A model generated the notes under the pieces. It saw only the letters and a list, made by a program, of their open reading frames with translations, ran no database searches and was not told where the DNA came from. Made by a program: the position numbers and the translations under genes. Shown piece after piece: positions 1 through 52,529 of a stretch of 52,529 nt of DNA. Position 1 is the first letter of the stretch, and every line of letters begins with the position of its first letter. Origin of the DNA: a virus. The stretch spans positions 1-52,529 of the IMG/VR virus record IMGVR_UViG_3300032342_000011; one strand, given 5' to 3'.

Positions 1-177
1 GCTAATAAGATGGTCAATAAGATGTTGTATCTTCTGTTCGATCGGTGTATCGATGTCTTGGTATGTTGAACTCACCCACGGTGAATCACAACAACCACAA
101 GAAGAAATATACAGTTTGTGTTTTACGCAAATTGCTTTGTAGTCTGCTAGAAACATATCAAGTTGTTCACGTGTCAT
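1..177 (-). CDS. Hypothetical protein, N-terminal part only (runs off left edge)
   Basis: The first 59 codons are visible, reading leftwards from ATG at 177-175 with no stop before the window edge. The protein begins MTREQLDMFLADYK and has a cysteine cluster SSCGCCDSP at residues 25-33, which could bind metal. Its start overlaps the stop of the clamp-loader gene as ATGA, so the two are probably translated as a coupled pair. In T4 the gene after 44 is 62, the small clamp-loader subunit, but the visible residues do not look like gp62. No function is assigned. Confidence 0.6.
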   Translation of the reverse strand, partial: MTREQLDMFLADYKAICVKHKLYISSCGCCDSPWVSSTYQDIDTPIEQKIQHLIDHLIS

Positions 178-1151
178 ATTTGTCCCAGTCTAATTAACAT
201 TGCTGCCGTGTTGATCTCTGCATCCGCACAAATCCCGTGCTTATATAGGTGCTCAGCAATAATTGTGATACCTTCTTCCCACTTGTCTGTCTTGGCAAAT
301 TTTGTTGAACGGTGTAGATTCTCATAAAGAAATCTGTATACATCCTCCCATTCGCCATTTGTTACGGTTCCACAGATAACCTTTCGTGCCTCAATCCATC
401 CGTCAACCTCGATTAAATCGAGTAGTTGTAGTTTGTAATCACCTGTCTCTGCAGATGTCGATGTTGGAGAATGTAAAATACCATTAATTGTTCCAAGCTG
501 GATCGAATTTATGATCTTTCGAATGTCTGGATAACCAACAGCAATATATTTGTCAACATCATCGAGGTTGAATTGAACTTTTTCCGCAAGTAGGATTCTT
601 GCAACAAGTTCAGCTATCTCGTCTGTATTGAATGCTTTGAATCTTAATTCCTGACATCTTCCAATAATTGGAGGAATGATCTTGTTAACATAGTTGCACG
701 TGAGGACGAATCGTGCTGTATCGACGTATTCTTCCATTAACATACGAAGAATTGCCTGGCCATTTGGCGTAATGTAGTCGGCTTCTTCTAGAACAACTAC
801 CTTAAAATCACCAAGTGCAAAGGTTGTAACGAATCCTTTAATCTTGTCTCGAATTGTATCAACATTATTCTCATCAGATGCGTTGATTTGCATATGGTCA
901 ATAAGGTTAACACCAAGTTCTTTAAGAAGGATTCTGACGAGTGTTGTTTTCCCCGATCCAGGTACACCCGAGAGTAATAAGTGTGGGATACTTTTTTGAT
1001 CGATCATCTTCTGTATGATCTTGCGATGTTGCTCTGATTGGAATAGGTAACTTGATAAGTCTTTTGGTCGATATTTCTCGACCCATAGTTTTTCTAAACC
1101 TACTGATGAAATTTCTGTACTTTGTTTGAAATTTTGTGGTGTTATTGTCAT
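174..1151 (-). CDS. 44: Sliding-clamp loader large subunit, gp44-like AAA+ ATPase
   Basis: This is a 325-residue clamp-loader ATPase of the RFC small-subunit / T4 gp44 type (T4 gp44 has 319). It uses ATP to open the sliding clamp and load it at primer-template junctions for the replicative polymerase and for late transcription. Visible motifs are the WVEKYRP start at residues 23-29, Walker A GVPGSGKT at 62-69, a Walker B ending LEEAD at 121-125, and an SRC-type arginine finger in GRCQE at 164-168. Walker B normally reads DEAD or DExD; the first acid here is Glu. No strong ribosome-binding site precedes the ATG. A 9-bp hairpin lies 15 bases upstream. The downstream partner gene overlaps by 4 bases. 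Confidence 0.92.
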   Translation of the reverse strand: MTITPQNFKQSTEISSVGLEKLWVEKYRPKDLSSYLFQSEQHRKIIQKMIDQKSIPHLLLSGVPGSGKTTLVRILLKELGVNLIDHMQINASDENNVDTIRDKIKGFVTTFALGDFKVVVLEEADYITPNGQAILRMLMEEYVDTARFVLTCNYVNKIIPPIIGRCQELRFKAFNTDEIAELVARILLAEKVQFNLDDVDKYIAVGYPDIRKIINSIQLGTINGILHSPTSTSAETGDYKLQLLDLIEVDGWIEARKVICGTVTNGEWEDVYRFLYENLHRSTKFAKTDKWEEGITIIAEHLYKHGICADAEINTAAMLIRLGQI

Positions 1152-1165
1152 ATTATTGTTCTAGA

Positions 1166-1188
1166 TAAGATTATATCAAATAATCTTA
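1166..1188. repeat. 9-bp perfect inverted repeat upstream of gene 44
   Basis: TAAGATTAT at 1166-1174 is followed after 5 bases by its exact reverse complement ATAATCTTA at 1180-1188. In the minus-strand transcript this hairpin sits 15 bases before the ATG of the clamp-loader gene and just after the stop of the membrane-protein gene. There is no uridine run after it on either strand, so a translational or processing role is as likely as termination. Confidence 0.5.
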
Positions 1189-1216
1189 CAGGAAAATAAA
1201 AGGAAAATCAAGAGGG

Positions 1217-2353
1217 TTATGGAGTTAATGAAGACCTACGAATTCTTCTTACAGCCTTTGACTTTTGTTCTTCGTGGTGCTTTTTATGCTGTTCTAGATG
1301 TGCCTCAATCTGATGTTTGAGGGTGATATCTTGCGATGATAGTATTGGTTGTTTATTAAGAAGTTCAAGTTCGGCAATAAGAAGTGGTATATCAGTAGTT
1401 TCAACATTAGTAATTCTTTCTGGTTGTTCAACTGGTTGTTGCTTAACTTCAGCTAGCTCAACAATGTCGGGTTCGGGTTCATCAAATGATACTTCACCAT
1501 TGTCATTGGAATTAAGTTCTAATGGCGACGGTTTCACAGAAGTACCAGTATCAATAAGTGATTTTTGGGGTTCGTTTAAAAACAAATCAGGAACTATTGT
1601 AAGTGGATTATTGACTGGTACAGATGGACCCTCTGCATATGATGCCTTTAAGACATCCAGTGAAGACTTCTCTTCCTGTCTAACCTTAATCGCGATGTTT
1701 GTTGCAATTGTTAAAGCAACAGCTAGTGGATCGAATACTATGATCAACATTAAAATTAGCCATTTTGTTGCATCATCAATTGTCATTCCTGAAGCACGAG
1801 CAATGTAAATAATTGGACCTACATGAGCTTCTACCTTGATAACATCTGAACTTAGTTTCTGAATCTCGGTCGTAATTTGTGGTAGTCTTGCATTAATTTG
1901 TTTTGTTTCACTTGCAAACGATTGAATCAATTTTTGACGACCACGAACATACTCGGGAGGAAGTTGTGCTATTTGAGCATCAATTTCTTTCTTTCTCTGT
2001 TGCAATGTCGCTTGTTCTTCTCGAAGTAACTGAATTTGAGTAGTTGTATCTTTATAGTTAATAGTATCTTGTTGGTAGCCAGCACTGAGATATCCAAAAT
2101 GTCCAATTGCGGTAATTACCATCAACAATATAACTGCCGTTACTAAGTATGCTTTTAAACTGTAAAAGATTTTATTCCAGAACTTATACAAAAAAGAGGC
2201 TGTAATTAATTTTCCACACTCGAGTACTATTCCCATTATCACGATGGACCAAAATATACCACCAAAAGTGTGCGCCAATCCCCATACACTAAAAAAAGCC
2301 GAAATGGTTGCAAGCGAAAGGGTCACTGCAACTAACATAGAAATAAATATCAT
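1217..2353 (-). CDS. Four-helix membrane protein with a central coiled coil
   Basis: A 378-residue protein with hydrophobic segments at about residues 2-24, 31-55, 68-90 and 197-222. Between helices 3 and 4 lies a roughly 65-residue stretch rich in Q, E and K (about 105-170) that looks like a coiled coil. The C-terminal 150 residues are polar, acidic and probably cytoplasmic, ending in a basic RRIRRSSLTP tail. This is the layout of an inner-membrane protein with a helical loop. I do not recognise the family. An AAGGAA site precedes the ATG at 2353. Its 5' region abuts the divergent homing endonuclease gene, so its original upstream sequence may have been displaced. Confidence 0.75.
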   Translation of the reverse strand: MIFISMLVAVTLSLATISAFFSVWGLAHTFGGIFWSIVIMGIVLECGKLITASFLYKFWNKIFYSLKAYLVTAVILLMVITAIGHFGYLSAGYQQDTINYKDTTTQIQLLREEQATLQQRKKEIDAQIAQLPPEYVRGRQKLIQSFASETKQINARLPQITTEIQKLSSDVIKVEAHVGPIIYIARASGMTIDDATKWLILMLIIVFDPLAVALTIATNIAIKVRQEEKSSLDVLKASYAEGPSVPVNNPLTIVPDLFLNEPQKSLIDTGTSVKPSPLELNSNDNGEVSFDEPEPDIVELAEVKQQPVEQPERITNVETTDIPLLIAELELLNKQPILSSQDITLKHQIEAHLEQHKKHHEEQKSKAVRRIRRSSLTP

Positions 2354-2372
2354 TGTATTCCTTGCTGGTTAT

Positions 2373-2380
2373 GATAAATA
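2373..2380 (+). promoter_or_regulatory. Late-type promoter element for the homing endonuclease
   Basis: GATAAATA on the plus strand. A T4-type late promoter here would start transcription around 2386-2390, just upstream of the ATG at 2404. This supports the inner start codon of the endonuclease gene. Confidence 0.45.
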
Positions 2381-2403
2381 ATCAAAAATACCCTGTCCTA
2401 TAT

Positions 2404-3318
2404 ATGAACAAACTAAAGTCATTAACACAACTTATAAGCGAATGTAAAAACGTTCACGGTGATAAGTATGATTATTCACGTGTCGTATATAAAGGTACAC
2501 ACGTGAAAGTCACAATCGTTTGTTATGTTCACGGTGAGTTTAAACAAGCACCAGTCTCTCATATAAGCTTACGACAAGGCTGTCCACAGTGTTATGGGAA
2601 TAAAAAGAAGACAACTGTCGACTTTATACGAGATGCTATTGAGGTACACAGAACAAAATACTCTTATGACTTTGTAGACTATAAAAATAGTGACACAAAA
2701 GTCACAATTGTTTGCCCATTGCATGGAAAATTTGATCAGACTCCTAAAAATCATATTATTCGAAAATCGGGCTGTCCGTGGTGCGTTAATCGTGCCAGAT
2801 TATCAACAGAACAGTTTGTTGTGAGAGCACAAACGATACATAGTTACGATTTTGATTACAGTCAAGTTGTTTACCAAAATATGACAACACCCGTGGTAAT
2901 AATTTGTCCATTTCATGGTCCATGGAAAACTTTACCAACAATTCATCTACATAGTAATACTGGATGTCCAATATGTTCAACTTCAAAGGGGGAAAAACGA
3001 ATTCGGGCGTTTCTTGAAAGTAACAATATTAAGTTTATTCCTCAATATAGTCCAAAGGATTTGACAAACATTACAAAAAAGGCACACTATAGATATGACT
3101 TTTATTTGCCTGATCATAATATCTTAGTGGAATTCGACGGTCTTCAGCATCAGAAATTTGTTCAGAGATGGCATAAGACAGAAGAAGGTTTTGTAAGATC
3201 AAAACAAAGAGACACCATTAAAACACAATATGCTGCTAGTAAAAATATCCAGCTTATTAGGATACCATACAAGAACATGGATATGATTGATCAGATATTG
3301 ACAGAAGAATTATTGTAG
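2404..3318 (+). CDS. Free-standing EDxHD (Vsr-like) homing endonuclease with three DUF723-type zinc repeats
   Basis: The protein has three repeats of about 50 residues. Each has a VHG/KYDYS-like start, a core (I)VC..HG.F...P..H, and an ending GCP.C. These are DUF723-like treble-clef DNA-binding modules. The C-terminal part has the Vsr-type nuclease pattern: GEKRIRAFLE, then YDFYLP, then VEFDGLQHQ, then a basic R.DTIKTQYA and IQLIRIPY. This is the arrangement of the I-Bth0305I family (EDxHD). It is encoded opposite to all neighbours and its 3' end overlaps the GroES-like gene by 9 bases, as expected for a mobile inserted gene. The frame is open from TTG 2353 and ATG 2371; ATG 2404 is chosen because of the promoter motif at 2373. 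No Shine-Dalgarno sequence is evident. Confidence 0.82.
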   Translation: MNKLKSLTQLISECKNVHGDKYDYSRVVYKGTHVKVTIVCYVHGEFKQAPVSHISLRQGCPQCYGNKKKTTVDFIRDAIEVHRTKYSYDFVDYKNSDTKVTIVCPLHGKFDQTPKNHIIRKSGCPWCVNRARLSTEQFVVRAQTIHSYDFDYSQVVYQNMTTPVVIICPFHGPWKTLPTIHLHSNTGCPICSTSKGEKRIRAFLESNNIKFIPQYSPKDLTNITKKAHYRYDFYLPDHNILVEFDGLQHQKFVQRWHKTEEGFVRSKQRDTIKTQYAASKNIQLIRIPYKNMDMIDQILTEELL

Positions 3319-3615
3319 ACTATCTCCGTCGATTGCTACAATATCTTGGTACGTTGTCCGCCAAATCTTAATATCGTCATATGACATTCCAGGAGTCCAT
3401 CGTAGTGGTGCAATTAAAACATCAACGCCTGGTTTAATGCGGTCATCTGTGATACGAGACCCAAAAGCGATAACCTTACCCCATCGACAGTGAGTTGCTG
3501 ATCTTTGAAAATCCGGGATCAATAAAATCCCACTTTCTCTTCTTTCTGTAAATTTCCCACCAACGATACCATCGTAGAATGCGAACAGAATATTATCACC
3601 GACTGGTGCCAACAT
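3310..3615 (-). CDS. GroES-like co-chaperonin (gp31 analogue)
   Basis: A 101-residue protein with the Cpn10 outline. It starts LAPVGDNILFAF, has the mobile-loop-like TERRESGILLIP at about residues 20-31, then GKVIAFG, then GVDVLIAPLRW, and ends near DIVAI. T4 gp31 replaces host GroES so that the capsid protein can be folded by GroEL, and that role is inferred here. The frame extends to 3666, but ATG 3615 is preceded by AGGGAA and begins the fold directly, so it is preferred. It lies downstream of a 77-residue gene and of the late promoter at 3885. Similarity is moderate; the mobile loop and the fold boundaries fit. Confidence 0.72.
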   Translation of the reverse strand: MLAPVGDNILFAFYDGIVGGKFTERRESGILLIPDFQRSATHCRWGKVIAFGSRITDDRIKPGVDVLIAPLRWTPGMSYDDIKIWRTTYQDIVAIDGDSLQ

Positions 3616-3628
3616 ATAAAATTCCCTT

Positions 3629-3862
3629 TTACTTTGTTTCTTGTGATAACTTTGGATCAACTTCAATCGGTGCTACAGCTACGACAGTTGTGTCTTTTGT
3701 ACGCTTTTTGCGTCTCTGTCGACGTGCTGTTAGATCCTCACTTTTTTGCAAGATGAGTTCTTGAGCTCCAGATATAGTAGCTCCTTCAAGTTGTGCTTTA
3801 ATTCTCAAGAGGTCGAAGTCTACTTCAATGCCTCTTGCACTACGAACGATACGACGTGCCAT
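3629..3862 (-). CDS. Small basic hypothetical protein
   Basis: A 77-residue protein beginning MARRIVRSARGIEVDFDLL, with a strongly basic stretch ARRQRRKKRTK at about residues 46-56. A TAGGAG site lies upstream, and the ATAAATA element at 3885-3891 makes it the first gene of a short unit with the GroES-like gene. The basic segment suggests nucleic-acid or capsid binding, but this is inference. I do not recognise the family. Confidence 0.65.
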   Translation of the reverse strand: MARRIVRSARGIEVDFDLLRIKAQLEGATISGAQELILQKSEDLTARRQRRKKRTKDTTVVAVAPIEVDPKLSQETK

Positions 3863-3884
3863 AATTACACTCCTAGGTCGTAAT

Positions 3885-3891
3885 TATTTAT
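3885..3891 (-). promoter_or_regulatory. Late-type promoter element ATAAATA
   Basis: ATAAATA on the minus strand immediately follows the stop codon of the PolIII-like gene (3892-3894) and lies 23 bases upstream of the ATG at 3862. The position fits a late promoter for the 77-residue and GroES-like genes. Confidence 0.5.
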
Positions 3892-4437
3892 TCAGGGTTT
3901 TATGAAGTCTTCAATATCCAAATCGTGTTCAACACTATCAATATCGTGAACTTCAAGTAAGTACAACACATAGGAGGACACACTACTTCCTCGACCCACA
4001 CCCCAAACAATATTATGTGTCTTGAAGGTATCTATAATATACACCATCAATCTCAAAACATTGTACAAATTGTGTTGTTTATATAACTCCAATTCTTGTG
4101 CGATCCGTAGTTCTCTTTTCTCAATTTCTGCTACTGTCAACCCATCAAAGTGAAACTCTGAATAGAACTTTGTTACAATATAATCAACGACATCGAGCGT
4201 CTTGTACTTTTCAGGTATGTTCCACGAGAAGTCTAGATCGTTACAATGTGGTTTTACAGTAATTCGTTTATCAACCCCAACAAGTTTATTGTACTTATCA
4301 AGTTCAGTATTGATAGAACTAACAAATACATTGTCTAAATTTCGTTTACGTTTGACAAGGTCAAGTAACACAGATGGGTCAACTGTTGTTGACCCATCAA
4401 ACCAGAGTTTTCTATCTGTTAGAGATGTGTACATCAT
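3892..4437 (-). CDS. Orphan DNA polymerase III alpha (DnaE)-like fragment, lacking the catalytic aspartates
   Basis: A 181-residue protein whose second half matches the part of bacterial DnaE that leads into the palm domain: a W.IP..Y....DY segment near residue 72, ELRIAQELELYKQ at 109-121, a helix ending in TFKTHNIVWG, then GVGRGSS at 146-152 and YLLEVHDID. In DnaE this is GxGRGSxxGS...YxLxITDIDP, followed by (L)FERFLNP and then the catalytic PDFDxD motif. Here the frame stops right after EDFIKP, so the catalytic aspartates are absent and polymerase activity is not expected. The GRGS loop contacts phosphate in DnaE. A role in binding DNA or the host replisome is inference. The start overlaps the upstream stop as ATGA. 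Confidence 0.72.
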   Translation of the reverse strand: MMYTSLTDRKLWFDGSTTVDPSVLLDLVKRKRNLDNVFVSSINTELDKYNKLVGVDKRITVKPHCNDLDFSWNIPEKYKTLDVVDYIVTKFYSEFHFDGLTVAEIEKRELRIAQELELYKQHNLYNVLRLMVYIIDTFKTHNIVWGVGRGSSVSSYVLYLLEVHDIDSVEHDLDIEDFIKP

Positions 4438-4934
4438 AAAAACTGTCTTGGTTGATAATTGGCTCCAGATAAGTCTGATGGGGTAGTCTCATTCCCGAGT
4501 CCACCAAGTGATGGTGGTGCATCAACACGAGCAGTAGGACCACCTGTTGGCATTGTAGTTGACATCTTTGGAAGATTCGTCGGTCGAAGATGTTCTGGAA
4601 GGTTCGCAAATGCTGATGGTGGTGGCATTAGAGGAGCATCTGCTCGATCGAGTGGTATCTCACCAGAAATAAATCCTGGTGGTACTGCTGATGGGGAAGC
4701 TGACACACTCGATCGACGATTTGCAATGTCAGCTTGTTGCTTTACAGTTTGTAATTGTTCGTTTACTCGTTGTTGAACGAGTTGATCAATAGATGTGCCT
4801 AACCCCTCAACACTATCAATCTTCGCACGAATTTTAATCCATTGATCTCGACTTGGAGACCAATCATCTGGTTGCATATCTTCAATACCAGATAACCAAG
4901 CTCTAAATTCAATCATTGTTATCTTATTGTTCAT
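4434..4934 (-). CDS. Hypothetical protein with structured N-terminus and Pro/Ser-rich tail
   Basis: A 166-residue protein. Residues 7-65 (IEFRAWLSGIEDM, then W.PSRDQWIKIRAKI) look like a compact helical domain of a kind seen in other T4-like marine phages. Residues 75-166 are rich in P, S, G and A with no clear fold. It overlaps the PolIII-like gene by 4 bases. An ATAAATA element lies 44 bases upstream inside the 3' end of the peptidase gene. Function unknown. Confidence 0.65.
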   Translation of the reverse strand: MNNKITMIEFRAWLSGIEDMQPDDWSPSRDQWIKIRAKIDSVEGLGTSIDQLVQQRVNEQLQTVKQQADIANRRSSVSASPSAVPPGFISGEIPLDRADAPLMPPPSAFANLPEHLRPTNLPKMSTTMPTGGPTARVDAPPSLGGLGNETTPSDLSGANYQPRQFL

Positions 4935-4948
4935 AATTTCATCCTATT

Positions 4949-5461
4949 TCATCCTATTTCAAACTTTTGTTTCCTGTTATTTATCAACGAAAAACTCACA
5001 TGAACCCATCCACTCATTGGATCATTTGGTCGGAAATACTCAAGAATCAGTTGATCATATGCAGGTATGTTTTTCTCAACCCAATCTGCAAGTACAGGAT
5101 TTGGAACTCCAGGGATTTGAACGTCAACAGCTTCACCTTTTGGATGGCTCTTGAGAGCAAAATACTGTTTCCATGATTCAGCATTTGCTTTGATTCCCTT
5201 TCGGGCGCACCATGTTTTCCAAGCAGCATCGTTGATTGCTTTTTCGAGTTTCTCACCACGATACCATGATGTTGGTGCAAATGGTATTCCGAAATGTTCA
5301 CGAATTGGATCGAGAACGTTAACAGCAACGGCTTGAGCTGCTACGAGAGTTGGTTGTGTTGGTGTATTATCAATCATTAGACGAGTTGCAGTATCAGACT
5401 TTGCAATCTCATACATCTTGAAGTATCTGCTTATTGGTTTTGTTGGATCATATATTAACAT
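4949..5461 (-). CDS. M15-family zinc D,D-peptidase, probable cell-wall hydrolase
   Basis: A 170-residue protein of the M15 (VanX / D-Ala-D-Ala peptidase / phage endolysin) family. It cuts peptide cross-links of peptidoglycan. Visible are SWYR at 65-68, SHPKGEAVDV at 105-114 giving zinc ligands His106 and Asp113, a likely catalytic Glu141 in LILEYF, and the third ligand His154 in GWVHVSF. There is no signal peptide, so release would need a holin, or the enzyme may be virion-borne. A GGAGATAAAC site precedes the ATG. It is followed by the 166-residue hypothetical gene. Confidence 0.85.
   Translation of the reverse strand: MLIYDPTKPISRYFKMYEIAKSDTATRLMIDNTPTQPTLVAAQAVAVNVLDPIREHFGIPFAPTSWYRGEKLEKAINDAAWKTWCARKGIKANAESWKQYFALKSHPKGEAVDVQIPGVPNPVLADWVEKNIPAYDQLILEYFRPNDPMSGWVHVSFSLINNRKQKFEIG
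4978..4984 (-). promoter_or_regulatory. Possible late-type promoter element ATAAATA
   Basis: ATAAATA lies 44 bases upstream of the ATG at 4934 but inside the coding end of the M15 peptidase gene, where it also encodes Ile-Asn-Asn. It may be coincidental. Two tandem copies of CATCCTATTT follow at 4940-4959. Confidence 0.3.
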
Positions 5462-5491
5462 GTTTATCTCCAGGTTGGATTAGTTCTTGCA

Positions 5492-5977
5492 TCATAATAG
5501 GTCTCCGACGATTTTGTCTTTCAAATACTTATTATAGACATCCGTTGGTGAAACGTTTATCCAAAGGTGTTCAGCAACAGGATGGCATAACATTTGGTGT
5601 TTGTTTAATGAAGGACCAATATTACGATTGAGTTGCGTATAGTCGACGGCAATTACACTTGCTCCGAGTGGTTTATTAACATAAGGACCACCGATAAGTG
5701 CTGTAAATTGACGACCTGGTAGGTCTCTAATTTTTACTGTATCAAGTTGCATTGTCTCCTGATCATAGACAAGCAAGTACCAAATTGTTGGAAGGATTAT
5801 ATCAAATCCTTCAATTCTTATTGTTAGTGCTGGACATGTAATCTCTTCCAAAATTGGAATTGGAGCAAGACAGTAGTCCATTAGAGAAAGATTCAGTATC
5901 CACATATGTCTTGTCACAAGAGGAGTGTACATTGACTCTATTATTATAGGTTTTGTGGCATCGTCAAATATCATCAT
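5492..5977 (-). CDS. Hypothetical protein in the uvsW operon
   Basis: A 161-residue protein starting MMIFDDATKPIIIESMYTP. It is rich in hydrophobic beta-like stretches, with no membrane helix or known motif. Its start overlaps the uvsW stop as ATGA, so it is the last member of the recombination operon in this direction. I do not recognise it. Confidence 0.65.
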   Translation of the reverse strand: MMIFDDATKPIIIESMYTPLVTRHMWILNLSLMDYCLAPIPILEEITCPALTIRIEGFDIILPTIWYLLVYDQETMQLDTVKIRDLPGRQFTALIGGPYVNKPLGASVIAVDYTQLNRNIGPSLNKHQMLCHPVAEHLWINVSPTDVYNKYLKDKIVGDLL

Positions 5978-7491
5978 TTTTGGTCACCAAATCCTGAAAA
6001 GAATTCTCGTTCAAGCCCTGTTGTTTCTTTTGAGTAGTAATCAACGGTATACTTCTTGAACGGATAGTTTGCTTCTTGGTAATACTTTATTCTTTTCTGC
6101 AGATGCTGCTTACTATACTTGAGATCACTACAAATGTCAATGACATCCACGTGATTTTTATCTTTACTCTTTCGAAGTCCACGTCCAATTGCTTGAATCG
6201 TTCGAATAAAAGACTTTCCCATATCAACGAGAACAAGATTAAAAATTCGATCAATGTTAATTCCGACGCCAGCAATCTGCACTGTTGCTATGACAACAAG
6301 ATTGTTATTGTGTTCAAAAAGATCGAATACCTCTTGTCTTGTTTCACGATCCGTTTTTCCTGAGATGAATCTCGACTCAGGAATTATCTTATGTAACTTG
6401 CGCCCAAAAGGAACCGATGTTACAAGACACAAAACATTTCCTTTATGTCTTTGGCTCTTCTCCACCAAAAAGTCAGCAATCCAACTTCGTCGGTCATCAT
6501 TGAGTTCGAGGAACTGCTTCTCAAGTTCATATGTTGTGATCTTTGTGTCGAGATCATAATCATCTACAACGATTTGATCATTAAGTTGCATTGTATGAAC
6601 ATTTAATGTTGCTAACCATCCTTCTGTGATTAGGTCATCTGCAGTAACAGAGAACAATACGTCACCGAGAGCAACCTTAACTGCAAGTTTGTCAGCAGGT
6701 GCTTTCGGAAGAGTTCCTGTTAGACCAATACGGTATGGAATGTGGGCGCCATGGTTGTTAAGAAGTTCAGTAAGGACGCTACTTTTTACTTTATGACACT
6801 CGTCCACTACTACTACTTGAAACTCTTTTAGTACATGTGGGATATTTTTCAATGACTGCCATGTTGTCACCACATGTGTGTGTTTATAGTCCTTAATACT
6901 TGCTGATATTTCGCTAACGTCAAGATTGAAGAACTTGAATTCAGAAACAGTTCTATCAATTAGTGAAAGATTTGGTACAATCGTAATTGTCTTTAGACCC
7001 TGTTTTGCGTAGACATCAACAATACATGCATTTACAGATGTTTTTCCAGCTCCAGTTCCAGCAATAATAATTCCTTTACCTTCAGTAAGGGCATGGTTAA
7101 TTGCATCAACTTGATACCATCGCAATTGATATGGTTCGTTAGTTTTTGGATCTATGAACTCAGAAAAATAGTCACAATCAATTGGATCAATCTCAAGTCC
7201 CTTATGAACACGACGATCGTCAAGTTCTATTTCGTAACCAAATGCAATAACCTTTGGAACGATTTCAGGGAGTAGGTATTGATATGTCTTTCCAGTTTTC
7301 TGAAAAAACCGAATATTGCCGTCCCATTTCTTCAACTTGTATGAAGGAGCGAAAAAGTAGTTTTCCGCACGAACCCCGTACTCCTTATAGAAGTATTCGA
7401 TTTGATCTGGATGTAGACCAGTTATAAAGCAATTGACCTCATCAGTTAGGACTATTTTAGATTTCTTGGTATGTGTTTTCTCTACAATCAT
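5974..7491 (-). CDS. uvsW: UvsW-type superfamily 2 DNA helicase
   Basis: A 505-residue helicase. The N-terminal 120 residues match the small UvsW-specific domain. Walker A GTGAGKT is at 145-151, the DECH box at 231-234, motif III in LTGTLPKAP, and the C-terminal domain carries IQAIGRGLRK (motif VI). In T4, UvsW unwinds and migrates branched recombination intermediates and R-loops and switches origin-dependent replication to recombination-dependent replication. It is coupled to uvsY upstream by an ATGA overlap, an arrangement that fits joint action in strand exchange. Confidence 0.93.
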   Translation of the reverse strand: MIVEKTHTKKSKIVLTDEVNCFITGLHPDQIEYFYKEYGVRAENYFFAPSYKLKKWDGNIRFFQKTGKTYQYLLPEIVPKVIAFGYEIELDDRRVHKGLEIDPIDCDYFSEFIDPKTNEPYQLRWYQVDAINHALTEGKGIIIAGTGAGKTSVNACIVDVYAKQGLKTITIVPNLSLIDRTVSEFKFFNLDVSEISASIKDYKHTHVVTTWQSLKNIPHVLKEFQVVVVDECHKVKSSVLTELLNNHGAHIPYRIGLTGTLPKAPADKLAVKVALGDVLFSVTADDLITEGWLATLNVHTMQLNDQIVVDDYDLDTKITTYELEKQFLELNDDRRSWIADFLVEKSQRHKGNVLCLVTSVPFGRKLHKIIPESRFISGKTDRETRQEVFDLFEHNNNLVVIATVQIAGVGINIDRIFNLVLVDMGKSFIRTIQAIGRGLRKSKDKNHVDVIDICSDLKYSKQHLQKRIKYYQEANYPFKKYTVDYYSKETTGLEREFFSGFGDQK

Positions 7492-7961
7492 GTTATCATG
7501 TAGTCACTTGCCTCAGCGATCTTGAGTCGTGTTACGTTGTTTAACGCATACCCTCTCGTCTCAAACGCTTTGACAATCTCGTCATATTGATCATATCGTT
7601 CTTTGACAGCAAGAAACAGTGAAAGTTGTTTAACATATCTGTTGTCACTCTTTGTATACTGTGTTTTATCACGCCAGTCTAGATCGACGTTAAATCCTTC
7701 TGTGTACTCTCTCCACACTGATCCATGTGCTGAATCAAGTTGACCTTCCATAAACTTTACAATCGCTGCAAGTTCTGCACGTTTCCGTGCATATTCATAG
7801 TAGTATGATGCTTGCTCAATATTAGCACGCTCAATCGTTTTACCTTTGATTCTTATACGCGATTCAACTTCAACCTCATCAATGTTATAAAGTACTAGAA
7901 CATCAGGAAGGTTTGTTAAACTTTCACGTAAAGCTTCAATTGATTCAAGTGCTTGACTCAA
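7488..7961 (-). CDS. uvsY: UvsY-like recombination mediator
   Basis: A 157-residue, highly charged helical protein (T4 UvsY has 137). It shares the UvsY outline: an aromatic/charged helix YYYEYARKRAELAAIVKF, a central YTKSDNRYV and a C-terminal AFETRGYALNNVTRLKI segment typical of the family. UvsY loads UvsX onto gp32-coated single-stranded DNA. Position between uvsX and uvsW supports the call. Both ends overlap neighbours as ATGA. Confidence 0.82.
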   Translation of the reverse strand: MSQALESIEALRESLTNLPDVLVLYNIDEVEVESRIRIKGKTIERANIEQASYYYEYARKRAELAAIVKFMEGQLDSAHGSVWREYTEGFNVDLDWRDKTQYTKSDNRYVKQLSLFLAVKERYDQYDEIVKAFETRGYALNNVTRLKIAEASDYMIT

Positions 7962-8458
7962 TGTAATACCCTTTTTGCTGTAGTAAGTGTTATTGGCACA
8001 TCCTCACTTTCATTCGTAACAGGGTGTTCGATAAGATGATTCTCTTGTAGTGCACGACGTACCTGTTGTGTAATTAATTCCTTCGCAAGTTGTTCCTCTT
8101 CGTCAACTCGTTTTTTAAACTCTTCGTTTGCATTATGAAGGAACACTAGAACATCCTGTCTTGATTGTTTGGCAATTATGTCCATTGGTATCCCAACAGT
8201 TACCACCCTAAATAGGTTTTCTTTTGGATCGACAACAATTCGACCTACAACTACAAGAACGTCTTTATCATTAAGGTGTACTGATACCCAATCGAATTGT
8301 TCTGGTGATTCTTTAAAAAATTCAACGATAGCATCGTACATAAATTGCAGCTGAAGGTTGATTTTTAATGTTATCGTTTTATGAATACCATCTCTTCTTT
8401 CAAACATTTCCTTAAGGTTGTCTTCGAAAAATTTAGGTGTATCAAGTTCAGGATTCAT
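7958..8458 (-). CDS. Hypothetical protein between uvsY and the nucleotidyltransferase
   Basis: A 166-residue protein with charged helices at both ends and a beta-rich middle (WVSVHLNDKDVLVVVGRIVV). The C-terminal third is a Glu/Lys-rich probable coiled coil (about 112-140). A TGGAGTAAC site precedes the ATG. It overlaps the upstream gene by 11 bases and uvsY by 4. No family recognised; operon context suggests a DNA-metabolism role. Confidence 0.65.
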   Translation of the reverse strand: MNPELDTPKFFEDNLKEMFERRDGIHKTITLKINLQLQFMYDAIVEFFKESPEQFDWVSVHLNDKDVLVVVGRIVVDPKENLFRVVTVGIPMDIIAKQSRQDVLVFLHNANEEFKKRVDEEEQLAKELITQQVRRALQENHLIEHPVTNESEDVPITLTTAKRVLH

Positions 8459-9488
8459 TGTTACTCCATATTAGGTCTTGTATGTCCATTAGCAAGTGAG
8501 CTACAAACTTAAGATCCACTGACCGTTGCAATTTTGTTTCTGTATATGCTTGTTTGATTTTTGCATCCATTTCTTCAGAGTACTCAATCAGTTCTTCATA
8601 TGACCACTTTCCGTTGCGAATATCGAGAAGTTCTTTTGCATCATGTCTTCGAACAAACATTTGATGCTGAGTGAGTCCTTCATATCCCATTCTCATTAGA
8701 CGAACAAGATGCATAGCGTGTTTTGTATCATACCCAAATCGTTCTTCGAGTTCTGAACGTGCCTGATTACGATTTTCTTTCCATATCCAATAGTTCTTCC
8801 AGTTTTCATGAGCTTCTTTGAACAATTGCAGATTAACTTTAGCAACCATTAGTGGGGTTTGTTCTGATTCCCAATGTGCAAAAAATTCATTTGTTAAAGG
8901 AGTTGGATTTCCACGTTTATCTAACCATGTTTCACCCTTCCATGGATATACCACATAGTGATTATCGCCAATATCTCTTGCAACAGTGTTTTCCGTTGGT
9001 ACAATCTTATTGAATTCCTTTTTGTCAGTCATATTGAAGACGACAGATGTAAAATCTTTTTGTTGTGGTTCTTCAATAGGTTGAGGATTCATTATCCACT
9101 TATTATGTCCCTTGATCCTTTTCAGTTGTGAAACGGCATAGCCGGAAAATGTATATGCTAGTTTAGATGAAAGTAGTCTATCGCGACTGTTTCTTAACAT
9201 TTCATATGCTGGAGTTCTTATAGTGATGTCACTATCATTGACCCATAATGTTTCAATAATATTTGGATTTTGGTCTATAATAAGTTTGAGAAAGTTTGAC
9301 ACCTCATAGTATTTCGTGTCCTCCCCCTCACCTTCCACTTCACGAACCGGAAAGAATGGTGTTCTAATATTAATTGGTTGAGCAACAAATACTCCACGTA
9401 TGTCTAGGTCTGAAGTAGGTAGAGCTGTACCATAAGCATGGCTACCAGCTCTATGTTCAACAATTATGTTTTGTATATTGTACGTCAT
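8448..9488 (-). CDS. Predicted nucleotidyltransferase (pol-beta fold)
   Basis: A 346-residue protein with the pol-beta nucleotidyltransferase signature near its N-terminus: AGSHAYGT at 14-21 followed by SDLDIRG at 26-32, where Asp27 and Asp29 are the predicted metal ligands. This resembles the COG3541-type predicted nucleotidyltransferases, often considered nucleic-acid repair enzymes. The remainder is mainly helical. It is embedded in the recombination operon between uvsX and uvsY and overlaps both flanking genes. The substrate cannot be told from sequence. Confidence 0.82.
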   Translation of the reverse strand: MTYNIQNIIVEHRAGSHAYGTALPTSDLDIRGVFVAQPINIRTPFFPVREVEGEGEDTKYYEVSNFLKLIIDQNPNIIETLWVNDSDITIRTPAYEMLRNSRDRLLSSKLAYTFSGYAVSQLKRIKGHNKWIMNPQPIEEPQQKDFTSVVFNMTDKKEFNKIVPTENTVARDIGDNHYVVYPWKGETWLDKRGNPTPLTNEFFAHWESEQTPLMVAKVNLQLFKEAHENWKNYWIWKENRNQARSELEERFGYDTKHAMHLVRLMRMGYEGLTQHQMFVRRHDAKELLDIRNGKWSYEELIEYSEEMDAKIKQAYTETKLQRSVDLKFVAHLLMDIQDLIWSNNES

Positions 9489-9760
9489 GGTCCTAGTGAA
9501 TAGTATTCATAGTGCTTATTCATTGTTTTCTCTGCAGCCTTAGCTGCAGATTCAAGATCGATATATGTTGAATCCGTGAAATAGTCTGATTTTAGGTTGT
9601 ATTGTAGGTCACCATACGGACGGATTGTTGTTAATCCTTCACTGTCCGTTATTAGTTTAAGTAGCACTTTGCCATTTGAATCCACAGCGTGCATGGAGCT
9701 ACCTCTATACACCCACTTCCAACGTTCGTTTTGTTTCCCACATTCCAAATCAAGTACCAT
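9485..9760 (-). CDS. Small hypothetical protein
   Basis: A 91-residue protein with a tryptophan-rich start (RWKWVYRGSS) and a beta-rich middle. It overlaps uvsX by one base (TAATG) and the nucleotidyltransferase gene as ATGA, so it belongs to the coupled recombination operon. No family recognised. Confidence 0.62.
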   Translation of the reverse strand: MVLDLECGKQNERWKWVYRGSSMHAVDSNGKVLLKLITDSEGLTTIRPYGDLQYNLKSDYFTDSTYIDLESAAKAAEKTMNKHYEYYSLGP

Positions 9761-10848
9761 TATACCACCTCCACTTCTGCTGCATCGGCTCGTCTTCCCT
9801 TCAACTCACCAGGAATGTTTTGTTGTGGATCAATTTCTTTATCATCAACAGGAACACTAATAAATTTCTTAGATAGTGCTTCAGCCTTGAGAAGTAGGTC
9901 ATCAACATACTTAGGGAGGTCCCTTTCGTAGAACGTATCGGAAGAACCTGGTAGTGCAAGACGAGAACCTCGTTTCTCAATCACACCAAGACTAATGAAT
10001 GCATCTTTGAGACCAGATAATGGATCAATGCCTTTATCATATGGAATTTCAATCTCAACTGTCTGATATGGTTTTGTGAATCGTGTCTTGAATCCTTCAG
10101 CAATCATTCTGATACCAGAAACGTCCTTATTTTCGTCCTTAAGTTTTAGTTTCTTCAAAAGAACGATTTGTGACAATGCGTATCTAATTGCCTGATTGAC
10201 GACCCATACACCTTCGCCTTGTAGGATTTGTGCTTGTGTTGCTGCATATACTTGACCAGTGATAACCATCGAAACGTTTAGACCCTTGATATTCTGTACA
10301 AACTGACGTAGCATCATCTTTGCCTGTTTTGCACGAAGCCCTTGATCGGCTGACATATCGCCTTTTTGGAAATGCTCAAGTTCAGATTCTGTTGATAACA
10401 TATCTAAGCTGTCAAGAGCGATTAAAACTCTTGGAGCTTTCAGATCTGTACCATACTCGTCTCTGTATCCTTTAAGGAATGTTGAGACAGCCTTAATGGC
10501 GTTTGGAATTGTTGTTACAGACTTGTAGATATAATCTTTATCAACTTTAACCCCAACGTTGCCCATGTAGTCATTATCAAGTGCGTTTTCCGAATCAAGT
10601 ACGAACGCCCAGTCACTTTGTTGTTGTACCATCTTGACAATGTTACCAGTTAGATAACTCTTACCTGTTCCCGATGGTCCAACAAGTCCTGTAATACGTC
10701 CTTGTGGAATTGCTTTGTAGAAACTTCCAGAAACAATTCTGTTGAGACAGTAGTTTCCTGAATTATACCAATAACGAGGAGGTTCTGACGAATCTCCAAT
10801 ACCGGTTTCATCTTTTAGTTCCTTTTCAAACTGTTTTAGAAATTGCAT
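9760..10848 (-). CDS. uvsX: UvsX RecA-like strand-exchange recombinase
   Basis: A 362-residue RecA-family protein (T4 UvsX has 391). Walker A GPSGTGKS is at 57-64. A Walker B-like segment RVLIALDSLDML follows, then a loop with QGLRAKQAKMMLRQF. UvsX forms filaments on single-stranded DNA and drives pairing and strand invasion for recombination-dependent replication. A TAGGAGAATGTT ribosome-binding site precedes ATG 10848. The 55-base gap to gene 32 contains a strong 10-bp hairpin. Confidence 0.94.
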   Translation of the reverse strand: MQFLKQFEKELKDETGIGDSSEPPRYWYNSGNYCLNRIVSGSFYKAIPQGRITGLVGPSGTGKSYLTGNIVKMVQQQSDWAFVLDSENALDNDYMGNVGVKVDKDYIYKSVTTIPNAIKAVSTFLKGYRDEYGTDLKAPRVLIALDSLDMLSTESELEHFQKGDMSADQGLRAKQAKMMLRQFVQNIKGLNVSMVITGQVYAATQAQILQGEGVWVVNQAIRYALSQIVLLKKLKLKDENKDVSGIRMIAEGFKTRFTKPYQTVEIEIPYDKGIDPLSGLKDAFISLGVIEKRGSRLALPGSSDTFYERDLPKYVDDLLLKAEALSKKFISVPVDDKEIDPQQNIPGELKGRRADAAEVEVV

Positions 10849-10863
10849 AACATTCTCCTAGAC

Positions 10864-10897
10864 GAGGGATGTGCCTTCAAATAAAAACACATCCCTC
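10864..10897 (-). ncRNA. 10-bp intercistronic hairpin between gene 32 and uvsX
   Basis: GAGGGATGTG at 10864-10873 and its exact complement CACATCCCTC at 10888-10897 enclose a 14-base loop. In the minus-strand transcript it begins 7 bases after the gene 32 stop and ends just before the uvsX ribosome-binding site. There is no uridine run after it, so it is more likely a partial attenuator, a 3' stabiliser of gene 32 mRNA, or a processing site than a simple terminator. Confidence 0.65.
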
Positions 10898-10903
10898 TAT
10901 TGG

Positions 10904-11782
10904 TTACTTACCAGCTGTGGCGCGCTCACTTGCACGTTTACGAATTTGTGCGAGAATGTTAACAGACTCGTCATCTTCACCTTTTGCTGTTTCAGTTGCT
11001 GCTTGCTTAGGAGTTGTTACAACAGTTGTCGAATGATCGCTATCATCGCTGCCACCTGCTGTTGGTGCAACATAAGGCGTTCCCTTAAGTGCTGCCTCCA
11101 ACATTTGCTCAACCTTTTCACGACCAGGATGCTTTGGTAGAAGTGTTGATAGATCAACAAGACCACTTCCTACATGCTCAACCGTTACTGGATCAAGAGC
11201 AGATGAGTTCTTAGCGAACTTACTACGATCATATGCTGCATACCCACCCTTCTCTGTCTTTTTGATAATGAAGTTTGTTCCAGCAGTGTAGGAAAATGGT
11301 AGATCATCAAGATCGCCTTCTTCGAAAGCGTCCTTAATTACATCATACAGCTGGTTACCGATTGCAACAAACCTTGTTTTTCCTTCGTGGCTCTCACCTG
11401 TATCTGCATTTGCAGGAAGTGGATCCTCAAGAACGAGAACGTGGCCAATATACTGCTTTTTACGGTAGTACAGTTTGCCATTTTCCTTGTCATCATTCTT
11501 GTAGAAAGCAGACGAAACTTTACAGATTGGACATTCTTCGCCATACATTTTCAGACATGGAACAGATTTACGCTCACCGTTGATTACTAATGTGTGCATT
11601 AGTTTCTCAACGAGAAACCCTAGAGGATTATCGTCGTTCTTATCTGCTAGCCAACGGACGATAGACTGCTCGCCAACTTGCATGTTATAGAATGGGTAGT
11701 AGTTGTTTTGACCGACAGTGTTTGTCTCACCAGTCTTTTTGAAAGCACTTCTCAGTGCATTGATATCGATTTTAGTTGCCAT
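10904..11782 (-). CDS. 32: gp32-like single-stranded DNA-binding protein
   Basis: A 292-residue protein (T4 gp32 has 301). The core shows the zinc-site pattern His63, Cys76, Cys84, Cys87 (HTLVINGE, then PCLKMYGEECPIC). The C-terminal third is disordered and acidic (GGSDDSDHS, then KGEDDES), which in T4 recruits other replication proteins. The protein coats single-stranded DNA in replication and recombination and in T4 represses its own translation. The ATG is preceded by AAAGGACG. A long structured leader lies upstream, and the gene heads the uvsX-uvsY-uvsW operon. Confidence 0.93.
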   Translation of the reverse strand: MATKIDINALRSAFKKTGETNTVGQNNYYPFYNMQVGEQSIVRWLADKNDDNPLGFLVEKLMHTLVINGERKSVPCLKMYGEECPICKVSSAFYKNDDKENGKLYYRKKQYIGHVLVLEDPLPANADTGESHEGKTRFVAIGNQLYDVIKDAFEEGDLDDLPFSYTAGTNFIIKKTEKGGYAAYDRSKFAKNSSALDPVTVEHVGSGLVDLSTLLPKHPGREKVEQMLEAALKGTPYVAPTAGGSDDSDHSTTVVTTPKQAATETAKGEDDESVNILAQIRKRASERATAGK

Positions 11783-11827
11783 ATTACGTCCTTTCTCTTT
11801 TAATTGTTGTTTTGTTGTTTGAACGCT

Positions 11828-11875
11828 TTAGAGGTTGCGATTTGCATTATTTTAAGTTGGGCCCTCTAACCAACT
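11828..11875 (-). promoter_or_regulatory. Predicted H-type pseudoknot in the gene 32 mRNA leader (autoregulatory operator)
   Basis: Reading the minus strand, stem 1 is AGTTGG (11875-11870) with CCAACT (11860-11855). Its loop contains TTAGAGG (11869-11863), which is exactly complementary to CCTCTAA downstream (11834-11828), giving stem 2 of 6-7 bp. The connecting loop is an A-rich 20 bases. It is followed by about 45 bases of unstructured A/C-rich leader containing AATTAAAAG and then the start codon. T4-group gene 32 messages have an H-type pseudoknot followed by an unstructured A/U-rich operator to which gp32 binds. The pairing is seen directly; the function is inferred by analogy. Confidence 0.65.
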
Positions 11876-11898
11876 GAAGTTTTATTTTATAGCGTAAC

Positions 11899-11926
11899 TT
11901 TATACTAAAACGCTAGTACCTTTCAA
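11899..11926 (-). promoter_or_regulatory. Sigma70-like promoter for gene 32
   Basis: On the minus strand TTGAAA (11926-11921) is separated by 16 bases from TATAAA (11904-11899). Transcription would begin near 11892 and include the whole pseudoknot leader. A late-type ATAAATA lies just upstream at 11946-11940, so gene 32 may have both an early/middle and a late promoter, as in T4. Confidence 0.45.
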
Positions 11927-11939
11927 CGGGTAACAATAG

Positions 11940-11946
11940 TATTTAT
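11940..11946 (-). promoter_or_regulatory. Late-type promoter element ATAAATA upstream of gene 32
   Basis: ATAAATA on the minus strand in the 196-base intergenic region, 158 bases before the gene 32 ATG. The rest of this region holds a small hairpin (AGCGT at 11891-11895 with ACGCT at 11910-11914), the sigma70-like promoter and the pseudoknot. Confidence 0.4.
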
Positions 11947-11978
11947 GGTTACCCTAAATAGTTTCCCTTATAAATCGC

Positions 11979-12932
11979 TTACCATGTATTAGATACTTCA
12001 AATAGTACCCAACCATCTAACCAGGCTGCAGTTGTTGTTGATATTCTAGATGCCAACAAAGTCTTTCCGCCAACAACAAATTGTATATCATCTCCAAACA
12101 ATGCATTTCCCATTCCAGCCAATATGTAAATTCCTGGCAATGTACCTCTCCAATATGCATTTGCTCCTGGTTTCTCCGCAATTTCTAAAGTTGAGAAGAA
12201 CATCTTTCCATCTGGGACATGTGGGTTGGTGAATACAGTTGTATTACTTAATTTCCCACCTGAAACCTTATCACTTTCGAATGGAACTAGTCGTATCGCT
12301 TGAGAAGTTCCTGTTTGATCTTGTTGTCTGGCAATGAATATCGCACCTGCCGCTGCGGGTGTCACAGTAGGAATTGTCGATTCAATTGCGGTCTGTAAAT
12401 AAGAACCAACATATGTTGCTCCTAGACTTCCCAGTATAATCGTGTTAAACGCATCTCCAGATTTCTTGGAAGGTACATCACCAAATCCAGATACGACGAA
12501 TCCTGTACCACTTGTGGTATTTGTTTGTGCTCGAACCCAAAGCCACATAAATGTATCTGTTACTACCATTCTCCAGGCACCGCCAGTACCAGCAACAGTC
12601 ATATTCTTATGCCACAATATATAGCCAGCACTTCCTTGTCCTTGTGCGGCAGACGGAAATGGATTTGTTCCAACATCGACGGTTGTCATTGATTCATACG
12701 CAGTAACTCGTGCTGATCCACCCACTGGTGCATCTAATCCAGAATCATCAACTCGTAGATAGAACTGATTACCAGATGGTGGACGATAAACTGCTTTGTT
12801 TGCACCACTATATGGTTTAGTCCAGCCAGATCCAGTGACCAAAGCGAAATCAAGAACGCTAATTAATGTTCCTGCGCTTCCTCCAAGTTGAGGAGCACCT
12901 CCATCGGCAAATGTGTATACTGCTACGCTCAT
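11979..12932 (-). CDS. Virion adhesin-family paralogue 1
   Basis: A 317-residue protein, the first of four adjacent paralogues. Shared features are an N-terminal VYTFADGGAPQL motif, then LISVLDFALV, then GWTKPYSGANKAVYR, a YLRVDDSG strand, a central TNPFPS motif, and a C-terminal EVSNTW. The pattern is beta-rich without cysteines. Relatives of this N-terminal motif occur in structural proteins of large myoviruses, but the exact role is not known. It overlaps the 52-residue gene upstream as ATGA. Likely a virion surface or tail-fibre-associated protein, judged from its place in the fibre block. Confidence 0.7.
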   Translation of the reverse strand: MSVAVYTFADGGAPQLGGSAGTLISVLDFALVTGSGWTKPYSGANKAVYRPPSGNQFYLRVDDSGLDAPVGGSARVTAYESMTTVDVGTNPFPSAAQGQGSAGYILWHKNMTVAGTGGAWRMVVTDTFMWLWVRAQTNTTSGTGFVVSGFGDVPSKKSGDAFNTIILGSLGATYVGSYLQTAIESTIPTVTPAAAGAIFIARQQDQTGTSQAIRLVPFESDKVSGGKLSNTTVFTNPHVPDGKMFFSTLEIAEKPGANAYWRGTLPGIYILAGMGNALFGDDIQFVVGGKTLLASRISTTTAAWLDGWVLFEVSNTW

Positions 12933-13087
12933 ATTGGCAACGCTTTATTGTAAGTGGTTGAGTTCAATGTAAGTACAACTGTTGGACCTGATTGATAGAC
13001 CCAATAAGATGGTGGCAATGGAAGTTTCAAAGTGTAATAGAAATTACCTGGTGGTTTCAATGTTGCTATTGCGCCAAGTGCTGACAT
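12929..13087 (-). CDS. 52-residue small protein, coupled to paralogue 1
   Basis: A short gene between two of the paralogues. ATG 13087 is preceded by a near-perfect AAGGAGA site 6 bases away, and the TGA stop overlaps the next ATG as ATGA. The product begins MSALGAIATLKPPGNFYY and ends YNKALPI. It is hydrophobic, beta-like, with no membrane helix. A five-codon remnant-like reading frame, MSALP, lies at the same relative place before paralogue 4 (16377-16360). Function unknown. Confidence 0.65.
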   Translation of the reverse strand: MSALGAIATLKPPGNFYYTLKLPLPPSYWVYQSGPTVVLTLNSTTYNKALPI

Positions 13088-13096
13088 TATTTCTCC

Positions 13097-14092
13097 TTAA
13101 TCCCCAAACATTAAAAAGTAACTACTTTGTTGTGCGTTGAGTATTCCATCTATGTTATATTCGACAGCAAACCCCTGCTCGAGACCAAAAGCAGATCGTG
13201 TATCCAAATATATGTATTTCTTTCCTGCTTGCGTGCCACCTGTGTAATCAAATTGAAATTTGGTTCCATGTGCAAGTGGAGTAAAGTTTAGTGCTGCTAG
13301 TGATCCTGGTAAGTAACCCCTTAATATCCTAGTCGGCGTTGGTTGCACTAACCAGAATGGAGTGAAAGTAATTCCACCAGTTATTCTATCTGGCGTTGAA
13401 GGACCAACAAATGTACTATCTCCACCACTTATGCCGGCACTAGCAATCAGGTATGCATAATGTTTGCTTACTGTTTGAGAAGTCCCACCAGCATATGGTT
13501 GTGACATCCAATGTCCAGAAGACACTGTGGCATTATTAACCGTATCGTTAGCGGCTGTGATATTTGAACCACCACTTGTCAATGATACTTGGTTTGCAAT
13601 TATTGCCGTATTACCAAGTCCACCACCTAAACTGACTATATCTCCAAAGAAGAAAGCAGTGCCCGATTGACTTGTATTCGTTGGTAATGTTAATTGGTTC
13701 CAGAAATAGAAATATGTACTTGAACCAATAACAATCCACTGTCTTGCAGTTGCCGCCGTTGCTCCATCAGTCTTATTAGCAAATGCACCTGCTGCAATCT
13801 GTGCGACACTCGGAAACGGATTTGTTCCAGTGTTGACATCAGACATTGTATCAAATCCTTTAATTCTAGCCAAAGTCGTTGCACTATCATCAATCCTTAG
13901 ATATCTTGTGCTACCAGATGGCATCTGATATGCAGCCAAATCAGCCCCAGAGAATGCCTTAGTCCAGCCAAGTGATGTTCTTGATCCATACCCATTAACT
14001 AGGCACGCATCAAGTACGCCAATCATAGCACTGGCTGTTCCATTGAGAACTGGTGCTCCAGTGTCGGTTGAACTATAAAGTTGTATTGACAT
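13097..14092 (-). CDS. Virion adhesin-family paralogue 2
   Basis: A 331-residue paralogue with LYSSTDTGAPVLNG at the N-terminus, LDACLVNGYGS, GWTKAFSGADLAAYQ, YLRIDDSA and the TNPFPS motif. Its C-terminus (SSYFLMFGD) differs from the ETSNTW ending of the other three, so the last domain may have been exchanged. It is followed by the 52-residue gene. A virion surface protein is inferred. Confidence 0.7.
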   Translation of the reverse strand: MSIQLYSSTDTGAPVLNGTASAMIGVLDACLVNGYGSRTSLGWTKAFSGADLAAYQMPSGSTRYLRIDDSATTLARIKGFDTMSDVNTGTNPFPSVAQIAAGAFANKTDGATAATARQWIVIGSSTYFYFWNQLTLPTNTSQSGTAFFFGDIVSLGGGLGNTAIIANQVSLTSGGSNITAANDTVNNATVSSGHWMSQPYAGGTSQTVSKHYAYLIASAGISGGDSTFVGPSTPDRITGGITFTPFWLVQPTPTRILRGYLPGSLAALNFTPLAHGTKFQFDYTGGTQAGKKYIYLDTRSAFGLEQGFAVEYNIDGILNAQQSSYFLMFGD

Positions 14093-14116
14093 TTACCATG
14101 TATCCATGTTACTTCG

Positions 14117-15385
14117 TTACCAGGTGCTCGAAGTTTCTAATGCAACTAATGATGTATTGTTTAGATTGAAGAATTCAAATGATTTACCAGCAAGGTCACC
14201 AGTTCCAGTGAATGTATCACCCTTGGCGAAATTCACAAATGCAGACGATTCTGTCGACCACGCTCCTGGCAATGTCCCTCTAATTGACGAATATCTAGAT
14301 CCATCAGAAACATTATACTGGTCTAACAGGAAGATTGGACTCAGGAACAAATGTGATGTTGCTGGATCTGGATATGATAATCCAAATGTAGCCGAATTGC
14401 CGACACTAAGGGCGTTAATTCCATCAACACCACAATCTTTGGCTCGTGATGGTGACATTGGGTTGTAGTCAAAGAAAGATGATGATGGGATACTGATTGC
14501 TGAATCAGGAAATTGAGTTGTATTGGTTACATTATTAAATTCAGGGTTGATTAGAAATGCACCTGATGTAGCAACTGTTCCAATTAAGATACAATTGTTC
14601 GTATCTCCTAGTTTGTCCGATTCGAAATCTCCAAAGTAATGTACCATAGTCAAAGTAGTAGCACTTCCCCACGCAACGTACATATAGAATGCTTTATCTG
14701 TTGCTATAATAGTCCAAGGTACAAATGCGACACTCTGCGTATATGAGACAGTAACCCCGACTCCAGGTGCAGCAGTTGGTAATGATACAGTTGCGGTAAA
14801 TGGATCAATAAATGAAAGAACAGTACCAGTTGGAGCACAGAATGGACAAGTTAATGTCGTTCCTGCCATTAGCACACCTTCAATCCGTGTCGTGCTCACT
14901 ATAGTTGTGCTCGCAGCCCCATAAGATGCTGTAAATGATCCTGATTGAGAGAAAGTACCAGTAACTGCAGTTGCTGCTTTCCTAAAGTATATGCTCGTAT
15001 TGTTCCCAATAAGTCCAGGTGAGAACTGATTATTATTAACTGGTACATAATTCTTCACATTCGGGAATGGATTAGTACCACTTGTATAACTTGACATTGA
15101 TTTGTAACCAGTAACTATAGCAGCGTTTCCAGTTGAATTATTCCCAGATGTGGGTGGAGGAAGAGAATGAAATTCATCATCTACCTTTAGATAATATTGG
15201 TTACCTCCTCCTTGACGATACACGGCTCCTACGAAGCCATATGGTACATTACCATCGGCTTTGAAAAACGGCCTTGTCCAACCTGAACTTAATAGGCAGT
15301 AATCAAGAACTTCAATTAAACTACCTGGTTGGCTAGATAATTTAGGTGCTCCGCCGTCCGTTGATCTATAAACTGTAGTTGTCAT
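14117..15385 (-). CDS. Virion adhesin-family paralogue 3, with an inserted domain
   Basis: A 422-residue paralogue, about 90-100 residues longer than its siblings. It keeps VYRSTDGGAPKL, LDYCLL, the KVDDEF strand, TNPFPN and the terminal ETSSTW. Most of the extra length lies between the segments IYFRKAATAV and AFVPWTIIATDKAFYM, where a block of roughly 75 residues with TTRIEGVLMAGTTLTCPF and VSLPTAAPGVG is absent from the other copies. This looks like an inserted beta-domain. Downstream of its stop, a duplicated 3'-end scrap (ATACATGGTAAATG) leads into the start of paralogue 2. Confidence 0.7.
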   Translation of the reverse strand: MTTTVYRSTDGGAPKLSSQPGSLIEVLDYCLLSSGWTRPFFKADGNVPYGFVGAVYRQGGGNQYYLKVDDEFHSLPPPTSGNNSTGNAAIVTGYKSMSSYTSGTNPFPNVKNYVPVNNNQFSPGLIGNNTSIYFRKAATAVTGTFSQSGSFTASYGAASTTIVSTTRIEGVLMAGTTLTCPFCAPTGTVLSFIDPFTATVSLPTAAPGVGVTVSYTQSVAFVPWTIIATDKAFYMYVAWGSATTLTMVHYFGDFESDKLGDTNNCILIGTVATSGAFLINPEFNNVTNTTQFPDSAISIPSSSFFDYNPMSPSRAKDCGVDGINALSVGNSATFGLSYPDPATSHLFLSPIFLLDQYNVSDGSRYSSIRGTLPGAWSTESSAFVNFAKGDTFTGTGDLAGKSFEFFNLNNTSLVALETSSTW

Positions 15386-15388
15386 ATA

Positions 15389-16363
15389 TTACCATGTATT
15401 AGATGTTTCGAAAAGAATCCATTTCTTTGTTAGAGCACCTTGACCAACTGGCCTAGCTTCAAATGTCTTCCCAGGCAAATTGGTTATTCCTGTAATTGTT
15501 TGTCCTGCAGTTAAGAAAGTATTTCCATTATGGCAAGGAACTACCATTCCTGGTAATGTCCCTCTGCTGTATCCGTGACTAACCGTATTGTCTGTTCTAG
15601 CAAACTTTGGTGCTTCACTAATATTGATCTTTGTTACATACAATTTGTCATCTGGCGTGTTTGAATACACTAATCCACCATCGCCATAATTGGTGCTACT
15701 TAAAAAATATGATTCCGCAATTAATCCATTTGGACAAGGTCCAGGTAATTGTAACAAGTTTCTTAAACTATATGCAACTGTAGTTCCTACATATGAAGTG
15801 CTTAAAGTCAAATTAGTAGAGTCTGGCGTGCTTGTTGTAGGTTGTCCAGTTATAATTGTATTATACCTGTCATTTGGCATTGACGAAACAAAGTCACCAA
15901 AGAATTGATTGTGAAATGTAACTCCTCCAGAATCAATTGTTCGTATATAAAGCCAGAAAAAACTTGCAGTAGCTATTACAATCCATGGCCTAGCGGTTCC
16001 AGGAGTTGTGTTACTCTTTAACCAAAACAGATATGGATTTCCACTGGCACCAAGCGGGAAATTGGGGAATGGTTCAACTAAAGTGTTTATATCTATAAAT
16101 CTTAAACAACCAGTCACTCTTGCGTTCTGACCGGCAGTTGCATCAGCTCCAGAATCATCTACTTTTAGAAATCTTTGGTTTGTATATGCACCTTGCCTAT
16201 AAATTCGTTTGTTAGTAGCTGTGGCTGCAATTGACCATCCAGCAGCAGGCAGTGCACCGAATCCGTTGACTAGGCACGCATCTAATACGGCGACTAAAGA
16301 ACCAGCTGAGCCATTTAAGGTTGGAGCTGAGCCATCTGTTGAACGATAGACTGTTACAGTCAT
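15389..16363 (-). CDS. Virion adhesin-family paralogue 4
   Basis: A 324-residue paralogue with VYRSTDGSAPTLNG, LDACLVNGFGALP, GWSIAATATNKRIYR, FLKVDDSG, a diverged EPFPNFP in place of TNPFPN, and C-terminal FETSNTW. Its 3' end shares the nucleotides ATCTAATACATGGTAA with paralogue 1. It lies directly downstream of the 975-residue fibre gene and upstream of paralogue 3. Function as for the other copies: a virion surface protein by context. Confidence 0.7.
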   Translation of the reverse strand: MTVTVYRSTDGSAPTLNGSAGSLVAVLDACLVNGFGALPAAGWSIAATATNKRIYRQGAYTNQRFLKVDDSGADATAGQNARVTGCLRFIDINTLVEPFPNFPLGASGNPYLFWLKSNTTPGTARPWIVIATASFFWLYIRTIDSGGVTFHNQFFGDFVSSMPNDRYNTIITGQPTTSTPDSTNLTLSTSYVGTTVAYSLRNLLQLPGPCPNGLIAESYFLSSTNYGDGGLVYSNTPDDKLYVTKINISEAPKFARTDNTVSHGYSRGTLPGMVVPCHNGNTFLTAGQTITGITNLPGKTFEARPVGQGALTKKWILFETSNTW

Positions 16364-16378
16364 GGTAATGCACTCATA

Positions 16379-19306
16379 TTAAACAAATCCTGTTACCAGG
16401 GCGACAACGTCATATTTCCCAGCGGAGTTGAGGTATACGAAGCCGATTTTGTCTAATGCGTTCGGCGTTGAACTAGGAGCATACGCGATTATATCTGTTC
16501 CAAAGCGAGTCTCAGAAGTAAATGCTACAGATCTACCACCGGTTCCATCTTGGGTTAAATCCAGTGCACAGCGTTGTCCGTCGTAAGCGTTTGTGTTCGT
16601 AATCTGGATATTTCCCGTCAATGTAATACGAATCACGTCAGCAACAGACCAATCGAGGCTAACTGTTGGCGAATAAGGAACAACAACAATTCGTGGACGA
16701 TGAGGAGAATTTACCCACTCTGCACCATCATAGGTGAGATAATCGTTGTATGCTGGAGTTGTTATTGTAACGTCAGTCAAATCGTCTAGTGATAGAACAA
16801 CAGGAACACTAATTTGAACCCACTGTGCTAACATTGCAGAATAGAAATATGTTGCACCAAAATGTGGAGAATTGCTATCATTGACAAGTGCTGTTATCCC
16901 ATCGTCAGGTGGGGTTGTACCTGGGATACCGTTGTCAGGATTTCGAGTCCAATTACCTCCAACGTTGACTGCTCCACCATTGTATTCAATTAGATCATCA
17001 TCAACAAAGCCCATTCCGATCAATGTTGCACCAGCTGTTCCAAATGTACCAGCAATAACGTATCTGTCACCTACAACAAGTGGTCCTTGTTCAACAATGA
17101 ACCAATCGCCAATATATGGTGAAGTTCCAGTAATCGTAAAGATTGCAACGTCACCATCATCAACAGCTATTGATGTACCAGTCTGTACCCACGTTTCGCC
17201 TTGAACACCTCCATACTTGATGTATGTTAGAGTGTCCCCGATGTTTCCTGCTGCTATTACTGGTTGTGTACTGCGGATATCATTTAAGTTTGGATCACGA
17301 ATTGGATCTACGTATGTAATTCCTGCAGTCGCTGCAGCAACTGCAGCGTCGACATATTGTTTTGTTACTGCACCTAAAGCGGCAACGGGATCTGCATTAA
17401 GAATCAAGAATCCGGTCATTGTATCACCACCGACGTTTACATAAGTAGCGTCAACGAGTGATGTAATATCAAGTGCAACAACAGATGTTGTAGCTGATAC
17501 TCTTCCTTTTGAATCTGTTGTGATCTTAACAAATGAGTTTGTTACTGGTGATCCAAAATCTGCAAGATCTATACTGGTATTTCCTAATACACCACTACCG
17601 TTAAGAACTGTGATATTATTTGGTGTACCTGTGATTGTTCTTGTAACAGCTGTTCCAGAACCAGTACGGACAATGTAACCTGTTGTTCCAAGCGTTGCAA
17701 GTGCTGTTAAATCAGGATCAAATGGTTGATATGTACTAGTTGCAAATGCAAGAGTTACTGGACTAAGAGCTGATATTGGAGGGCCGTTGAGAATCAAAGG
17801 ACCTGTCATTGTACCACCAGATTTTGCTAACTTATTTGTTTCAAGTTGTTGAATCTGTAGTTGTACAGTTGTTGCTGTTAAGCTACCAAATGGTGGAACA
17901 ATAATTTCAAGACCACCATGATTGTGCGGTAATGGATTACGTGCATCTGTTAGTCTTGGATCGTTATCACCAACAGCAATAGGATTACCGGAAGTAACTG
18001 GTGGTAACGAAAGTTTTACAGTACCATATAGAGAAGATGTTGCAAGAACGACTTCGCCTTCAGCTCCTTGAGGACCAGCAACACCAGGACCGCCCATACC
18101 TTGCATGAAGATAATTTGGTTCTTATTAATCGTACGTGCAATTGGTGGTGCTTTTGGACGTGTTGGTGTTGTAATATTAGGATCGGTGGCGGTTAGAGCA
18201 CCACCAGTATCAACCCATAGGGTAACGTTACCACCTGACCAGTTCCATGCGGGATTTGTAACAACACCTTGCAAAATAACAGTTCCAACTTGACCAAATA
18301 GTGTTGTGTCTGTTAGCATACCAAGAATTTTGACATTTGTATCTTCGTATGCAGCTGGAATTAGTTGTGTTGGTGGATTGTTTGAAATTGTAACAACAGA
18401 GTATGCACCGATATTAACCGATGCTGTTCCAAAGATAAACGATTCTTCAAGTTTAATTGGTTGTAATTGTCCAGATCCGATAATAAATGGTGTTTCTGTT
18501 GTGTAGAATTCGCCTGTTAGTTTCTTAACTGCAGCACCAGTTTGATCGTAGAAAATTGGTCCAGAAAGAATTTCTTGGTTGAGGTTTGCTTGAGAACCAG
18601 GACCATAGTCAATTAATGATCCTAGAATAAATGGAGCAGGAGTGTGTGCTAAGTAACCACTAAATGCTGTTGGGTTTGGAATATTCTGGCTAACAGTGAT
18701 TTCTGTTCTGTTTAAAGATGAGTTGAAGGTATATGCTACAATTGTATACACACCATCGTTTCCAGCAGTTTGTGTGATTGTAATTGGATCATTAACAACA
18801 AATTCGCCAGTAACATTATTAGGAACAAAAAATCGTTTATTTGGTTGACTACCACCAATAAGGGGATATGTATTTGTTATCTGTGTGTTCTGCAATCTTC
18901 CTGCAAAACACCGAACCTTCTTTAGCCATGTTGTACCGTTCCAAACATACATTTGTCTGTCAACAGTTGAAAAGAAGTGTTGATCGATAGCTGGCGAGCT
19001 TAGAAGTACTGATCCAAATCGTGGTTCAAGTGTCGTTGTTCCATAACCCTTGTGACCTGTAATAGGATGAATATCCCAATATAACCAATATGTTTCTGTT
19101 GATAGAAATGGTCCAGGAAATGCTAGAATTACAGCATTGTCTGTTTCACGAAGAAGATACTCACTGTCCCCTTGCGAAAATGTAACTAATAGGGAACCAT
19201 TTTGAGTGTTTATGAAGATATCGTTACCAGATAAATTAAGAAAATCTGGCTCGTTGCTTATATTTACAGGTGTTGTAACAATACCTTGGCGAAATGAAAG
19301 TCTCAT
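16379..19306 (-). CDS. Tail fibre protein with conserved receptor-tip-like C-terminus
   Basis: A 975-residue fibre. The N-terminal 400 residues are beta-rich. A short collagen-like stretch GGPGVAGPQGAEGE is near residue 415, and shaft repeats follow (MTGPLILNGPP, MTGFLILNADPVAALGAVTKQYVDA). The C-terminus (DLTQDGTGGRSVAF, then SSTPNALDKIGFVYL, then VVALVTGFV) resembles the tip domain of many phage fibres. Shaft phrases such as RTITGTPNNITVLNGSGV recur in other fibres of this block. An ATAAATA promoter and an AAGGAAT site precede it. Confidence 0.8.
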   Translation of the reverse strand: MRLSFRQGIVTTPVNISNEPDFLNLSGNDIFINTQNGSLLVTFSQGDSEYLLRETDNAVILAFPGPFLSTETYWLYWDIHPITGHKGYGTTTLEPRFGSVLLSSPAIDQHFFSTVDRQMYVWNGTTWLKKVRCFAGRLQNTQITNTYPLIGGSQPNKRFFVPNNVTGEFVVNDPITITQTAGNDGVYTIVAYTFNSSLNRTEITVSQNIPNPTAFSGYLAHTPAPFILGSLIDYGPGSQANLNQEILSGPIFYDQTGAAVKKLTGEFYTTETPFIIGSGQLQPIKLEESFIFGTASVNIGAYSVVTISNNPPTQLIPAAYEDTNVKILGMLTDTTLFGQVGTVILQGVVTNPAWNWSGGNVTLWVDTGGALTATDPNITTPTRPKAPPIARTINKNQIIFMQGMGGPGVAGPQGAEGEVVLATSSLYGTVKLSLPPVTSGNPIAVGDNDPRLTDARNPLPHNHGGLEIIVPPFGSLTATTVQLQIQQLETNKLAKSGGTMTGPLILNGPPISALSPVTLAFATSTYQPFDPDLTALATLGTTGYIVRTGSGTAVTRTITGTPNNITVLNGSGVLGNTSIDLADFGSPVTNSFVKITTDSKGRVSATTSVVALDITSLVDATYVNVGGDTMTGFLILNADPVAALGAVTKQYVDAAVAAATAGITYVDPIRDPNLNDIRSTQPVIAAGNIGDTLTYIKYGGVQGETWVQTGTSIAVDDGDVAIFTITGTSPYIGDWFIVEQGPLVVGDRYVIAGTFGTAGATLIGMGFVDDDLIEYNGGAVNVGGNWTRNPDNGIPGTTPPDDGITALVNDSNSPHFGATYFYSAMLAQWVQISVPVVLSLDDLTDVTITTPAYNDYLTYDGAEWVNSPHRPRIVVVPYSPTVSLDWSVADVIRITLTGNIQITNTNAYDGQRCALDLTQDGTGGRSVAFTSETRFGTDIIAYAPSSTPNALDKIGFVYLNSAGKYDVVALVTGFV

Positions 19307-19328
19307 TGTTTATTCCTTATTGACAGAG

Positions 19329-19335
19329 TATTTAT
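19329..19335 (-). promoter_or_regulatory. Late-type promoter element ATAAATA
   Basis: ATAAATA on the minus strand, 22 bases upstream of the ATG of the 975-residue fibre gene and just after the end of the DUF4376-like gene. It would start a second transcript covering the fibre and the four paralogues. Confidence 0.5.
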
Positions 19336-19347
19336 CTAACCTTTTAA

Positions 19348-19758
19348 TTACCAAGGTAACGTACCTTGCCATCCTGTTGTAATATCATAATCAATAAGTT
19401 CTTGTACAGTTGTTAAATTGTCAATTAAGGTTTTATGATGAAACGAATTCAGGTAATTAGTTGAAATGAAACTAAAGAGAGTTGCTCCCATATTGAGAAC
19501 ATCCACAGCAGTCATTGGAATATCTTGATTATCAGCTGAGCGCCAAGTAAAATTAGCAGGAAAGTCAGATCCTCTTTGAAGTAAAAGAAGTGCCATCGTT
19601 GATGTCCCGGAAATGTTTGACCGAGAAACTTCATCTGATTGATATACGTTGCCACCAAATGCAAATACGTTATTATTGTAGGCATTTAGAAGTAGAAACA
19701 CTGAGTTTTTATTGTAGTCCTTAAGTTCATCTACGGTCATTTCAATACCTGGATCCAT
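19348..19758 (-). CDS. DUF4376-like tail-fibre-associated protein
   Basis: A 136-residue protein. The segment FTWRSADNQDIPMTAVDVLNM followed by helical repeats is typical of DUF4376-like domains found in tail fibre assembly or C-terminal fibre proteins. It ends YDITTGWQGTLPW. It sits next to fibre genes, so an assembly-chaperone or fibre-attached role is inferred. A similar C-terminal phrase (EEYDITKKWPAT) survives out of frame near 28730. Confidence 0.62.
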   Translation of the reverse strand: MDPGIEMTVDELKDYNKNSVFLLLNAYNNNVFAFGGNVYQSDEVSRSNISGTSTMALLLLQRGSDFPANFTWRSADNQDIPMTAVDVLNMGATLFSFISTNYLNSFHHKTLIDNLTTVQELIDYDITTGWQGTLPW

Positions 19759-19783
19759 ATTCTCTTTCCTATGTTGTTTTAAA

Positions 19784-19827
19784 TGAAAGAAGGAAAAGAA
19801 GACCGAAGATTTCGTCGCCTTCTTTCA
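19784..19827 (-). terminator. Intergenic hairpin, possible weak terminator
   Basis: TGAAAGAAGG at 19784-19793 is complementary to CCTTCTTTCA at 19818-19827. The 24-base interior has a smaller imperfect palindrome (GACCGAAGA / TTCGTC). On the minus strand it is followed by TTTAAAAC, a short uridine run. It lies in the 72-base gap between the 72- and 136-residue genes. Confidence 0.4.
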
Positions 19828-19830
19828 TGA

Positions 19831-20049
19831 TTAAAGCGGAGCGGTTGTTATTGTAAAATGGCTAGATAACTTATTTTGTTCAATAAATTCATCTACTCCA
19901 TCTTTTGGTGGAGCCATACCACTCGTTGCATAGAAAAGTTGAAAAATTCTAGCAGCATCTATACTTCTTATTCGAGCTTTAGGAGTAAATTTATACGTTG
20001 TTCGAGTTGTGGCGTCTTGAAAGACCAAGATAAGGTCAAGGTTTAACAT
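19831..20049 (-). CDS. Small hypothetical protein
   Basis: A 72-residue protein, MLNLDLILVFQDATTRTTYKF at the start, with mixed beta/helix character. An AAGGAGATAAA site gives a clear start at 20049. It lies among fibre genes between the 86- and 136-residue genes. No family recognised. Confidence 0.6.
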   Translation of the reverse strand: MLNLDLILVFQDATTRTTYKFTPKARIRSIDAARIFQLFYATSGMAPPKDGVDEFIEQNKLSSHFTITTAPL

Positions 20050-20058
20050 TTTATCTCC

Positions 20059-20319
20059 TTAAATACCAAGTATGAAAAGTGTGTCGTTTTGTCCAACAGG
20101 ATAACCACTATCCGATAGAAGTTGTTTAGCCGCAGCAATTAAATTAAGTTTTATTTGTGATTGTGGTTGATCGAAAGGTTGATTAATACCAATTGTAGTG
20201 TTAAAACTAAAATTTGCTTCCGTAGAAACCTCGGCAAAAATACCTAGTGTAGTAGGTGTAATTCCATTTGGATCGCCTTGAGCAAATACAGAAACAACAT
20301 GAACAGATGCATTAGCCAT
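20059..20319 (-). CDS. Small hypothetical protein in the fibre block
   Basis: An 86-residue protein. ATG 20319 is chosen because GGAGG stands 8 bases upstream; the longer frame would need a TTG at 20334. The sequence (FAQGDPNGITPTTLGIFAEV, then FDQPQSQIKL) looks like a compact beta-helical mix. No membrane helix or motif. Function unknown. Confidence 0.6.
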   Translation of the reverse strand: MANASVHVVSVFAQGDPNGITPTTLGIFAEVSTEANFSFNTTIGINQPFDQPQSQIKLNLIAAAKQLLSDSGYPVGQNDTLFILGI

Positions 20320-20371
20320 AGTATGAACCTCCAAATAATCTATATATGAAAAATGAGAACAAAAATAACCT

Positions 20372-23300
20372 TTATGTATACCTATTTCCGAGAACTTCTG
20401 TTATACAGGAGAAGTAATCAAAGTCTAAGTTTCTTGCCGCAGTCGTTGCAGTTTGAACAATTCCACCAATGTTGACTGCAGTTGTCGGTAGGTTTGTTGC
20501 AATTGTCCCCCTTGACACATCATTGACAAAGAACTCCCAGTTTGTTGTCGTGTTCCTAACTGCACGAAGTACATACCAGTTATTTGCTGTGACCGCAACA
20601 CCAGTGCTTAATGCAGTTGACGATGTGCTTGCTGAACGAGTATAACATCTCCAGTTAGCACTGGCTGCAGAACTGAATTCAAACCAGACTCCGTTGGTTC
20701 CATATGTAGCAGCAGCACCGTCAGATGCATCTTGGCAGAGTCCAACTTTGCAAATCACTGTTGTAATCGTTGGGATACGCACGATCCATGTAAATTCAGC
20801 AATTTGGTTAGCCATGGTCGATGAGGTTGTAGCCGCTGCACCCATCATATGAATTGCTGAGTTGTTACCTGAAGTCGCACCAGTAACAGCACGGTAAATT
20901 CCTGGATGGTCTGCCTCAGAAGCCTGAACGCTGTTTGTTGCAGCCGCACTTTGAGTCATCCACCACGACAATTCTCCTGGTTCCTTCGAAGTAGATGCGA
21001 CTGTAATACCTGATAACATGAAGTCATCTTCAAGGTGGTGAACGAATCTTGAATTCATTGCGGCAGTTGGACGCCACTGGTTTGCAGCAAGGGTATTACC
21101 TACTGAATACAATACCTTCTCGGTGTTATCAAAGTATAGTGGAACTCTACCAGTAAATGCTACAGGTGTACCTGTAGGCTTACCTGCCCCTGCGCAGATA
21201 TAAAGGAAGCCATCAGTTGCACTGGTTGCTAGAGCAGCATTACCAAGAACTGTCGATCCTAATGGGATTATGGTTAGGGCATCAAGAGCCCTTGCTTGGA
21301 CACGAAGTGGGTTAGCAGTAGATGCGGCAATTGTTGAGACATCAAGTAAGTGCTGAGCAGCGACACCGTTGATTGCGGCTGTATTCTCGGTAAATTTGAA
21401 TGCCGATTTAGCCGCTGTTGTTAAAGCCCAGTTCCAAGTCTGAGCATTATCTCCGTTGTTGATTGAGTTTGAACCACCAGCGGCTGTGATAGTAGATAAT
21501 GTGACAGATGCGGTTGCTGCTGCCCATTTAACGCCTGCTGCTTGTGCTGAATCTGCGGTCAGGACGTGTGTATCGGTGCCAACTGCCAACCGTATAACAC
21601 TTGTTCCGTTATCAACTAACAAATCGCCTTTGGTTGTCGTTGGAGACAACGCATCCATACCTGCAGTTTGTGTTACTTGTCCAGTTCCACCACCAGCTAT
21701 AGCAACAGTGCCAAAAGCTAGTGCTGTGCCTGCGGAATTAACAACAAGTGCTTGATTTGCCGTGCCTTGAATATCAGCACGATCTGCGGTTGCATTACCA
21801 GTTACGCCATAGACCGAACGTGCTGAACCTTGTACAATATTAGCAGAATCTAGTCTAGAGGTTCCAACAGTAGCAGATTGTGAAAGATCAATAGAACTGA
21901 ATGTTAGTGCTGTACCAGCACCATTTACAACAAGAACTTGGTTTGCTGTGCCTTGGATTGATGCAACATCAGCAGTCGCGTTACCAGTTACACCAAGAAC
22001 AGACCTTGCAGAACCTTGTGCAAGAGCACTAAATGGTAGATCGCCAGTAGTGGCTGCGGCAGCAGCGAGATTTAAAGCACCAAATGTTAGTGCTGTTCCT
22101 GCTGAATTAACAACTAAGGTTTGATCTGCTGTGCCTTGGATTGATGCAACATCAGCAGTTGCATTTCCTGTAACACCAAGGACTGAACGCGCAGAGCCTT
22201 GAGTCAAATTAGCGAATGGAAGGTCACCAGTGACTCCATTTGATAGATCAATTTGCGCCCAAACGGGATTATTGCTTCCGCCCGTGTTTGACAGATAACG
22301 AGTAGCATTGGTATCTTTTGCTAGTTTTGATAGTGTATTTGCCGCAGATGCGTACAGTATATCACCTTGTGCATATGTAGATTGATTTGTACCACCATTA
22401 CCTTCAGCTAATGTACCAGATACATGTGTGGTTAGCCCTATTTTGCCCCATAAAGGAGCAACACCAACACCACCTGAAATAAGAGCATTGCCCGTCGCAA
22501 CACCCGCAAGTTTTGCCAGCGTAGTTGTGGTGTTTGCATACAGTATATCACCCACTGCATAAACTGTTTGTCCAGTTCCTCCGAACGTTGCACCAATTGC
22601 TGTTGCATTCCATGTCCCGCTTGTAACTGTTCCAAGTGTAGTGATTGATGCTTGTCCAACATAAGTTGCAGCAATATCAATAGTTGGATTGGCAGCAACG
22701 CCATCGCCATTTGATAACGTTATTCTATCTGTTGTTCCTGTAATTGTACGAGCAGTTGTTGTATTTGCTGCTGTTCTAACGACAACTCCGTTTGCGCCAG
22801 GATCGACTAATCCGTTTGCATAAAACGATTTCCATGCACCATTATAAACATCGAACCTATCATTGGTTGTATCGTATACAATAGGTGTTCGTCCAGTAAA
22901 TGATGTTGGGACGCCAGACGGAACACCAGCAGTTGAAGTTATATACAAGAATCCATCTGTTGCACTTGTAGCAAGTGCTGCATTGCCGAGAACGAACGAT
23001 CCTAGCGCAGTAAATTGCCCTTGTTGTGATGCTCCAATATTAAATGTAGTTGTGCCATTACTACCACTTCCGGTTGGTGTGCCGCTAGTAATTGTAACAT
23101 TTCCACCAGATCGGTTTGTTCCAACACCGTTTGCAGCCGTAAGAGATACTGATCCTCCTGCTCCGTCTGCTGATGTGCCTCCAGATACTACCGCACTTCC
23201 TCCTGCGCCGCTGGTACTCGTCCCCCCTCTCAATGTTGCCAAGCCACCTGAACCGGAAGTAGTCGTCGCACCACCTTGTACAATAACACCACCAGCTTGA

Positions 23301-25018
23301 CCTCCCGATGCATTTGAACTACCCGTGATTGTCACAGCACCAACAGTTCCTCCACCGGCAGGGACAGCACCAGCAGTTATTGTAACACTTCCTGCGACTC
23401 CTCCTGGCGCAGTTCCTGCACCAGCGGTTATTGTAACATTTCCACCTGTTCGACTAGTTCCAACTCCTGCTTCAGCAGCAATCGTAACTCCTCCACCACC
23501 CCCGTCAACCGGGATTCCTCCGCGAACAGCAGCAACTGCACCACCCCCAGATACTGTTCCTCCTGGACCTCCACGTAAGGTAACAGTGCCACCTGTACCC
23601 GTTGTACCACCTGTACCGCCAGTTAAATTTATTTGTCCACCAGTTCCTGACGTACCTGAGGTTCCGCCAGTTATTGATACGTTTGCACCTACTGTTGCTG
23701 CCGTTGAAGAGTTGCCACCGCGAACTGTAATTGATGAACCGGTACCAGCATCGGCACCTTGTAAAGTAACTACTCCTATATTAGTTACTGCTAAGATATC
23801 ATTACCTTGGGCACGAATACGAATTGGATTTGCTGTTGAAGAAGCAATAGTGCTAATATCTACCAAGAATTGAGAACCAGCCCCATTTGTTGCGGCGGAG
23901 GATTCGCTAAACGTGAATGCAGTTTTTGCGACAGTTGTTAATGCCCAATTCCAAGTCTGATCATTATCGCCGTTGTTAATCGAATTTGAACCAGTTGCTG
24001 CAATGATATTGTTAAGTAGTAAGCCGGTTGCATTACCAGTTCCACCGTTTGCTAGAGGTAGTATTCCTGTAACATCTGTAGTTAAATCAACTTGTGAAAA
24101 GGAAATTGTAGTACCATTAGTTCTCAAAACCCTATTCGCTACAGTGCCAGAAGTCCATCCAGGAAGACCAGCATTACTTGTTACAAGAGCAGAAGTGTTT
24201 GCGGTTGTGATTGACGAAAGAGTATCTGTTGCTGTTGTGTAAAGCAGCGTATTAGTTCCACCGAAAGTAGCTACACCAGTACCGCCCCGACTTACTGCTA
24301 ATTGTCCTGTCCAACCAAGAGTTAGAGATGCTGCTCTTAAAAGTGCTGTAGATGGAGTACCACCTAACGTTAACGTAACGTTTGTATCATCCACTTTTGT
24401 AAGTGCCGAACCTGTAATTTCTGTACCAGATATTGTGCTCCATGCAGGGATAGTTCCGTTGCTTCTTAGATATGTTGCAGATGTACCTATTGCCAAAGCA
24501 GAAAGTGTATTTGCAGCAGAGGCATATAAAGTATCACCAGTAATATATGATGTTAAACCAGTTCCTCCGAACGTTGCACCAATTGCTGTTGCATTCCATG
24601 TCCCACTCGTAATTGTTCCTAATGTAGTGATCGATGTCTGTCCAACATAAGTTGCAGCAATATCAACGGTTGGGTCGCCCGAAACGCCGCTTCCATTTGA
24701 CAAGGTGATTCTGTTTGTAGTACCAGTAATGGTTCTAGTGGTATAGGTTGCAGTTCCTGTTCGAGTAACCAATCCAGTTGTAGATAATCCAGAAATGCCG
24801 TTAGTTTCAGCATTACCCGAAGTTTGCCATGCAACAGAGCCACTGTTGTAAAACTCTAGGGAATTGGTAGTTGTATTGTAACGAATGTCACCAGCAGCAG
24901 GTGAGCCGGGTTCTTCTGCCGTTGTACCAGCCGGTATACGCAGTGATCCAGTGCTAACAATTGTTAACACTGTTGACGCTGTTGGCGTTATGTATTCAGT
25001 ACTAAAATCAAAATCCAT
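20372..25018 (-). CDS. Giant glycine-rich tail fibre with lectin-like C-terminus
   Basis: A 1548-residue fibre. ATG 25018 follows a GGAGG site and overlaps the upstream stop as TAATG. The shaft holds repeated modules: YVGQTSITTLGTITSGTWN followed by GGTG and GDTLYASAANTLS occurs twice, and SARSVLGVTGNATADVASIQGT occurs several times in variants. A glycine-rich region (about 22990-23760) repeats GG.VTIT.G.-type units and probably forms a beta-solenoid. The C-terminal 250 residues, from LEDDFMLSG to the end, resemble a jelly-roll (concanavalin-like) receptor-binding domain. A virion fibre that binds the host surface is inferred. Confidence 0.82.
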   Translation of the reverse strand: MDFDFSTEYITPTASTVLTIVSTGSLRIPAGTTAEEPGSPAAGDIRYNTTTNSLEFYNSGSVAWQTSGNAETNGISGLSTTGLVTRTGTATYTTRTITGTTNRITLSNGSGVSGDPTVDIAATYVGQTSITTLGTITSGTWNATAIGATFGGTGLTSYITGDTLYASAANTLSALAIGTSATYLRSNGTIPAWSTISGTEITGSALTKVDDTNVTLTLGGTPSTALLRAASLTLGWTGQLAVSRGGTGVATFGGTNTLLYTTATDTLSSITTANTSALVTSNAGLPGWTSGTVANRVLRTNGTTISFSQVDLTTDVTGILPLANGGTGNATGLLLNNIIAATGSNSINNGDNDQTWNWALTTVAKTAFTFSESSAATNGAGSQFLVDISTIASSTANPIRIRAQGNDILAVTNIGVVTLQGADAGTGSSITVRGGNSSTAATVGANVSITGGTSGTSGTGGQINLTGGTGGTTGTGGTVTLRGGPGGTVSGGGAVAAVRGGIPVDGGGGGVTIAAEAGVGTSRTGGNVTITAGAGTAPGGVAGSVTITAGAVPAGGGTVGAVTITGSSNASGGQAGGVIVQGGATTTSGSGGLATLRGGTSTSGAGGSAVVSGGTSADGAGGSVSLTAANGVGTNRSGGNVTITSGTPTGSGSNGTTTFNIGASQQGQFTALGSFVLGNAALATSATDGFLYITSTAGVPSGVPTSFTGRTPIVYDTTNDRFDVYNGAWKSFYANGLVDPGANGVVVRTAANTTTARTITGTTDRITLSNGDGVAANPTIDIAATYVGQASITTLGTVTSGTWNATAIGATFGGTGQTVYAVGDILYANTTTTLAKLAGVATGNALISGGVGVAPLWGKIGLTTHVSGTLAEGNGGTNQSTYAQGDILYASAANTLSKLAKDTNATRYLSNTGGSNNPVWAQIDLSNGVTGDLPFANLTQGSARSVLGVTGNATADVASIQGTADQTLVVNSAGTALTFGALNLAAAAATTGDLPFSALAQGSARSVLGVTGNATADVASIQGTANQVLVVNGAGTALTFSSIDLSQSATVGTSRLDSANIVQGSARSVYGVTGNATADRADIQGTANQALVVNSAGTALAFGTVAIAGGGTGQVTQTAGMDALSPTTTKGDLLVDNGTSVIRLAVGTDTHVLTADSAQAAGVKWAAATASVTLSTITAAGGSNSINNGDNAQTWNWALTTAAKSAFKFTENTAAINGVAAQHLLDVSTIAASTANPLRVQARALDALTIIPLGSTVLGNAALATSATDGFLYICAGAGKPTGTPVAFTGRVPLYFDNTEKVLYSVGNTLAANQWRPTAAMNSRFVHHLEDDFMLSGITVASTSKEPGELSWWMTQSAAATNSVQASEADHPGIYRAVTGATSGNNSAIHMMGAAATTSSTMANQIAEFTWIVRIPTITTVICKVGLCQDASDGAAATYGTNGVWFEFSSAASANWRCYTRSASTSSTALSTGVAVTANNWYVLRAVRNTTTNWEFFVNDVSRGTIATNLPTTAVNIGGIVQTATTAARNLDFDYFSCITEVLGNRYT
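22572..22618. repeat. 47-bp exact repeat, copy A (fibre shaft)
   Basis: This 47-bp stretch is identical, base for base, to 24558-24604 in the same gene, about 2 kb away in the same orientation. Similarity continues beyond it for about 60 bases. It encodes the GTWNATAIGATFGGTG part of the shaft module. It can support deletion or duplication by recombination. Confidence 0.85.
24050..24670 (-). repeat. About 210-residue shaft module shared with the neighbouring fibre gene
   Basis: The translated stretch from YVGQTSITTLG to FSQVDLTTDV is nearly the same as that at about 26030-26630 in the next gene. It includes an identical DDTNVTLTLGGTP and an identical FGGTNTLLYTTATDTLSS. The DNA is also very similar, for example around the ACCCTATTCGCTAC stretch in both. 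Confidence 0.75.
24558..24604. repeat. 47-bp exact repeat, copy B (fibre shaft)
   Basis: Second copy of the 47-bp repeat at 22572-22618. Confidence 0.85.
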
Positions 25019-27984
25019 TATACATCTACCTCCGCAGTTGAAACAATAGCGACCCAATCAATTGTAGTTGCAGCGACGCCGGTTACAGCAATATTTAGCG
25101 CTCCGTTTGTTGTATCCGCAGTAATGTTTGCATCCCATGCAGCATTGTCTTCAGCAATTACTGTTTTGCTTGAAGCAACTATTGCTGTTGATGCCGCTGT
25201 TGCCGTGCGGCGTATTACCCCAACGAATCTATATCCTGCTGCTTGTGCAGCAGCAGTATTACGAGCCACCAGCAAAATATCAAAAGTCCATGCTGATGTA
25301 TTTTCCAACACTAATCGTTGTGTACCACCTGTTCCATCTAGAAACATAGTTGTTGATGTAGCATTAGTTGTTTGTGTTCTAAGAGTATAACGACCAGCTT
25401 GAGCGTCTCCATCTATTGCAAATCTTCCAGATGATTGAACAGACCCACCATAGTGTCGTGCAATAGCACGATTACCATGAGCAGAAGAATATGTTGCTGA
25501 TGCAGTGTTTGAACTTCCACCAAGAACGATAGAATCTTGTCCTGAAGCTGTTTGACCCTGACCAATTGCAACTGAATTGTTACCAGCAACCGTGCTTGCT
25601 GTCGGTGTAACTGGATTTTCATTGTAAAGTTGTAAAACTGTTCCTGCAATTGCTGCCCATTTAATGCCGGAGCCTACTGTTGAGTCAGCGGTCAAAACAA
25701 AGTTATTTGTACCAACTGCTTGTCTTATGTTATTTGTACCATTATGAACAATTAAATCTCCCTTAGTCGTGAGGGGAGACAAATTGTTAAATCCTGTTGT
25801 GTTAGTGGTACCATTTGTACCACCATTAGCAATACCGAGAATAGATGTTCCAACAGCAGCAGATTGTGAAAGATCAATAGAACCAAATGTTAGAGCGGTT
25901 CCCGCACCATTAACAACAAGCACTTGGTTTGCTGTTCCTTGAATAGAAGCAACATCTGCTGTTGCATTTCCTGTAACACCAAGAACTGAACGCGCAGAAC
26001 CTTGAGTCAAGTTTGCAAACGGCAATCTTCCAGAAACATCTGTTGTCAGTGCAACTTGGGAGAAGGTAATTGTGGTTCCATCTGTTCTCAAAACCCTATT
26101 CGCTACGGTGCCAGAAGTCCAACTCGGTACGCCAGTACTACTTGTTACAAGAGCAGAAGTATTCGCAGTAGCAATAGAAGAAAGGGTATCCGTTGCAGTT
26201 GTGTAGAGAAGTGTATTTGTTCCACCGAATGTAGATACACCAGTACCACCACGGCTTACTGCTAATTGTCCTGACCATCCCAATGTCAACGATGCTGCTC
26301 GCAAAAGCGCGGTTGTAGGAGTTCCACCTAAAGTCAAAGTAACGTTTGTATCATCTACCTTTGTAAGCGCGGCACCCGTAACTTCAGTACCTGGAATTGT
26401 ACTCCAGGCGGGTATAGTTCCATTACTCCTGAGATACGTTGCAGATGCACCAATAGTCAGGACAGAAAGTGTGTTTATAGCAGAAGCATAGAGAGTATCG
26501 CCCGTAGCATAGGATGTTAATCCAGTACCACCTCTGGTTGTTGCTATTGTTGTCGCATCCCATGTACCAGTTGTAATCGTTCCAAGAGTAGTAATTGACG
26601 TTTGTCCAACATATGCTGCATCAATATCAATCGTTGGGTTAGCAGCAATTCCATCACCATTTGATAATGATATTCTATTTGTCGTTCCAGTTATGGTTCG
26701 AGATTCCCATGTACCAGAACCTGAATGGACTGTAAGTCCATTTCCAGTACCATTCAAATCTTGCCAAGATGTGTATTCTGCGCTAGTGAAATGATAATAT
26801 TCATTAGCTGTACCACCTTGTAACCCACTAAGGTCGTTGTGATTGGAAATGCTTGCACCTTGAAAACTTAATTCAAAAGCGCTATCAACCTGAACGAAAG
26901 TTACCTGATTTCTTCTAATAATAATTCGTCCCACGAGAACAGCAAATTTTACAACATCTGGTGGTAGTGGAGGTATTAGTGCTTCTTGCGCTGTTGAAAG
27001 ACTATTGGTATTTTCTAAGCCGTAAACAACATTAACAGTTCCTTCTGCCCCGACGTAAACCCAATGATTATTGTAACGATTAGCACTTAATGCAACTAAG
27101 CCCGAAGTTGGATCATTGAACTGTGTTATATCAATTTGAGTTTGTGCTGGTACGGAAACCCAGGTAGATGGTGCTGAACGATACCAATACGTAAATGTAT
27201 CAACACCACTTGTGTCAAATGCTGCGAACACATATTGATCAATTCCTTCCCAAAAAGCACCAGAAGTAATTGCGATATTTCGCGTTCCGGTTTCACTAAT
27301 ACGTGCCCCAGAAGCATGTTGAAATGGTTGAGTCGCTTCGAATCGTTCAATAACTCCTGCTATTGAATTATCAATTTTTAATCTGGTTATGTTATTGACA
27401 GATACTTGTGTGCCACTTCTGTAAACAACTCCCAATAAGATAAATCTATTATCGTATGTTTGAGATGTCTGAGTTACTACTTGTGGTGAACCACCATTAT
27501 AATCAACGTAAATGTAATTTACCATTACATCAGTTAAACTTACTGATGCGTTTGTTGCCCAATCGAAGAAATATAGTGGTGAAAGAGTGGAGTTCGCATC
27601 GTGGATTAAACCGGTGCCACCAGTAACTGCAACCGTACCATCTCCATTTGAAGTTATTACCCCACCAGAAAATGAGCCACGACTACCAAAAAGACCGATG
27701 AAATCTTGAACTGTGTCGTAGGTCGAAGGACTTAATTTTAAGACACCAATATTATCTGCTGTTAGATCAGTAAACGAAACCGTTTGAGTCCAATCTGTAT
27801 CAAGAGCTCCCGTTTTAATATAAAGTTTTCCGTTTGTGCGAAGATATAATGAACCTAGTGCTGTTGAAACGCCTGTTATTGTAGGATCAGCAGTTGCAGC
27901 AACAACAGACGACAATGTTGATTCGTCAACAAATAGTGCGAGACCATTTTCGTCTATTGTAAATGCGGTGGTAATATCTGCCAT
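25018..27984 (-). CDS. Tail fibre with YadA-head-like repeats
   Basis: A 988-residue fibre. The N-terminus has GSLYLRTNGKLYIKTGALD, an anchor-like motif also seen in two other fibre genes here. A module of about 210 residues is shared with the 1548-residue fibre. Near residue 790 the sequence NSVAIGQGQTASGQDSIVLG matches the 14-residue head repeats of trimeric autotransporter adhesins. The C-terminal 150 residues form a separate beta domain. The gene is coupled to the one below it as TAATG. Confidence 0.8.
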   Translation of the reverse strand: MADITTAFTIDENGLALFVDESTLSSVVAATADPTITGVSTALGSLYLRTNGKLYIKTGALDTDWTQTVSFTDLTADNIGVLKLSPSTYDTVQDFIGLFGSRGSFSGGVITSNGDGTVAVTGGTGLIHDANSTLSPLYFFDWATNASVSLTDVMVNYIYVDYNGGSPQVVTQTSQTYDNRFILLGVVYRSGTQVSVNNITRLKIDNSIAGVIERFEATQPFQHASGARISETGTRNIAITSGAFWEGIDQYVFAAFDTSGVDTFTYWYRSAPSTWVSVPAQTQIDITQFNDPTSGLVALSANRYNNHWVYVGAEGTVNVVYGLENTNSLSTAQEALIPPLPPDVVKFAVLVGRIIIRRNQVTFVQVDSAFELSFQGASISNHNDLSGLQGGTANEYYHFTSAEYTSWQDLNGTGNGLTVHSGSGTWESRTITGTTNRISLSNGDGIAANPTIDIDAAYVGQTSITTLGTITTGTWDATTIATTRGGTGLTSYATGDTLYASAINTLSVLTIGASATYLRSNGTIPAWSTIPGTEVTGAALTKVDDTNVTLTLGGTPTTALLRAASLTLGWSGQLAVSRGGTGVSTFGGTNTLLYTTATDTLSSIATANTSALVTSSTGVPSWTSGTVANRVLRTDGTTITFSQVALTTDVSGRLPFANLTQGSARSVLGVTGNATADVASIQGTANQVLVVNGAGTALTFGSIDLSQSAAVGTSILGIANGGTNGTTNTTGFNNLSPLTTKGDLIVHNGTNNIRQAVGTNNFVLTADSTVGSGIKWAAIAGTVLQLYNENPVTPTASTVAGNNSVAIGQGQTASGQDSIVLGGSSNTASATYSSAHGNRAIARHYGGSVQSSGRFAIDGDAQAGRYTLRTQTTNATSTTMFLDGTGGTQRLVLENTSAWTFDILLVARNTAAAQAAGYRFVGVIRRTATAASTAIVASSKTVIAEDNAAWDANITADTTNGALNIAVTGVAATTIDWVAIVSTAEVDV
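26030..26630 (-). repeat. About 210-residue shaft module, second copy
   Basis: Counterpart of the module at about 24050-24670. At the protein level most positions are identical, with scattered conservative changes. Confidence 0.75.
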
Positions 27985-27985
27985 G

Positions 27986-28714
27986 TTATGGTCCTATTGC
28001 AGCTAGGCGTTTAATTTCATAGTCGAAAGCAACTCCAGCAGTTACAGTTAGTATCAATTGTGTTCCAACAGAAGTTACACTAAACGATAACCCAGTAATT
28101 GCACCACCTCTTGTTAATAAATTTGATGATGTAAAGTCAACTCCGTTTGCATCGTCTCTAATAGCAAATATTTCTCGAGCACGAACTCTTGAAGGAATAC
28201 CATTGCTGTTAATTCTTACGACCCATCTAGCCATATTTATTCCGACAGGAAGTGTATCAGAAATCGTTACAACACTCGTTCCTTTTATCTCTGCATTGTT
28301 TTGATAGACAAATGCATTTAGTTTGGCTGTTGCGAGTTCGAGATTATCATTTGTACCAATAATATTACCAACAGTAAGGGGACCTCCACCTGTCGGAGAA
28401 GCATAGTCTGGTGTTTCAACACCAACGGCATCCTTTCCAATAAAGGTCCGAATGTCGCCCTCTTCTGTAGCGCTACCACCAGTACCGGTAATATTTCTCC
28501 AGTCAGCACTTGTGTTTGTAAAATCTTGAAACTTTTGATACACAGCAGTGGTAATACTGGTGCCAGCATTAACAAGCCAAATTGAACCAACTGGAGCATT
28601 TTGTGCATCAGCTTGTAAATTGGGAGCAGAAGTGCCCGTTAGGATTTGGACAAACGATGATGGATCAATGTCAATCTCAAATCCTCGTTTTGCACGGTGG
28701 AAATCTATAGTCAT
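27986..28714 (-). CDS. Virion protein with fibre-type N-terminal anchor motif
   Basis: A 242-residue protein. The N-terminal FHRAKRGFEIDIDPSS, then APVGSIWLVNAG, then YQKFQDF matches the start of the 1226-residue fibre (FFRISKGLEID, then AQVGSIYLDTGG, then YVKQNAG). This is probably the domain that attaches the chain to the virion. The C-terminal half is a small beta-rich domain with GINMARWVVRINSNG and TLTVTAGVAFDYEIKRL phrases. ATG 28714 overlaps the preceding micro-frame stop as TAATG. Confidence 0.7.
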   Translation of the reverse strand: MTIDFHRAKRGFEIDIDPSSFVQILTGTSAPNLQADAQNAPVGSIWLVNAGTSITTAVYQKFQDFTNTSADWRNITGTGGSATEEGDIRTFIGKDAVGVETPDYASPTGGGPLTVGNIIGTNDNLELATAKLNAFVYQNNAEIKGTSVVTISDTLPVGINMARWVVRINSNGIPSRVRAREIFAIRDDANGVDFTSSNLLTRGGAITGLSFSVTSVGTQLILTVTAGVAFDYEIKRLAAIGP

Positions 28715-28767
28715 TATAATACCTTAGGTTGCTGGCCACTTTTTTGTAATATCGTATTCTTCGCCAT
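28714..28767 (-). other. 17-codon micro reading frame with strong ribosome-binding site, over a possible gene remnant
   Basis: ATG 28767-28765 is preceded by AAGGAG at a good distance and encodes MAKNTILQKSGQQPKVL. Both its ends overlap neighbours as TAATG. In another frame the same DNA reads DIHNGEEYDITKKWPAT followed by a stop, which resembles the YDITTGWQGTLPW ending of the DUF4376-like protein at 19348-19758. It may be a scar of a lost fibre-assembly gene whose start site persists, or a real translational link. Confidence 0.35.
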
Positions 28768-30110
28768 TATGAATATCTCCTTCTTTTTGAAATTACACTT
28801 TCGCCAGCAACTAAACCACTAGAAGGAGTACCATTACGTTTAAAGATTGATACATCTACAGTCAATACTGCTGGTCTAATGGCCACAGTATTCGCTATCC
28901 AAGTTTCTGATGCAGCAAGTGTAAATGTGCCAGGGTTTAGTGATGATACTGGTGAAACTAGACGAGCTGATCCAGTTTCCGCTCCAGCATTAACTCCTGC
29001 TCCAGATACTGTGCTATTTAAGTTTGTAAAAGTTGCCGGGGCAGCAGTATAGGTTATATCGTCATCTCCAGAACCTGATACTGCGAGCCATAGAGTAAAT
29101 GAAGTGGTCGTGCCCCAACTTGGTATTAAGTTTGGTGGGTCGGGTAAGTTGCTAGCTCCAGTAGCTGGAGTTCCAACTGCTACTCCTGTGAGATCACCAA
29201 ACCAATTTGTGATGCGATGCACGTGTGTTGCTGCTGTGGTTGCTGCACTTGTCACAAAATTGACTGTAGTTCCTCCCTCTGTTCCATCGGCTACCTTAGC
29301 AAATCCAGCAAACGTTACTGTAAAGGCAAGAGAAGCTGCTGTGTTTGTCGTACTCCACAAAGCAGTCCAACTAGTAGGTGTTGTAAAGCTTGAACCGACC
29401 ACGCCTGCAGTTCTTGCACTGATATGCATGAAGAGCAAATCACCTGCTGTAACTGTTGCTGGCATAGAAACATTATGGGTAGTCGAAGCCACCGCAAAAG
29501 CAGTAGTAGTTACAGATGATACTGTTGGGGCTGGATAGGTAGTACCAGCAGGATCATATAGCATTGGATATCGACCCTGTAATCCATTCACTATATTATC
29601 GTGCCCTCTAGAAGCGTATATTGTGGCAATCTCGGCATCAGACAAAGCACGATCATAAACTCGAACGTCCTCTATATTACCATTGACATCAAATGAATTA
29701 CCGTTATTTCCATGTCTGCCGATTAGACTGTTTAATCCTTGTGTATAGCTAATTGTAGTGGCACTGGCTGCTGTAGCCACCAAGCTTCCATCGATGTAGA
29801 TATTGTTGATATTGTTGGTATCGCTAAACGTGTATGCTAGGTGACGCCATCCAGTTCCTGCGATGAAAGTCGCTGTAGTGAGGTTTACCCACGTCACTCC
29901 GTTATAAACAAAACCGGTTACGCCATTACCAGGCGCACCACCTGGCGCATCCGCTCGTAGTCCAACGTTGTCTCCAATCGAAACGACTTGCGCACCTGAG
30001 GTGTCAGCGGCAATTAAGTTCACCCAGGCAGACAAAGTAACATCCACTGGATTTCCAAATAGTCCAGTGATAAGAACCCCTTGATTATTTGTGCCAGGAA
30101 ATGCTATCAT
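28767..30110 (-). CDS. LamG-like (concanavalin fold) virion adhesin
   Basis: A 447-residue protein. ATG 30110 overlaps the upstream fibre stop as ATGA; the open frame extends to 30146. The N-terminal 190 residues match LamG/pentraxin-type domains: VDVTLSAWVNL, then GWRHLAYTFSDTNN, then NIYIDGSLVA, then GNIEDVRVYDRALSDAEIATIY. The second half (DLLFMHISARTAG, then WTALWSTTN, then ETWIANTVAIRP) is a different beta domain seen in phage surface proteins. Carbohydrate binding is inferred. Confidence 0.78.
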   Translation of the reverse strand: MIAFPGTNNQGVLITGLFGNPVDVTLSAWVNLIAADTSGAQVVSIGDNVGLRADAPGGAPGNGVTGFVYNGVTWVNLTTATFIAGTGWRHLAYTFSDTNNINNIYIDGSLVATAASATTISYTQGLNSLIGRHGNNGNSFDVNGNIEDVRVYDRALSDAEIATIYASRGHDNIVNGLQGRYPMLYDPAGTTYPAPTVSSVTTTAFAVASTTHNVSMPATVTAGDLLFMHISARTAGVVGSSFTTPTSWTALWSTTNTAASLAFTVTFAGFAKVADGTEGGTTVNFVTSAATTAATHVHRITNWFGDLTGVAVGTPATGASNLPDPPNLIPSWGTTTSFTLWLAVSGSGDDDITYTAAPATFTNLNSTVSGAGVNAGAETGSARLVSPVSSLNPGTFTLAASETWIANTVAIRPAVLTVDVSIFKRNGTPSSGLVAGESVISKRRRYS

Positions 30111-33100
30111 GTCGTAAATTCCACAATCATTTCTAACAGATACCAATCACCAGTATGCGTATCACCTGCTTCCGTACCTCTTCGAGTCAACTCAAATTGA
30201 TAATGTGTTCCTACGCTCCAACCTAGGGATGCTAATGTAATCGTTTGGTTATCGTATTGGAAGTTCGTATTAGTTGGAATTGAAATTGTTGTCAAGTTTA
30301 GAGCCGCTGACCAAGCACCAACTACTGCGTTATCAGGAACTGATCGGTGGTAAAGTGTTGGTTGAATTGCTGTTGGTGCGCCTGGGGCTGTTCGTGCTCT
30401 ACTCTTGAAATAGAACACAACGTTTACCGCTCCTGATGGAATAGTAAACTGACCACCAACTCCTTCTTCAATCGTATCGTCAAAGTTACGAATTGTTAAG
30501 CCAGAGTTTGCAGTATCTGCTGTCGCTGGTGCAAGGGAATTAACTGCCCAGTTTGCTGTCACAGGGTTGTCGAACTGATCTGCTTGGAATGTAAATCTTT
30601 GAACGAATGCACCAGCGGTGGCAATGGTAATTGCCCCCGCTGCCGGTGTTATTGTAATACCAGAGCCAGCGGTGATGGTTTTATATTCAAGAGCAGTCGC
30701 ACCTGTATTAACGCCAAGTACTTGGCTTGCGGAACCAATTGACGTTAACCCAGTGCCGCCTCTGTTTGTTGCAATCGTCGTTGCACTCCATGTACCTGTT
30801 GAAATTGTACCAAGTGTCGTAATTGATGTTTGACCAACATATGCTGCATCAATATCAATTGATGGATTACCAGCAACACCACTACCGTTTGATACGGAAA
30901 TACGACTTGCAGTGCCCGTAATTGTACGTTGTGTCCATGTATCTCCACCAGTTCGAACTGCAAATCCAGTACTACCAAGGCCTTCGAGAGCAGCCAAATC
31001 ATTGGCAAGTACAAATGTTGGATTACCAGCAACGCCATCAGCAGTTGATATACTGATACCAGCTGCTGGTGCAACGAGTGTACGTGTTGTTGAAGTACCG
31101 GTACCTGTAATTACATATAATCCTGTTGTTGCAATTGCAGCCAATGCAGTTAGATCAGAGTCGAGCGTTTGGAAACCAGTAATTGCATGTGTATGATCAC
31201 TTCTAGACAGTGTATCAGCAATACCTGCAGCATTCGTTGTAACTGGAGTCAATGTCGTAATTGGAGCTGCAGTCGATATTGGGTCGGCCGAAGTAGCACC
31301 GTGACGAGATCCGTGAGTGGATACATCAACGCCGTCAACCAAGTTAACGTTGGTGACACTATTACCACCCATATTGAGATTACCGGACATAGCACGAGTA
31401 CCGCTAACTAACAAGTACTGTGGATGATCGTCGTTTAATAATCCGGTCAAATCTCCGTGTTTAACAACTCCTGAAATTGCGGGGGACTGGAATCCCAATC
31501 GTGGACGAATGTCAATAATTTCGACTATGTTCGGATTGCCTTCTTGAACAATAATTGCTGCAATTGGAACGTTAATATCCAAAGCCAAAAACGACGGTGG
31601 TGTTGGCAATGGAGCTGTCTCAGCAGCTAATAGTGTTGCATGTTCTGCTTGCCCGTAAACGAAATTGTAGATTTCGTTACCATCATCACCTGCCAAGTAT
31701 AGAGTGTGTTTGGTGTAGAACCCTACTGTGAGCGCGGTTAAGTTTGTTAGATCATTATATTGTGTATTGTCAGCGATTGTACTCGTATCACTGTCTGGTG
31801 TTCCAGCTGTGTGAAAATGTCGCGTGAATGAGACACTAGTTCCACCAGATGGAGTAAACGTTTGCTTAGAATAGTAATACGTACCGGAAGAAATGTCAAG
31901 TTCTAGTGGTGTTGCATCTTCTGAAACCAGACAACCGCTTCCGAAAAGAGATCCAACAGCCTTTCTCAAGAAATCATCAAGGAACGTTGCTGACTGGGTT
32001 GCAACGATCGGAATATCAGCGACAAGAGCGATATTACCACCTCGTGTTAGAACACGACCAAGAAGAATTGTCTGGACAGTATCTGGAAGACTGTTTGCAA
32101 ATTGAACAATTTGAGACTCATCAACGTAGATGTAATTTGACGTGTCGTCGTCAACAGTCAAAAGTGTCGTTATCCAAACGATTTTTTGGGCGCGCATCGT
32201 TACGCTATTGATGAGATAACCGTAACCATTAGACACAGAAACTTCTAACGGATTGATTGTGGTTGTAATCACACCACCTAACAGAGATCCTGTTGCAGAG
32301 GCCTGCTGAATCAAATCGGTAACGTTTGTAGCATTTCCTTGTTCTGCACCAAGTAATAATGAACCTATAAGAGAGAAGCCAATATTTTCTGGTTCTGTAG
32401 AGTCTGTACTAGTATATGAAAGAGAAAGTGAAGCTCCTGATGCCACGATGACTTCTTCGGGATCGGCTGATCCCGCGAAAAACCCAACTGTCCCCGCGTG
32501 TTCGATTAGGATGTTTGGCAAGTCATCTTGAATAATTTGTGCCTGGAGGTAAATCTTAGAACCTGCTCCAACATTCGGAACGTGTACCCCGAGACCAACA
32601 TCTCTGATCATCAATCCACTACTACTTACAGTAGCACCGTCTTCAATGTATAAACCTACTCCAACTTCGTCACCTGAAATTCCAATATTTTGGAATGTAA
32701 CTATAGCTCCTGTTCCTACAACACTTAAGGCACGAATAAGACCAGTACTTGGTGTTAACTCCCCAACACTGGAAAGTACATCTACCGTTGTACTTTGACC
32801 TCCCGTAGAAACTACTTGTATACCGTACTGATGAGTTGCACCACCGTGGCTATTAATGTCATGTAGATGAGCTACAGTTGGTACTGCATCACCTTCAATG
32901 TAGATGTCAGATTCATTATCTTCAAAGTGCATTCGTGACACAAGGACATGATCAACGTCTTTTATAACAACACCACGCCCACTCGTTGCTCCACTAACCA
33001 TAAAGCCTATCAATCCCGAATCATTACTCATCGTAACAACGTCATCGGCAGGGTTCGATGGTATAATGGTAGCAGTTCCTTCTGTTACTGCCGTAAGGTG

Positions 33101-33790
33101 AGTACTTGGTGGTATTACAAGAGCAGATTCAGTATAAGTTCCTGGAAAAACAATAACTGTCCAGTGATTCGACGGTATAGGTGATTGGGTAGCAACATAA
33201 TCTAATGCATCAGCAATTGAGTCATACTGATCAATACCAGGATCTTGCTGAACAAACACCGTATTTTGGAAAATTGCATCATAAGTCAACCAGTCAGTAC
33301 CTATATAAACAAATACTCTATTTGCATATGTACCACGTTTGATCAAAAGGGCATCGCCGTGCGATTCTTGATTTGTATCTTCTGTAAATATACCGGTCGG
33401 TTGGTCGTAAATGTACACATTAGGACCACCACTACCGACTATTGCAGAAAAGAGAACACGTTGACCTCCTGTAATCGATTGACCATCAATAATAATTGGA
33501 AAACTAGGAGTACCGGTTGGTACAACAGCGGCTACTCTATCAACAACTTCTGCAGGTTCGCGCCATGATGTTGATGCAGCAACATAATCTTCGGTTGCTA
33601 AAACTTCCCACTTGTCAAATCCTGAACCAGCATTCTGTTTGACGTATAGATCACCACCCGTGTCTAGATAAATTGAGCCGACTTGTGCATTAATCGTGTC
33701 GGTAGTTGATCCTGGAGGACCACCTCCACGAAGAACCTTGACAGAACGATCAATTTCAAGACCTTTTGAAATCCTAAAAAATTCAAGCAT
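30107..33790 (-). CDS. Large tail fibre / tailspike-like protein with beta-helix region
   Basis: A 1227-residue protein. The start has the anchor motif FFRISKGLEID and GSIYLDTGGDLYVK. Residues of about 180-440 show the short-strand pattern of a right-handed beta-helix (YDSIADALDYVA, then VIVFPGTYTES, then GFMVSGATSGRGVVI). A shaft with YVGQTSITTLGTISTGTWS and a GGTGLTS unit follows. The C-terminus, from FQADQFDNP to WYLLEMIVEF, is a distinct beta domain. It probably binds, and might cleave, a surface glycan, but no catalytic residues can be assigned. ATAAATA lies 25 bases upstream. Confidence 0.8.
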   Translation of the reverse strand: MLEFFRISKGLEIDRSVKVLRGGGPPGSTTDTINAQVGSIYLDTGGDLYVKQNAGSGFDKWEVLATEDYVAASTSWREPAEVVDRVAAVVPTGTPSFPIIIDGQSITGGQRVLFSAIVGSGGPNVYIYDQPTGIFTEDTNQESHGDALLIKRGTYANRVFVYIGTDWLTYDAIFQNTVFVQQDPGIDQYDSIADALDYVATQSPIPSNHWTVIVFPGTYTESALVIPPSTHLTAVTEGTATIIPSNPADDVVTMSNDSGLIGFMVSGATSGRGVVIKDVDHVLVSRMHFEDNESDIYIEGDAVPTVAHLHDINSHGGATHQYGIQVVSTGGQSTTVDVLSSVGELTPSTGLIRALSVVGTGAIVTFQNIGISGDEVGVGLYIEDGATVSSSGLMIRDVGLGVHVPNVGAGSKIYLQAQIIQDDLPNILIEHAGTVGFFAGSADPEEVIVASGASLSLSYTSTDSTEPENIGFSLIGSLLLGAEQGNATNVTDLIQQASATGSLLGGVITTTINPLEVSVSNGYGYLINSVTMRAQKIVWITTLLTVDDDTSNYIYVDESQIVQFANSLPDTVQTILLGRVLTRGGNIALVADIPIVATQSATFLDDFLRKAVGSLFGSGCLVSEDATPLELDISSGTYYYSKQTFTPSGGTSVSFTRHFHTAGTPDSDTSTIADNTQYNDLTNLTALTVGFYTKHTLYLAGDDGNEIYNFVYGQAEHATLLAAETAPLPTPPSFLALDINVPIAAIIVQEGNPNIVEIIDIRPRLGFQSPAISGVVKHGDLTGLLNDDHPQYLLVSGTRAMSGNLNMGGNSVTNVNLVDGVDVSTHGSRHGATSADPISTAAPITTLTPVTTNAAGIADTLSRSDHTHAITGFQTLDSDLTALAAIATTGLYVITGTGTSTTRTLVAPAAGISISTADGVAGNPTFVLANDLAALEGLGSTGFAVRTGGDTWTQRTITGTASRISVSNGSGVAGNPSIDIDAAYVGQTSITTLGTISTGTWSATTIATNRGGTGLTSIGSASQVLGVNTGATALEYKTITAGSGITITPAAGAITIATAGAFVQRFTFQADQFDNPVTANWAVNSLAPATADTANSGLTIRNFDDTIEEGVGGQFTIPSGAVNVVFYFKSRARTAPGAPTAIQPTLYHRSVPDNAVVGAWSAALNLTTISIPTNTNFQYDNQTITLASLGWSVGTHYQFELTRRGTEAGDTHTGDWYLLEMIVEFTT

Positions 33791-33814
33791 CTATTTGTTC
33801 CTATACGTTTTTAC

Positions 33815-33821
33815 TATTTAT
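33815..33821 (-). promoter_or_regulatory. Late-type promoter element ATAAATA
   Basis: ATAAATA on the minus strand, 25 bases before ATG 33790. It overlaps the last codon of the three-repeat protein gene and would begin the main fibre operon. Confidence 0.55.
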
Positions 33822-34975
33822 ACGGAGACGGGCTCTCGTACGAGATCAACCACAATTGGAAACGCTTCATTGTTAGTTATCTCGAGGTTAATATTCAATC
33901 CACTTGTTACTACATCAACATCTATATCAAATGATGCTCCAACTTGTGAATACATTGTAAATGAAGGACTACCGTAGTGTGTTAGCATATTGATTTGAAA
34001 TCCTTCAGTTTCATCTGTTGTATCATGAGATGCAGCAAGTAACCATTTAACTTGATGGTAACCAACGTGATTAACTTGGTCTACTATCACTGTTGTTGCT
34101 GGATCGATAATAATTCCAGTAGTAAATGCCATGTAAATGTTACATTCCACATCTTGCGCACATGGTGCTGGGGCGCAATTCGTTGTCGGTGGAGGAACGG
34201 TTGTCAGGTGATCAATTGTTACACCAATCCGTGAACCGACAACTGCTATATCATTTGGTTCATTATTTGTTACCCTTAGTGTTACTTTAGTACCTGTAAC
34301 TACTATATCAATTGTTGCATTTATTCCCATTGGACCAACAATTGCATATTCAGTTATTGTAAATTGAGCTATACCATTAACACTGTAAATTTCACGCGCT
34401 TCAATATTTCCACTTGTAAGGTCGAGTAATGTTAGTAACCATTTTTCAGCCTTATGATACCGAAAAGGAACTGTATCTACAATCAACGTTGTTCCTGTTG
34501 GAACTGTTGTATCGTGTATCTGAACGATATCAAGTGGCGCAAATCCACTTGGGATAGGAACCGTAGGTGATGCGATCCGTGGAACTGGTACTCTCGTCAA
34601 ATAAATAACAATCTCGTTTGCTTCATTATTAGTAATTTCCAACTGAAGATTCCCACCACTAATTGTAACATCAACAAGATGGCTAACACCGTTTCCTTGT
34701 GATGAATATACTGTTTGGAATGGTAATGTTCCATCTTGGTGAATTCCATACACCTCATACATTTCAACATCATTAGTATGATGATTGACAACAGCAACAA
34801 ACCACTTTGCACCTCTGTAGTCACTAACAGGAATTGTATCAACAATTACTGTTGTACTACTATTGACAATAACAACTCCTGTGATCGCTTGGAGAGCTGG
34901 TGTAACAGATAGGGTTAAATATGGTGAGATACATATTGGGGTACCGGTCGGACGTGATAATATTGGGCTGGTCAT
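33818..34975 (-). CDS. Virion protein made of three tandem repeats
   Basis: A 385-residue protein. ATG 34975 (MTSPILSRPTG) is preferred over the TTG at 35008. Three copies of a roughly 115-120-residue unit follow one another. Each has (T)TVIVD, then Y..(A/V)KW, then E..E.Y or EGFQI, then a DV.V.(G/S)..L.L.ITNNE.N.I core and a closing V.R. The third copy is preceded by a linker with CAPAPCAQDVEC. The units look like small beta sandwiches. Probably a surface-exposed structural protein, by its position beside the fibres and under a late promoter. Confidence 0.7.
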   Translation of the reverse strand: MTSPILSRPTGTPICISPYLTLSVTPALQAITGVVIVNSSTTVIVDTIPVSDYRGAKWFVAVVNHHTNDVEMYEVYGIHQDGTLPFQTVYSSQGNGVSHLVDVTISGGNLQLEITNNEANEIVIYLTRVPVPRIASPTVPIPSGFAPLDIVQIHDTTVPTGTTLIVDTVPFRYHKAEKWLLTLLDLTSGNIEAREIYSVNGIAQFTITEYAIVGPMGINATIDIVVTGTKVTLRVTNNEPNDIAVVGSRIGVTIDHLTTVPPPTTNCAPAPCAQDVECNIYMAFTTGIIIDPATTVIVDQVNHVGYHQVKWLLAASHDTTDETEGFQINMLTHYGSPSFTMYSQVGASFDIDVDVVTSGLNINLEITNNEAFPIVVDLVREPVSV

Positions 34976-35009
34976 TAATCTGTGTTTCCGAGTAAGTGGA
35001 ACTATCAAC

Positions 35010-35016
35010 TATTTAT
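35010..35016 (-). promoter_or_regulatory. Late-type promoter element, minus strand (divergent pair)
   Basis: ATAAATA, 35 bases upstream of ATG 34975. It is paired back-to-back with a plus-strand element 18 bases away. Confidence 0.5.
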
Positions 35017-35033
35017 GGAGTGTAATCACCACA

Positions 35034-35041
35034 TATAAATA
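35034..35041 (+). promoter_or_regulatory. Late-type promoter element TATAAATA, plus strand
   Basis: A perfect T4 late consensus TATAAATA, 20 bases upstream of ATG 35062. It is the cleanest late promoter in the window and drives the three plus-strand structural genes. Confidence 0.6.
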
Positions 35042-35061
35042 ACCAATAACGAAGGATTGAT

Positions 35062-35649
35062 ATGGCGAATAAGATTATAACAGCACATTTTACTAGATGT
35101 GGGGTCCCTGCAACAGGACTAACACCAACTATTGATATATGGGAACTTGATCCTATTGTTCCAGCGACATTCACACAAGTTATTAACGATGGAGTATTTA
35201 CTGAACTAACACAGGGTTGGTATCGGTATGATTTTGGTCCGTATAATCCTGCAAACACATATACATTCACTGTCGATGGTGGTGAGACTCTACCGCTTGG
35301 TGAAAGATATCAGGTCGGTGTTAACGAGTCATATGTTGAAGAAATTGCATATGAGGTGTGGGAGGAAGATGCAACTATCCACCTTAACGTTGGAACGACG
35401 GGACTTGTTTTAAATCAAATTAAGGCTAATACAACGTCTATCGTTCTCACTGTTGGAGCAATTCACTCTATAGTCACAACACTTCTCAAGTATGAACGCA
35501 ATAGAACAAGAATTGATAAGATAGCGAGAACACTAACAATTTATGATGATGATTGTGTCACGCCATTAACTGTCTTCGATCTCAAAGATTCCTCTGGTAG
35601 CCCAAGTGTACTAGAAGTTTGTGAACGAGTACCAACAACGTGTCCATAA
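35062..35649 (+). CDS. Structural protein, conserved in diverse phages
   Basis: A 195-residue protein. The N-terminal half (TAHFTRCGVPATGLTPTIDIW, then GWYRYDFG, then YTFTVDGGE) looks like an immunoglobulin-like beta sandwich. The C-terminal KYERNRTRIDKIARTLTIYDDD followed by PLTVFDLKD is a phrase widely seen in phage structural proteins. It starts the plus-strand unit and is followed immediately by the next gene. Exact virion location unknown. Confidence 0.7.
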   Translation: MANKIITAHFTRCGVPATGLTPTIDIWELDPIVPATFTQVINDGVFTELTQGWYRYDFGPYNPANTYTFTVDGGETLPLGERYQVGVNESYVEEIAYEVWEEDATIHLNVGTTGLVLNQIKANTTSIVLTVGAIHSIVTTLLKYERNRTRIDKIARTLTIYDDDCVTPLTVFDLKDSSGSPSVLEVCERVPTTCP

Positions 35650-35650
35650 A

Positions 35651-36160
35651 ATGTTAACTTCTCCTGTTGGGGGTCTAATTACTGGTGGTCTGTGTCTTCC
35701 CGCATGTTGCGGAATGATCACAATGAAGTTTCACCTATTCGTATGTAAATTAAGCGTCGGTGGTGGCGCCTTTCCCGGTGTTATTCCACTATCACCTGGA
35801 CAGGCTGGAAAATTATTTAAGCCTGTCAATAGTCGTTGGTTAATGCCATACGAGAAGCGTTGGCACTGTGTTAAAGAACGTCATGTTGTAATCAAGACGA
35901 AACTACAACATGAAGATGGACAAATTGAACAACAACTTAATGTAACTATCTGTGAACCTGAACAACCTATCGCAATCGAAGACACAATCATTCAAATTCA
36001 GATTCCAACAGCTCTTGCTGCACTTGATATCTCATCGGATGCATATCTTCGTCCAATTCAGTTCTATGCAAGACGTGTTACACATGGGATTGAAGTGATT
36101 AATGTTCAGCCAATGGTGAATGTTACACTGAAAAAACAAGATACGGACGAAAACGAATAA
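35651..36160 (+). CDS. Hypothetical structural protein
   Basis: A 169-residue protein. ATG 35651 is one base after the previous stop, so translation is probably coupled; the open frame extends to 35621. An N-terminal glycine/cysteine-rich stretch (GGLITGGLCLPACCG) is followed by a beta-rich domain with PYEKRWHCVKERHVVIKTKL. The role is unknown. The plus-strand orientation and late promoters suggest a virion or scaffold protein. Confidence 0.62.
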   Translation: MLTSPVGGLITGGLCLPACCGMITMKFHLFVCKLSVGGGAFPGVIPLSPGQAGKLFKPVNSRWLMPYEKRWHCVKERHVVIKTKLQHEDGQIEQQLNVTICEPEQPIAIEDTIIQIQIPTALAALDISSDAYLRPIQFYARRVTHGIEVINVQPMVNVTLKKQDTDENE

Positions 36161-36163
36161 ATA
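36157..36163 (+). promoter_or_regulatory. Late-type promoter element, plus strand
   Basis: ATAAATA overlaps the stop codon of the preceding gene and is 20 bases before ATG 36183. An AGGGAATAATT ribosome-binding site follows. Confidence 0.5.
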
Positions 36164-36182
36164 GTACATTCAGGGAATAATT

Positions 36183-36782
36183 ATGAGTGATGCAATCAAA
36201 CTAAACATAGAAAAGGAAAATTCATTGACATTTCAGGTGAATATTTCCGGTATTGATACAACCGATATAAAGGTTCGCTTTGCAATTGATACTGAGGCTG
36301 TTTGTTACATGTTCCCTTGTGAAAAAGTTAACGAAGAAGAATATAAGGTTGTTATTCCAGCACTAAAACATATTCCACATGAAACATACAACTGTATGAT
36401 TGAAGTTGTTGCAAACGAGTTCTTCTTTGTTGCAATGAATGGGAAGATCAAACTAGTTGGAACACCAAAGATCAAAGCAAAGGTCAAGAAAGAAAGTGTG
36501 GAAGATAACTCCGACGCACCAGAAATTCACATTACTGCATCGCCAATCAAGGTTGAACAACTTGAAGAAGGAAAGAAGCGTCACAAACGTGACGAAGAAG
36601 ATGAAGATGAAGCACTTGATCAATCAGATACTGATGATGCTCTAGAAGTACAAACAGATCCTGGTGCTCTAACATCTGAAAGTAGGGACAATGCTGTTAA
36701 AAGAATTCTTGGTGAGCTTGGATATAAGTATGAACCAATTAAGAGTGGAAAGTCATTAAAGTCCTATCTTAAGGACGGATAA
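36183..36782 (+). CDS. Possible prohead core / scaffold-type protein
   Basis: A 199-residue protein with a beta-sandwich-like N-terminal 100 residues (LTFQVNISGI, then KVRFAIDTEA, then HETYNCMIEVVANEFFF). A highly charged Lys/Glu/Asp-rich segment (about 100-160, with KKRHKRDEEDEDEALDQSD) and a helical C-terminus follow. The charged, disordered middle is like T4-type core proteins and close relatives occur in marine T4-like phages, but the assignment is tentative. The 3' end overlaps the convergent gene by 14 bases. Confidence 0.6.
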   Translation: MSDAIKLNIEKENSLTFQVNISGIDTTDIKVRFAIDTEAVCYMFPCEKVNEEEYKVVIPALKHIPHETYNCMIEVVANEFFFVAMNGKIKLVGTPKIKAKVKKESVEDNSDAPEIHITASPIKVEQLEEGKKRHKRDEEDEDEALDQSDTDDALEVQTDPGALTSESRDNAVKRILGELGYKYEPIKSGKSLKSYLKDG

Positions 36783-37296
36783 TACGATTCGCTTCTAGAT
36801 TATCAACCAATCTAAACAAATGTTTACAAAGTCCTATAACACTTAACGGATTCACAGGTGGTCTTGTTGTTGTCTTCCGTATGTATGGTGGAGGAGGATT
36901 GCCTAGTAGACTATCATCGTTATAGTTTGTCATTGCAAACCGCCATCTAAAGTCCATACAATCGCAAACGACTGTACAATTATGAACTGTCTTTGATACA
37001 GGAGTCATATGATACTCTTGTCCGTCACTACCTTGAAACGTTGCAACATCTGGAGTATCTTCATCGTGAAACTCAACATCGGTTATCATTATTGATGGGT
37101 GATATGTTCCACCGGCTGTTTTTGCAACAGCCTTAATTTCAAGTGTATTCGATTGTACATATGGAACATACTGAAGATTAGATACATTCACTGTCGTCAT
37201 AATGTTCTGACGCTTCTTTGTACCAGGAAAGCCCCTAATCGCATCTTGCTCAAGACGACTGAGTTGTGCTTCGTATATTTGTTTAAGAGTCAGCAT
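36769..37296 (-). CDS. SWIM-like zinc-binding protein, possible packaged internal protein
   Basis: A 175-residue protein. The second half has VCDCMDFRWRFA, then LLGNPPPPYIRK, then GLCKHLFRLVD, a CxC...CxH pattern of SWIM-type zinc fingers that bind DNA or protein. The N-terminus MLTLKQIYEAQ resembles T4 capsid-targeting peptides, with a possible prohead-protease site IYE/A after residue 9. An ATAAATA element lies 24 bases upstream. Confidence 0.7.
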   Translation of the reverse strand: MLTLKQIYEAQLSRLEQDAIRGFPGTKKRQNIMTTVNVSNLQYVPYVQSNTLEIKAVAKTAGGTYHPSIMITDVEFHDEDTPDVATFQGSDGQEYHMTPVSKTVHNCTVVCDCMDFRWRFAMTNYNDDSLLGNPPPPYIRKTTTRPPVNPLSVIGLCKHLFRLVDNLEANRIIRP

Positions 37297-37319
37297 TGAA
37301 ATCTCATGTTTAGATCAGA

Positions 37320-37326
37320 TATTTAT
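37320..37326 (-). promoter_or_regulatory. Late-type promoter element ATAAATA
   Basis: ATAAATA on the minus strand, 23 bases before ATG 37296 of the SWIM-like gene. Confidence 0.5.
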
Positions 37327-37348
37327 CTCATCCAGGAATAAAAAACTG

Positions 37349-37377
37349 TTGACATCATAATTAATTGAGAAGATAAT
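37349..37377 (+). promoter_or_regulatory. Strong sigma70-like promoter, plus strand, antisense to gene 17
   Basis: A perfect TTGACA at 37349-37354 is spaced exactly 17 bases from GATAAT at 37372-37377. Transcription would start near 37384 and run into the terminase gene from its 3' side. The only obvious plus-strand frame is a 35-codon one beginning at ATG 37382. It might serve an antisense or short RNA, because a hairpin with a T-run lies just downstream. Confidence 0.5.
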
Positions 37378-37379
37378 AG

Positions 37380-37411
37380 ATATGCCCCCCCAGCAAGCAT
37401 ATTCGGTTTTT
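37380..37411 (+). terminator. Possible plus-strand terminator downstream of the structural genes
   Basis: ATATGC at 37380-37385 pairs with GCATAT at 37397-37402 around a C-rich loop, followed by TCGG and five T at 37407-37411. It would stop plus-strand transcription coming from 35062-36782. The stem is only 6 bp, so the call is weak. Confidence 0.35.
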
Positions 37412-37430
37412 ACCCTTATTATTATTTCTA

Positions 37431-39083
37431 CTATCCTTGGTCTCTTCCAAACCATGGATCGAACGAGTTTTGGTCATTCGGGTTCGTAAATGCACCACTT
37501 ACTTGTCGAACTGTCGGAGAAATTGTTGGACCACTAAAGTCGATTAGGAACGGCATCCCTGGATCACCCTCGTCGAACTCATCATCAAAATATTCGTCCT
37601 CGTTAAGTGTGTATAGTGTATCAAATGCAGCCTGTTCATATGTAGCAATTTCTTCAATCAATCTAATCACAATTAGCAACGCAGAGATGCAATCGTCAGT
37701 ACTTCCTTGCTGTGCCATAAATGTTCCAGCCTTGCGAATATATCTCTTAAGTTCTGTAAGCAATATCTTAGATCGAATACCAATTTTCCCTCTTTCTACA
37801 AGTTGTTTTAAAGTAATACATGCTCGAAGTTTGGTCTTTCCGGTTGTATTCATTCCAAGACGGTTTTTACCTGATTCGGAAATTAATTCACCAGAACTAG
37901 CTTGTTCTTCGTCGTTTTGGTATAGAGCGACAATTGCCTCACCAACACCATTATTTTCAACAGAAAAGTACGCTTGTGCTCCTGCTATTTGAATTTGTCG
38001 GAGAATCCATCTTAAACTTAGATAGACAAGCTGTGTGTTTGTGGTATTAGATCTAAATTCGGCAATTTGTTGCATACTTGGAAATTCAAACATCTCAATT
38101 ACACTTGAATCATTTCCACTACCTGTAGCTGGATCAATACCAATCAAGTATGTTCTACCCTTTCGTATTGGTTCCCATTGGACAAATCCCCTCTCATTTG
38201 CTGCAGGCATTGTGACGGTATTATTATAGGCATTAAGAATAGATGATGGAATTAGTAGTGCTTCACTACTAATGAATTCGCACATATATTCCTGTTTCCA
38301 CTTTTCTTCGCCAATCACTGCAATTTGTTCTTGCTTAAACTTTTCATCTCGTCCTGGTGGTTCATCCCATTTAACGTGACGAGATTTGAATACTATACCT
38401 TCTTTAGTTGCCGCTTGAACTTCTGCTCGATTCCATAGTGTAGCAAATAGATCACTATCACCATTTGGTGTAGATGCTATAATGCATGATCCACCTGTTG
38501 CAAGTGTTGGTGATACTGAAGACCAAAATTCATCCTGAATTCCCGGTTTAACGAATGCGAACTCATCGCAGAACAGCAACGAGATAGCAAGAGTACGACC
38601 AGACTGAGGTGTTGTGGCTTGAGAAACAATTCTTGAATGGTTATCGAAACTAATGTTGTGTTTGTTCCACCCATCATCGACAACGCCAGGCTTAAGCCAG
38701 TCTGGTAAATTTTCGTATGCGTATCTAATCTTAGTGATCATTTCCATTGCGTTGTAGTTCTTATTTGACACAATAAGAACTGTCTTGTCGAAATTAAACA
38801 TTGCATACCACAAAATATATGCAACAGATACTGTACTTTTACCTGTTTGCCTCGCACTGAGAATAATGTTGTATCTGTGATTGCGGAAGTTGTTGATTAG
38901 TTCTTCTTGATATGGATATAGATCAAATGCTATGTTACCAAGTAAGGGGTGTTGTACTTTAACATACTTTCGGATGAAGTATATTGGGTCAGTTGCACAT
39001 CGTTTAAGTTCAAGAATATGTTCATGTGCATATTCGATTGGTGTATGCGCACGAATAACATTTGGATTACTTCGTAGTGTCAT
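37431..39083 (-). CDS. 17: Terminase large subunit (packaging ATPase and nuclease), gp17
   Basis: A 550-residue terminase (T4 gp17 has 610). ATG 39083 is chosen because GGAGA stands before it; the frame continues to a GTG at 39101. Walker A SARQTGKST is at 76-84, Walker B LLFCDEF ends at 175, and the coupling motif is within ASTPNG. The C-terminal RNase H-like nuclease starts at GIDPATGSGNDSS with Asp317. It pumps genomic DNA into the prohead and makes the headful cut. gp16 is encoded upstream in the same direction, separated by a PD-(D/E)XK-like gene. Confidence 0.95.
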   Translation of the reverse strand: MTLRSNPNVIRAHTPIEYAHEHILELKRCATDPIYFIRKYVKVQHPLLGNIAFDLYPYQEELINNFRNHRYNIILSARQTGKSTVSVAYILWYAMFNFDKTVLIVSNKNYNAMEMITKIRYAYENLPDWLKPGVVDDGWNKHNISFDNHSRIVSQATTPQSGRTLAISLLFCDEFAFVKPGIQDEFWSSVSPTLATGGSCIIASTPNGDSDLFATLWNRAEVQAATKEGIVFKSRHVKWDEPPGRDEKFKQEQIAVIGEEKWKQEYMCEFISSEALLIPSSILNAYNNTVTMPAANERGFVQWEPIRKGRTYLIGIDPATGSGNDSSVIEMFEFPSMQQIAEFRSNTTNTQLVYLSLRWILRQIQIAGAQAYFSVENNGVGEAIVALYQNDEEQASSGELISESGKNRLGMNTTGKTKLRACITLKQLVERGKIGIRSKILLTELKRYIRKAGTFMAQQGSTDDCISALLIVIRLIEEIATYEQAAFDTLYTLNEDEYFDDEFDEGDPGMPFLIDFSGPTISPTVRQVSGAFTNPNDQNSFDPWFGRDQG

Positions 39084-39114
39084 AATGATTCTCCACGACA
39101 CTATTTACTGAAAA

Positions 39115-40041
39115 TTAATCCCTGATGACCTTTACTATGTTTGAAGTAATTCTTGATGCGAACACAGCTTGTACTCTTAATCCTTTATATGGACCAAGTT
39201 TCCTCTTTTTGTCGTTACGAATTAAGAACCAAACCTTTTGGTTCTCTAAAATATCCAAAGGATGCTTTATAATATTGCTTACATTGATAAAAAGGTTATC
39301 GTCTGAAAAATGAAAGTCCACATCGTTAAACGTGCGTATAGCGACGATACCCCTTGCCAAAATATCGTCTCCGAAGATGACAGCTAATTCTTCGTGAGGT
39401 AAAGCGGGAACGGCGACGTTTGGGGAAATTGTAACTCCAACACAGTTTGGTACAATCTTAACTAGATCGGAAGTTAGTGCAATATCAATTAGTTGTTTAG
39501 CATTGTCGTGCCACAAAGTGTCTGCAGATTCCCACAACTGAGCGTTATCCATCTTTAGTGAAATTGGAAATATCGAGCCATTGATACAGTGGAGTTGAAT
39601 GTCTGCTTTGTTCCTTGACTTTCGTTTGTGCTTTACGATTGATGCTTTTGTGACGGACTTGACTGTAATTGATTTGTTACCATCTGATAGAACAATATTT
39701 AAACAACGTTTATGTTCCGTATGTGTGTTGATTGTGCTAACAAGCCTCATCTCGTTATCACGACCAGGAAAGAACTTTTCTTTCTTTATGATAATGTTTA
39801 GAGAGCCATTATAGACAATATGACCAATACTAGAATATTTGGTTGTTTTGACGTGAATTGTGTTAGGAACATTATCAAGAATGAACCTCATTATATCGTG
39901 GCGATCCTTGTTTGTCGTAAGGACAAGTTTCGACTTCGTTAGCTCTCTTATTGTTCTAAGACCAAGATCGTAGTGAAGTGTCTTGATGTCAAGTGGTGTA
40001 AACGAGCTATCTTTTGAGAATAGGGTTATTAAATCAATCAT
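39115..40041 (-). CDS. Predicted PD-(D/E)XK nuclease-like protein between gp16 and gp17
   Basis: A 308-residue protein. The central stretch KADIQLHCINGSIFPISLKMDN followed by AQLWESAD fits the D-x(n)-(S)LK signature of PD-(D/E)XK nucleases: an Asp at the start of a hairpin and a Lys in the next strand, then a helix. Similar ISLK-DNA-WESAD phrases occur in other phage proteins of unknown role. It overlaps gp16 by 8 bases and lies in the packaging operon, so a role in DNA ends or packaging is possible. The fold is an inference. Confidence 0.5.
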   Translation of the reverse strand: MIDLITLFSKDSSFTPLDIKTLHYDLGLRTIRELTKSKLVLTTNKDRHDIMRFILDNVPNTIHVKTTKYSSIGHIVYNGSLNIIIKKEKFFPGRDNEMRLVSTINTHTEHKRCLNIVLSDGNKSITVKSVTKASIVKHKRKSRNKADIQLHCINGSIFPISLKMDNAQLWESADTLWHDNAKQLIDIALTSDLVKIVPNCVGVTISPNVAVPALPHEELAVIFGDDILARGIVAIRTFNDVDFHFSDDNLFINVSNIIKHPLDILENQKVWFLIRNDKKRKLGPYKGLRVQAVFASRITSNIVKVIRD

Positions 40042-40486
40042 CCAGAGGTTCTGGCTCTATTGTGAAGTCGGTGTCAATCACACGCTTCAACATTTCTGAA
40101 CGGCTCATTATTACAGTATTATTGACCGTTCGTGGCTTAGTTGCTGTAACAGCAACTTTATCCTTATGACGTTTGTGTTCGGCAAGTTGTTTGACAGCAT
40201 CTAGTGCAGTGTTTAGAAGTCCGTTAGCAACTTCCATGTTACGTGCCGCATATTTGACATCACCATCTGTTGCGATATTAACTTGCATGTCGTACGCTGT
40301 TAGTGCTATATCATTAATGTCGTGGAGTTTCTTTTCAATCTCATTATCTTTGACGTCATACTGGCCGTGAGGAACAATGTCAGTTGTTACATGACGTTCT
40401 GTTGTTGTCACGGTTGTTCCTGTAGGTATATCAAATACCGCTTCAAGAGGATGTTCAACAAGTTTTTCTTCTACGATCTTTGTCAT
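40034..40486 (-). CDS. 16: Terminase small subunit, gp16-like
   Basis: A 150-residue protein with a disordered N-terminal 40 residues, a central helical hairpin (about 45-100: DVKDNEIEKKLHDINDIAL, then ARNMEVANGLLNTALDAVK) and a basic C-terminus. This is the plan of T4 gp16 (164 residues), which forms a ring that recognises DNA and stimulates gp17. Position two genes upstream of gp17 supports it. Confidence 0.75.
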   Translation of the reverse strand: MTKIVEEKLVEHPLEAVFDIPTGTTVTTTERHVTTDIVPHGQYDVKDNEIEKKLHDINDIALTAYDMQVNIATDGDVKYAARNMEVANGLLNTALDAVKQLAEHKRHKDKVAVTATKPRTVNNTVIMSRSEMLKRVIDTDFTIEPEPLDD

Positions 40487-40971
40487 ATTGAGGTTTGAAA
40501 TTGTTTATCTGTCTTTGATTGTTGTTTAAGATACCACTCTGCTGTTTCAAGAAAGTTAGCATCTGTAATCATTATGTCAAGGACTTCACTTGTTAAGTCA
40601 TCAAAATCAATATTGTTGATGTCAACACCTAACTTTCTTGTGTTGGAAGTGAGAACAGCACGGAGGAACTTTTGAAGTTCTGTTCTTACGGTGGCATCAT
40701 CTTCATCCTTAAAGTGCTCGTAAGGATAGTCATAATCAATAGCTGCCTTTCTCATAACAGGATCGAATAAAACGCTCCGCATTCCATATTCAGGTTCAGC
40801 AATTACTTTGCGTAGTCCAGCGATCGCAAATCTTACAATTTTATCTTTCTTTGAAGGGTCGAGTTTAGTGTCAGCATATAAATTCAGACCAGGAGCATAC
40901 GCTGCTAAACCACCAATAGTCTTCAAAAAATCACGTCTTGTTATTTCGTTAATTATCTCACTCAATCTCAT
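40483..40971 (-). CDS. Protein with twin-arginine-like N-terminus
   Basis: A 162-residue protein. ATG 40971 follows AAGGAAGT; the longer frame to 40995 has no such site. The N-terminus MRLSEIINEITRRDFLKTIG followed by GLAAYAPGLNLYA has the (S/T)RRxFLK motif of Tat signal peptides with a weakly hydrophobic stretch. The same start also fits a T4-type capsid-targeting peptide with a cleavage site INE/I. The rest is helical and charged with no known motif. It is coupled to gp16 as ATGA. Confidence 0.65.
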   Translation of the reverse strand: MRLSEIINEITRRDFLKTIGGLAAYAPGLNLYADTKLDPSKKDKIVRFAIAGLRKVIAEPEYGMRSVLFDPVMRKAAIDYDYPYEHFKDEDDATVRTELQKFLRAVLTSNTRKLGVDINNIDFDDLTSEVLDIMITDANFLETAEWYLKQQSKTDKQFQTSI

Positions 40972-40972
40972 A

Positions 40973-41446
40973 TTACTTCCTTCGGAACAGTTCACGTTCT
41001 GTTAGGATTCGAAACCTATATCCATGTTGCTTACAGTATTGTTCAGCAGCTTTCCATTTCGCAGTGTTAATTGAGAACATTAGTGCTTCCATAAGGTCGG
41101 CACTATTTTGTAGTTGTTTACTAGGTTTGATTTCGATAATTTCTTCAACTACTTGATTATATTTATCTTTATACTTAATGTAGTAATCGGGAAAATACCT
41201 GTGCATTTGATTGTCGGTAGGTTTTAGATATGGAATTGCAAGACATTCACTACCCCACTCAAGAACACTAACGTTGTTGTCAAGAAACTCATGGAACTTA
41301 CGCTCCCATGATGACATGAACCGAATCTTATCTTTGTTCTTCCCGACATATTTCTTTGGATTCTTGAGTTTATAGTACCCCTGGTGGTATCTACGACCAC
41401 CAAAACTTCGGTACATTTTTTGTTCAATTTCCTTATTTGTTGTCAT
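40973..41446 (-). CDS. 4: Head completion protein, gp4-like
   Basis: A 157-residue protein (T4 gp4 has 150). It shows the family pattern YKLKNPKKYVG, then SSWERKFHEFLDNN, then VLEWGSECLAIPYLKP, then HRYFPDYYIKYKD, then EEIIEIKPSKQ, then a helix ending KQHGYRFRILTERE. The arrangement of Glu, Asp, EIK resembles a TnsA/PD-(D/E)XK fold. In T4, gp4 acts after packaging and prepares heads for tail joining. Confidence 0.8.
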   Translation of the reverse strand: MTTNKEIEQKMYRSFGGRRYHQGYYKLKNPKKYVGKNKDKIRFMSSWERKFHEFLDNNVSVLEWGSECLAIPYLKPTDNQMHRYFPDYYIKYKDKYNQVVEEIIEIKPSKQLQNSADLMEALMFSINTAKWKAAEQYCKQHGYRFRILTERELFRRK

Positions 41447-41448
41447 GT

Positions 41449-43239
41449 TTAACTGCCATAAATCTTTGAACTGATAGATGATGTGAAGTTAGATGAACTA
41501 CCAGCTGGAATACTGTTTATAGGTGGAACAGTGGTATTTTGACTTCTAACGTCACTACGTGGCTGACCTGATGCATATGGTAAGTTATTGTTCTCAGCAT
41601 GTAGTGTTGCTCTGTGATCAAATCTGTTTGGAGGATCATTTGGTCCTGGTGGATGATTTAACGCAGTTTGGTAATCCACTCTACTTGCTTGAGCTTGCCA
41701 TTCGGGTGTTCCAGGTGGTGCTGTAATCGCATCATATCCAGTATTTGCCTCTCTTGCCATTGCAACTGTTCGTGCATTTCTTGTAGTCGTAGGAGTCGCA
41801 ACGTCCGGAGGAGGTGAAGTAGATGATCCAAATGGTGGAGTAACAGGTGTTGCTGGTGTAACGGCAGCAGTTGTTGTAGGTGTTGGAGCCGCAGTCGGAT
41901 TTGACGCTTGTTGAAACTCTGTTGTCGTTCGTCTGGTTGGTGTTGATATGTTTTGTGGTTGTGGGTTTAACTTTTTCATTCCTTCAAAGTTTAAGTGTTT
42001 AACACCATCAGCAACTGCCCTCTGTAGTTCATTAAGTTGAGTTGCAGTTGAGACTCCAACTTTAAGATCTAACATATCATAGTTGAATGTGAATGTTACC
42101 GAGTTTGTATTTGATTCACTCATGGTTAAGTCATCAAGAGTGAAGTCTGTAATTCTTGGATTGTAGTATTTGTAAATATCAACAAACTTACCGAAACTAT
42201 ATGCGTGGTAGATTGTGATACTTTCAATAATTGCTGTTGCTGATTGACCCTGAGCATTGCCACTCTCATTATATGCCAAAGGACCGAGAGAAGCTGTCCA
42301 TGGGGCATTTGGATTAACAACCTGTTTTAAAGTCCCACTAAAAAATCCCTTGTCGAAATCCATACCAGCAGAGTCAATAATGCCCAAAAGATACTTTGGA
42401 TCTTGTTCTGTAGTTCTCATTACTGGACTAAGAATCTTCATATATGTGTTGAAGAAGTTTAGCGACGAGTTGTCGTTCATATCATGTAATTCAATTGATA
42501 TTGGATCCCAGGACACCCTTTTTGGGATATTTGTACGGAAGTTGTACATATTAACTTCTTCGTGGTCAATTTTATATTTCGGTCTATCGGCTCTTTTTAA
42601 TAGGAACGTAAAGGTTGGATCAAACAAACCAGCAGTTCCAAATGGACCTTTAAATGTTATATCCATGAGAAACAAAAATTTCTGCTTGGGCTGAAATATT
42701 GTTACTAAGTCTTGAGCATAGGATCGTGTAAACTCAAGAGCAGATGGAATTTTGTTTCTGAAATCAATATCTGGAAGTCGTTTCTTACGAAGGAACGTTT
42801 CTGCAAAGATAATAAACCAATGCATCTTAACCAAATCTGCAGGAAGGCTCTCGTAGATTGTTACAGTTGGATACTTAATAAGGTTGAAAATGTAGTTAAG
42901 CGACTTAAATGGACCAAAATTTGCTTTTGATAGTTTCTCGTTAACAATTTGCATGAATAATGAACTAGCAGCAGCTACACCTGCATCAACAACTGGACCA
43001 TTCTCTTGTTGCATAAATGGAATGTCTTCGGGATTAACTCCCATTGCCGATATTAGTTGCTTGTAACCTGTATTAAGAAACGAATCAATAGTACCTTGTG
43101 CTTTGGAAGCAGTGAAATCGTCGATAACTTTATCTACAGCCCCATTAACAGAATTATTAGCCTGAATCAATGTACCAGGATTAACAGGAACAAAAGAAGC
43201 TGGACTACTGTCACTTACAACTTGAAATGGATTTGCCAT
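41449..43239 (-). CDS. Tail-tube-fold virion protein, possible tube initiator (gp54/gp48-like)
   Basis: A 596-residue protein. Residues of about 165-410 (FLMDITFKGPFG, then FTFLLKRADRPKYKIDHEEVNMYN, then VSWDPISIELHDM, then SITIYHAYSFGKFVDI, then VTFTFNYDMLDL) have the tube-protein layout found in gp19, gp48 and gp54. The C-terminal 170 residues are rich in T, P and A and likely disordered. It is directly downstream of gp19 but has its own promoter behind a terminator. Which T4 gene it corresponds to is uncertain. Confidence 0.58.
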   Translation of the reverse strand: MANPFQVVSDSSPASFVPVNPGTLIQANNSVNGAVDKVIDDFTASKAQGTIDSFLNTGYKQLISAMGVNPEDIPFMQQENGPVVDAGVAAASSLFMQIVNEKLSKANFGPFKSLNYIFNLIKYPTVTIYESLPADLVKMHWFIIFAETFLRKKRLPDIDFRNKIPSALEFTRSYAQDLVTIFQPKQKFLFLMDITFKGPFGTAGLFDPTFTFLLKRADRPKYKIDHEEVNMYNFRTNIPKRVSWDPISIELHDMNDNSSLNFFNTYMKILSPVMRTTEQDPKYLLGIIDSAGMDFDKGFFSGTLKQVVNPNAPWTASLGPLAYNESGNAQGQSATAIIESITIYHAYSFGKFVDIYKYYNPRITDFTLDDLTMSESNTNSVTFTFNYDMLDLKVGVSTATQLNELQRAVADGVKHLNFEGMKKLNPQPQNISTPTRRTTTEFQQASNPTAAPTPTTTAAVTPATPVTPPFGSSTSPPPDVATPTTTRNARTVAMAREANTGYDAITAPPGTPEWQAQASRVDYQTALNHPPGPNDPPNRFDHRATLHAENNNLPYASGQPRSDVRSQNTTVPPINSIPAGSSSNFTSSISSKIYGS

Positions 43240-43259
43240 GAAGACTCCAATGTTTGCTG

Positions 43260-43266
43260 TATTTAT
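43260..43266 (-). promoter_or_regulatory. Late-type promoter element ATAAATA
   Basis: ATAAATA on the minus strand, 20 bases before ATG 43239 with a TTGGAGTC site between them. It restarts transcription right after the terminator of gene 19. Confidence 0.55.
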
Positions 43267-43281
43267 CTATGGAATTAAAAC

Positions 43282-43308
43282 AAAAAAGCCCACCGAAGTG
43301 GGCTTTTT
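43282..43308 (-). terminator. Intrinsic terminator with UUCG tetraloop after gene 19
   Basis: On the minus strand GCCCAC-TTCG-GTGGGC (43303-43288) is followed by a run of six T (43287-43282) and preceded by five A. The C(UUCG)G loop is extra stable. It is the clearest rho-independent terminator in the window; the flanking A run makes it potentially bidirectional. Confidence 0.9.
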
Positions 43309-43322
43309 GAACGTGTTTGTTA

Positions 43323-43916
43323 TTATGATCCAACAGCAGGACCACCGAGTGCTGAGTTTCCAGATGTATTGAAGAAACGTTGGTATGCATGATCGAACCG
43401 AATCGTCAGGTTGATTTTCCATGTTTCATTTCCAGTACCATATGTACCATTGTTATAGTTAGCAGCTTGAATCCAGCAACCTTCATAGAACCAGATTTCA
43501 AGTGGAGCTTCGTTACCATCGAGAACGTCTAGCTGAACGGCGAATTTATATGAGTTACCATCAATCGCTGTTGCGAGCCATGGACCTTCGACACCAATTA
43601 AGAATTGTTGACGTTGGATTTGAGCTTGAATAATTTTGGACGCACTGCTTGTAATATCATCTTCAATGGTCATTGCAAGCGTTTCCCAAGTATGACGACC
43701 TGCAACCCAACCTCTTGAATTGTAACGGAACAATTCGACTTCTTCGAAAGTTAGATTTGGACGTGCTACTTCGATTGCTTGAACAGAAAGTGCTCTTGAG
43801 TCAGGAAGTCCACCAATGTTGTTAAAAAGCACTCTATATTTGTTAATCAGTTTTGGATGGAGAATCCCCGTTCCACCACCTGGAATTGGAACTCCGAAAT
43901 CATTAATTGTTGCCAT
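43323..43916 (-). CDS. 19: Tail tube protein, gp19
   Basis: A 197-residue protein (T4 gp19 has 163). It begins MATINDFGVPIPGGGTGILH and has LTFEEVELFRYNSRGWVAGRHTWETLAMTIEDDI as spread phrases, then the typical closing INLTIRFDHAYQRF. It polymerises into the rigid inner tube through which DNA passes. The gene lies just after gp18 and is closed by a strong terminator. AAAAAGGAAAC precedes the ATG. The first 19 codons are shared with the gene at 51641-52075. Confidence 0.9.
   Translation of the reverse strand: MATINDFGVPIPGGGTGILHPKLINKYRVLFNNIGGLPDSRALSVQAIEVARPNLTFEEVELFRYNSRGWVAGRHTWETLAMTIEDDITSSASKIIQAQIQRQQFLIGVEGPWLATAIDGNSYKFAVQLDVLDGNEAPLEIWFYEGCWIQAANYNNGTYGTGNETWKINLTIRFDHAYQRFFNTSGNSALGGPAVGS
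43884..43912. repeat. 29-bp exact repeat, copy in gene 19
   Basis: These 29 bases, covering codons 2-11 of gene 19, are identical to 52043-52071 at the start of the 144-residue gene 8 kb away. Similarity continues across the start codon into both ribosome-binding sites. Confidence 0.9.
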
Positions 43917-43970
43917 ATTGCGTTTCCTTTTTGTGACCTATCACGATTATATATGTCAGTCGTCAAATCA

Positions 43971-45713
43971 TTATGGAAGATCTGCACCAGTTGCTAGAAT
44001 CCTAATTGGGACGTAGATAAATTCCACTGCCCTTGTTGGTTTTAGAGCAACATCGATGTAAAGTTCATTTCTATCAATACGATCTGGTGTATTGTTTGAG
44101 TCATCACAAATTGTTGCGAAGTCAAATAAACCACGTCGTGCTAAAATATCACCTAAGAAATTGTCGACTACAGCCTTAACGTTATTTCGTGTAATCTGAT
44201 CGTTTGGCTCGAAGAGGAACGGTACAAGATTCTTACGAAGTTGTCGTTTAATGTATCCTAACAGACGTGACACATTAATACGATCCATTGCACTTGCTGC
44301 ATTCTGCGATGTTTTTTGACCAAACAATAGGATACCACGACCTTGCAGATTTGCAATTGGGTTAAGGTTTGTGAAGTACTTATACATGTTGTCACGTTGA
44401 CCTTGGTTTAGAGCAACGGGGATAAACGTTGTAGCTGTTCCTAGAATACCATCAATGTAACCAACGTCTGAGACACTCGTTACTTGACCACGTTGTGTAC
44501 CAGCGGGTGCAAACCAAACTGCTGCCTGATTGTCACTGAAAGCCCATGTACGAAGTGCAATACCACTTGCTGCAATAAACACATCGTGTCCATCAAGATT
44601 TGATGCGAGACCGTGTGGGTAGTAGTAAGCAAGTTTGTTAGAACGTCGACGATCGGACGATACAGAATCACCCCATGTAACGACTTCATCAGCATCCATA
44701 TCAAATGGTGGATCGCCAATGACCATTGCTTCTTCCAGAACATCAACACTCAGTGTGAGCAGTTCATCAACAACTTCGTGATAACCAGGACATAGAATAA
44801 TGTTGTATTCATATGTGTCTGAACGGATATCTTGGTTGCTATTGATTGTTGCTTGCAAAGATTGTACGATTGCTGCACGTCGTGCAGCGTCGTCATTACC
44901 AAGAGTGGTTTCGTTAAGAAATTCTTGTGTGTACTGATAATCAGCCGCTGAATCAATTAATGTTTGTGCTGCTTCTGATGGTGTCCACTCTGTTCCAATA
45001 AGAGTACCAAGACCAAGTGTAACCCATTCGTTTGCAACGCCAGTCAAACCAAGAAATCCTACAACTGCAGGTGGTTGATTGTAGCCGTTGCTGAAGATGT
45101 TTAGTGGATTTGATGTCCAATCTGCTTCAAAATTCGTTCCTGTATTACGGAAAGCATATGCATGGTAAACACTACCGTTCATTGCTGTATGTGCATCTTG
45201 AAGGAATTCGGTTGCATTAACGGTAAGCTTCTCCATTGGATGCCCTGAATAGAAACCGTTTGCTAGGTTGAAGTTAGTGATTCTAGCTTGTGCCAAACTC
45301 TCGAGGACGTTAGCTGCATCATTAACTTTAGCAGCCCATCTTGTTAGAATTGATGTACGTGTGTCATCGAGGTCAACGAACGCACGAATTACATAGGAAA
45401 GGTTGCCAATTCCAAGATATTGGTTAAGAGCAAATAGACCATACTCGTTACGACTATCACCATGAAGCTCATTACCGTTTGTATCTGTAAGGAACTGTGG
45501 AATACCATATAGTGTGACGCTTTGTGATGCTGATGTAACTGTACGAATCACGTCATGTTCATAAGTACCTGCCGCAGGTGAGACACCATCTGGCTGAATC
45601 TTTTCATCTGCTGTAGCAATAAAAATTAAAGGTACAGTCGGAGCTGACGCCGGAATGAAAAATGATTCATCGGTGACTGTGACTGATATACCGGGTGATA
45701 CTAATGTAGTCAT
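43971..45713 (-). CDS. 18: Contractile tail sheath protein, gp18
   Basis: A 580-residue sheath protein (T4 gp18 has 659). The start VSPGISVTVTDESFFIP is the conserved sheath N-terminus. A variable middle domain follows, and the C-terminal core has INVSRLLGYIKRQLRKNLVPFLFEPND, as separate phrases, and RAVEFIYVPIRI. It assembles around the tube and contracts to drive it through the cell envelope. TATAAATA and a CGGAGA site lie upstream. Confidence 0.94.
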   Translation of the reverse strand: MTTLVSPGISVTVTDESFFIPASAPTVPLIFIATADEKIQPDGVSPAAGTYEHDVIRTVTSASQSVTLYGIPQFLTDTNGNELHGDSRNEYGLFALNQYLGIGNLSYVIRAFVDLDDTRTSILTRWAAKVNDAANVLESLAQARITNFNLANGFYSGHPMEKLTVNATEFLQDAHTAMNGSVYHAYAFRNTGTNFEADWTSNPLNIFSNGYNQPPAVVGFLGLTGVANEWVTLGLGTLIGTEWTPSEAAQTLIDSAADYQYTQEFLNETTLGNDDAARRAAIVQSLQATINSNQDIRSDTYEYNIILCPGYHEVVDELLTLSVDVLEEAMVIGDPPFDMDADEVVTWGDSVSSDRRRSNKLAYYYPHGLASNLDGHDVFIAASGIALRTWAFSDNQAAVWFAPAGTQRGQVTSVSDVGYIDGILGTATTFIPVALNQGQRDNMYKYFTNLNPIANLQGRGILLFGQKTSQNAASAMDRINVSRLLGYIKRQLRKNLVPFLFEPNDQITRNNVKAVVDNFLGDILARRGLFDFATICDDSNNTPDRIDRNELYIDVALKPTRAVEFIYVPIRILATGADLP

Positions 45714-45738
45714 AACTAAATCTCCGTTATTGTGGTAG

Positions 45739-45746
45739 TATTTATA
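45739..45746 (-). promoter_or_regulatory. Late-type promoter element TATAAATA
   Basis: A full TATAAATA on the minus strand, 25 bases before the gene 18 ATG. The 134-base gap to gp15 contains nothing else except a short palindrome (ATTCG ATC CGAAT). Confidence 0.6.
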
Positions 45747-45847
45747 TCAAAGTCGTTAAATTTTCACAAAAACACAGAAGCTCAAACAATTCGATCCGAA
45801 TCTAACCGAGTGGAAAAATATGGTCAATAACAGATACAATCGAAATG

Positions 45848-46621
45848 TTATTCGTTTGATTCACCTAGGACATCATCAACGGTTGCAACAAGTTCGTACT
45901 CATAACCTGCCTCTTCTAGTTGGTCAATAATATCTTGTGGTGTCGTATTAAGGTCTGCTATGTGCCCAATTCGAATGTAAATGTCCTTAATGAAGTCTTG
46001 ACGAACCTTCGTTGGGGCTGTAATCCAAATTGGTATTTGGAACGTCAGTGTTGAAACGATCAATCTGCGATCGGCACCAACAGGATAGTTTTCTTCGAGC
46101 AGGATGTCTGTTAGTTCTAGAATTGTAATCTTAGTCCAATCAAATTCTGAATCGCTAATCTGTATTTGTAGGTTAGGATCAAAGAGAATTAGAATCTGCT
46201 CAAGCATCTGCCAATGTTGATTGGTGTTGCTTGCATAAAGGGCTAATTCGACATCTATGTAATAAGGAATTGGTACCAGTTGGTGAAGTACCTTAATATC
46301 GTCGGGCATTAGTCCACCACGTTGGACATACTTAACTGCTCTCTCGACATTGACCCCCTTACGTCTGTCAGGAGCAAGTCTAACACTCTTCATGTAAGCA
46401 CTCATACGTGGTATTTTTAGAGGAAGGTTTTGTGTGTTTTCATTGAGTATCGCAGCGGCGACTCTATCTTTACTTCCATATGCAACGGGAACATCAATCA
46501 TGTGTTCTTCGCCATCGGATCTTTTTCCAGTCTTGACTTGCAGTCCCTCAAAGATTGCCATGAACTGGACAAGATATCGTGCAAACTGTTGGTCGAAGAA
46601 ATACTTTCTTGTTGGTCTCAT
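45848..46621 (-). CDS. 15: Tail sheath terminator / stabiliser, gp15
   Basis: A 257-residue protein (T4 gp15 has 272). It begins with YFFDQQFARYLVQFMAIFEGLQVK and has IDVPVAYGSKDRV, IPRMSAYMKSVRLAPDRRK, a VPIPYYIDVELALY strand and a MLEQILILFDPNLQI helix, all in gp15 order. It caps the completed tail for joining to the head. AGGAAAG precedes the ATG. It follows gp14 closely. Confidence 0.86.
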   Translation of the reverse strand: MRPTRKYFFDQQFARYLVQFMAIFEGLQVKTGKRSDGEEHMIDVPVAYGSKDRVAAAILNENTQNLPLKIPRMSAYMKSVRLAPDRRKGVNVERAVKYVQRGGLMPDDIKVLHQLVPIPYYIDVELALYASNTNQHWQMLEQILILFDPNLQIQISDSEFDWTKITILELTDILLEENYPVGADRRLIVSTLTFQIPIWITAPTKVRQDFIKDIYIRIGHIADLNTTPQDIIDQLEEAGYEYELVATVDDVLGESNE

Positions 46622-46622
46622 G

Positions 46623-48191
46623 TTACTTTCCTAGCTTACTCATTGGTATTGCATTGCCATCGTTAAGGTAGCTTTGTAATGTTGGTTTTGTTGGATTGTA
46701 ACGCAATCGTTTATCCTCTTCCAAGAATATCCACCTATTTTTCTGTAGCTTCCATCTATATAGTCTTGGTGGTATTGGATCGGAAACTTGTGGATATGTA
46801 ATGCGATGGTATGCCCCATCATTTGGATTCGATGAGTTGTTTTCCCAAGGAAATGCTGGACCTTCAGTGTAAGGTAATCCATTTGGTGGTATTGCATCTT
46901 CAACGTATAGTGCTTGTGGATTAACATTAAGTTTGCTAAGATCAATGTCTTCTTCAGCAGCTGTTGCTAGTTCGTCAAGTGTGAACTCGCGAACGTTTGC
47001 GATATCTTCGCCACGTTCTGGAACCTCTGTATCTGCTTCGGCGTTGACTCTCTGGTTAAGAACATCAGCATCAATCATGTACCTTGGATCGTTAAGGTGC
47101 TCATAGTTATTGACGTTGCTTGGTGGATTTAGGTCACCAAAAATATCGATTGTTTCTTGAGATGCAAATGCTGGTGCTGCAATAACACGAAGTATTGTTG
47201 GTTTCCAACCAGGTGTGAATCCTTGAGTGCTCCAAGAAACGTCTGTGACTTCCAAATACTTCTTTACTGGTTTTAATCCTGGCGTATACTGTATCTCACT
47301 TGGCACTTCTAGAATGTCACCAATCACAAGTGGTCTTCCGAGAAGATTGACGGCAGATGAGAATCCAACTTGAAATACCCACGTTTGTGTTTCGGGGATA
47401 TGAATACCAAAACGTGTTAGGTCAAGAGAAACGTCAACAAGATCGTAGTACGCTTTAATCTGAATACTCGTTGATGCATATTCTCTATCTCTGTTCTCCA
47501 AGAACCCCATCTCGTCTTGAACATCGCTTAATTGTACAGACGCATAGTCAATTAGTTGTAATGAAGTAACAGCCCAAAAATCATTTACACCACCACTAAA
47601 TGCAAGTGGAGTAAATCTCCAGTAACGTGCAGGTGCAGATTGTTTAATTCTTAATGTCACCATGTCATCGGTATCGGGGATTGTGATGATGTCAACCCCA
47701 TACCACTTAACGTTGTCTACTGATCTTTCAACTCTCAACTTAGTTGCTTTATTTGGACCATTACAACCTTGTTTGATTTTAATTGTTGTGATGTGTTGCT
47801 TAATTGAAGTATCAATTCCATAACGAACACGGCTGTTGTCGAGACGAATTGGTCCAAAGTCGTATCCAATATAAGAGTTCCCAATAATCTGTGGACCCTT
47901 TTGTGTCGATCTCCATTCTGATATTGTGTTATCAAACGCATTGGATGCTGGAAATGCTGGATACTGTCCACTTGATATTGCTTGTCCCTGACCAGTTAAA
48001 TCAACAAGTTTTGTCTGTTCCCAAATACCAAGAAGTTTGAATACATTAACTGGAGCTGAGGCAATATTAAGTGCCTCATTGATAATGTTGTTGACAAAGC
48101 TACTATCCTGATCGTTGACAAGTGTAAACTCAGAACAAGGTAAGTCAAGGTTATAGGCACATGGAAGATTTGGATTATTTTTAGTTGTCAT
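46623..48191 (-). CDS. 14: Neck protein gp14 with an inserted F5/8 type C (discoidin)-like domain
   Basis: A 522-residue protein, about twice the length of T4 gp14 (256). Residues of about 75-215 form a discoidin-like domain: YPAFPASNAFDNTISEWRS, then YIGYDFGPIRL, then KLRVERSVDNVKWYG, then PARYWRF and a closing AVTSLQLID. The gp14 part resumes with GDILEVPSEIQYTPGLKPVKK, as split phrases, and YLEVTDVSWSTQGFTP. gp14 forms part of the ring joining head and tail. The extra domain could bind glycans on the neck surface. It is followed by gp15. Confidence 0.75.
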   Translation of the reverse strand: MTTKNNPNLPCAYNLDLPCSEFTLVNDQDSSFVNNIINEALNIASAPVNVFKLLGIWEQTKLVDLTGQGQAISSGQYPAFPASNAFDNTISEWRSTQKGPQIIGNSYIGYDFGPIRLDNSRVRYGIDTSIKQHITTIKIKQGCNGPNKATKLRVERSVDNVKWYGVDIITIPDTDDMVTLRIKQSAPARYWRFTPLAFSGGVNDFWAVTSLQLIDYASVQLSDVQDEMGFLENRDREYASTSIQIKAYYDLVDVSLDLTRFGIHIPETQTWVFQVGFSSAVNLLGRPLVIGDILEVPSEIQYTPGLKPVKKYLEVTDVSWSTQGFTPGWKPTILRVIAAPAFASQETIDIFGDLNPPSNVNNYEHLNDPRYMIDADVLNQRVNAEADTEVPERGEDIANVREFTLDELATAAEEDIDLSKLNVNPQALYVEDAIPPNGLPYTEGPAFPWENNSSNPNDGAYHRITYPQVSDPIPPRLYRWKLQKNRWIFLEEDKRLRYNPTKPTLQSYLNDGNAIPMSKLGK

Positions 48192-48200
48192 TTTTGTGTG

Positions 48201-51197
48201 TTAACCAATTACGAACTGTGTCTCCATGCCGAACTGTTCGACTGTGCTATTAGCAATATAGTCGTCAACTTCCTGTCTGCATGCTGTCATTCGGCGTTCA
48301 GCATCTGCCCGGAGATCAGACGCATTTAGGGCAATTCCCCCACCAGCTCCAGGTAACGTTTGGAAATATCCACGTGTGTTTGCAAGAATCAATTCGGCTT
48401 CTGCAATCGACCACGATTGGATCCAGTTGTTAAGGTATCTATCTCTAATAATGTCTTGTTCGGTTCTCTCAACTGAGCAGTCTATTAGTACTCGTTCTCT
48501 TCTGTTAATACCCTGTAATAGTTGTAGCGTTCGAGCTCTTTCATTCCAAATATAGTTGACACGATTTGCAAATAGAATTTCCATCAATTCGATGTATTCA
48601 CTAATTATGTGATAGCTAACTAAGTCAAATGTTCCCATCTGATATAGATGTTGCAGGGTTAACTGTCCAAAAACACCAGATCCAGCAGCACTTGACATGA
48701 ATGCAGATGTCTTTCTCTTTACTCCAAGAATCTGAACAATTTTGTGATATCCTTTCGTCTTGTCAGACAACACATATGTTTGCTGTCCTGGGTTAAGGTC
48801 AAGGAAGAAGAATTGTCTATCATAAGTGCTGGATGATGTTCTGCGAATCATTTGCAGTGCTTGATCAACGCACCATTCAAGTTGCGGCTTCGTTAATTGC
48901 ACCTGTACACTTGGATGACCAAGAGCAAAAAGAATGTTCTCAATCATCTCTCTACGTTCGTCAGCAGTTCCATCTGTTCCGATACCAATTTGTTTGTACA
49001 TTGGTGTTCGAGAGACTCCATCTGTTCCTGGCACCTCCATCTGTATTTGAGGTGTAACCGTTAGTGGTACATTGTCCAGATCGAACATGTAGTAAGGTGC
49101 TACAATTGGCAGTGGTGTTGGTGGATAAATCTTGAAGAACGCTGTCGATCCTTTCCATCCCGTTGTAAAACACAAATCACCACATTCAGATAACGATACA
49201 GTTACTGGTGGGATAGCTGCAACCCACGTTGTACCATTCCAGATCATTAACTTGTTATTTGTTGTATCATACCACTCAGTACCAACAGTTGGTACTAATG
49301 GTGATGTTGTATACGCTAGTGGTATCCAAACGAGTCCGTTCCATTGATATAGTTGATCATTGTTTGATGTATCAATCCAATACTGTCCTGCTGCTGGAGA
49401 TGTTGGTTGAGTCTGGTATTCCGTTGGAAAGATCTCGACCCAAATACCACCACTTCGAACATACCATTTATCGTTTGTGATGTCATACCAATACACACCG
49501 TTTACAATTATCGTTGGATCTGTTGGATACGAAATGTAGTTACATGCAACCCATTGTGAGCCATCCCAAATGTACAATACGTTTGTGACGTTGTTATACC
49601 ATGCAGCCATATTTTGTTCGTAAAGGATTTGCTCTGCTGGATCATCAGGTTGACTATAAAAGTATGGAACTTGTACCCACGAATTCGTAATAACACTCCA
49701 TTCGTAGAGGAAATTATTTGTTGTATCAAGCCACAAAGCGCCTGGTGGAGGTGTTGTTGGAATATATGTTGATATCAAAACTGGTGTTACAACCCATACA
49801 AGACCATCCCAAATTGACAACACTTTAGTTGTTGTATTAAACCAAGGTTGGTTAATTGCAGGATTAACGGGAGCAGTTGGTGAGAAAACAGCATTCGTTA
49901 TAATTCCCCACAACACGCCATTAAATTGTTTGATTTTTGTGTTAACAGTATCATACCAATATGTGCCGATTGGTGATAGAACAGGATCTGTTGGAGCAGC
50001 AAGGAATGTTACTTCAACCCAATGACCATCTTCAAGATCGTCCCCAATGGGACAAGATCCAGTAATATCAACCCATTTATATAACTTCCCACTATCGGTA
50101 TCATACCAATAAGCACCACATTGAATGACATTGAACGAAGGATCAGAACTCTGTATAAATGTCGTTAGTGGAATCCATACTGTACCATCCCAACGATATA
50201 CAGTAACACCATCAAACCACAATGTACCACATGGCATGTTTGTTGGATCACCAGCAACAGAAATCTTATTAAGAAGAACCCATGTTAGTTCATTCCATTG
50301 GAATAATTGATTTGTATCGGTATCGACCCAGTAGTCTCCAACTGCTGGCATTGTTGGTTGTGTTAGACTAAAGATTGGATCTAGAAGAATGTTTGAATAT
50401 CCGTTCCACTGATACAGTTTCTTATTAACTGTGTCATAAAAGTATCCACCTGTATTTGGTGGTAACATTCCCTGAAATGGATTACCAAAGATTGCAAACT
50501 TGTAGTTAAGTTCATCAACCAATCCTTCCCATATGATTGCATCTTGACCATTAAACGTGATTATTGATGCAGGAACAGCACATGGTACTGGTGGTGGAAG
50601 TCGTCCTAAATCATCTACCCAATTGTAATTTGGTGGAAGTTGATTAAGATAGAATGGAAGTTGGTACGTTACCCCAGTTTGGTATCCTGTTAGATCACTT
50701 GGTTGAACACCAAGAGTAACACACTGATATGCTGCTTGATCTGGTGATCCACTACCACCATATTGTAGTGAGTATGTGTGAACGCCTTCGTAGTGATATC
50801 GAAGAACATTATCTACAGCAAATCCTGCAATGTAGTAGCTTTGATTTGCAACTAAATTGGTGATTGTAAGTGTTGTTGTTTCTTTGTCATCATAAAATCC
50901 ACCAACAACAAGTCCTGTACTAATCTTATCACCAGCATGAATATCTGGATTAGCAGTTGGATCTGGACTATAACGTGTACCATCAATTGGGGTTTGATCG
51001 AGACTAATTGGAATTGTATCAAGAACAATCACGATTCCATCATATGCGAGATCGTCAACTGTACATCCCGCACCAAACTTCGGAAGTGTCCATGTTACTT
51101 CACCAGTTGTTGGACTTGTTCTTGTTAGTCGAATTGATATTTCTCGACCATTCTGAATAATTTGTTCGGGGGTGTCTGCGTAAACGCCGTATGCCAT
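48201..51197 (-). CDS. 13: Giant neck protein: Fn3-like domain, eleven repeats and a gp13-like C-terminus
   Basis: A 998-residue protein (T4 gp13 has 309). Residues 10-140 resemble a fibronectin-III-type domain (EVTWTLPKFGAG, then TLTITNLVANQSYYIAGF). About residues 230-670 hold eleven repeats of 35-45 residues with the consensus P..P..G.YWYDT....LY.WNG..WV. The C-terminal 260 residues (MIENILFALGHPSVQVQLTKPQLEWCVDQAL, as split phrases, then YLNNWIQSWSIAEAELIL) match gp13-type neck proteins. It is the first gene of the neck-tail operon, under its own ATAAATA promoter, with CAGGAG before the ATG. Confidence 0.75.
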   Translation of the reverse strand: MAYGVYADTPEQIIQNGREISIRLTRTSPTTGEVTWTLPKFGAGCTVDDLAYDGIVIVLDTIPISLDQTPIDGTRYSPDPTANPDIHAGDKISTGLVVGGFYDDKETTTLTITNLVANQSYYIAGFAVDNVLRYHYEGVHTYSLQYGGSGSPDQAAYQCVTLGVQPSDLTGYQTGVTYQLPFYLNQLPPNYNWVDDLGRLPPPVPCAVPASIITFNGQDAIIWEGLVDELNYKFAIFGNPFQGMLPPNTGGYFYDTVNKKLYQWNGYSNILLDPIFSLTQPTMPAVGDYWVDTDTNQLFQWNELTWVLLNKISVAGDPTNMPCGTLWFDGVTVYRWDGTVWIPLTTFIQSSDPSFNVIQCGAYWYDTDSGKLYKWVDITGSCPIGDDLEDGHWVEVTFLAAPTDPVLSPIGTYWYDTVNTKIKQFNGVLWGIITNAVFSPTAPVNPAINQPWFNTTTKVLSIWDGLVWVVTPVLISTYIPTTPPPGALWLDTTNNFLYEWSVITNSWVQVPYFYSQPDDPAEQILYEQNMAAWYNNVTNVLYIWDGSQWVACNYISYPTDPTIIVNGVYWYDITNDKWYVRSGGIWVEIFPTEYQTQPTSPAAGQYWIDTSNNDQLYQWNGLVWIPLAYTTSPLVPTVGTEWYDTTNNKLMIWNGTTWVAAIPPVTVSLSECGDLCFTTGWKGSTAFFKIYPPTPLPIVAPYYMFDLDNVPLTVTPQIQMEVPGTDGVSRTPMYKQIGIGTDGTADERREMIENILFALGHPSVQVQLTKPQLEWCVDQALQMIRRTSSSTYDRQFFFLDLNPGQQTYVLSDKTKGYHKIVQILGVKRKTSAFMSSAAGSGVFGQLTLQHLYQMGTFDLVSYHIISEYIELMEILFANRVNYIWNERARTLQLLQGINRRERVLIDCSVERTEQDIIRDRYLNNWIQSWSIAEAELILANTRGYFQTLPGAGGGIALNASDLRADAERRMTACRQEVDDYIANSTVEQFGMETQFVIG
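49210..50500 (-). repeat. Eleven-copy YWYDT...WNG..WV coding repeat
   Basis: Degenerate tandem repeats of about 105-135 bases inside the neck gene. The most recognisable plus-strand remnants are recurring CCATTCCA/TTCCATTG and ATCATACCA words, complements of the WNG and WYD(T) codons. Copies differ enough to be old at the DNA level. Confidence 0.75.
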
Positions 51198-51221
51198 TGG
51201 TAACTCCTGTGATCTATCTGT

Positions 51222-51228
51222 TATTTAT
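51222..51228 (-). promoter_or_regulatory. Late-type promoter element ATAAATA
   Basis: ATAAATA on the minus strand, 24 bases before ATG 51197, with CAGGAGTTACCA before the start. Confidence 0.55.
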
Positions 51229-51249
51229 GAAACAACAAGGAGTACCGAA

Positions 51250-51582
51250 TTAGATCTCACATGTATTCTTATTCAACCAACGAATAATGTGTTCTGATGT
51301 CCACGATGTATCGAAGTCAACACTCTCGTCAACCGTATCAACATCATGGAATCTTATTGCTAATGGGGTGGGACAATTGTCATTTATGTCTTCGTATTGC
51401 CACTCAACGATAATCGTTTGATTAGGTTTGAGAGAGACAACACGTTTGTCGTTTTCATCTTCGACAGTTAGCTTACAGTATTTTGTCACTGTATAGGTGG
51501 ACTGCTGAATGGGGTTCTCGGCAATAGCATTGACTAGCTGTTGCTTCGTGTCGAGATACTGTTTGAATGTGAGTTTGTTCAT
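51250..51582 (-). CDS. Conserved small hypothetical protein
   Basis: A 110-residue protein. ATG 51582 is preceded by GGAAAG and a promoter 23 bases away; the longer frame to 51675 would run into the next gene. A helical start MNKLTFKQYLDTKQQLVNAI is followed by a beta domain with KYCKLTVEDENDKRVVSLKP and IIVEWQYEDIND. Related small proteins occur near neck genes of other T4-like phages. Function unknown. Confidence 0.66.
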   Translation of the reverse strand: MNKLTFKQYLDTKQQLVNAIAENPIQQSTYTVTKYCKLTVEDENDKRVVSLKPNQTIIVEWQYEDINDNCPTPLAIRFHDVDTVDESVDFDTSWTSEHIIRWLNKNTCEI

Positions 51583-51605
51583 CTTTCCAACAATGTTTGT
51601 TGATA

Positions 51606-51612
51606 TATTTAT
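51606..51612 (-). promoter_or_regulatory. Late-type promoter element ATAAATA
   Basis: ATAAATA on the minus strand, 23 bases before ATG 51582, in the 58-base gap after the 144-residue gene. Confidence 0.55.
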
Positions 51613-51640
51613 TGTTGGGAAGAGGGTTATTTTAGAGAAT

Positions 51641-52075
51641 TTAGATGCGTTCTGTCTTGTGCATCCAGTAATCATTTGTTACAGCAAACTTGACCGCAAA
51701 CGAACATCTGCGATCGTCAAGTACGACTGATTCTATGTATGTCTGATATAGAACGACCCACTCACTCGTCTTTTGATTGACACATGCAATTGAACATTGA
51801 TTACTACCAGAAAGTTTACCAAAGATCCGTTGGAATTTTTCGATCTCATCTTCACCATTAAGTTCAGATGGTAACCTAAATGACCTACAAAAAGTTATAA
51901 TAACACCTCTTTCAATAACCTCAAACTTTGTCACTTCTCCATGAAGAAACAAGAATTCATCTTGTGTTAACTGTGGTGCAGCTATTATAGCATGTATGTT
52001 GGGACGTCGAAGGGGCCACAAAACACCTTCGCCAGTACCAGCAATTGGAACTCCGAAATCATTAATTGTTGTCAT
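51641..52075 (-). CDS. Protein with a tail-tube-like N-terminus, otherwise diverged
   Basis: A 144-residue protein. Its start MTTINDFGVPIAGTGEGVL is nearly that of gp19, and 29 bases are identical. After residue 20 the similarity fades (SFAVKFAVTNDYW weakly recalls YKFAVQLDVLDG in gp19), and it lacks the gp19 closing strand. It could be a specialised tube or neck-interface protein, or a gene whose 5' end was overwritten by recombination with gene 19. AAAAAGGAGAC precedes the ATG. Confidence 0.65.
   Translation of the reverse strand: MTTINDFGVPIAGTGEGVLWPLRRPNIHAIIAAPQLTQDEFLFLHGEVTKFEVIERGVIITFCRSFRLPSELNGEDEIEKFQRIFGKLSGSNQCSIACVNQKTSEWVVLYQTYIESVVLDDRRCSFAVKFAVTNDYWMHKTERI
52043..52071. 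repeat. 29-bp exact repeat, copy in the 144-residue gene
   Basis: Second copy of the 29-bp sequence at 43884-43912, in the same orientation. Confidence 0.9.
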
Positions 52076-52127
52076 ATTGTCTCCTTTTTATTTTACTTAT
52101 GGGAGGAGACGGAAAATATAATAACTG

Positions 52128-52156
52128 TTGATCCTTCGAGGGTAATCGTGTAAAAT
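52128..52156 (+). promoter_or_regulatory. Sigma70-like promoter for the exported nuclease gene
   Basis: TTGATC at 52128-52133, a 17-base spacer, then TAAAAT at 52151-52156. Transcription would start near 52163, about 15 bases before ATG 52178. No ATAAATA element is present, suggesting early rather than late expression. Confidence 0.45.
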
Positions 52157-52177
52157 ATATGTTTAAGAGAGTGGCTT

Positions 52178-52529
52178 ATGAAAATTATCAACTTATTATC
52201 TGTTATATTAGTAGTAATCTCAACATCAGTTGACGCACGTTCTTCGACTGCAAGAGACCAATTTAAACGTCTCCAACCGTGTCCGGCAACGAATCAAAGC
52301 GTTGGTTCTTGCAGTGGATATATTATCGATCACATCGTTCCACTAGATTGTGGAGGTGCTGATTCACCTTCTAATATGCAATGGCAAACTGTTGAAGATG
52401 CGAAGCGTAAAGATAGAATTGAACGACGTGGTTTGAATTGTAAGACGAGACAAGTTGCACCAGAAGATCGTGAATATTCTCTCGGATCAAAAGGTGGTTG
52501 TTTTTATTATAGTGATAGACTGAAGAAAG
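52178..52529 (+). CDS. Exported HNH-type nuclease (runs off right edge)
   Basis: 117 codons are visible with no stop before the window end. MKIINLLSVILVVISTSVDA is a typical signal peptide with cleavage likely after DA. The mature part has PCPATNQSVGSCSGYIIDHI, then VPLDCGGADSPSNMQWQ and TVEDAKRKDRIERR. The DHIVPL...(S)NMQW...K pattern is that of HNH nucleases, with five cysteines fitting an oxidising compartment. It would act in the periplasm or outside the cell. GAGAG lies 8 bases before the ATG. It is divergent from the neck operon. Confidence 0.8.
   Translation, partial: MKIINLLSVILVVISTSVDARSSTARDQFKRLQPCPATNQSVGSCSGYIIDHIVPLDCGGADSPSNMQWQTVEDAKRKDRIERRGLNCKTRQVAPEDREYSLGSKGGCFYYSDRLKK

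Follow-up and report, generated by a model that had tools for sequence, protein, structure and literature searches.

Large added domains on the gp13- and gp14-type neck proteins of a jumbo-phage lineage: a possible built-in collar

The neck of phage T4 consists of a dodecamer of the gp13 adaptor, a hexamer of the gp14 stopper and the fibritin (wac) collar and whiskers. Domain III of gp13 is the fibritin-binding part; helix 1 of gp14 wraps the adaptor loop of gp13, and the strands that follow form a barrel with the stopper loop (PMC12270204). Cyanophage A-1(L) carries bead-like neck appendages (gp82-gp81-gp80), one of them with a carbohydrate-binding module; these are separate proteins on a pentadecameric gp5 and are not fused to adaptor or stopper (PMC10966104). 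The collar of phage Milano (Milano gp13) places beta-rich domains of a glycan-binding-type fold around the neck, as is predicted here, but is again a separate protein, in four disulphide-linked rings of 15 (PMC10491603).

The window analysed here is a whole virus record of 52.5 kb (IMGVR_UViG_3300032342_000011, 52,529 nucleotides). It resembles T4 in its gp13 core (by profile and fold), in a gp14-like core, in gene order and, as predicted here, in a decorated neck. Unlike T4, which attaches separate fibritin trimers through gp13 domain III, the predicted decoration belongs to the gp13 and gp14 chains, and neither domain III (in gp13) nor fibritin (in the relatives searched, see below; the window is a genome fragment) was found. 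An earlier note, made from the letters alone, had given 998 and 522 residues for the two proteins, against 309 and 256 in T4. All four lengths are correct, and both genes are intact on the minus strand. Three more contigs from the public viral collection encode the identical gp13 protein sequence, which is thus not an assembly accident. The features of the locus are as follows.

48201..51197, minus strand: gp13-type head-tail adaptor gene, 998 aa, with an N-terminal extension of about 736 residues (profile and fold match)
50757..51170, minus strand: Fn3-like N-terminal domain, residues 10-147 (AlphaFold model, Foldseek FnIII matches, conservation in 47 relatives)
50478..50756, minus strand: split beta domain, first half, residues 148-240 (joined-halves profile spans the junction in uninterrupted copies)
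49209..50477, minus strand: array of eleven Trp-rich units of about 39 residues, residues 241-663, consensus IISPTDPTTPPTGTYWYNTTTNTLYQWDGTTWVEVTVII (unit profile)
49110..49208, minus strand: split beta domain, second half, residues 664-696 (joined-halves profile)
48204..48989, minus strand: gp13 core, residues 737-998, without the T4 fibritin-binding domain III (profile and fold)
46623..48191, minus strand: gp14-type head-closure gene, 522 aa (between gp13 and gp15; hhalign 70.6%, E 3.9e-5)
48021..48128, minus strand: gp14 helix 1 and strand 1, residues 22-57, ending at the insertion site (model helix 28-44, strand 46-51; short-homologue alignment)
47538..48020, minus strand: inserted discoidin/CBM32-fold domain of gp14, residues 58-218 (profile, model, short-homologue alignment)
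47136..47537, minus strand: gp14 beta core, residues 219-352 (phrog_11591; alignments)
45848..46621, minus strand: gp15-type tail sheath stabiliser, context (Pfam T4-gp15_tss, 3.4e-38)
43971..45713, minus strand: tail sheath gp18, context (phrog_10581, 1.5e-164)

On the minus strand the genes run gp13, gp14-like, gp15, tail sheath, tail tube, a second tube-like protein and a gp4-type head closure, followed downstream by further genes and then the large terminase. The gp13-gp14-gp15-sheath order is common to the window and its relative L005. The second tube-like protein (596 aa, 41449-43239, minus strand) adjoins the normal tube gene and matches the tube family at residues 180-398. A 144-aa protein at 51641-52075 (minus strand) begins MTTINDFGVPIAGTGEGVLWP; 15 of 21 residues are shared with the N-terminus of the tail tube protein (43323-43916), and its remainder has no BLASTP similarity to that protein.

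The 998-residue protein belongs to the gp13-type head-tail adaptors: its C-terminal 262 residues match T4 gp13 by both profile and fold. It matches the PHROGs family of head-tail adaptor Ad2 (phrog_211) at 5e-155; since the profile of this family is 976 positions long, the long form is presumably already in that database, without comment. A profile of 47 relatives matches the PDB chains of T4 gp13 at 1.4e-12 and, with hhalign, T4 gp13 at 98.4%. T4 residue 6 (of 309) pairs with residue 745 of the window protein, so that the extension is strictly N-terminal. The AlphaFold model, a single chain with a mean pLDDT of 82.8, has as its top PDB fold match T4 gp13 in the portal-neck-tail complex (9mkb_Ar; Foldseek E 6.7e-9, TM (target) 0.55). 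Structure prediction and profiles thus bear out the earlier note's view that the C-terminal part is gp13-like. Beta-propeller receptors also appear among the fold matches of the model, but with deviations of 37-52 A, and they were not read as evidence. Domain III is absent from the core of the window protein, but also from short-form relatives, so that its lack does not depend on the extension having been gained. In prokaryote genome contigs, two distant gp13 loci were seen, both core-only matches, in a Rickettsiales MAG.

Taken alone, the repeats of the extension resemble tail-fibre segments, and the two proteins could conceivably be tail fibres with a borrowed neck-like domain. We regard the chance of this as negligible. 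The whole T4 gp13 core is present, conserved and of near-constant length among the relatives; no other gp13 candidate was found in the window or in related loci; and the gp13-gp14-gp15-sheath-tube order, together with the profile and fold identities, marks these as neck proteins, in agreement with the earlier note. It is also very unlikely that the extension serves in assembly only, as a chaperone or timing segment, or that it is removed by protease or bypassed by an internal start, leaving a mature ring of T4 size. T4 gp13 and gp14 do need each other for ring formation (PMC12270204), but the domains added here are of virion-surface types and there is no conserved internal start: a short gp13 starting at Met733 was rejected, this residue being present in 11 of 47 relatives only, with no evident ribosome site.

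The 522-residue protein is moderately supported as gp14-type, on synteny and a profile match of middling strength. Neither Pfam (Hc2, PF11649) nor PHROGs gave a gp14 family match for it; its core matches a PHROGs virion structural protein family (phrog_11591) at 1.4e-19. The hhalign comparison with eight T4-type gp14 sequences listed above preserves the order of helix 1 and strand 1. The gene lies between gp13 and gp15 in the window and in L005, and in PA5oct it adjoins a gp15-like protein. T4 gp14 is not among the best 50 of the 196 Foldseek PDB matches (E<=0.001) of the gp14 model, which are filled by the discoidin domain, with CBM32 and discoidin-type folds dominating.

This domain, of about 160 residues, is inserted directly after helix 1 and strand 1. 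The model of gp14 has pLDDT values mostly of 86-95 within it and matches CBM32 modules at E 3e-8 with 18% identity. By Pfam, an F5/8 type C (discoidin) match at residues 72-199 scores 24.7 bits, just under the cut-off of 28.2, and the same family is matched in 44 of 58 relatives at E<=0.01 (best E 4e-8). The discoidin-like insertion reported by the earlier note is therefore sustained. The short gp14 homologues of PA5oct, Atu_ph07, Phosso and SCTP-2 have no such domain, a short linker joining strand 1 to the core. The fold is that of CBM32 and discoidin (F5/8 type C) domains in general, here placed within a loop of a phage ring protein, where glycan or lipid binding is putative. Two relatives, L165 (7626-9587) and L196 (6330-8249), have gp14 inserts of up to about 270 residues at the same site without a discoidin profile match; these are longer and diverged, and appear to contain another inserted segment. 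In Synechococcus phage S-BM1 (L301:1312-2775), gp14 is 487 aa long and its Pfam gp14 match is limited to residues 25-190, indicating that gp14 has been enlarged elsewhere in another form.

The extension of gp13 begins with a domain that folds like FnIII (4wtx and others; Foldseek probability 1.00, TM (target) 0.5-0.7). Pfam fn3 has no match in the window protein and matches 2 of 47 relatives at E<=0.01; the domain, which the earlier note had recognised, is accordingly labelled Fn3-like. It is followed by eleven Trp-rich units, the eleven repeats which the note had placed ahead of the core. They lie at residues ~246-661, and each is individually significant (E 8e-9 to 9e-14), so that the repeats are not due to chance. 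The note overlooked that the array sits in a loop of a further beta domain, made up of residues ~148-240 and 664-696. A profile made by joining residues 148-238 to 664-696 runs across the junction to uninterrupted copies in loci L107 (residues 516-608 of ORF 3127-5625), L085 and L067, and also matches the tail sheath of L005. In L107 (3127-5625) and L085 (4044-5852) a protein encoded between gp13 and gp14 has up to seven copies of this domain, and these multi-copy proteins match no family with known function. The L005 sheath (6686-8782) holds one copy as an insert; the shorter sheath of the window does not.

The Trp-unit has no significant match among PDB sequences and falls into no consistent Pfam family, DUF2793 being hit by one of the 47 relatives. 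The unit also occurs in tail fibres of Vibrio phages and in minor tail proteins of Arthrobacter and Microbacterium phages, and the fold matches of the region include collagen-like proteins of Orpheovirus, a giant virus. Within the window, a 975-aa protein with tail assembly and structural matches (16379-19306, minus strand) has one Trp-unit at open-frame residues 105-128 (E 1.5e-5). The conserved Trp/Gly stretch at the C-terminus of gp14 (431-500) looks like a twelfth repeat by eye, but the repeat profile does not match it.

The unit count is exactly 11 in 65 of 86 long-form genes. Among 42 distinct eleven-unit proteins, units found their best match in another phage at the corresponding position in 50% of cases (9% expected by chance), and the similarity of units at unlike positions was no higher across phages than inside a single phage (0.27). 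Judged by these comparisons the eleven units are orthologous by position, with their number and order fixed, and a fast-changing tandem array is ruled out.

These additions are not peculiar to one phage. Full-length relatives were found in the isolates XacN1, RAS14 and CM1 (among 50,697 phage records) and in many IMG/VR contigs, so that the group has dozens of members, at least three of them cultured phages. The XacN1, RAS14 and CM1 proteins have the same full-length architecture at 34-45% identity; they are annotated as hypothetical and are not described as such a group in the literature found. Extra searches used gp13 cores only, of the long and the short kind, thereby avoiding the bias of using the additions as queries. 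Of the 88 long-form gp13 genes, all but one (87) have a discoidin gp14 nearby; the locus of the remaining gene contains no gp14. The 69 mid-form genes (2-4 units) divide into 61 with a discoidin gp14, 6 without gp14 in the locus and 2 whose insert, at the same site, is longer and diverged. Short-form genes (n=86) are accompanied by a domain-less gp14 in 65 instances and by no nearby gp14 in 21. Where both anchors were found, the gp14 insert is 174-272 aa long beside 108 of 108 extended gp13 genes, and such an insert is seen beside 0 of 60 unextended ones (17-76 aa); all these counts include near-copies.

In a tree of 94 distinct gp13 cores, made by a quick search and rooted by choice on short forms, a branch with support 95 separates the extended forms from the others, and they divide into two sister clades: mid (2-4 units) and long (8-15 units, mostly 11). 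It follows from this topology that the long clade gained the beta domain and the majority of its units. For RsoM2USA, published coordinates give a neck protein of 493 aa, likely a 2-unit form. The combined alignment of long and short cores was too diverse for scanning.

Extended forms occur in records of ~320-390 kb. This would suit a purely bracing role, in which the extensions reach the portal-vertex capsid or run along the sheath, thereby reinforcing the joint of a head that is very large and highly filled. T4 gp13, through its swing domain, contacts the capsid protein (PMC12270204), the Milano collar links neck to sheath (PMC10491603), and the extensions are highly conserved and fixed in length. 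However, a short gp13 is found in RaK2-like and other jumbo phages whose genomes are similar in size or larger, so size alone needs no extension, and of the large parts of the protein the array is the least conserved. We consider bracing as the sole role rather improbable.

Receptor-binding parts are usually more variable than the core. Mean pairwise identity is 46% for the Fn3-like domain (in 47 relatives), 49% for the gp13 core, 51% for the discoidin domain, 53% for the gp14 core and 34% for the array. The Fn3-like and discoidin domains are thus as conserved as the cores, unlike the usual receptor-binding parts, which weakens the reading of the additions as adhesins. According to that reading, the CBM32-type discoidin domain and the Trp-units bind cell-surface glycans and help the phage to land on, or stay near, its host. 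The discoidin fold does match CBM32 modules that bind galactose, GlcNAc and chitosan, units rich in aromatic residues are suited to binding glycans, and the Trp-unit, as noted, is present in tail fibres and minor tail proteins. Moreover, XacN1 is reported to have neither visible tail fibres nor tail-fibre homologues (PMC5852040); this hint is weak, as RsoM2USA, which falls in one clade with XacN1 in published trees, has tail fibres of 70 nm. Against host binding stand the conservation of both domains across phages that differ by half their residues, the fixed number and order of the units, and the finding that the carbohydrate-binding module of the A-1(L) neck fibre, the one tested, did not bind the host (PMC10966104). 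We keep the adhesin as a serious, if unlikely, alternative. The earlier note had predicted a joint decorated with binding domains, perhaps a collar adhering to host or particle surfaces. Large added domains of surface type are indeed found on both neck proteins, and a collar is the best reading of them, though as a predicted integral structural collar in which adhesion is optional; adhesion as the stated role is disfavoured by the conservation of the domains and the positional orthology of the units.

Conserved Fn3-like and discoidin domains, together with units fixed in position, point to a structure that does not vary: probably a collar or arm integral to the neck, in the place where T4 attaches fibritin. 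A search for Fibritin_C in six relatives of 320-389 kb (XacN1, RAS14 and four contigs of 345-389 kb) gave no match, while the T4 control was found; a T4-type whisker is hence not expected, though a different fibre could exist. We favour, at a probability of about one half, the reading that the two proteins form the adaptor and stopper rings in a jumbo-phage neck of T4-like type, with the collar built in. By analogy with T4, twelve gp13 and six gp14 subunits would form stacked rings, giving per virion about twelve arms, 132 Trp-units and six discoidin domains. The T4 channel bore of 44-56 A is too narrow to have room for the added domains, which would all lie outside. The Fn3-like and discoidin domains may pack together, or on gp15 or the capsid, as a conserved inner collar from which the arrays would project as arms of fixed length. 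These arms would probably do the job of separate whisker or neck-fibre proteins: bracing the joint, holding tail fibres, or making weak surface contact.

Both AlphaFold models are of single chains, with pTM 0.48-0.49, so that any relative placement of the domains is tentative. With core distances removed (33 taxa), the distances of the discoidin domain are correlated with Fn3-like (partial r 0.43) and array (0.45) distances and not with split-domain ones (-0.03); the known contact pair of the gp13 and gp14 cores gives 0.57 in the same analysis. This residual correlation suggests contact of the discoidin domain with the Fn3-like domain or the array, but it may contain phylogeny left after removal of the core distances, and the co-occurrence of the additions may reflect one ancestral event instead of contact. 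We consider it rather unlikely that this one jumbo-phage lineage has a distinct neck class in full, with a fused collar, Fn3-like and discoidin domains that have co-evolved and touch, and twelve eleven-unit arms as its appendages.

Neck appendages are known as separate proteins whose roles are debated; here the predicted decoration belongs to the rings of the genome gate themselves. From the strict pairing one would expect the gp13 extension to touch the gp14 insert, a contact which has not been looked for in the literature found, and the lineage includes cultured phages, hence is open to cryo-EM and testing. If the distinct neck class were true, the genome gate would be directly coupled to domains sensing the outside of the particle.
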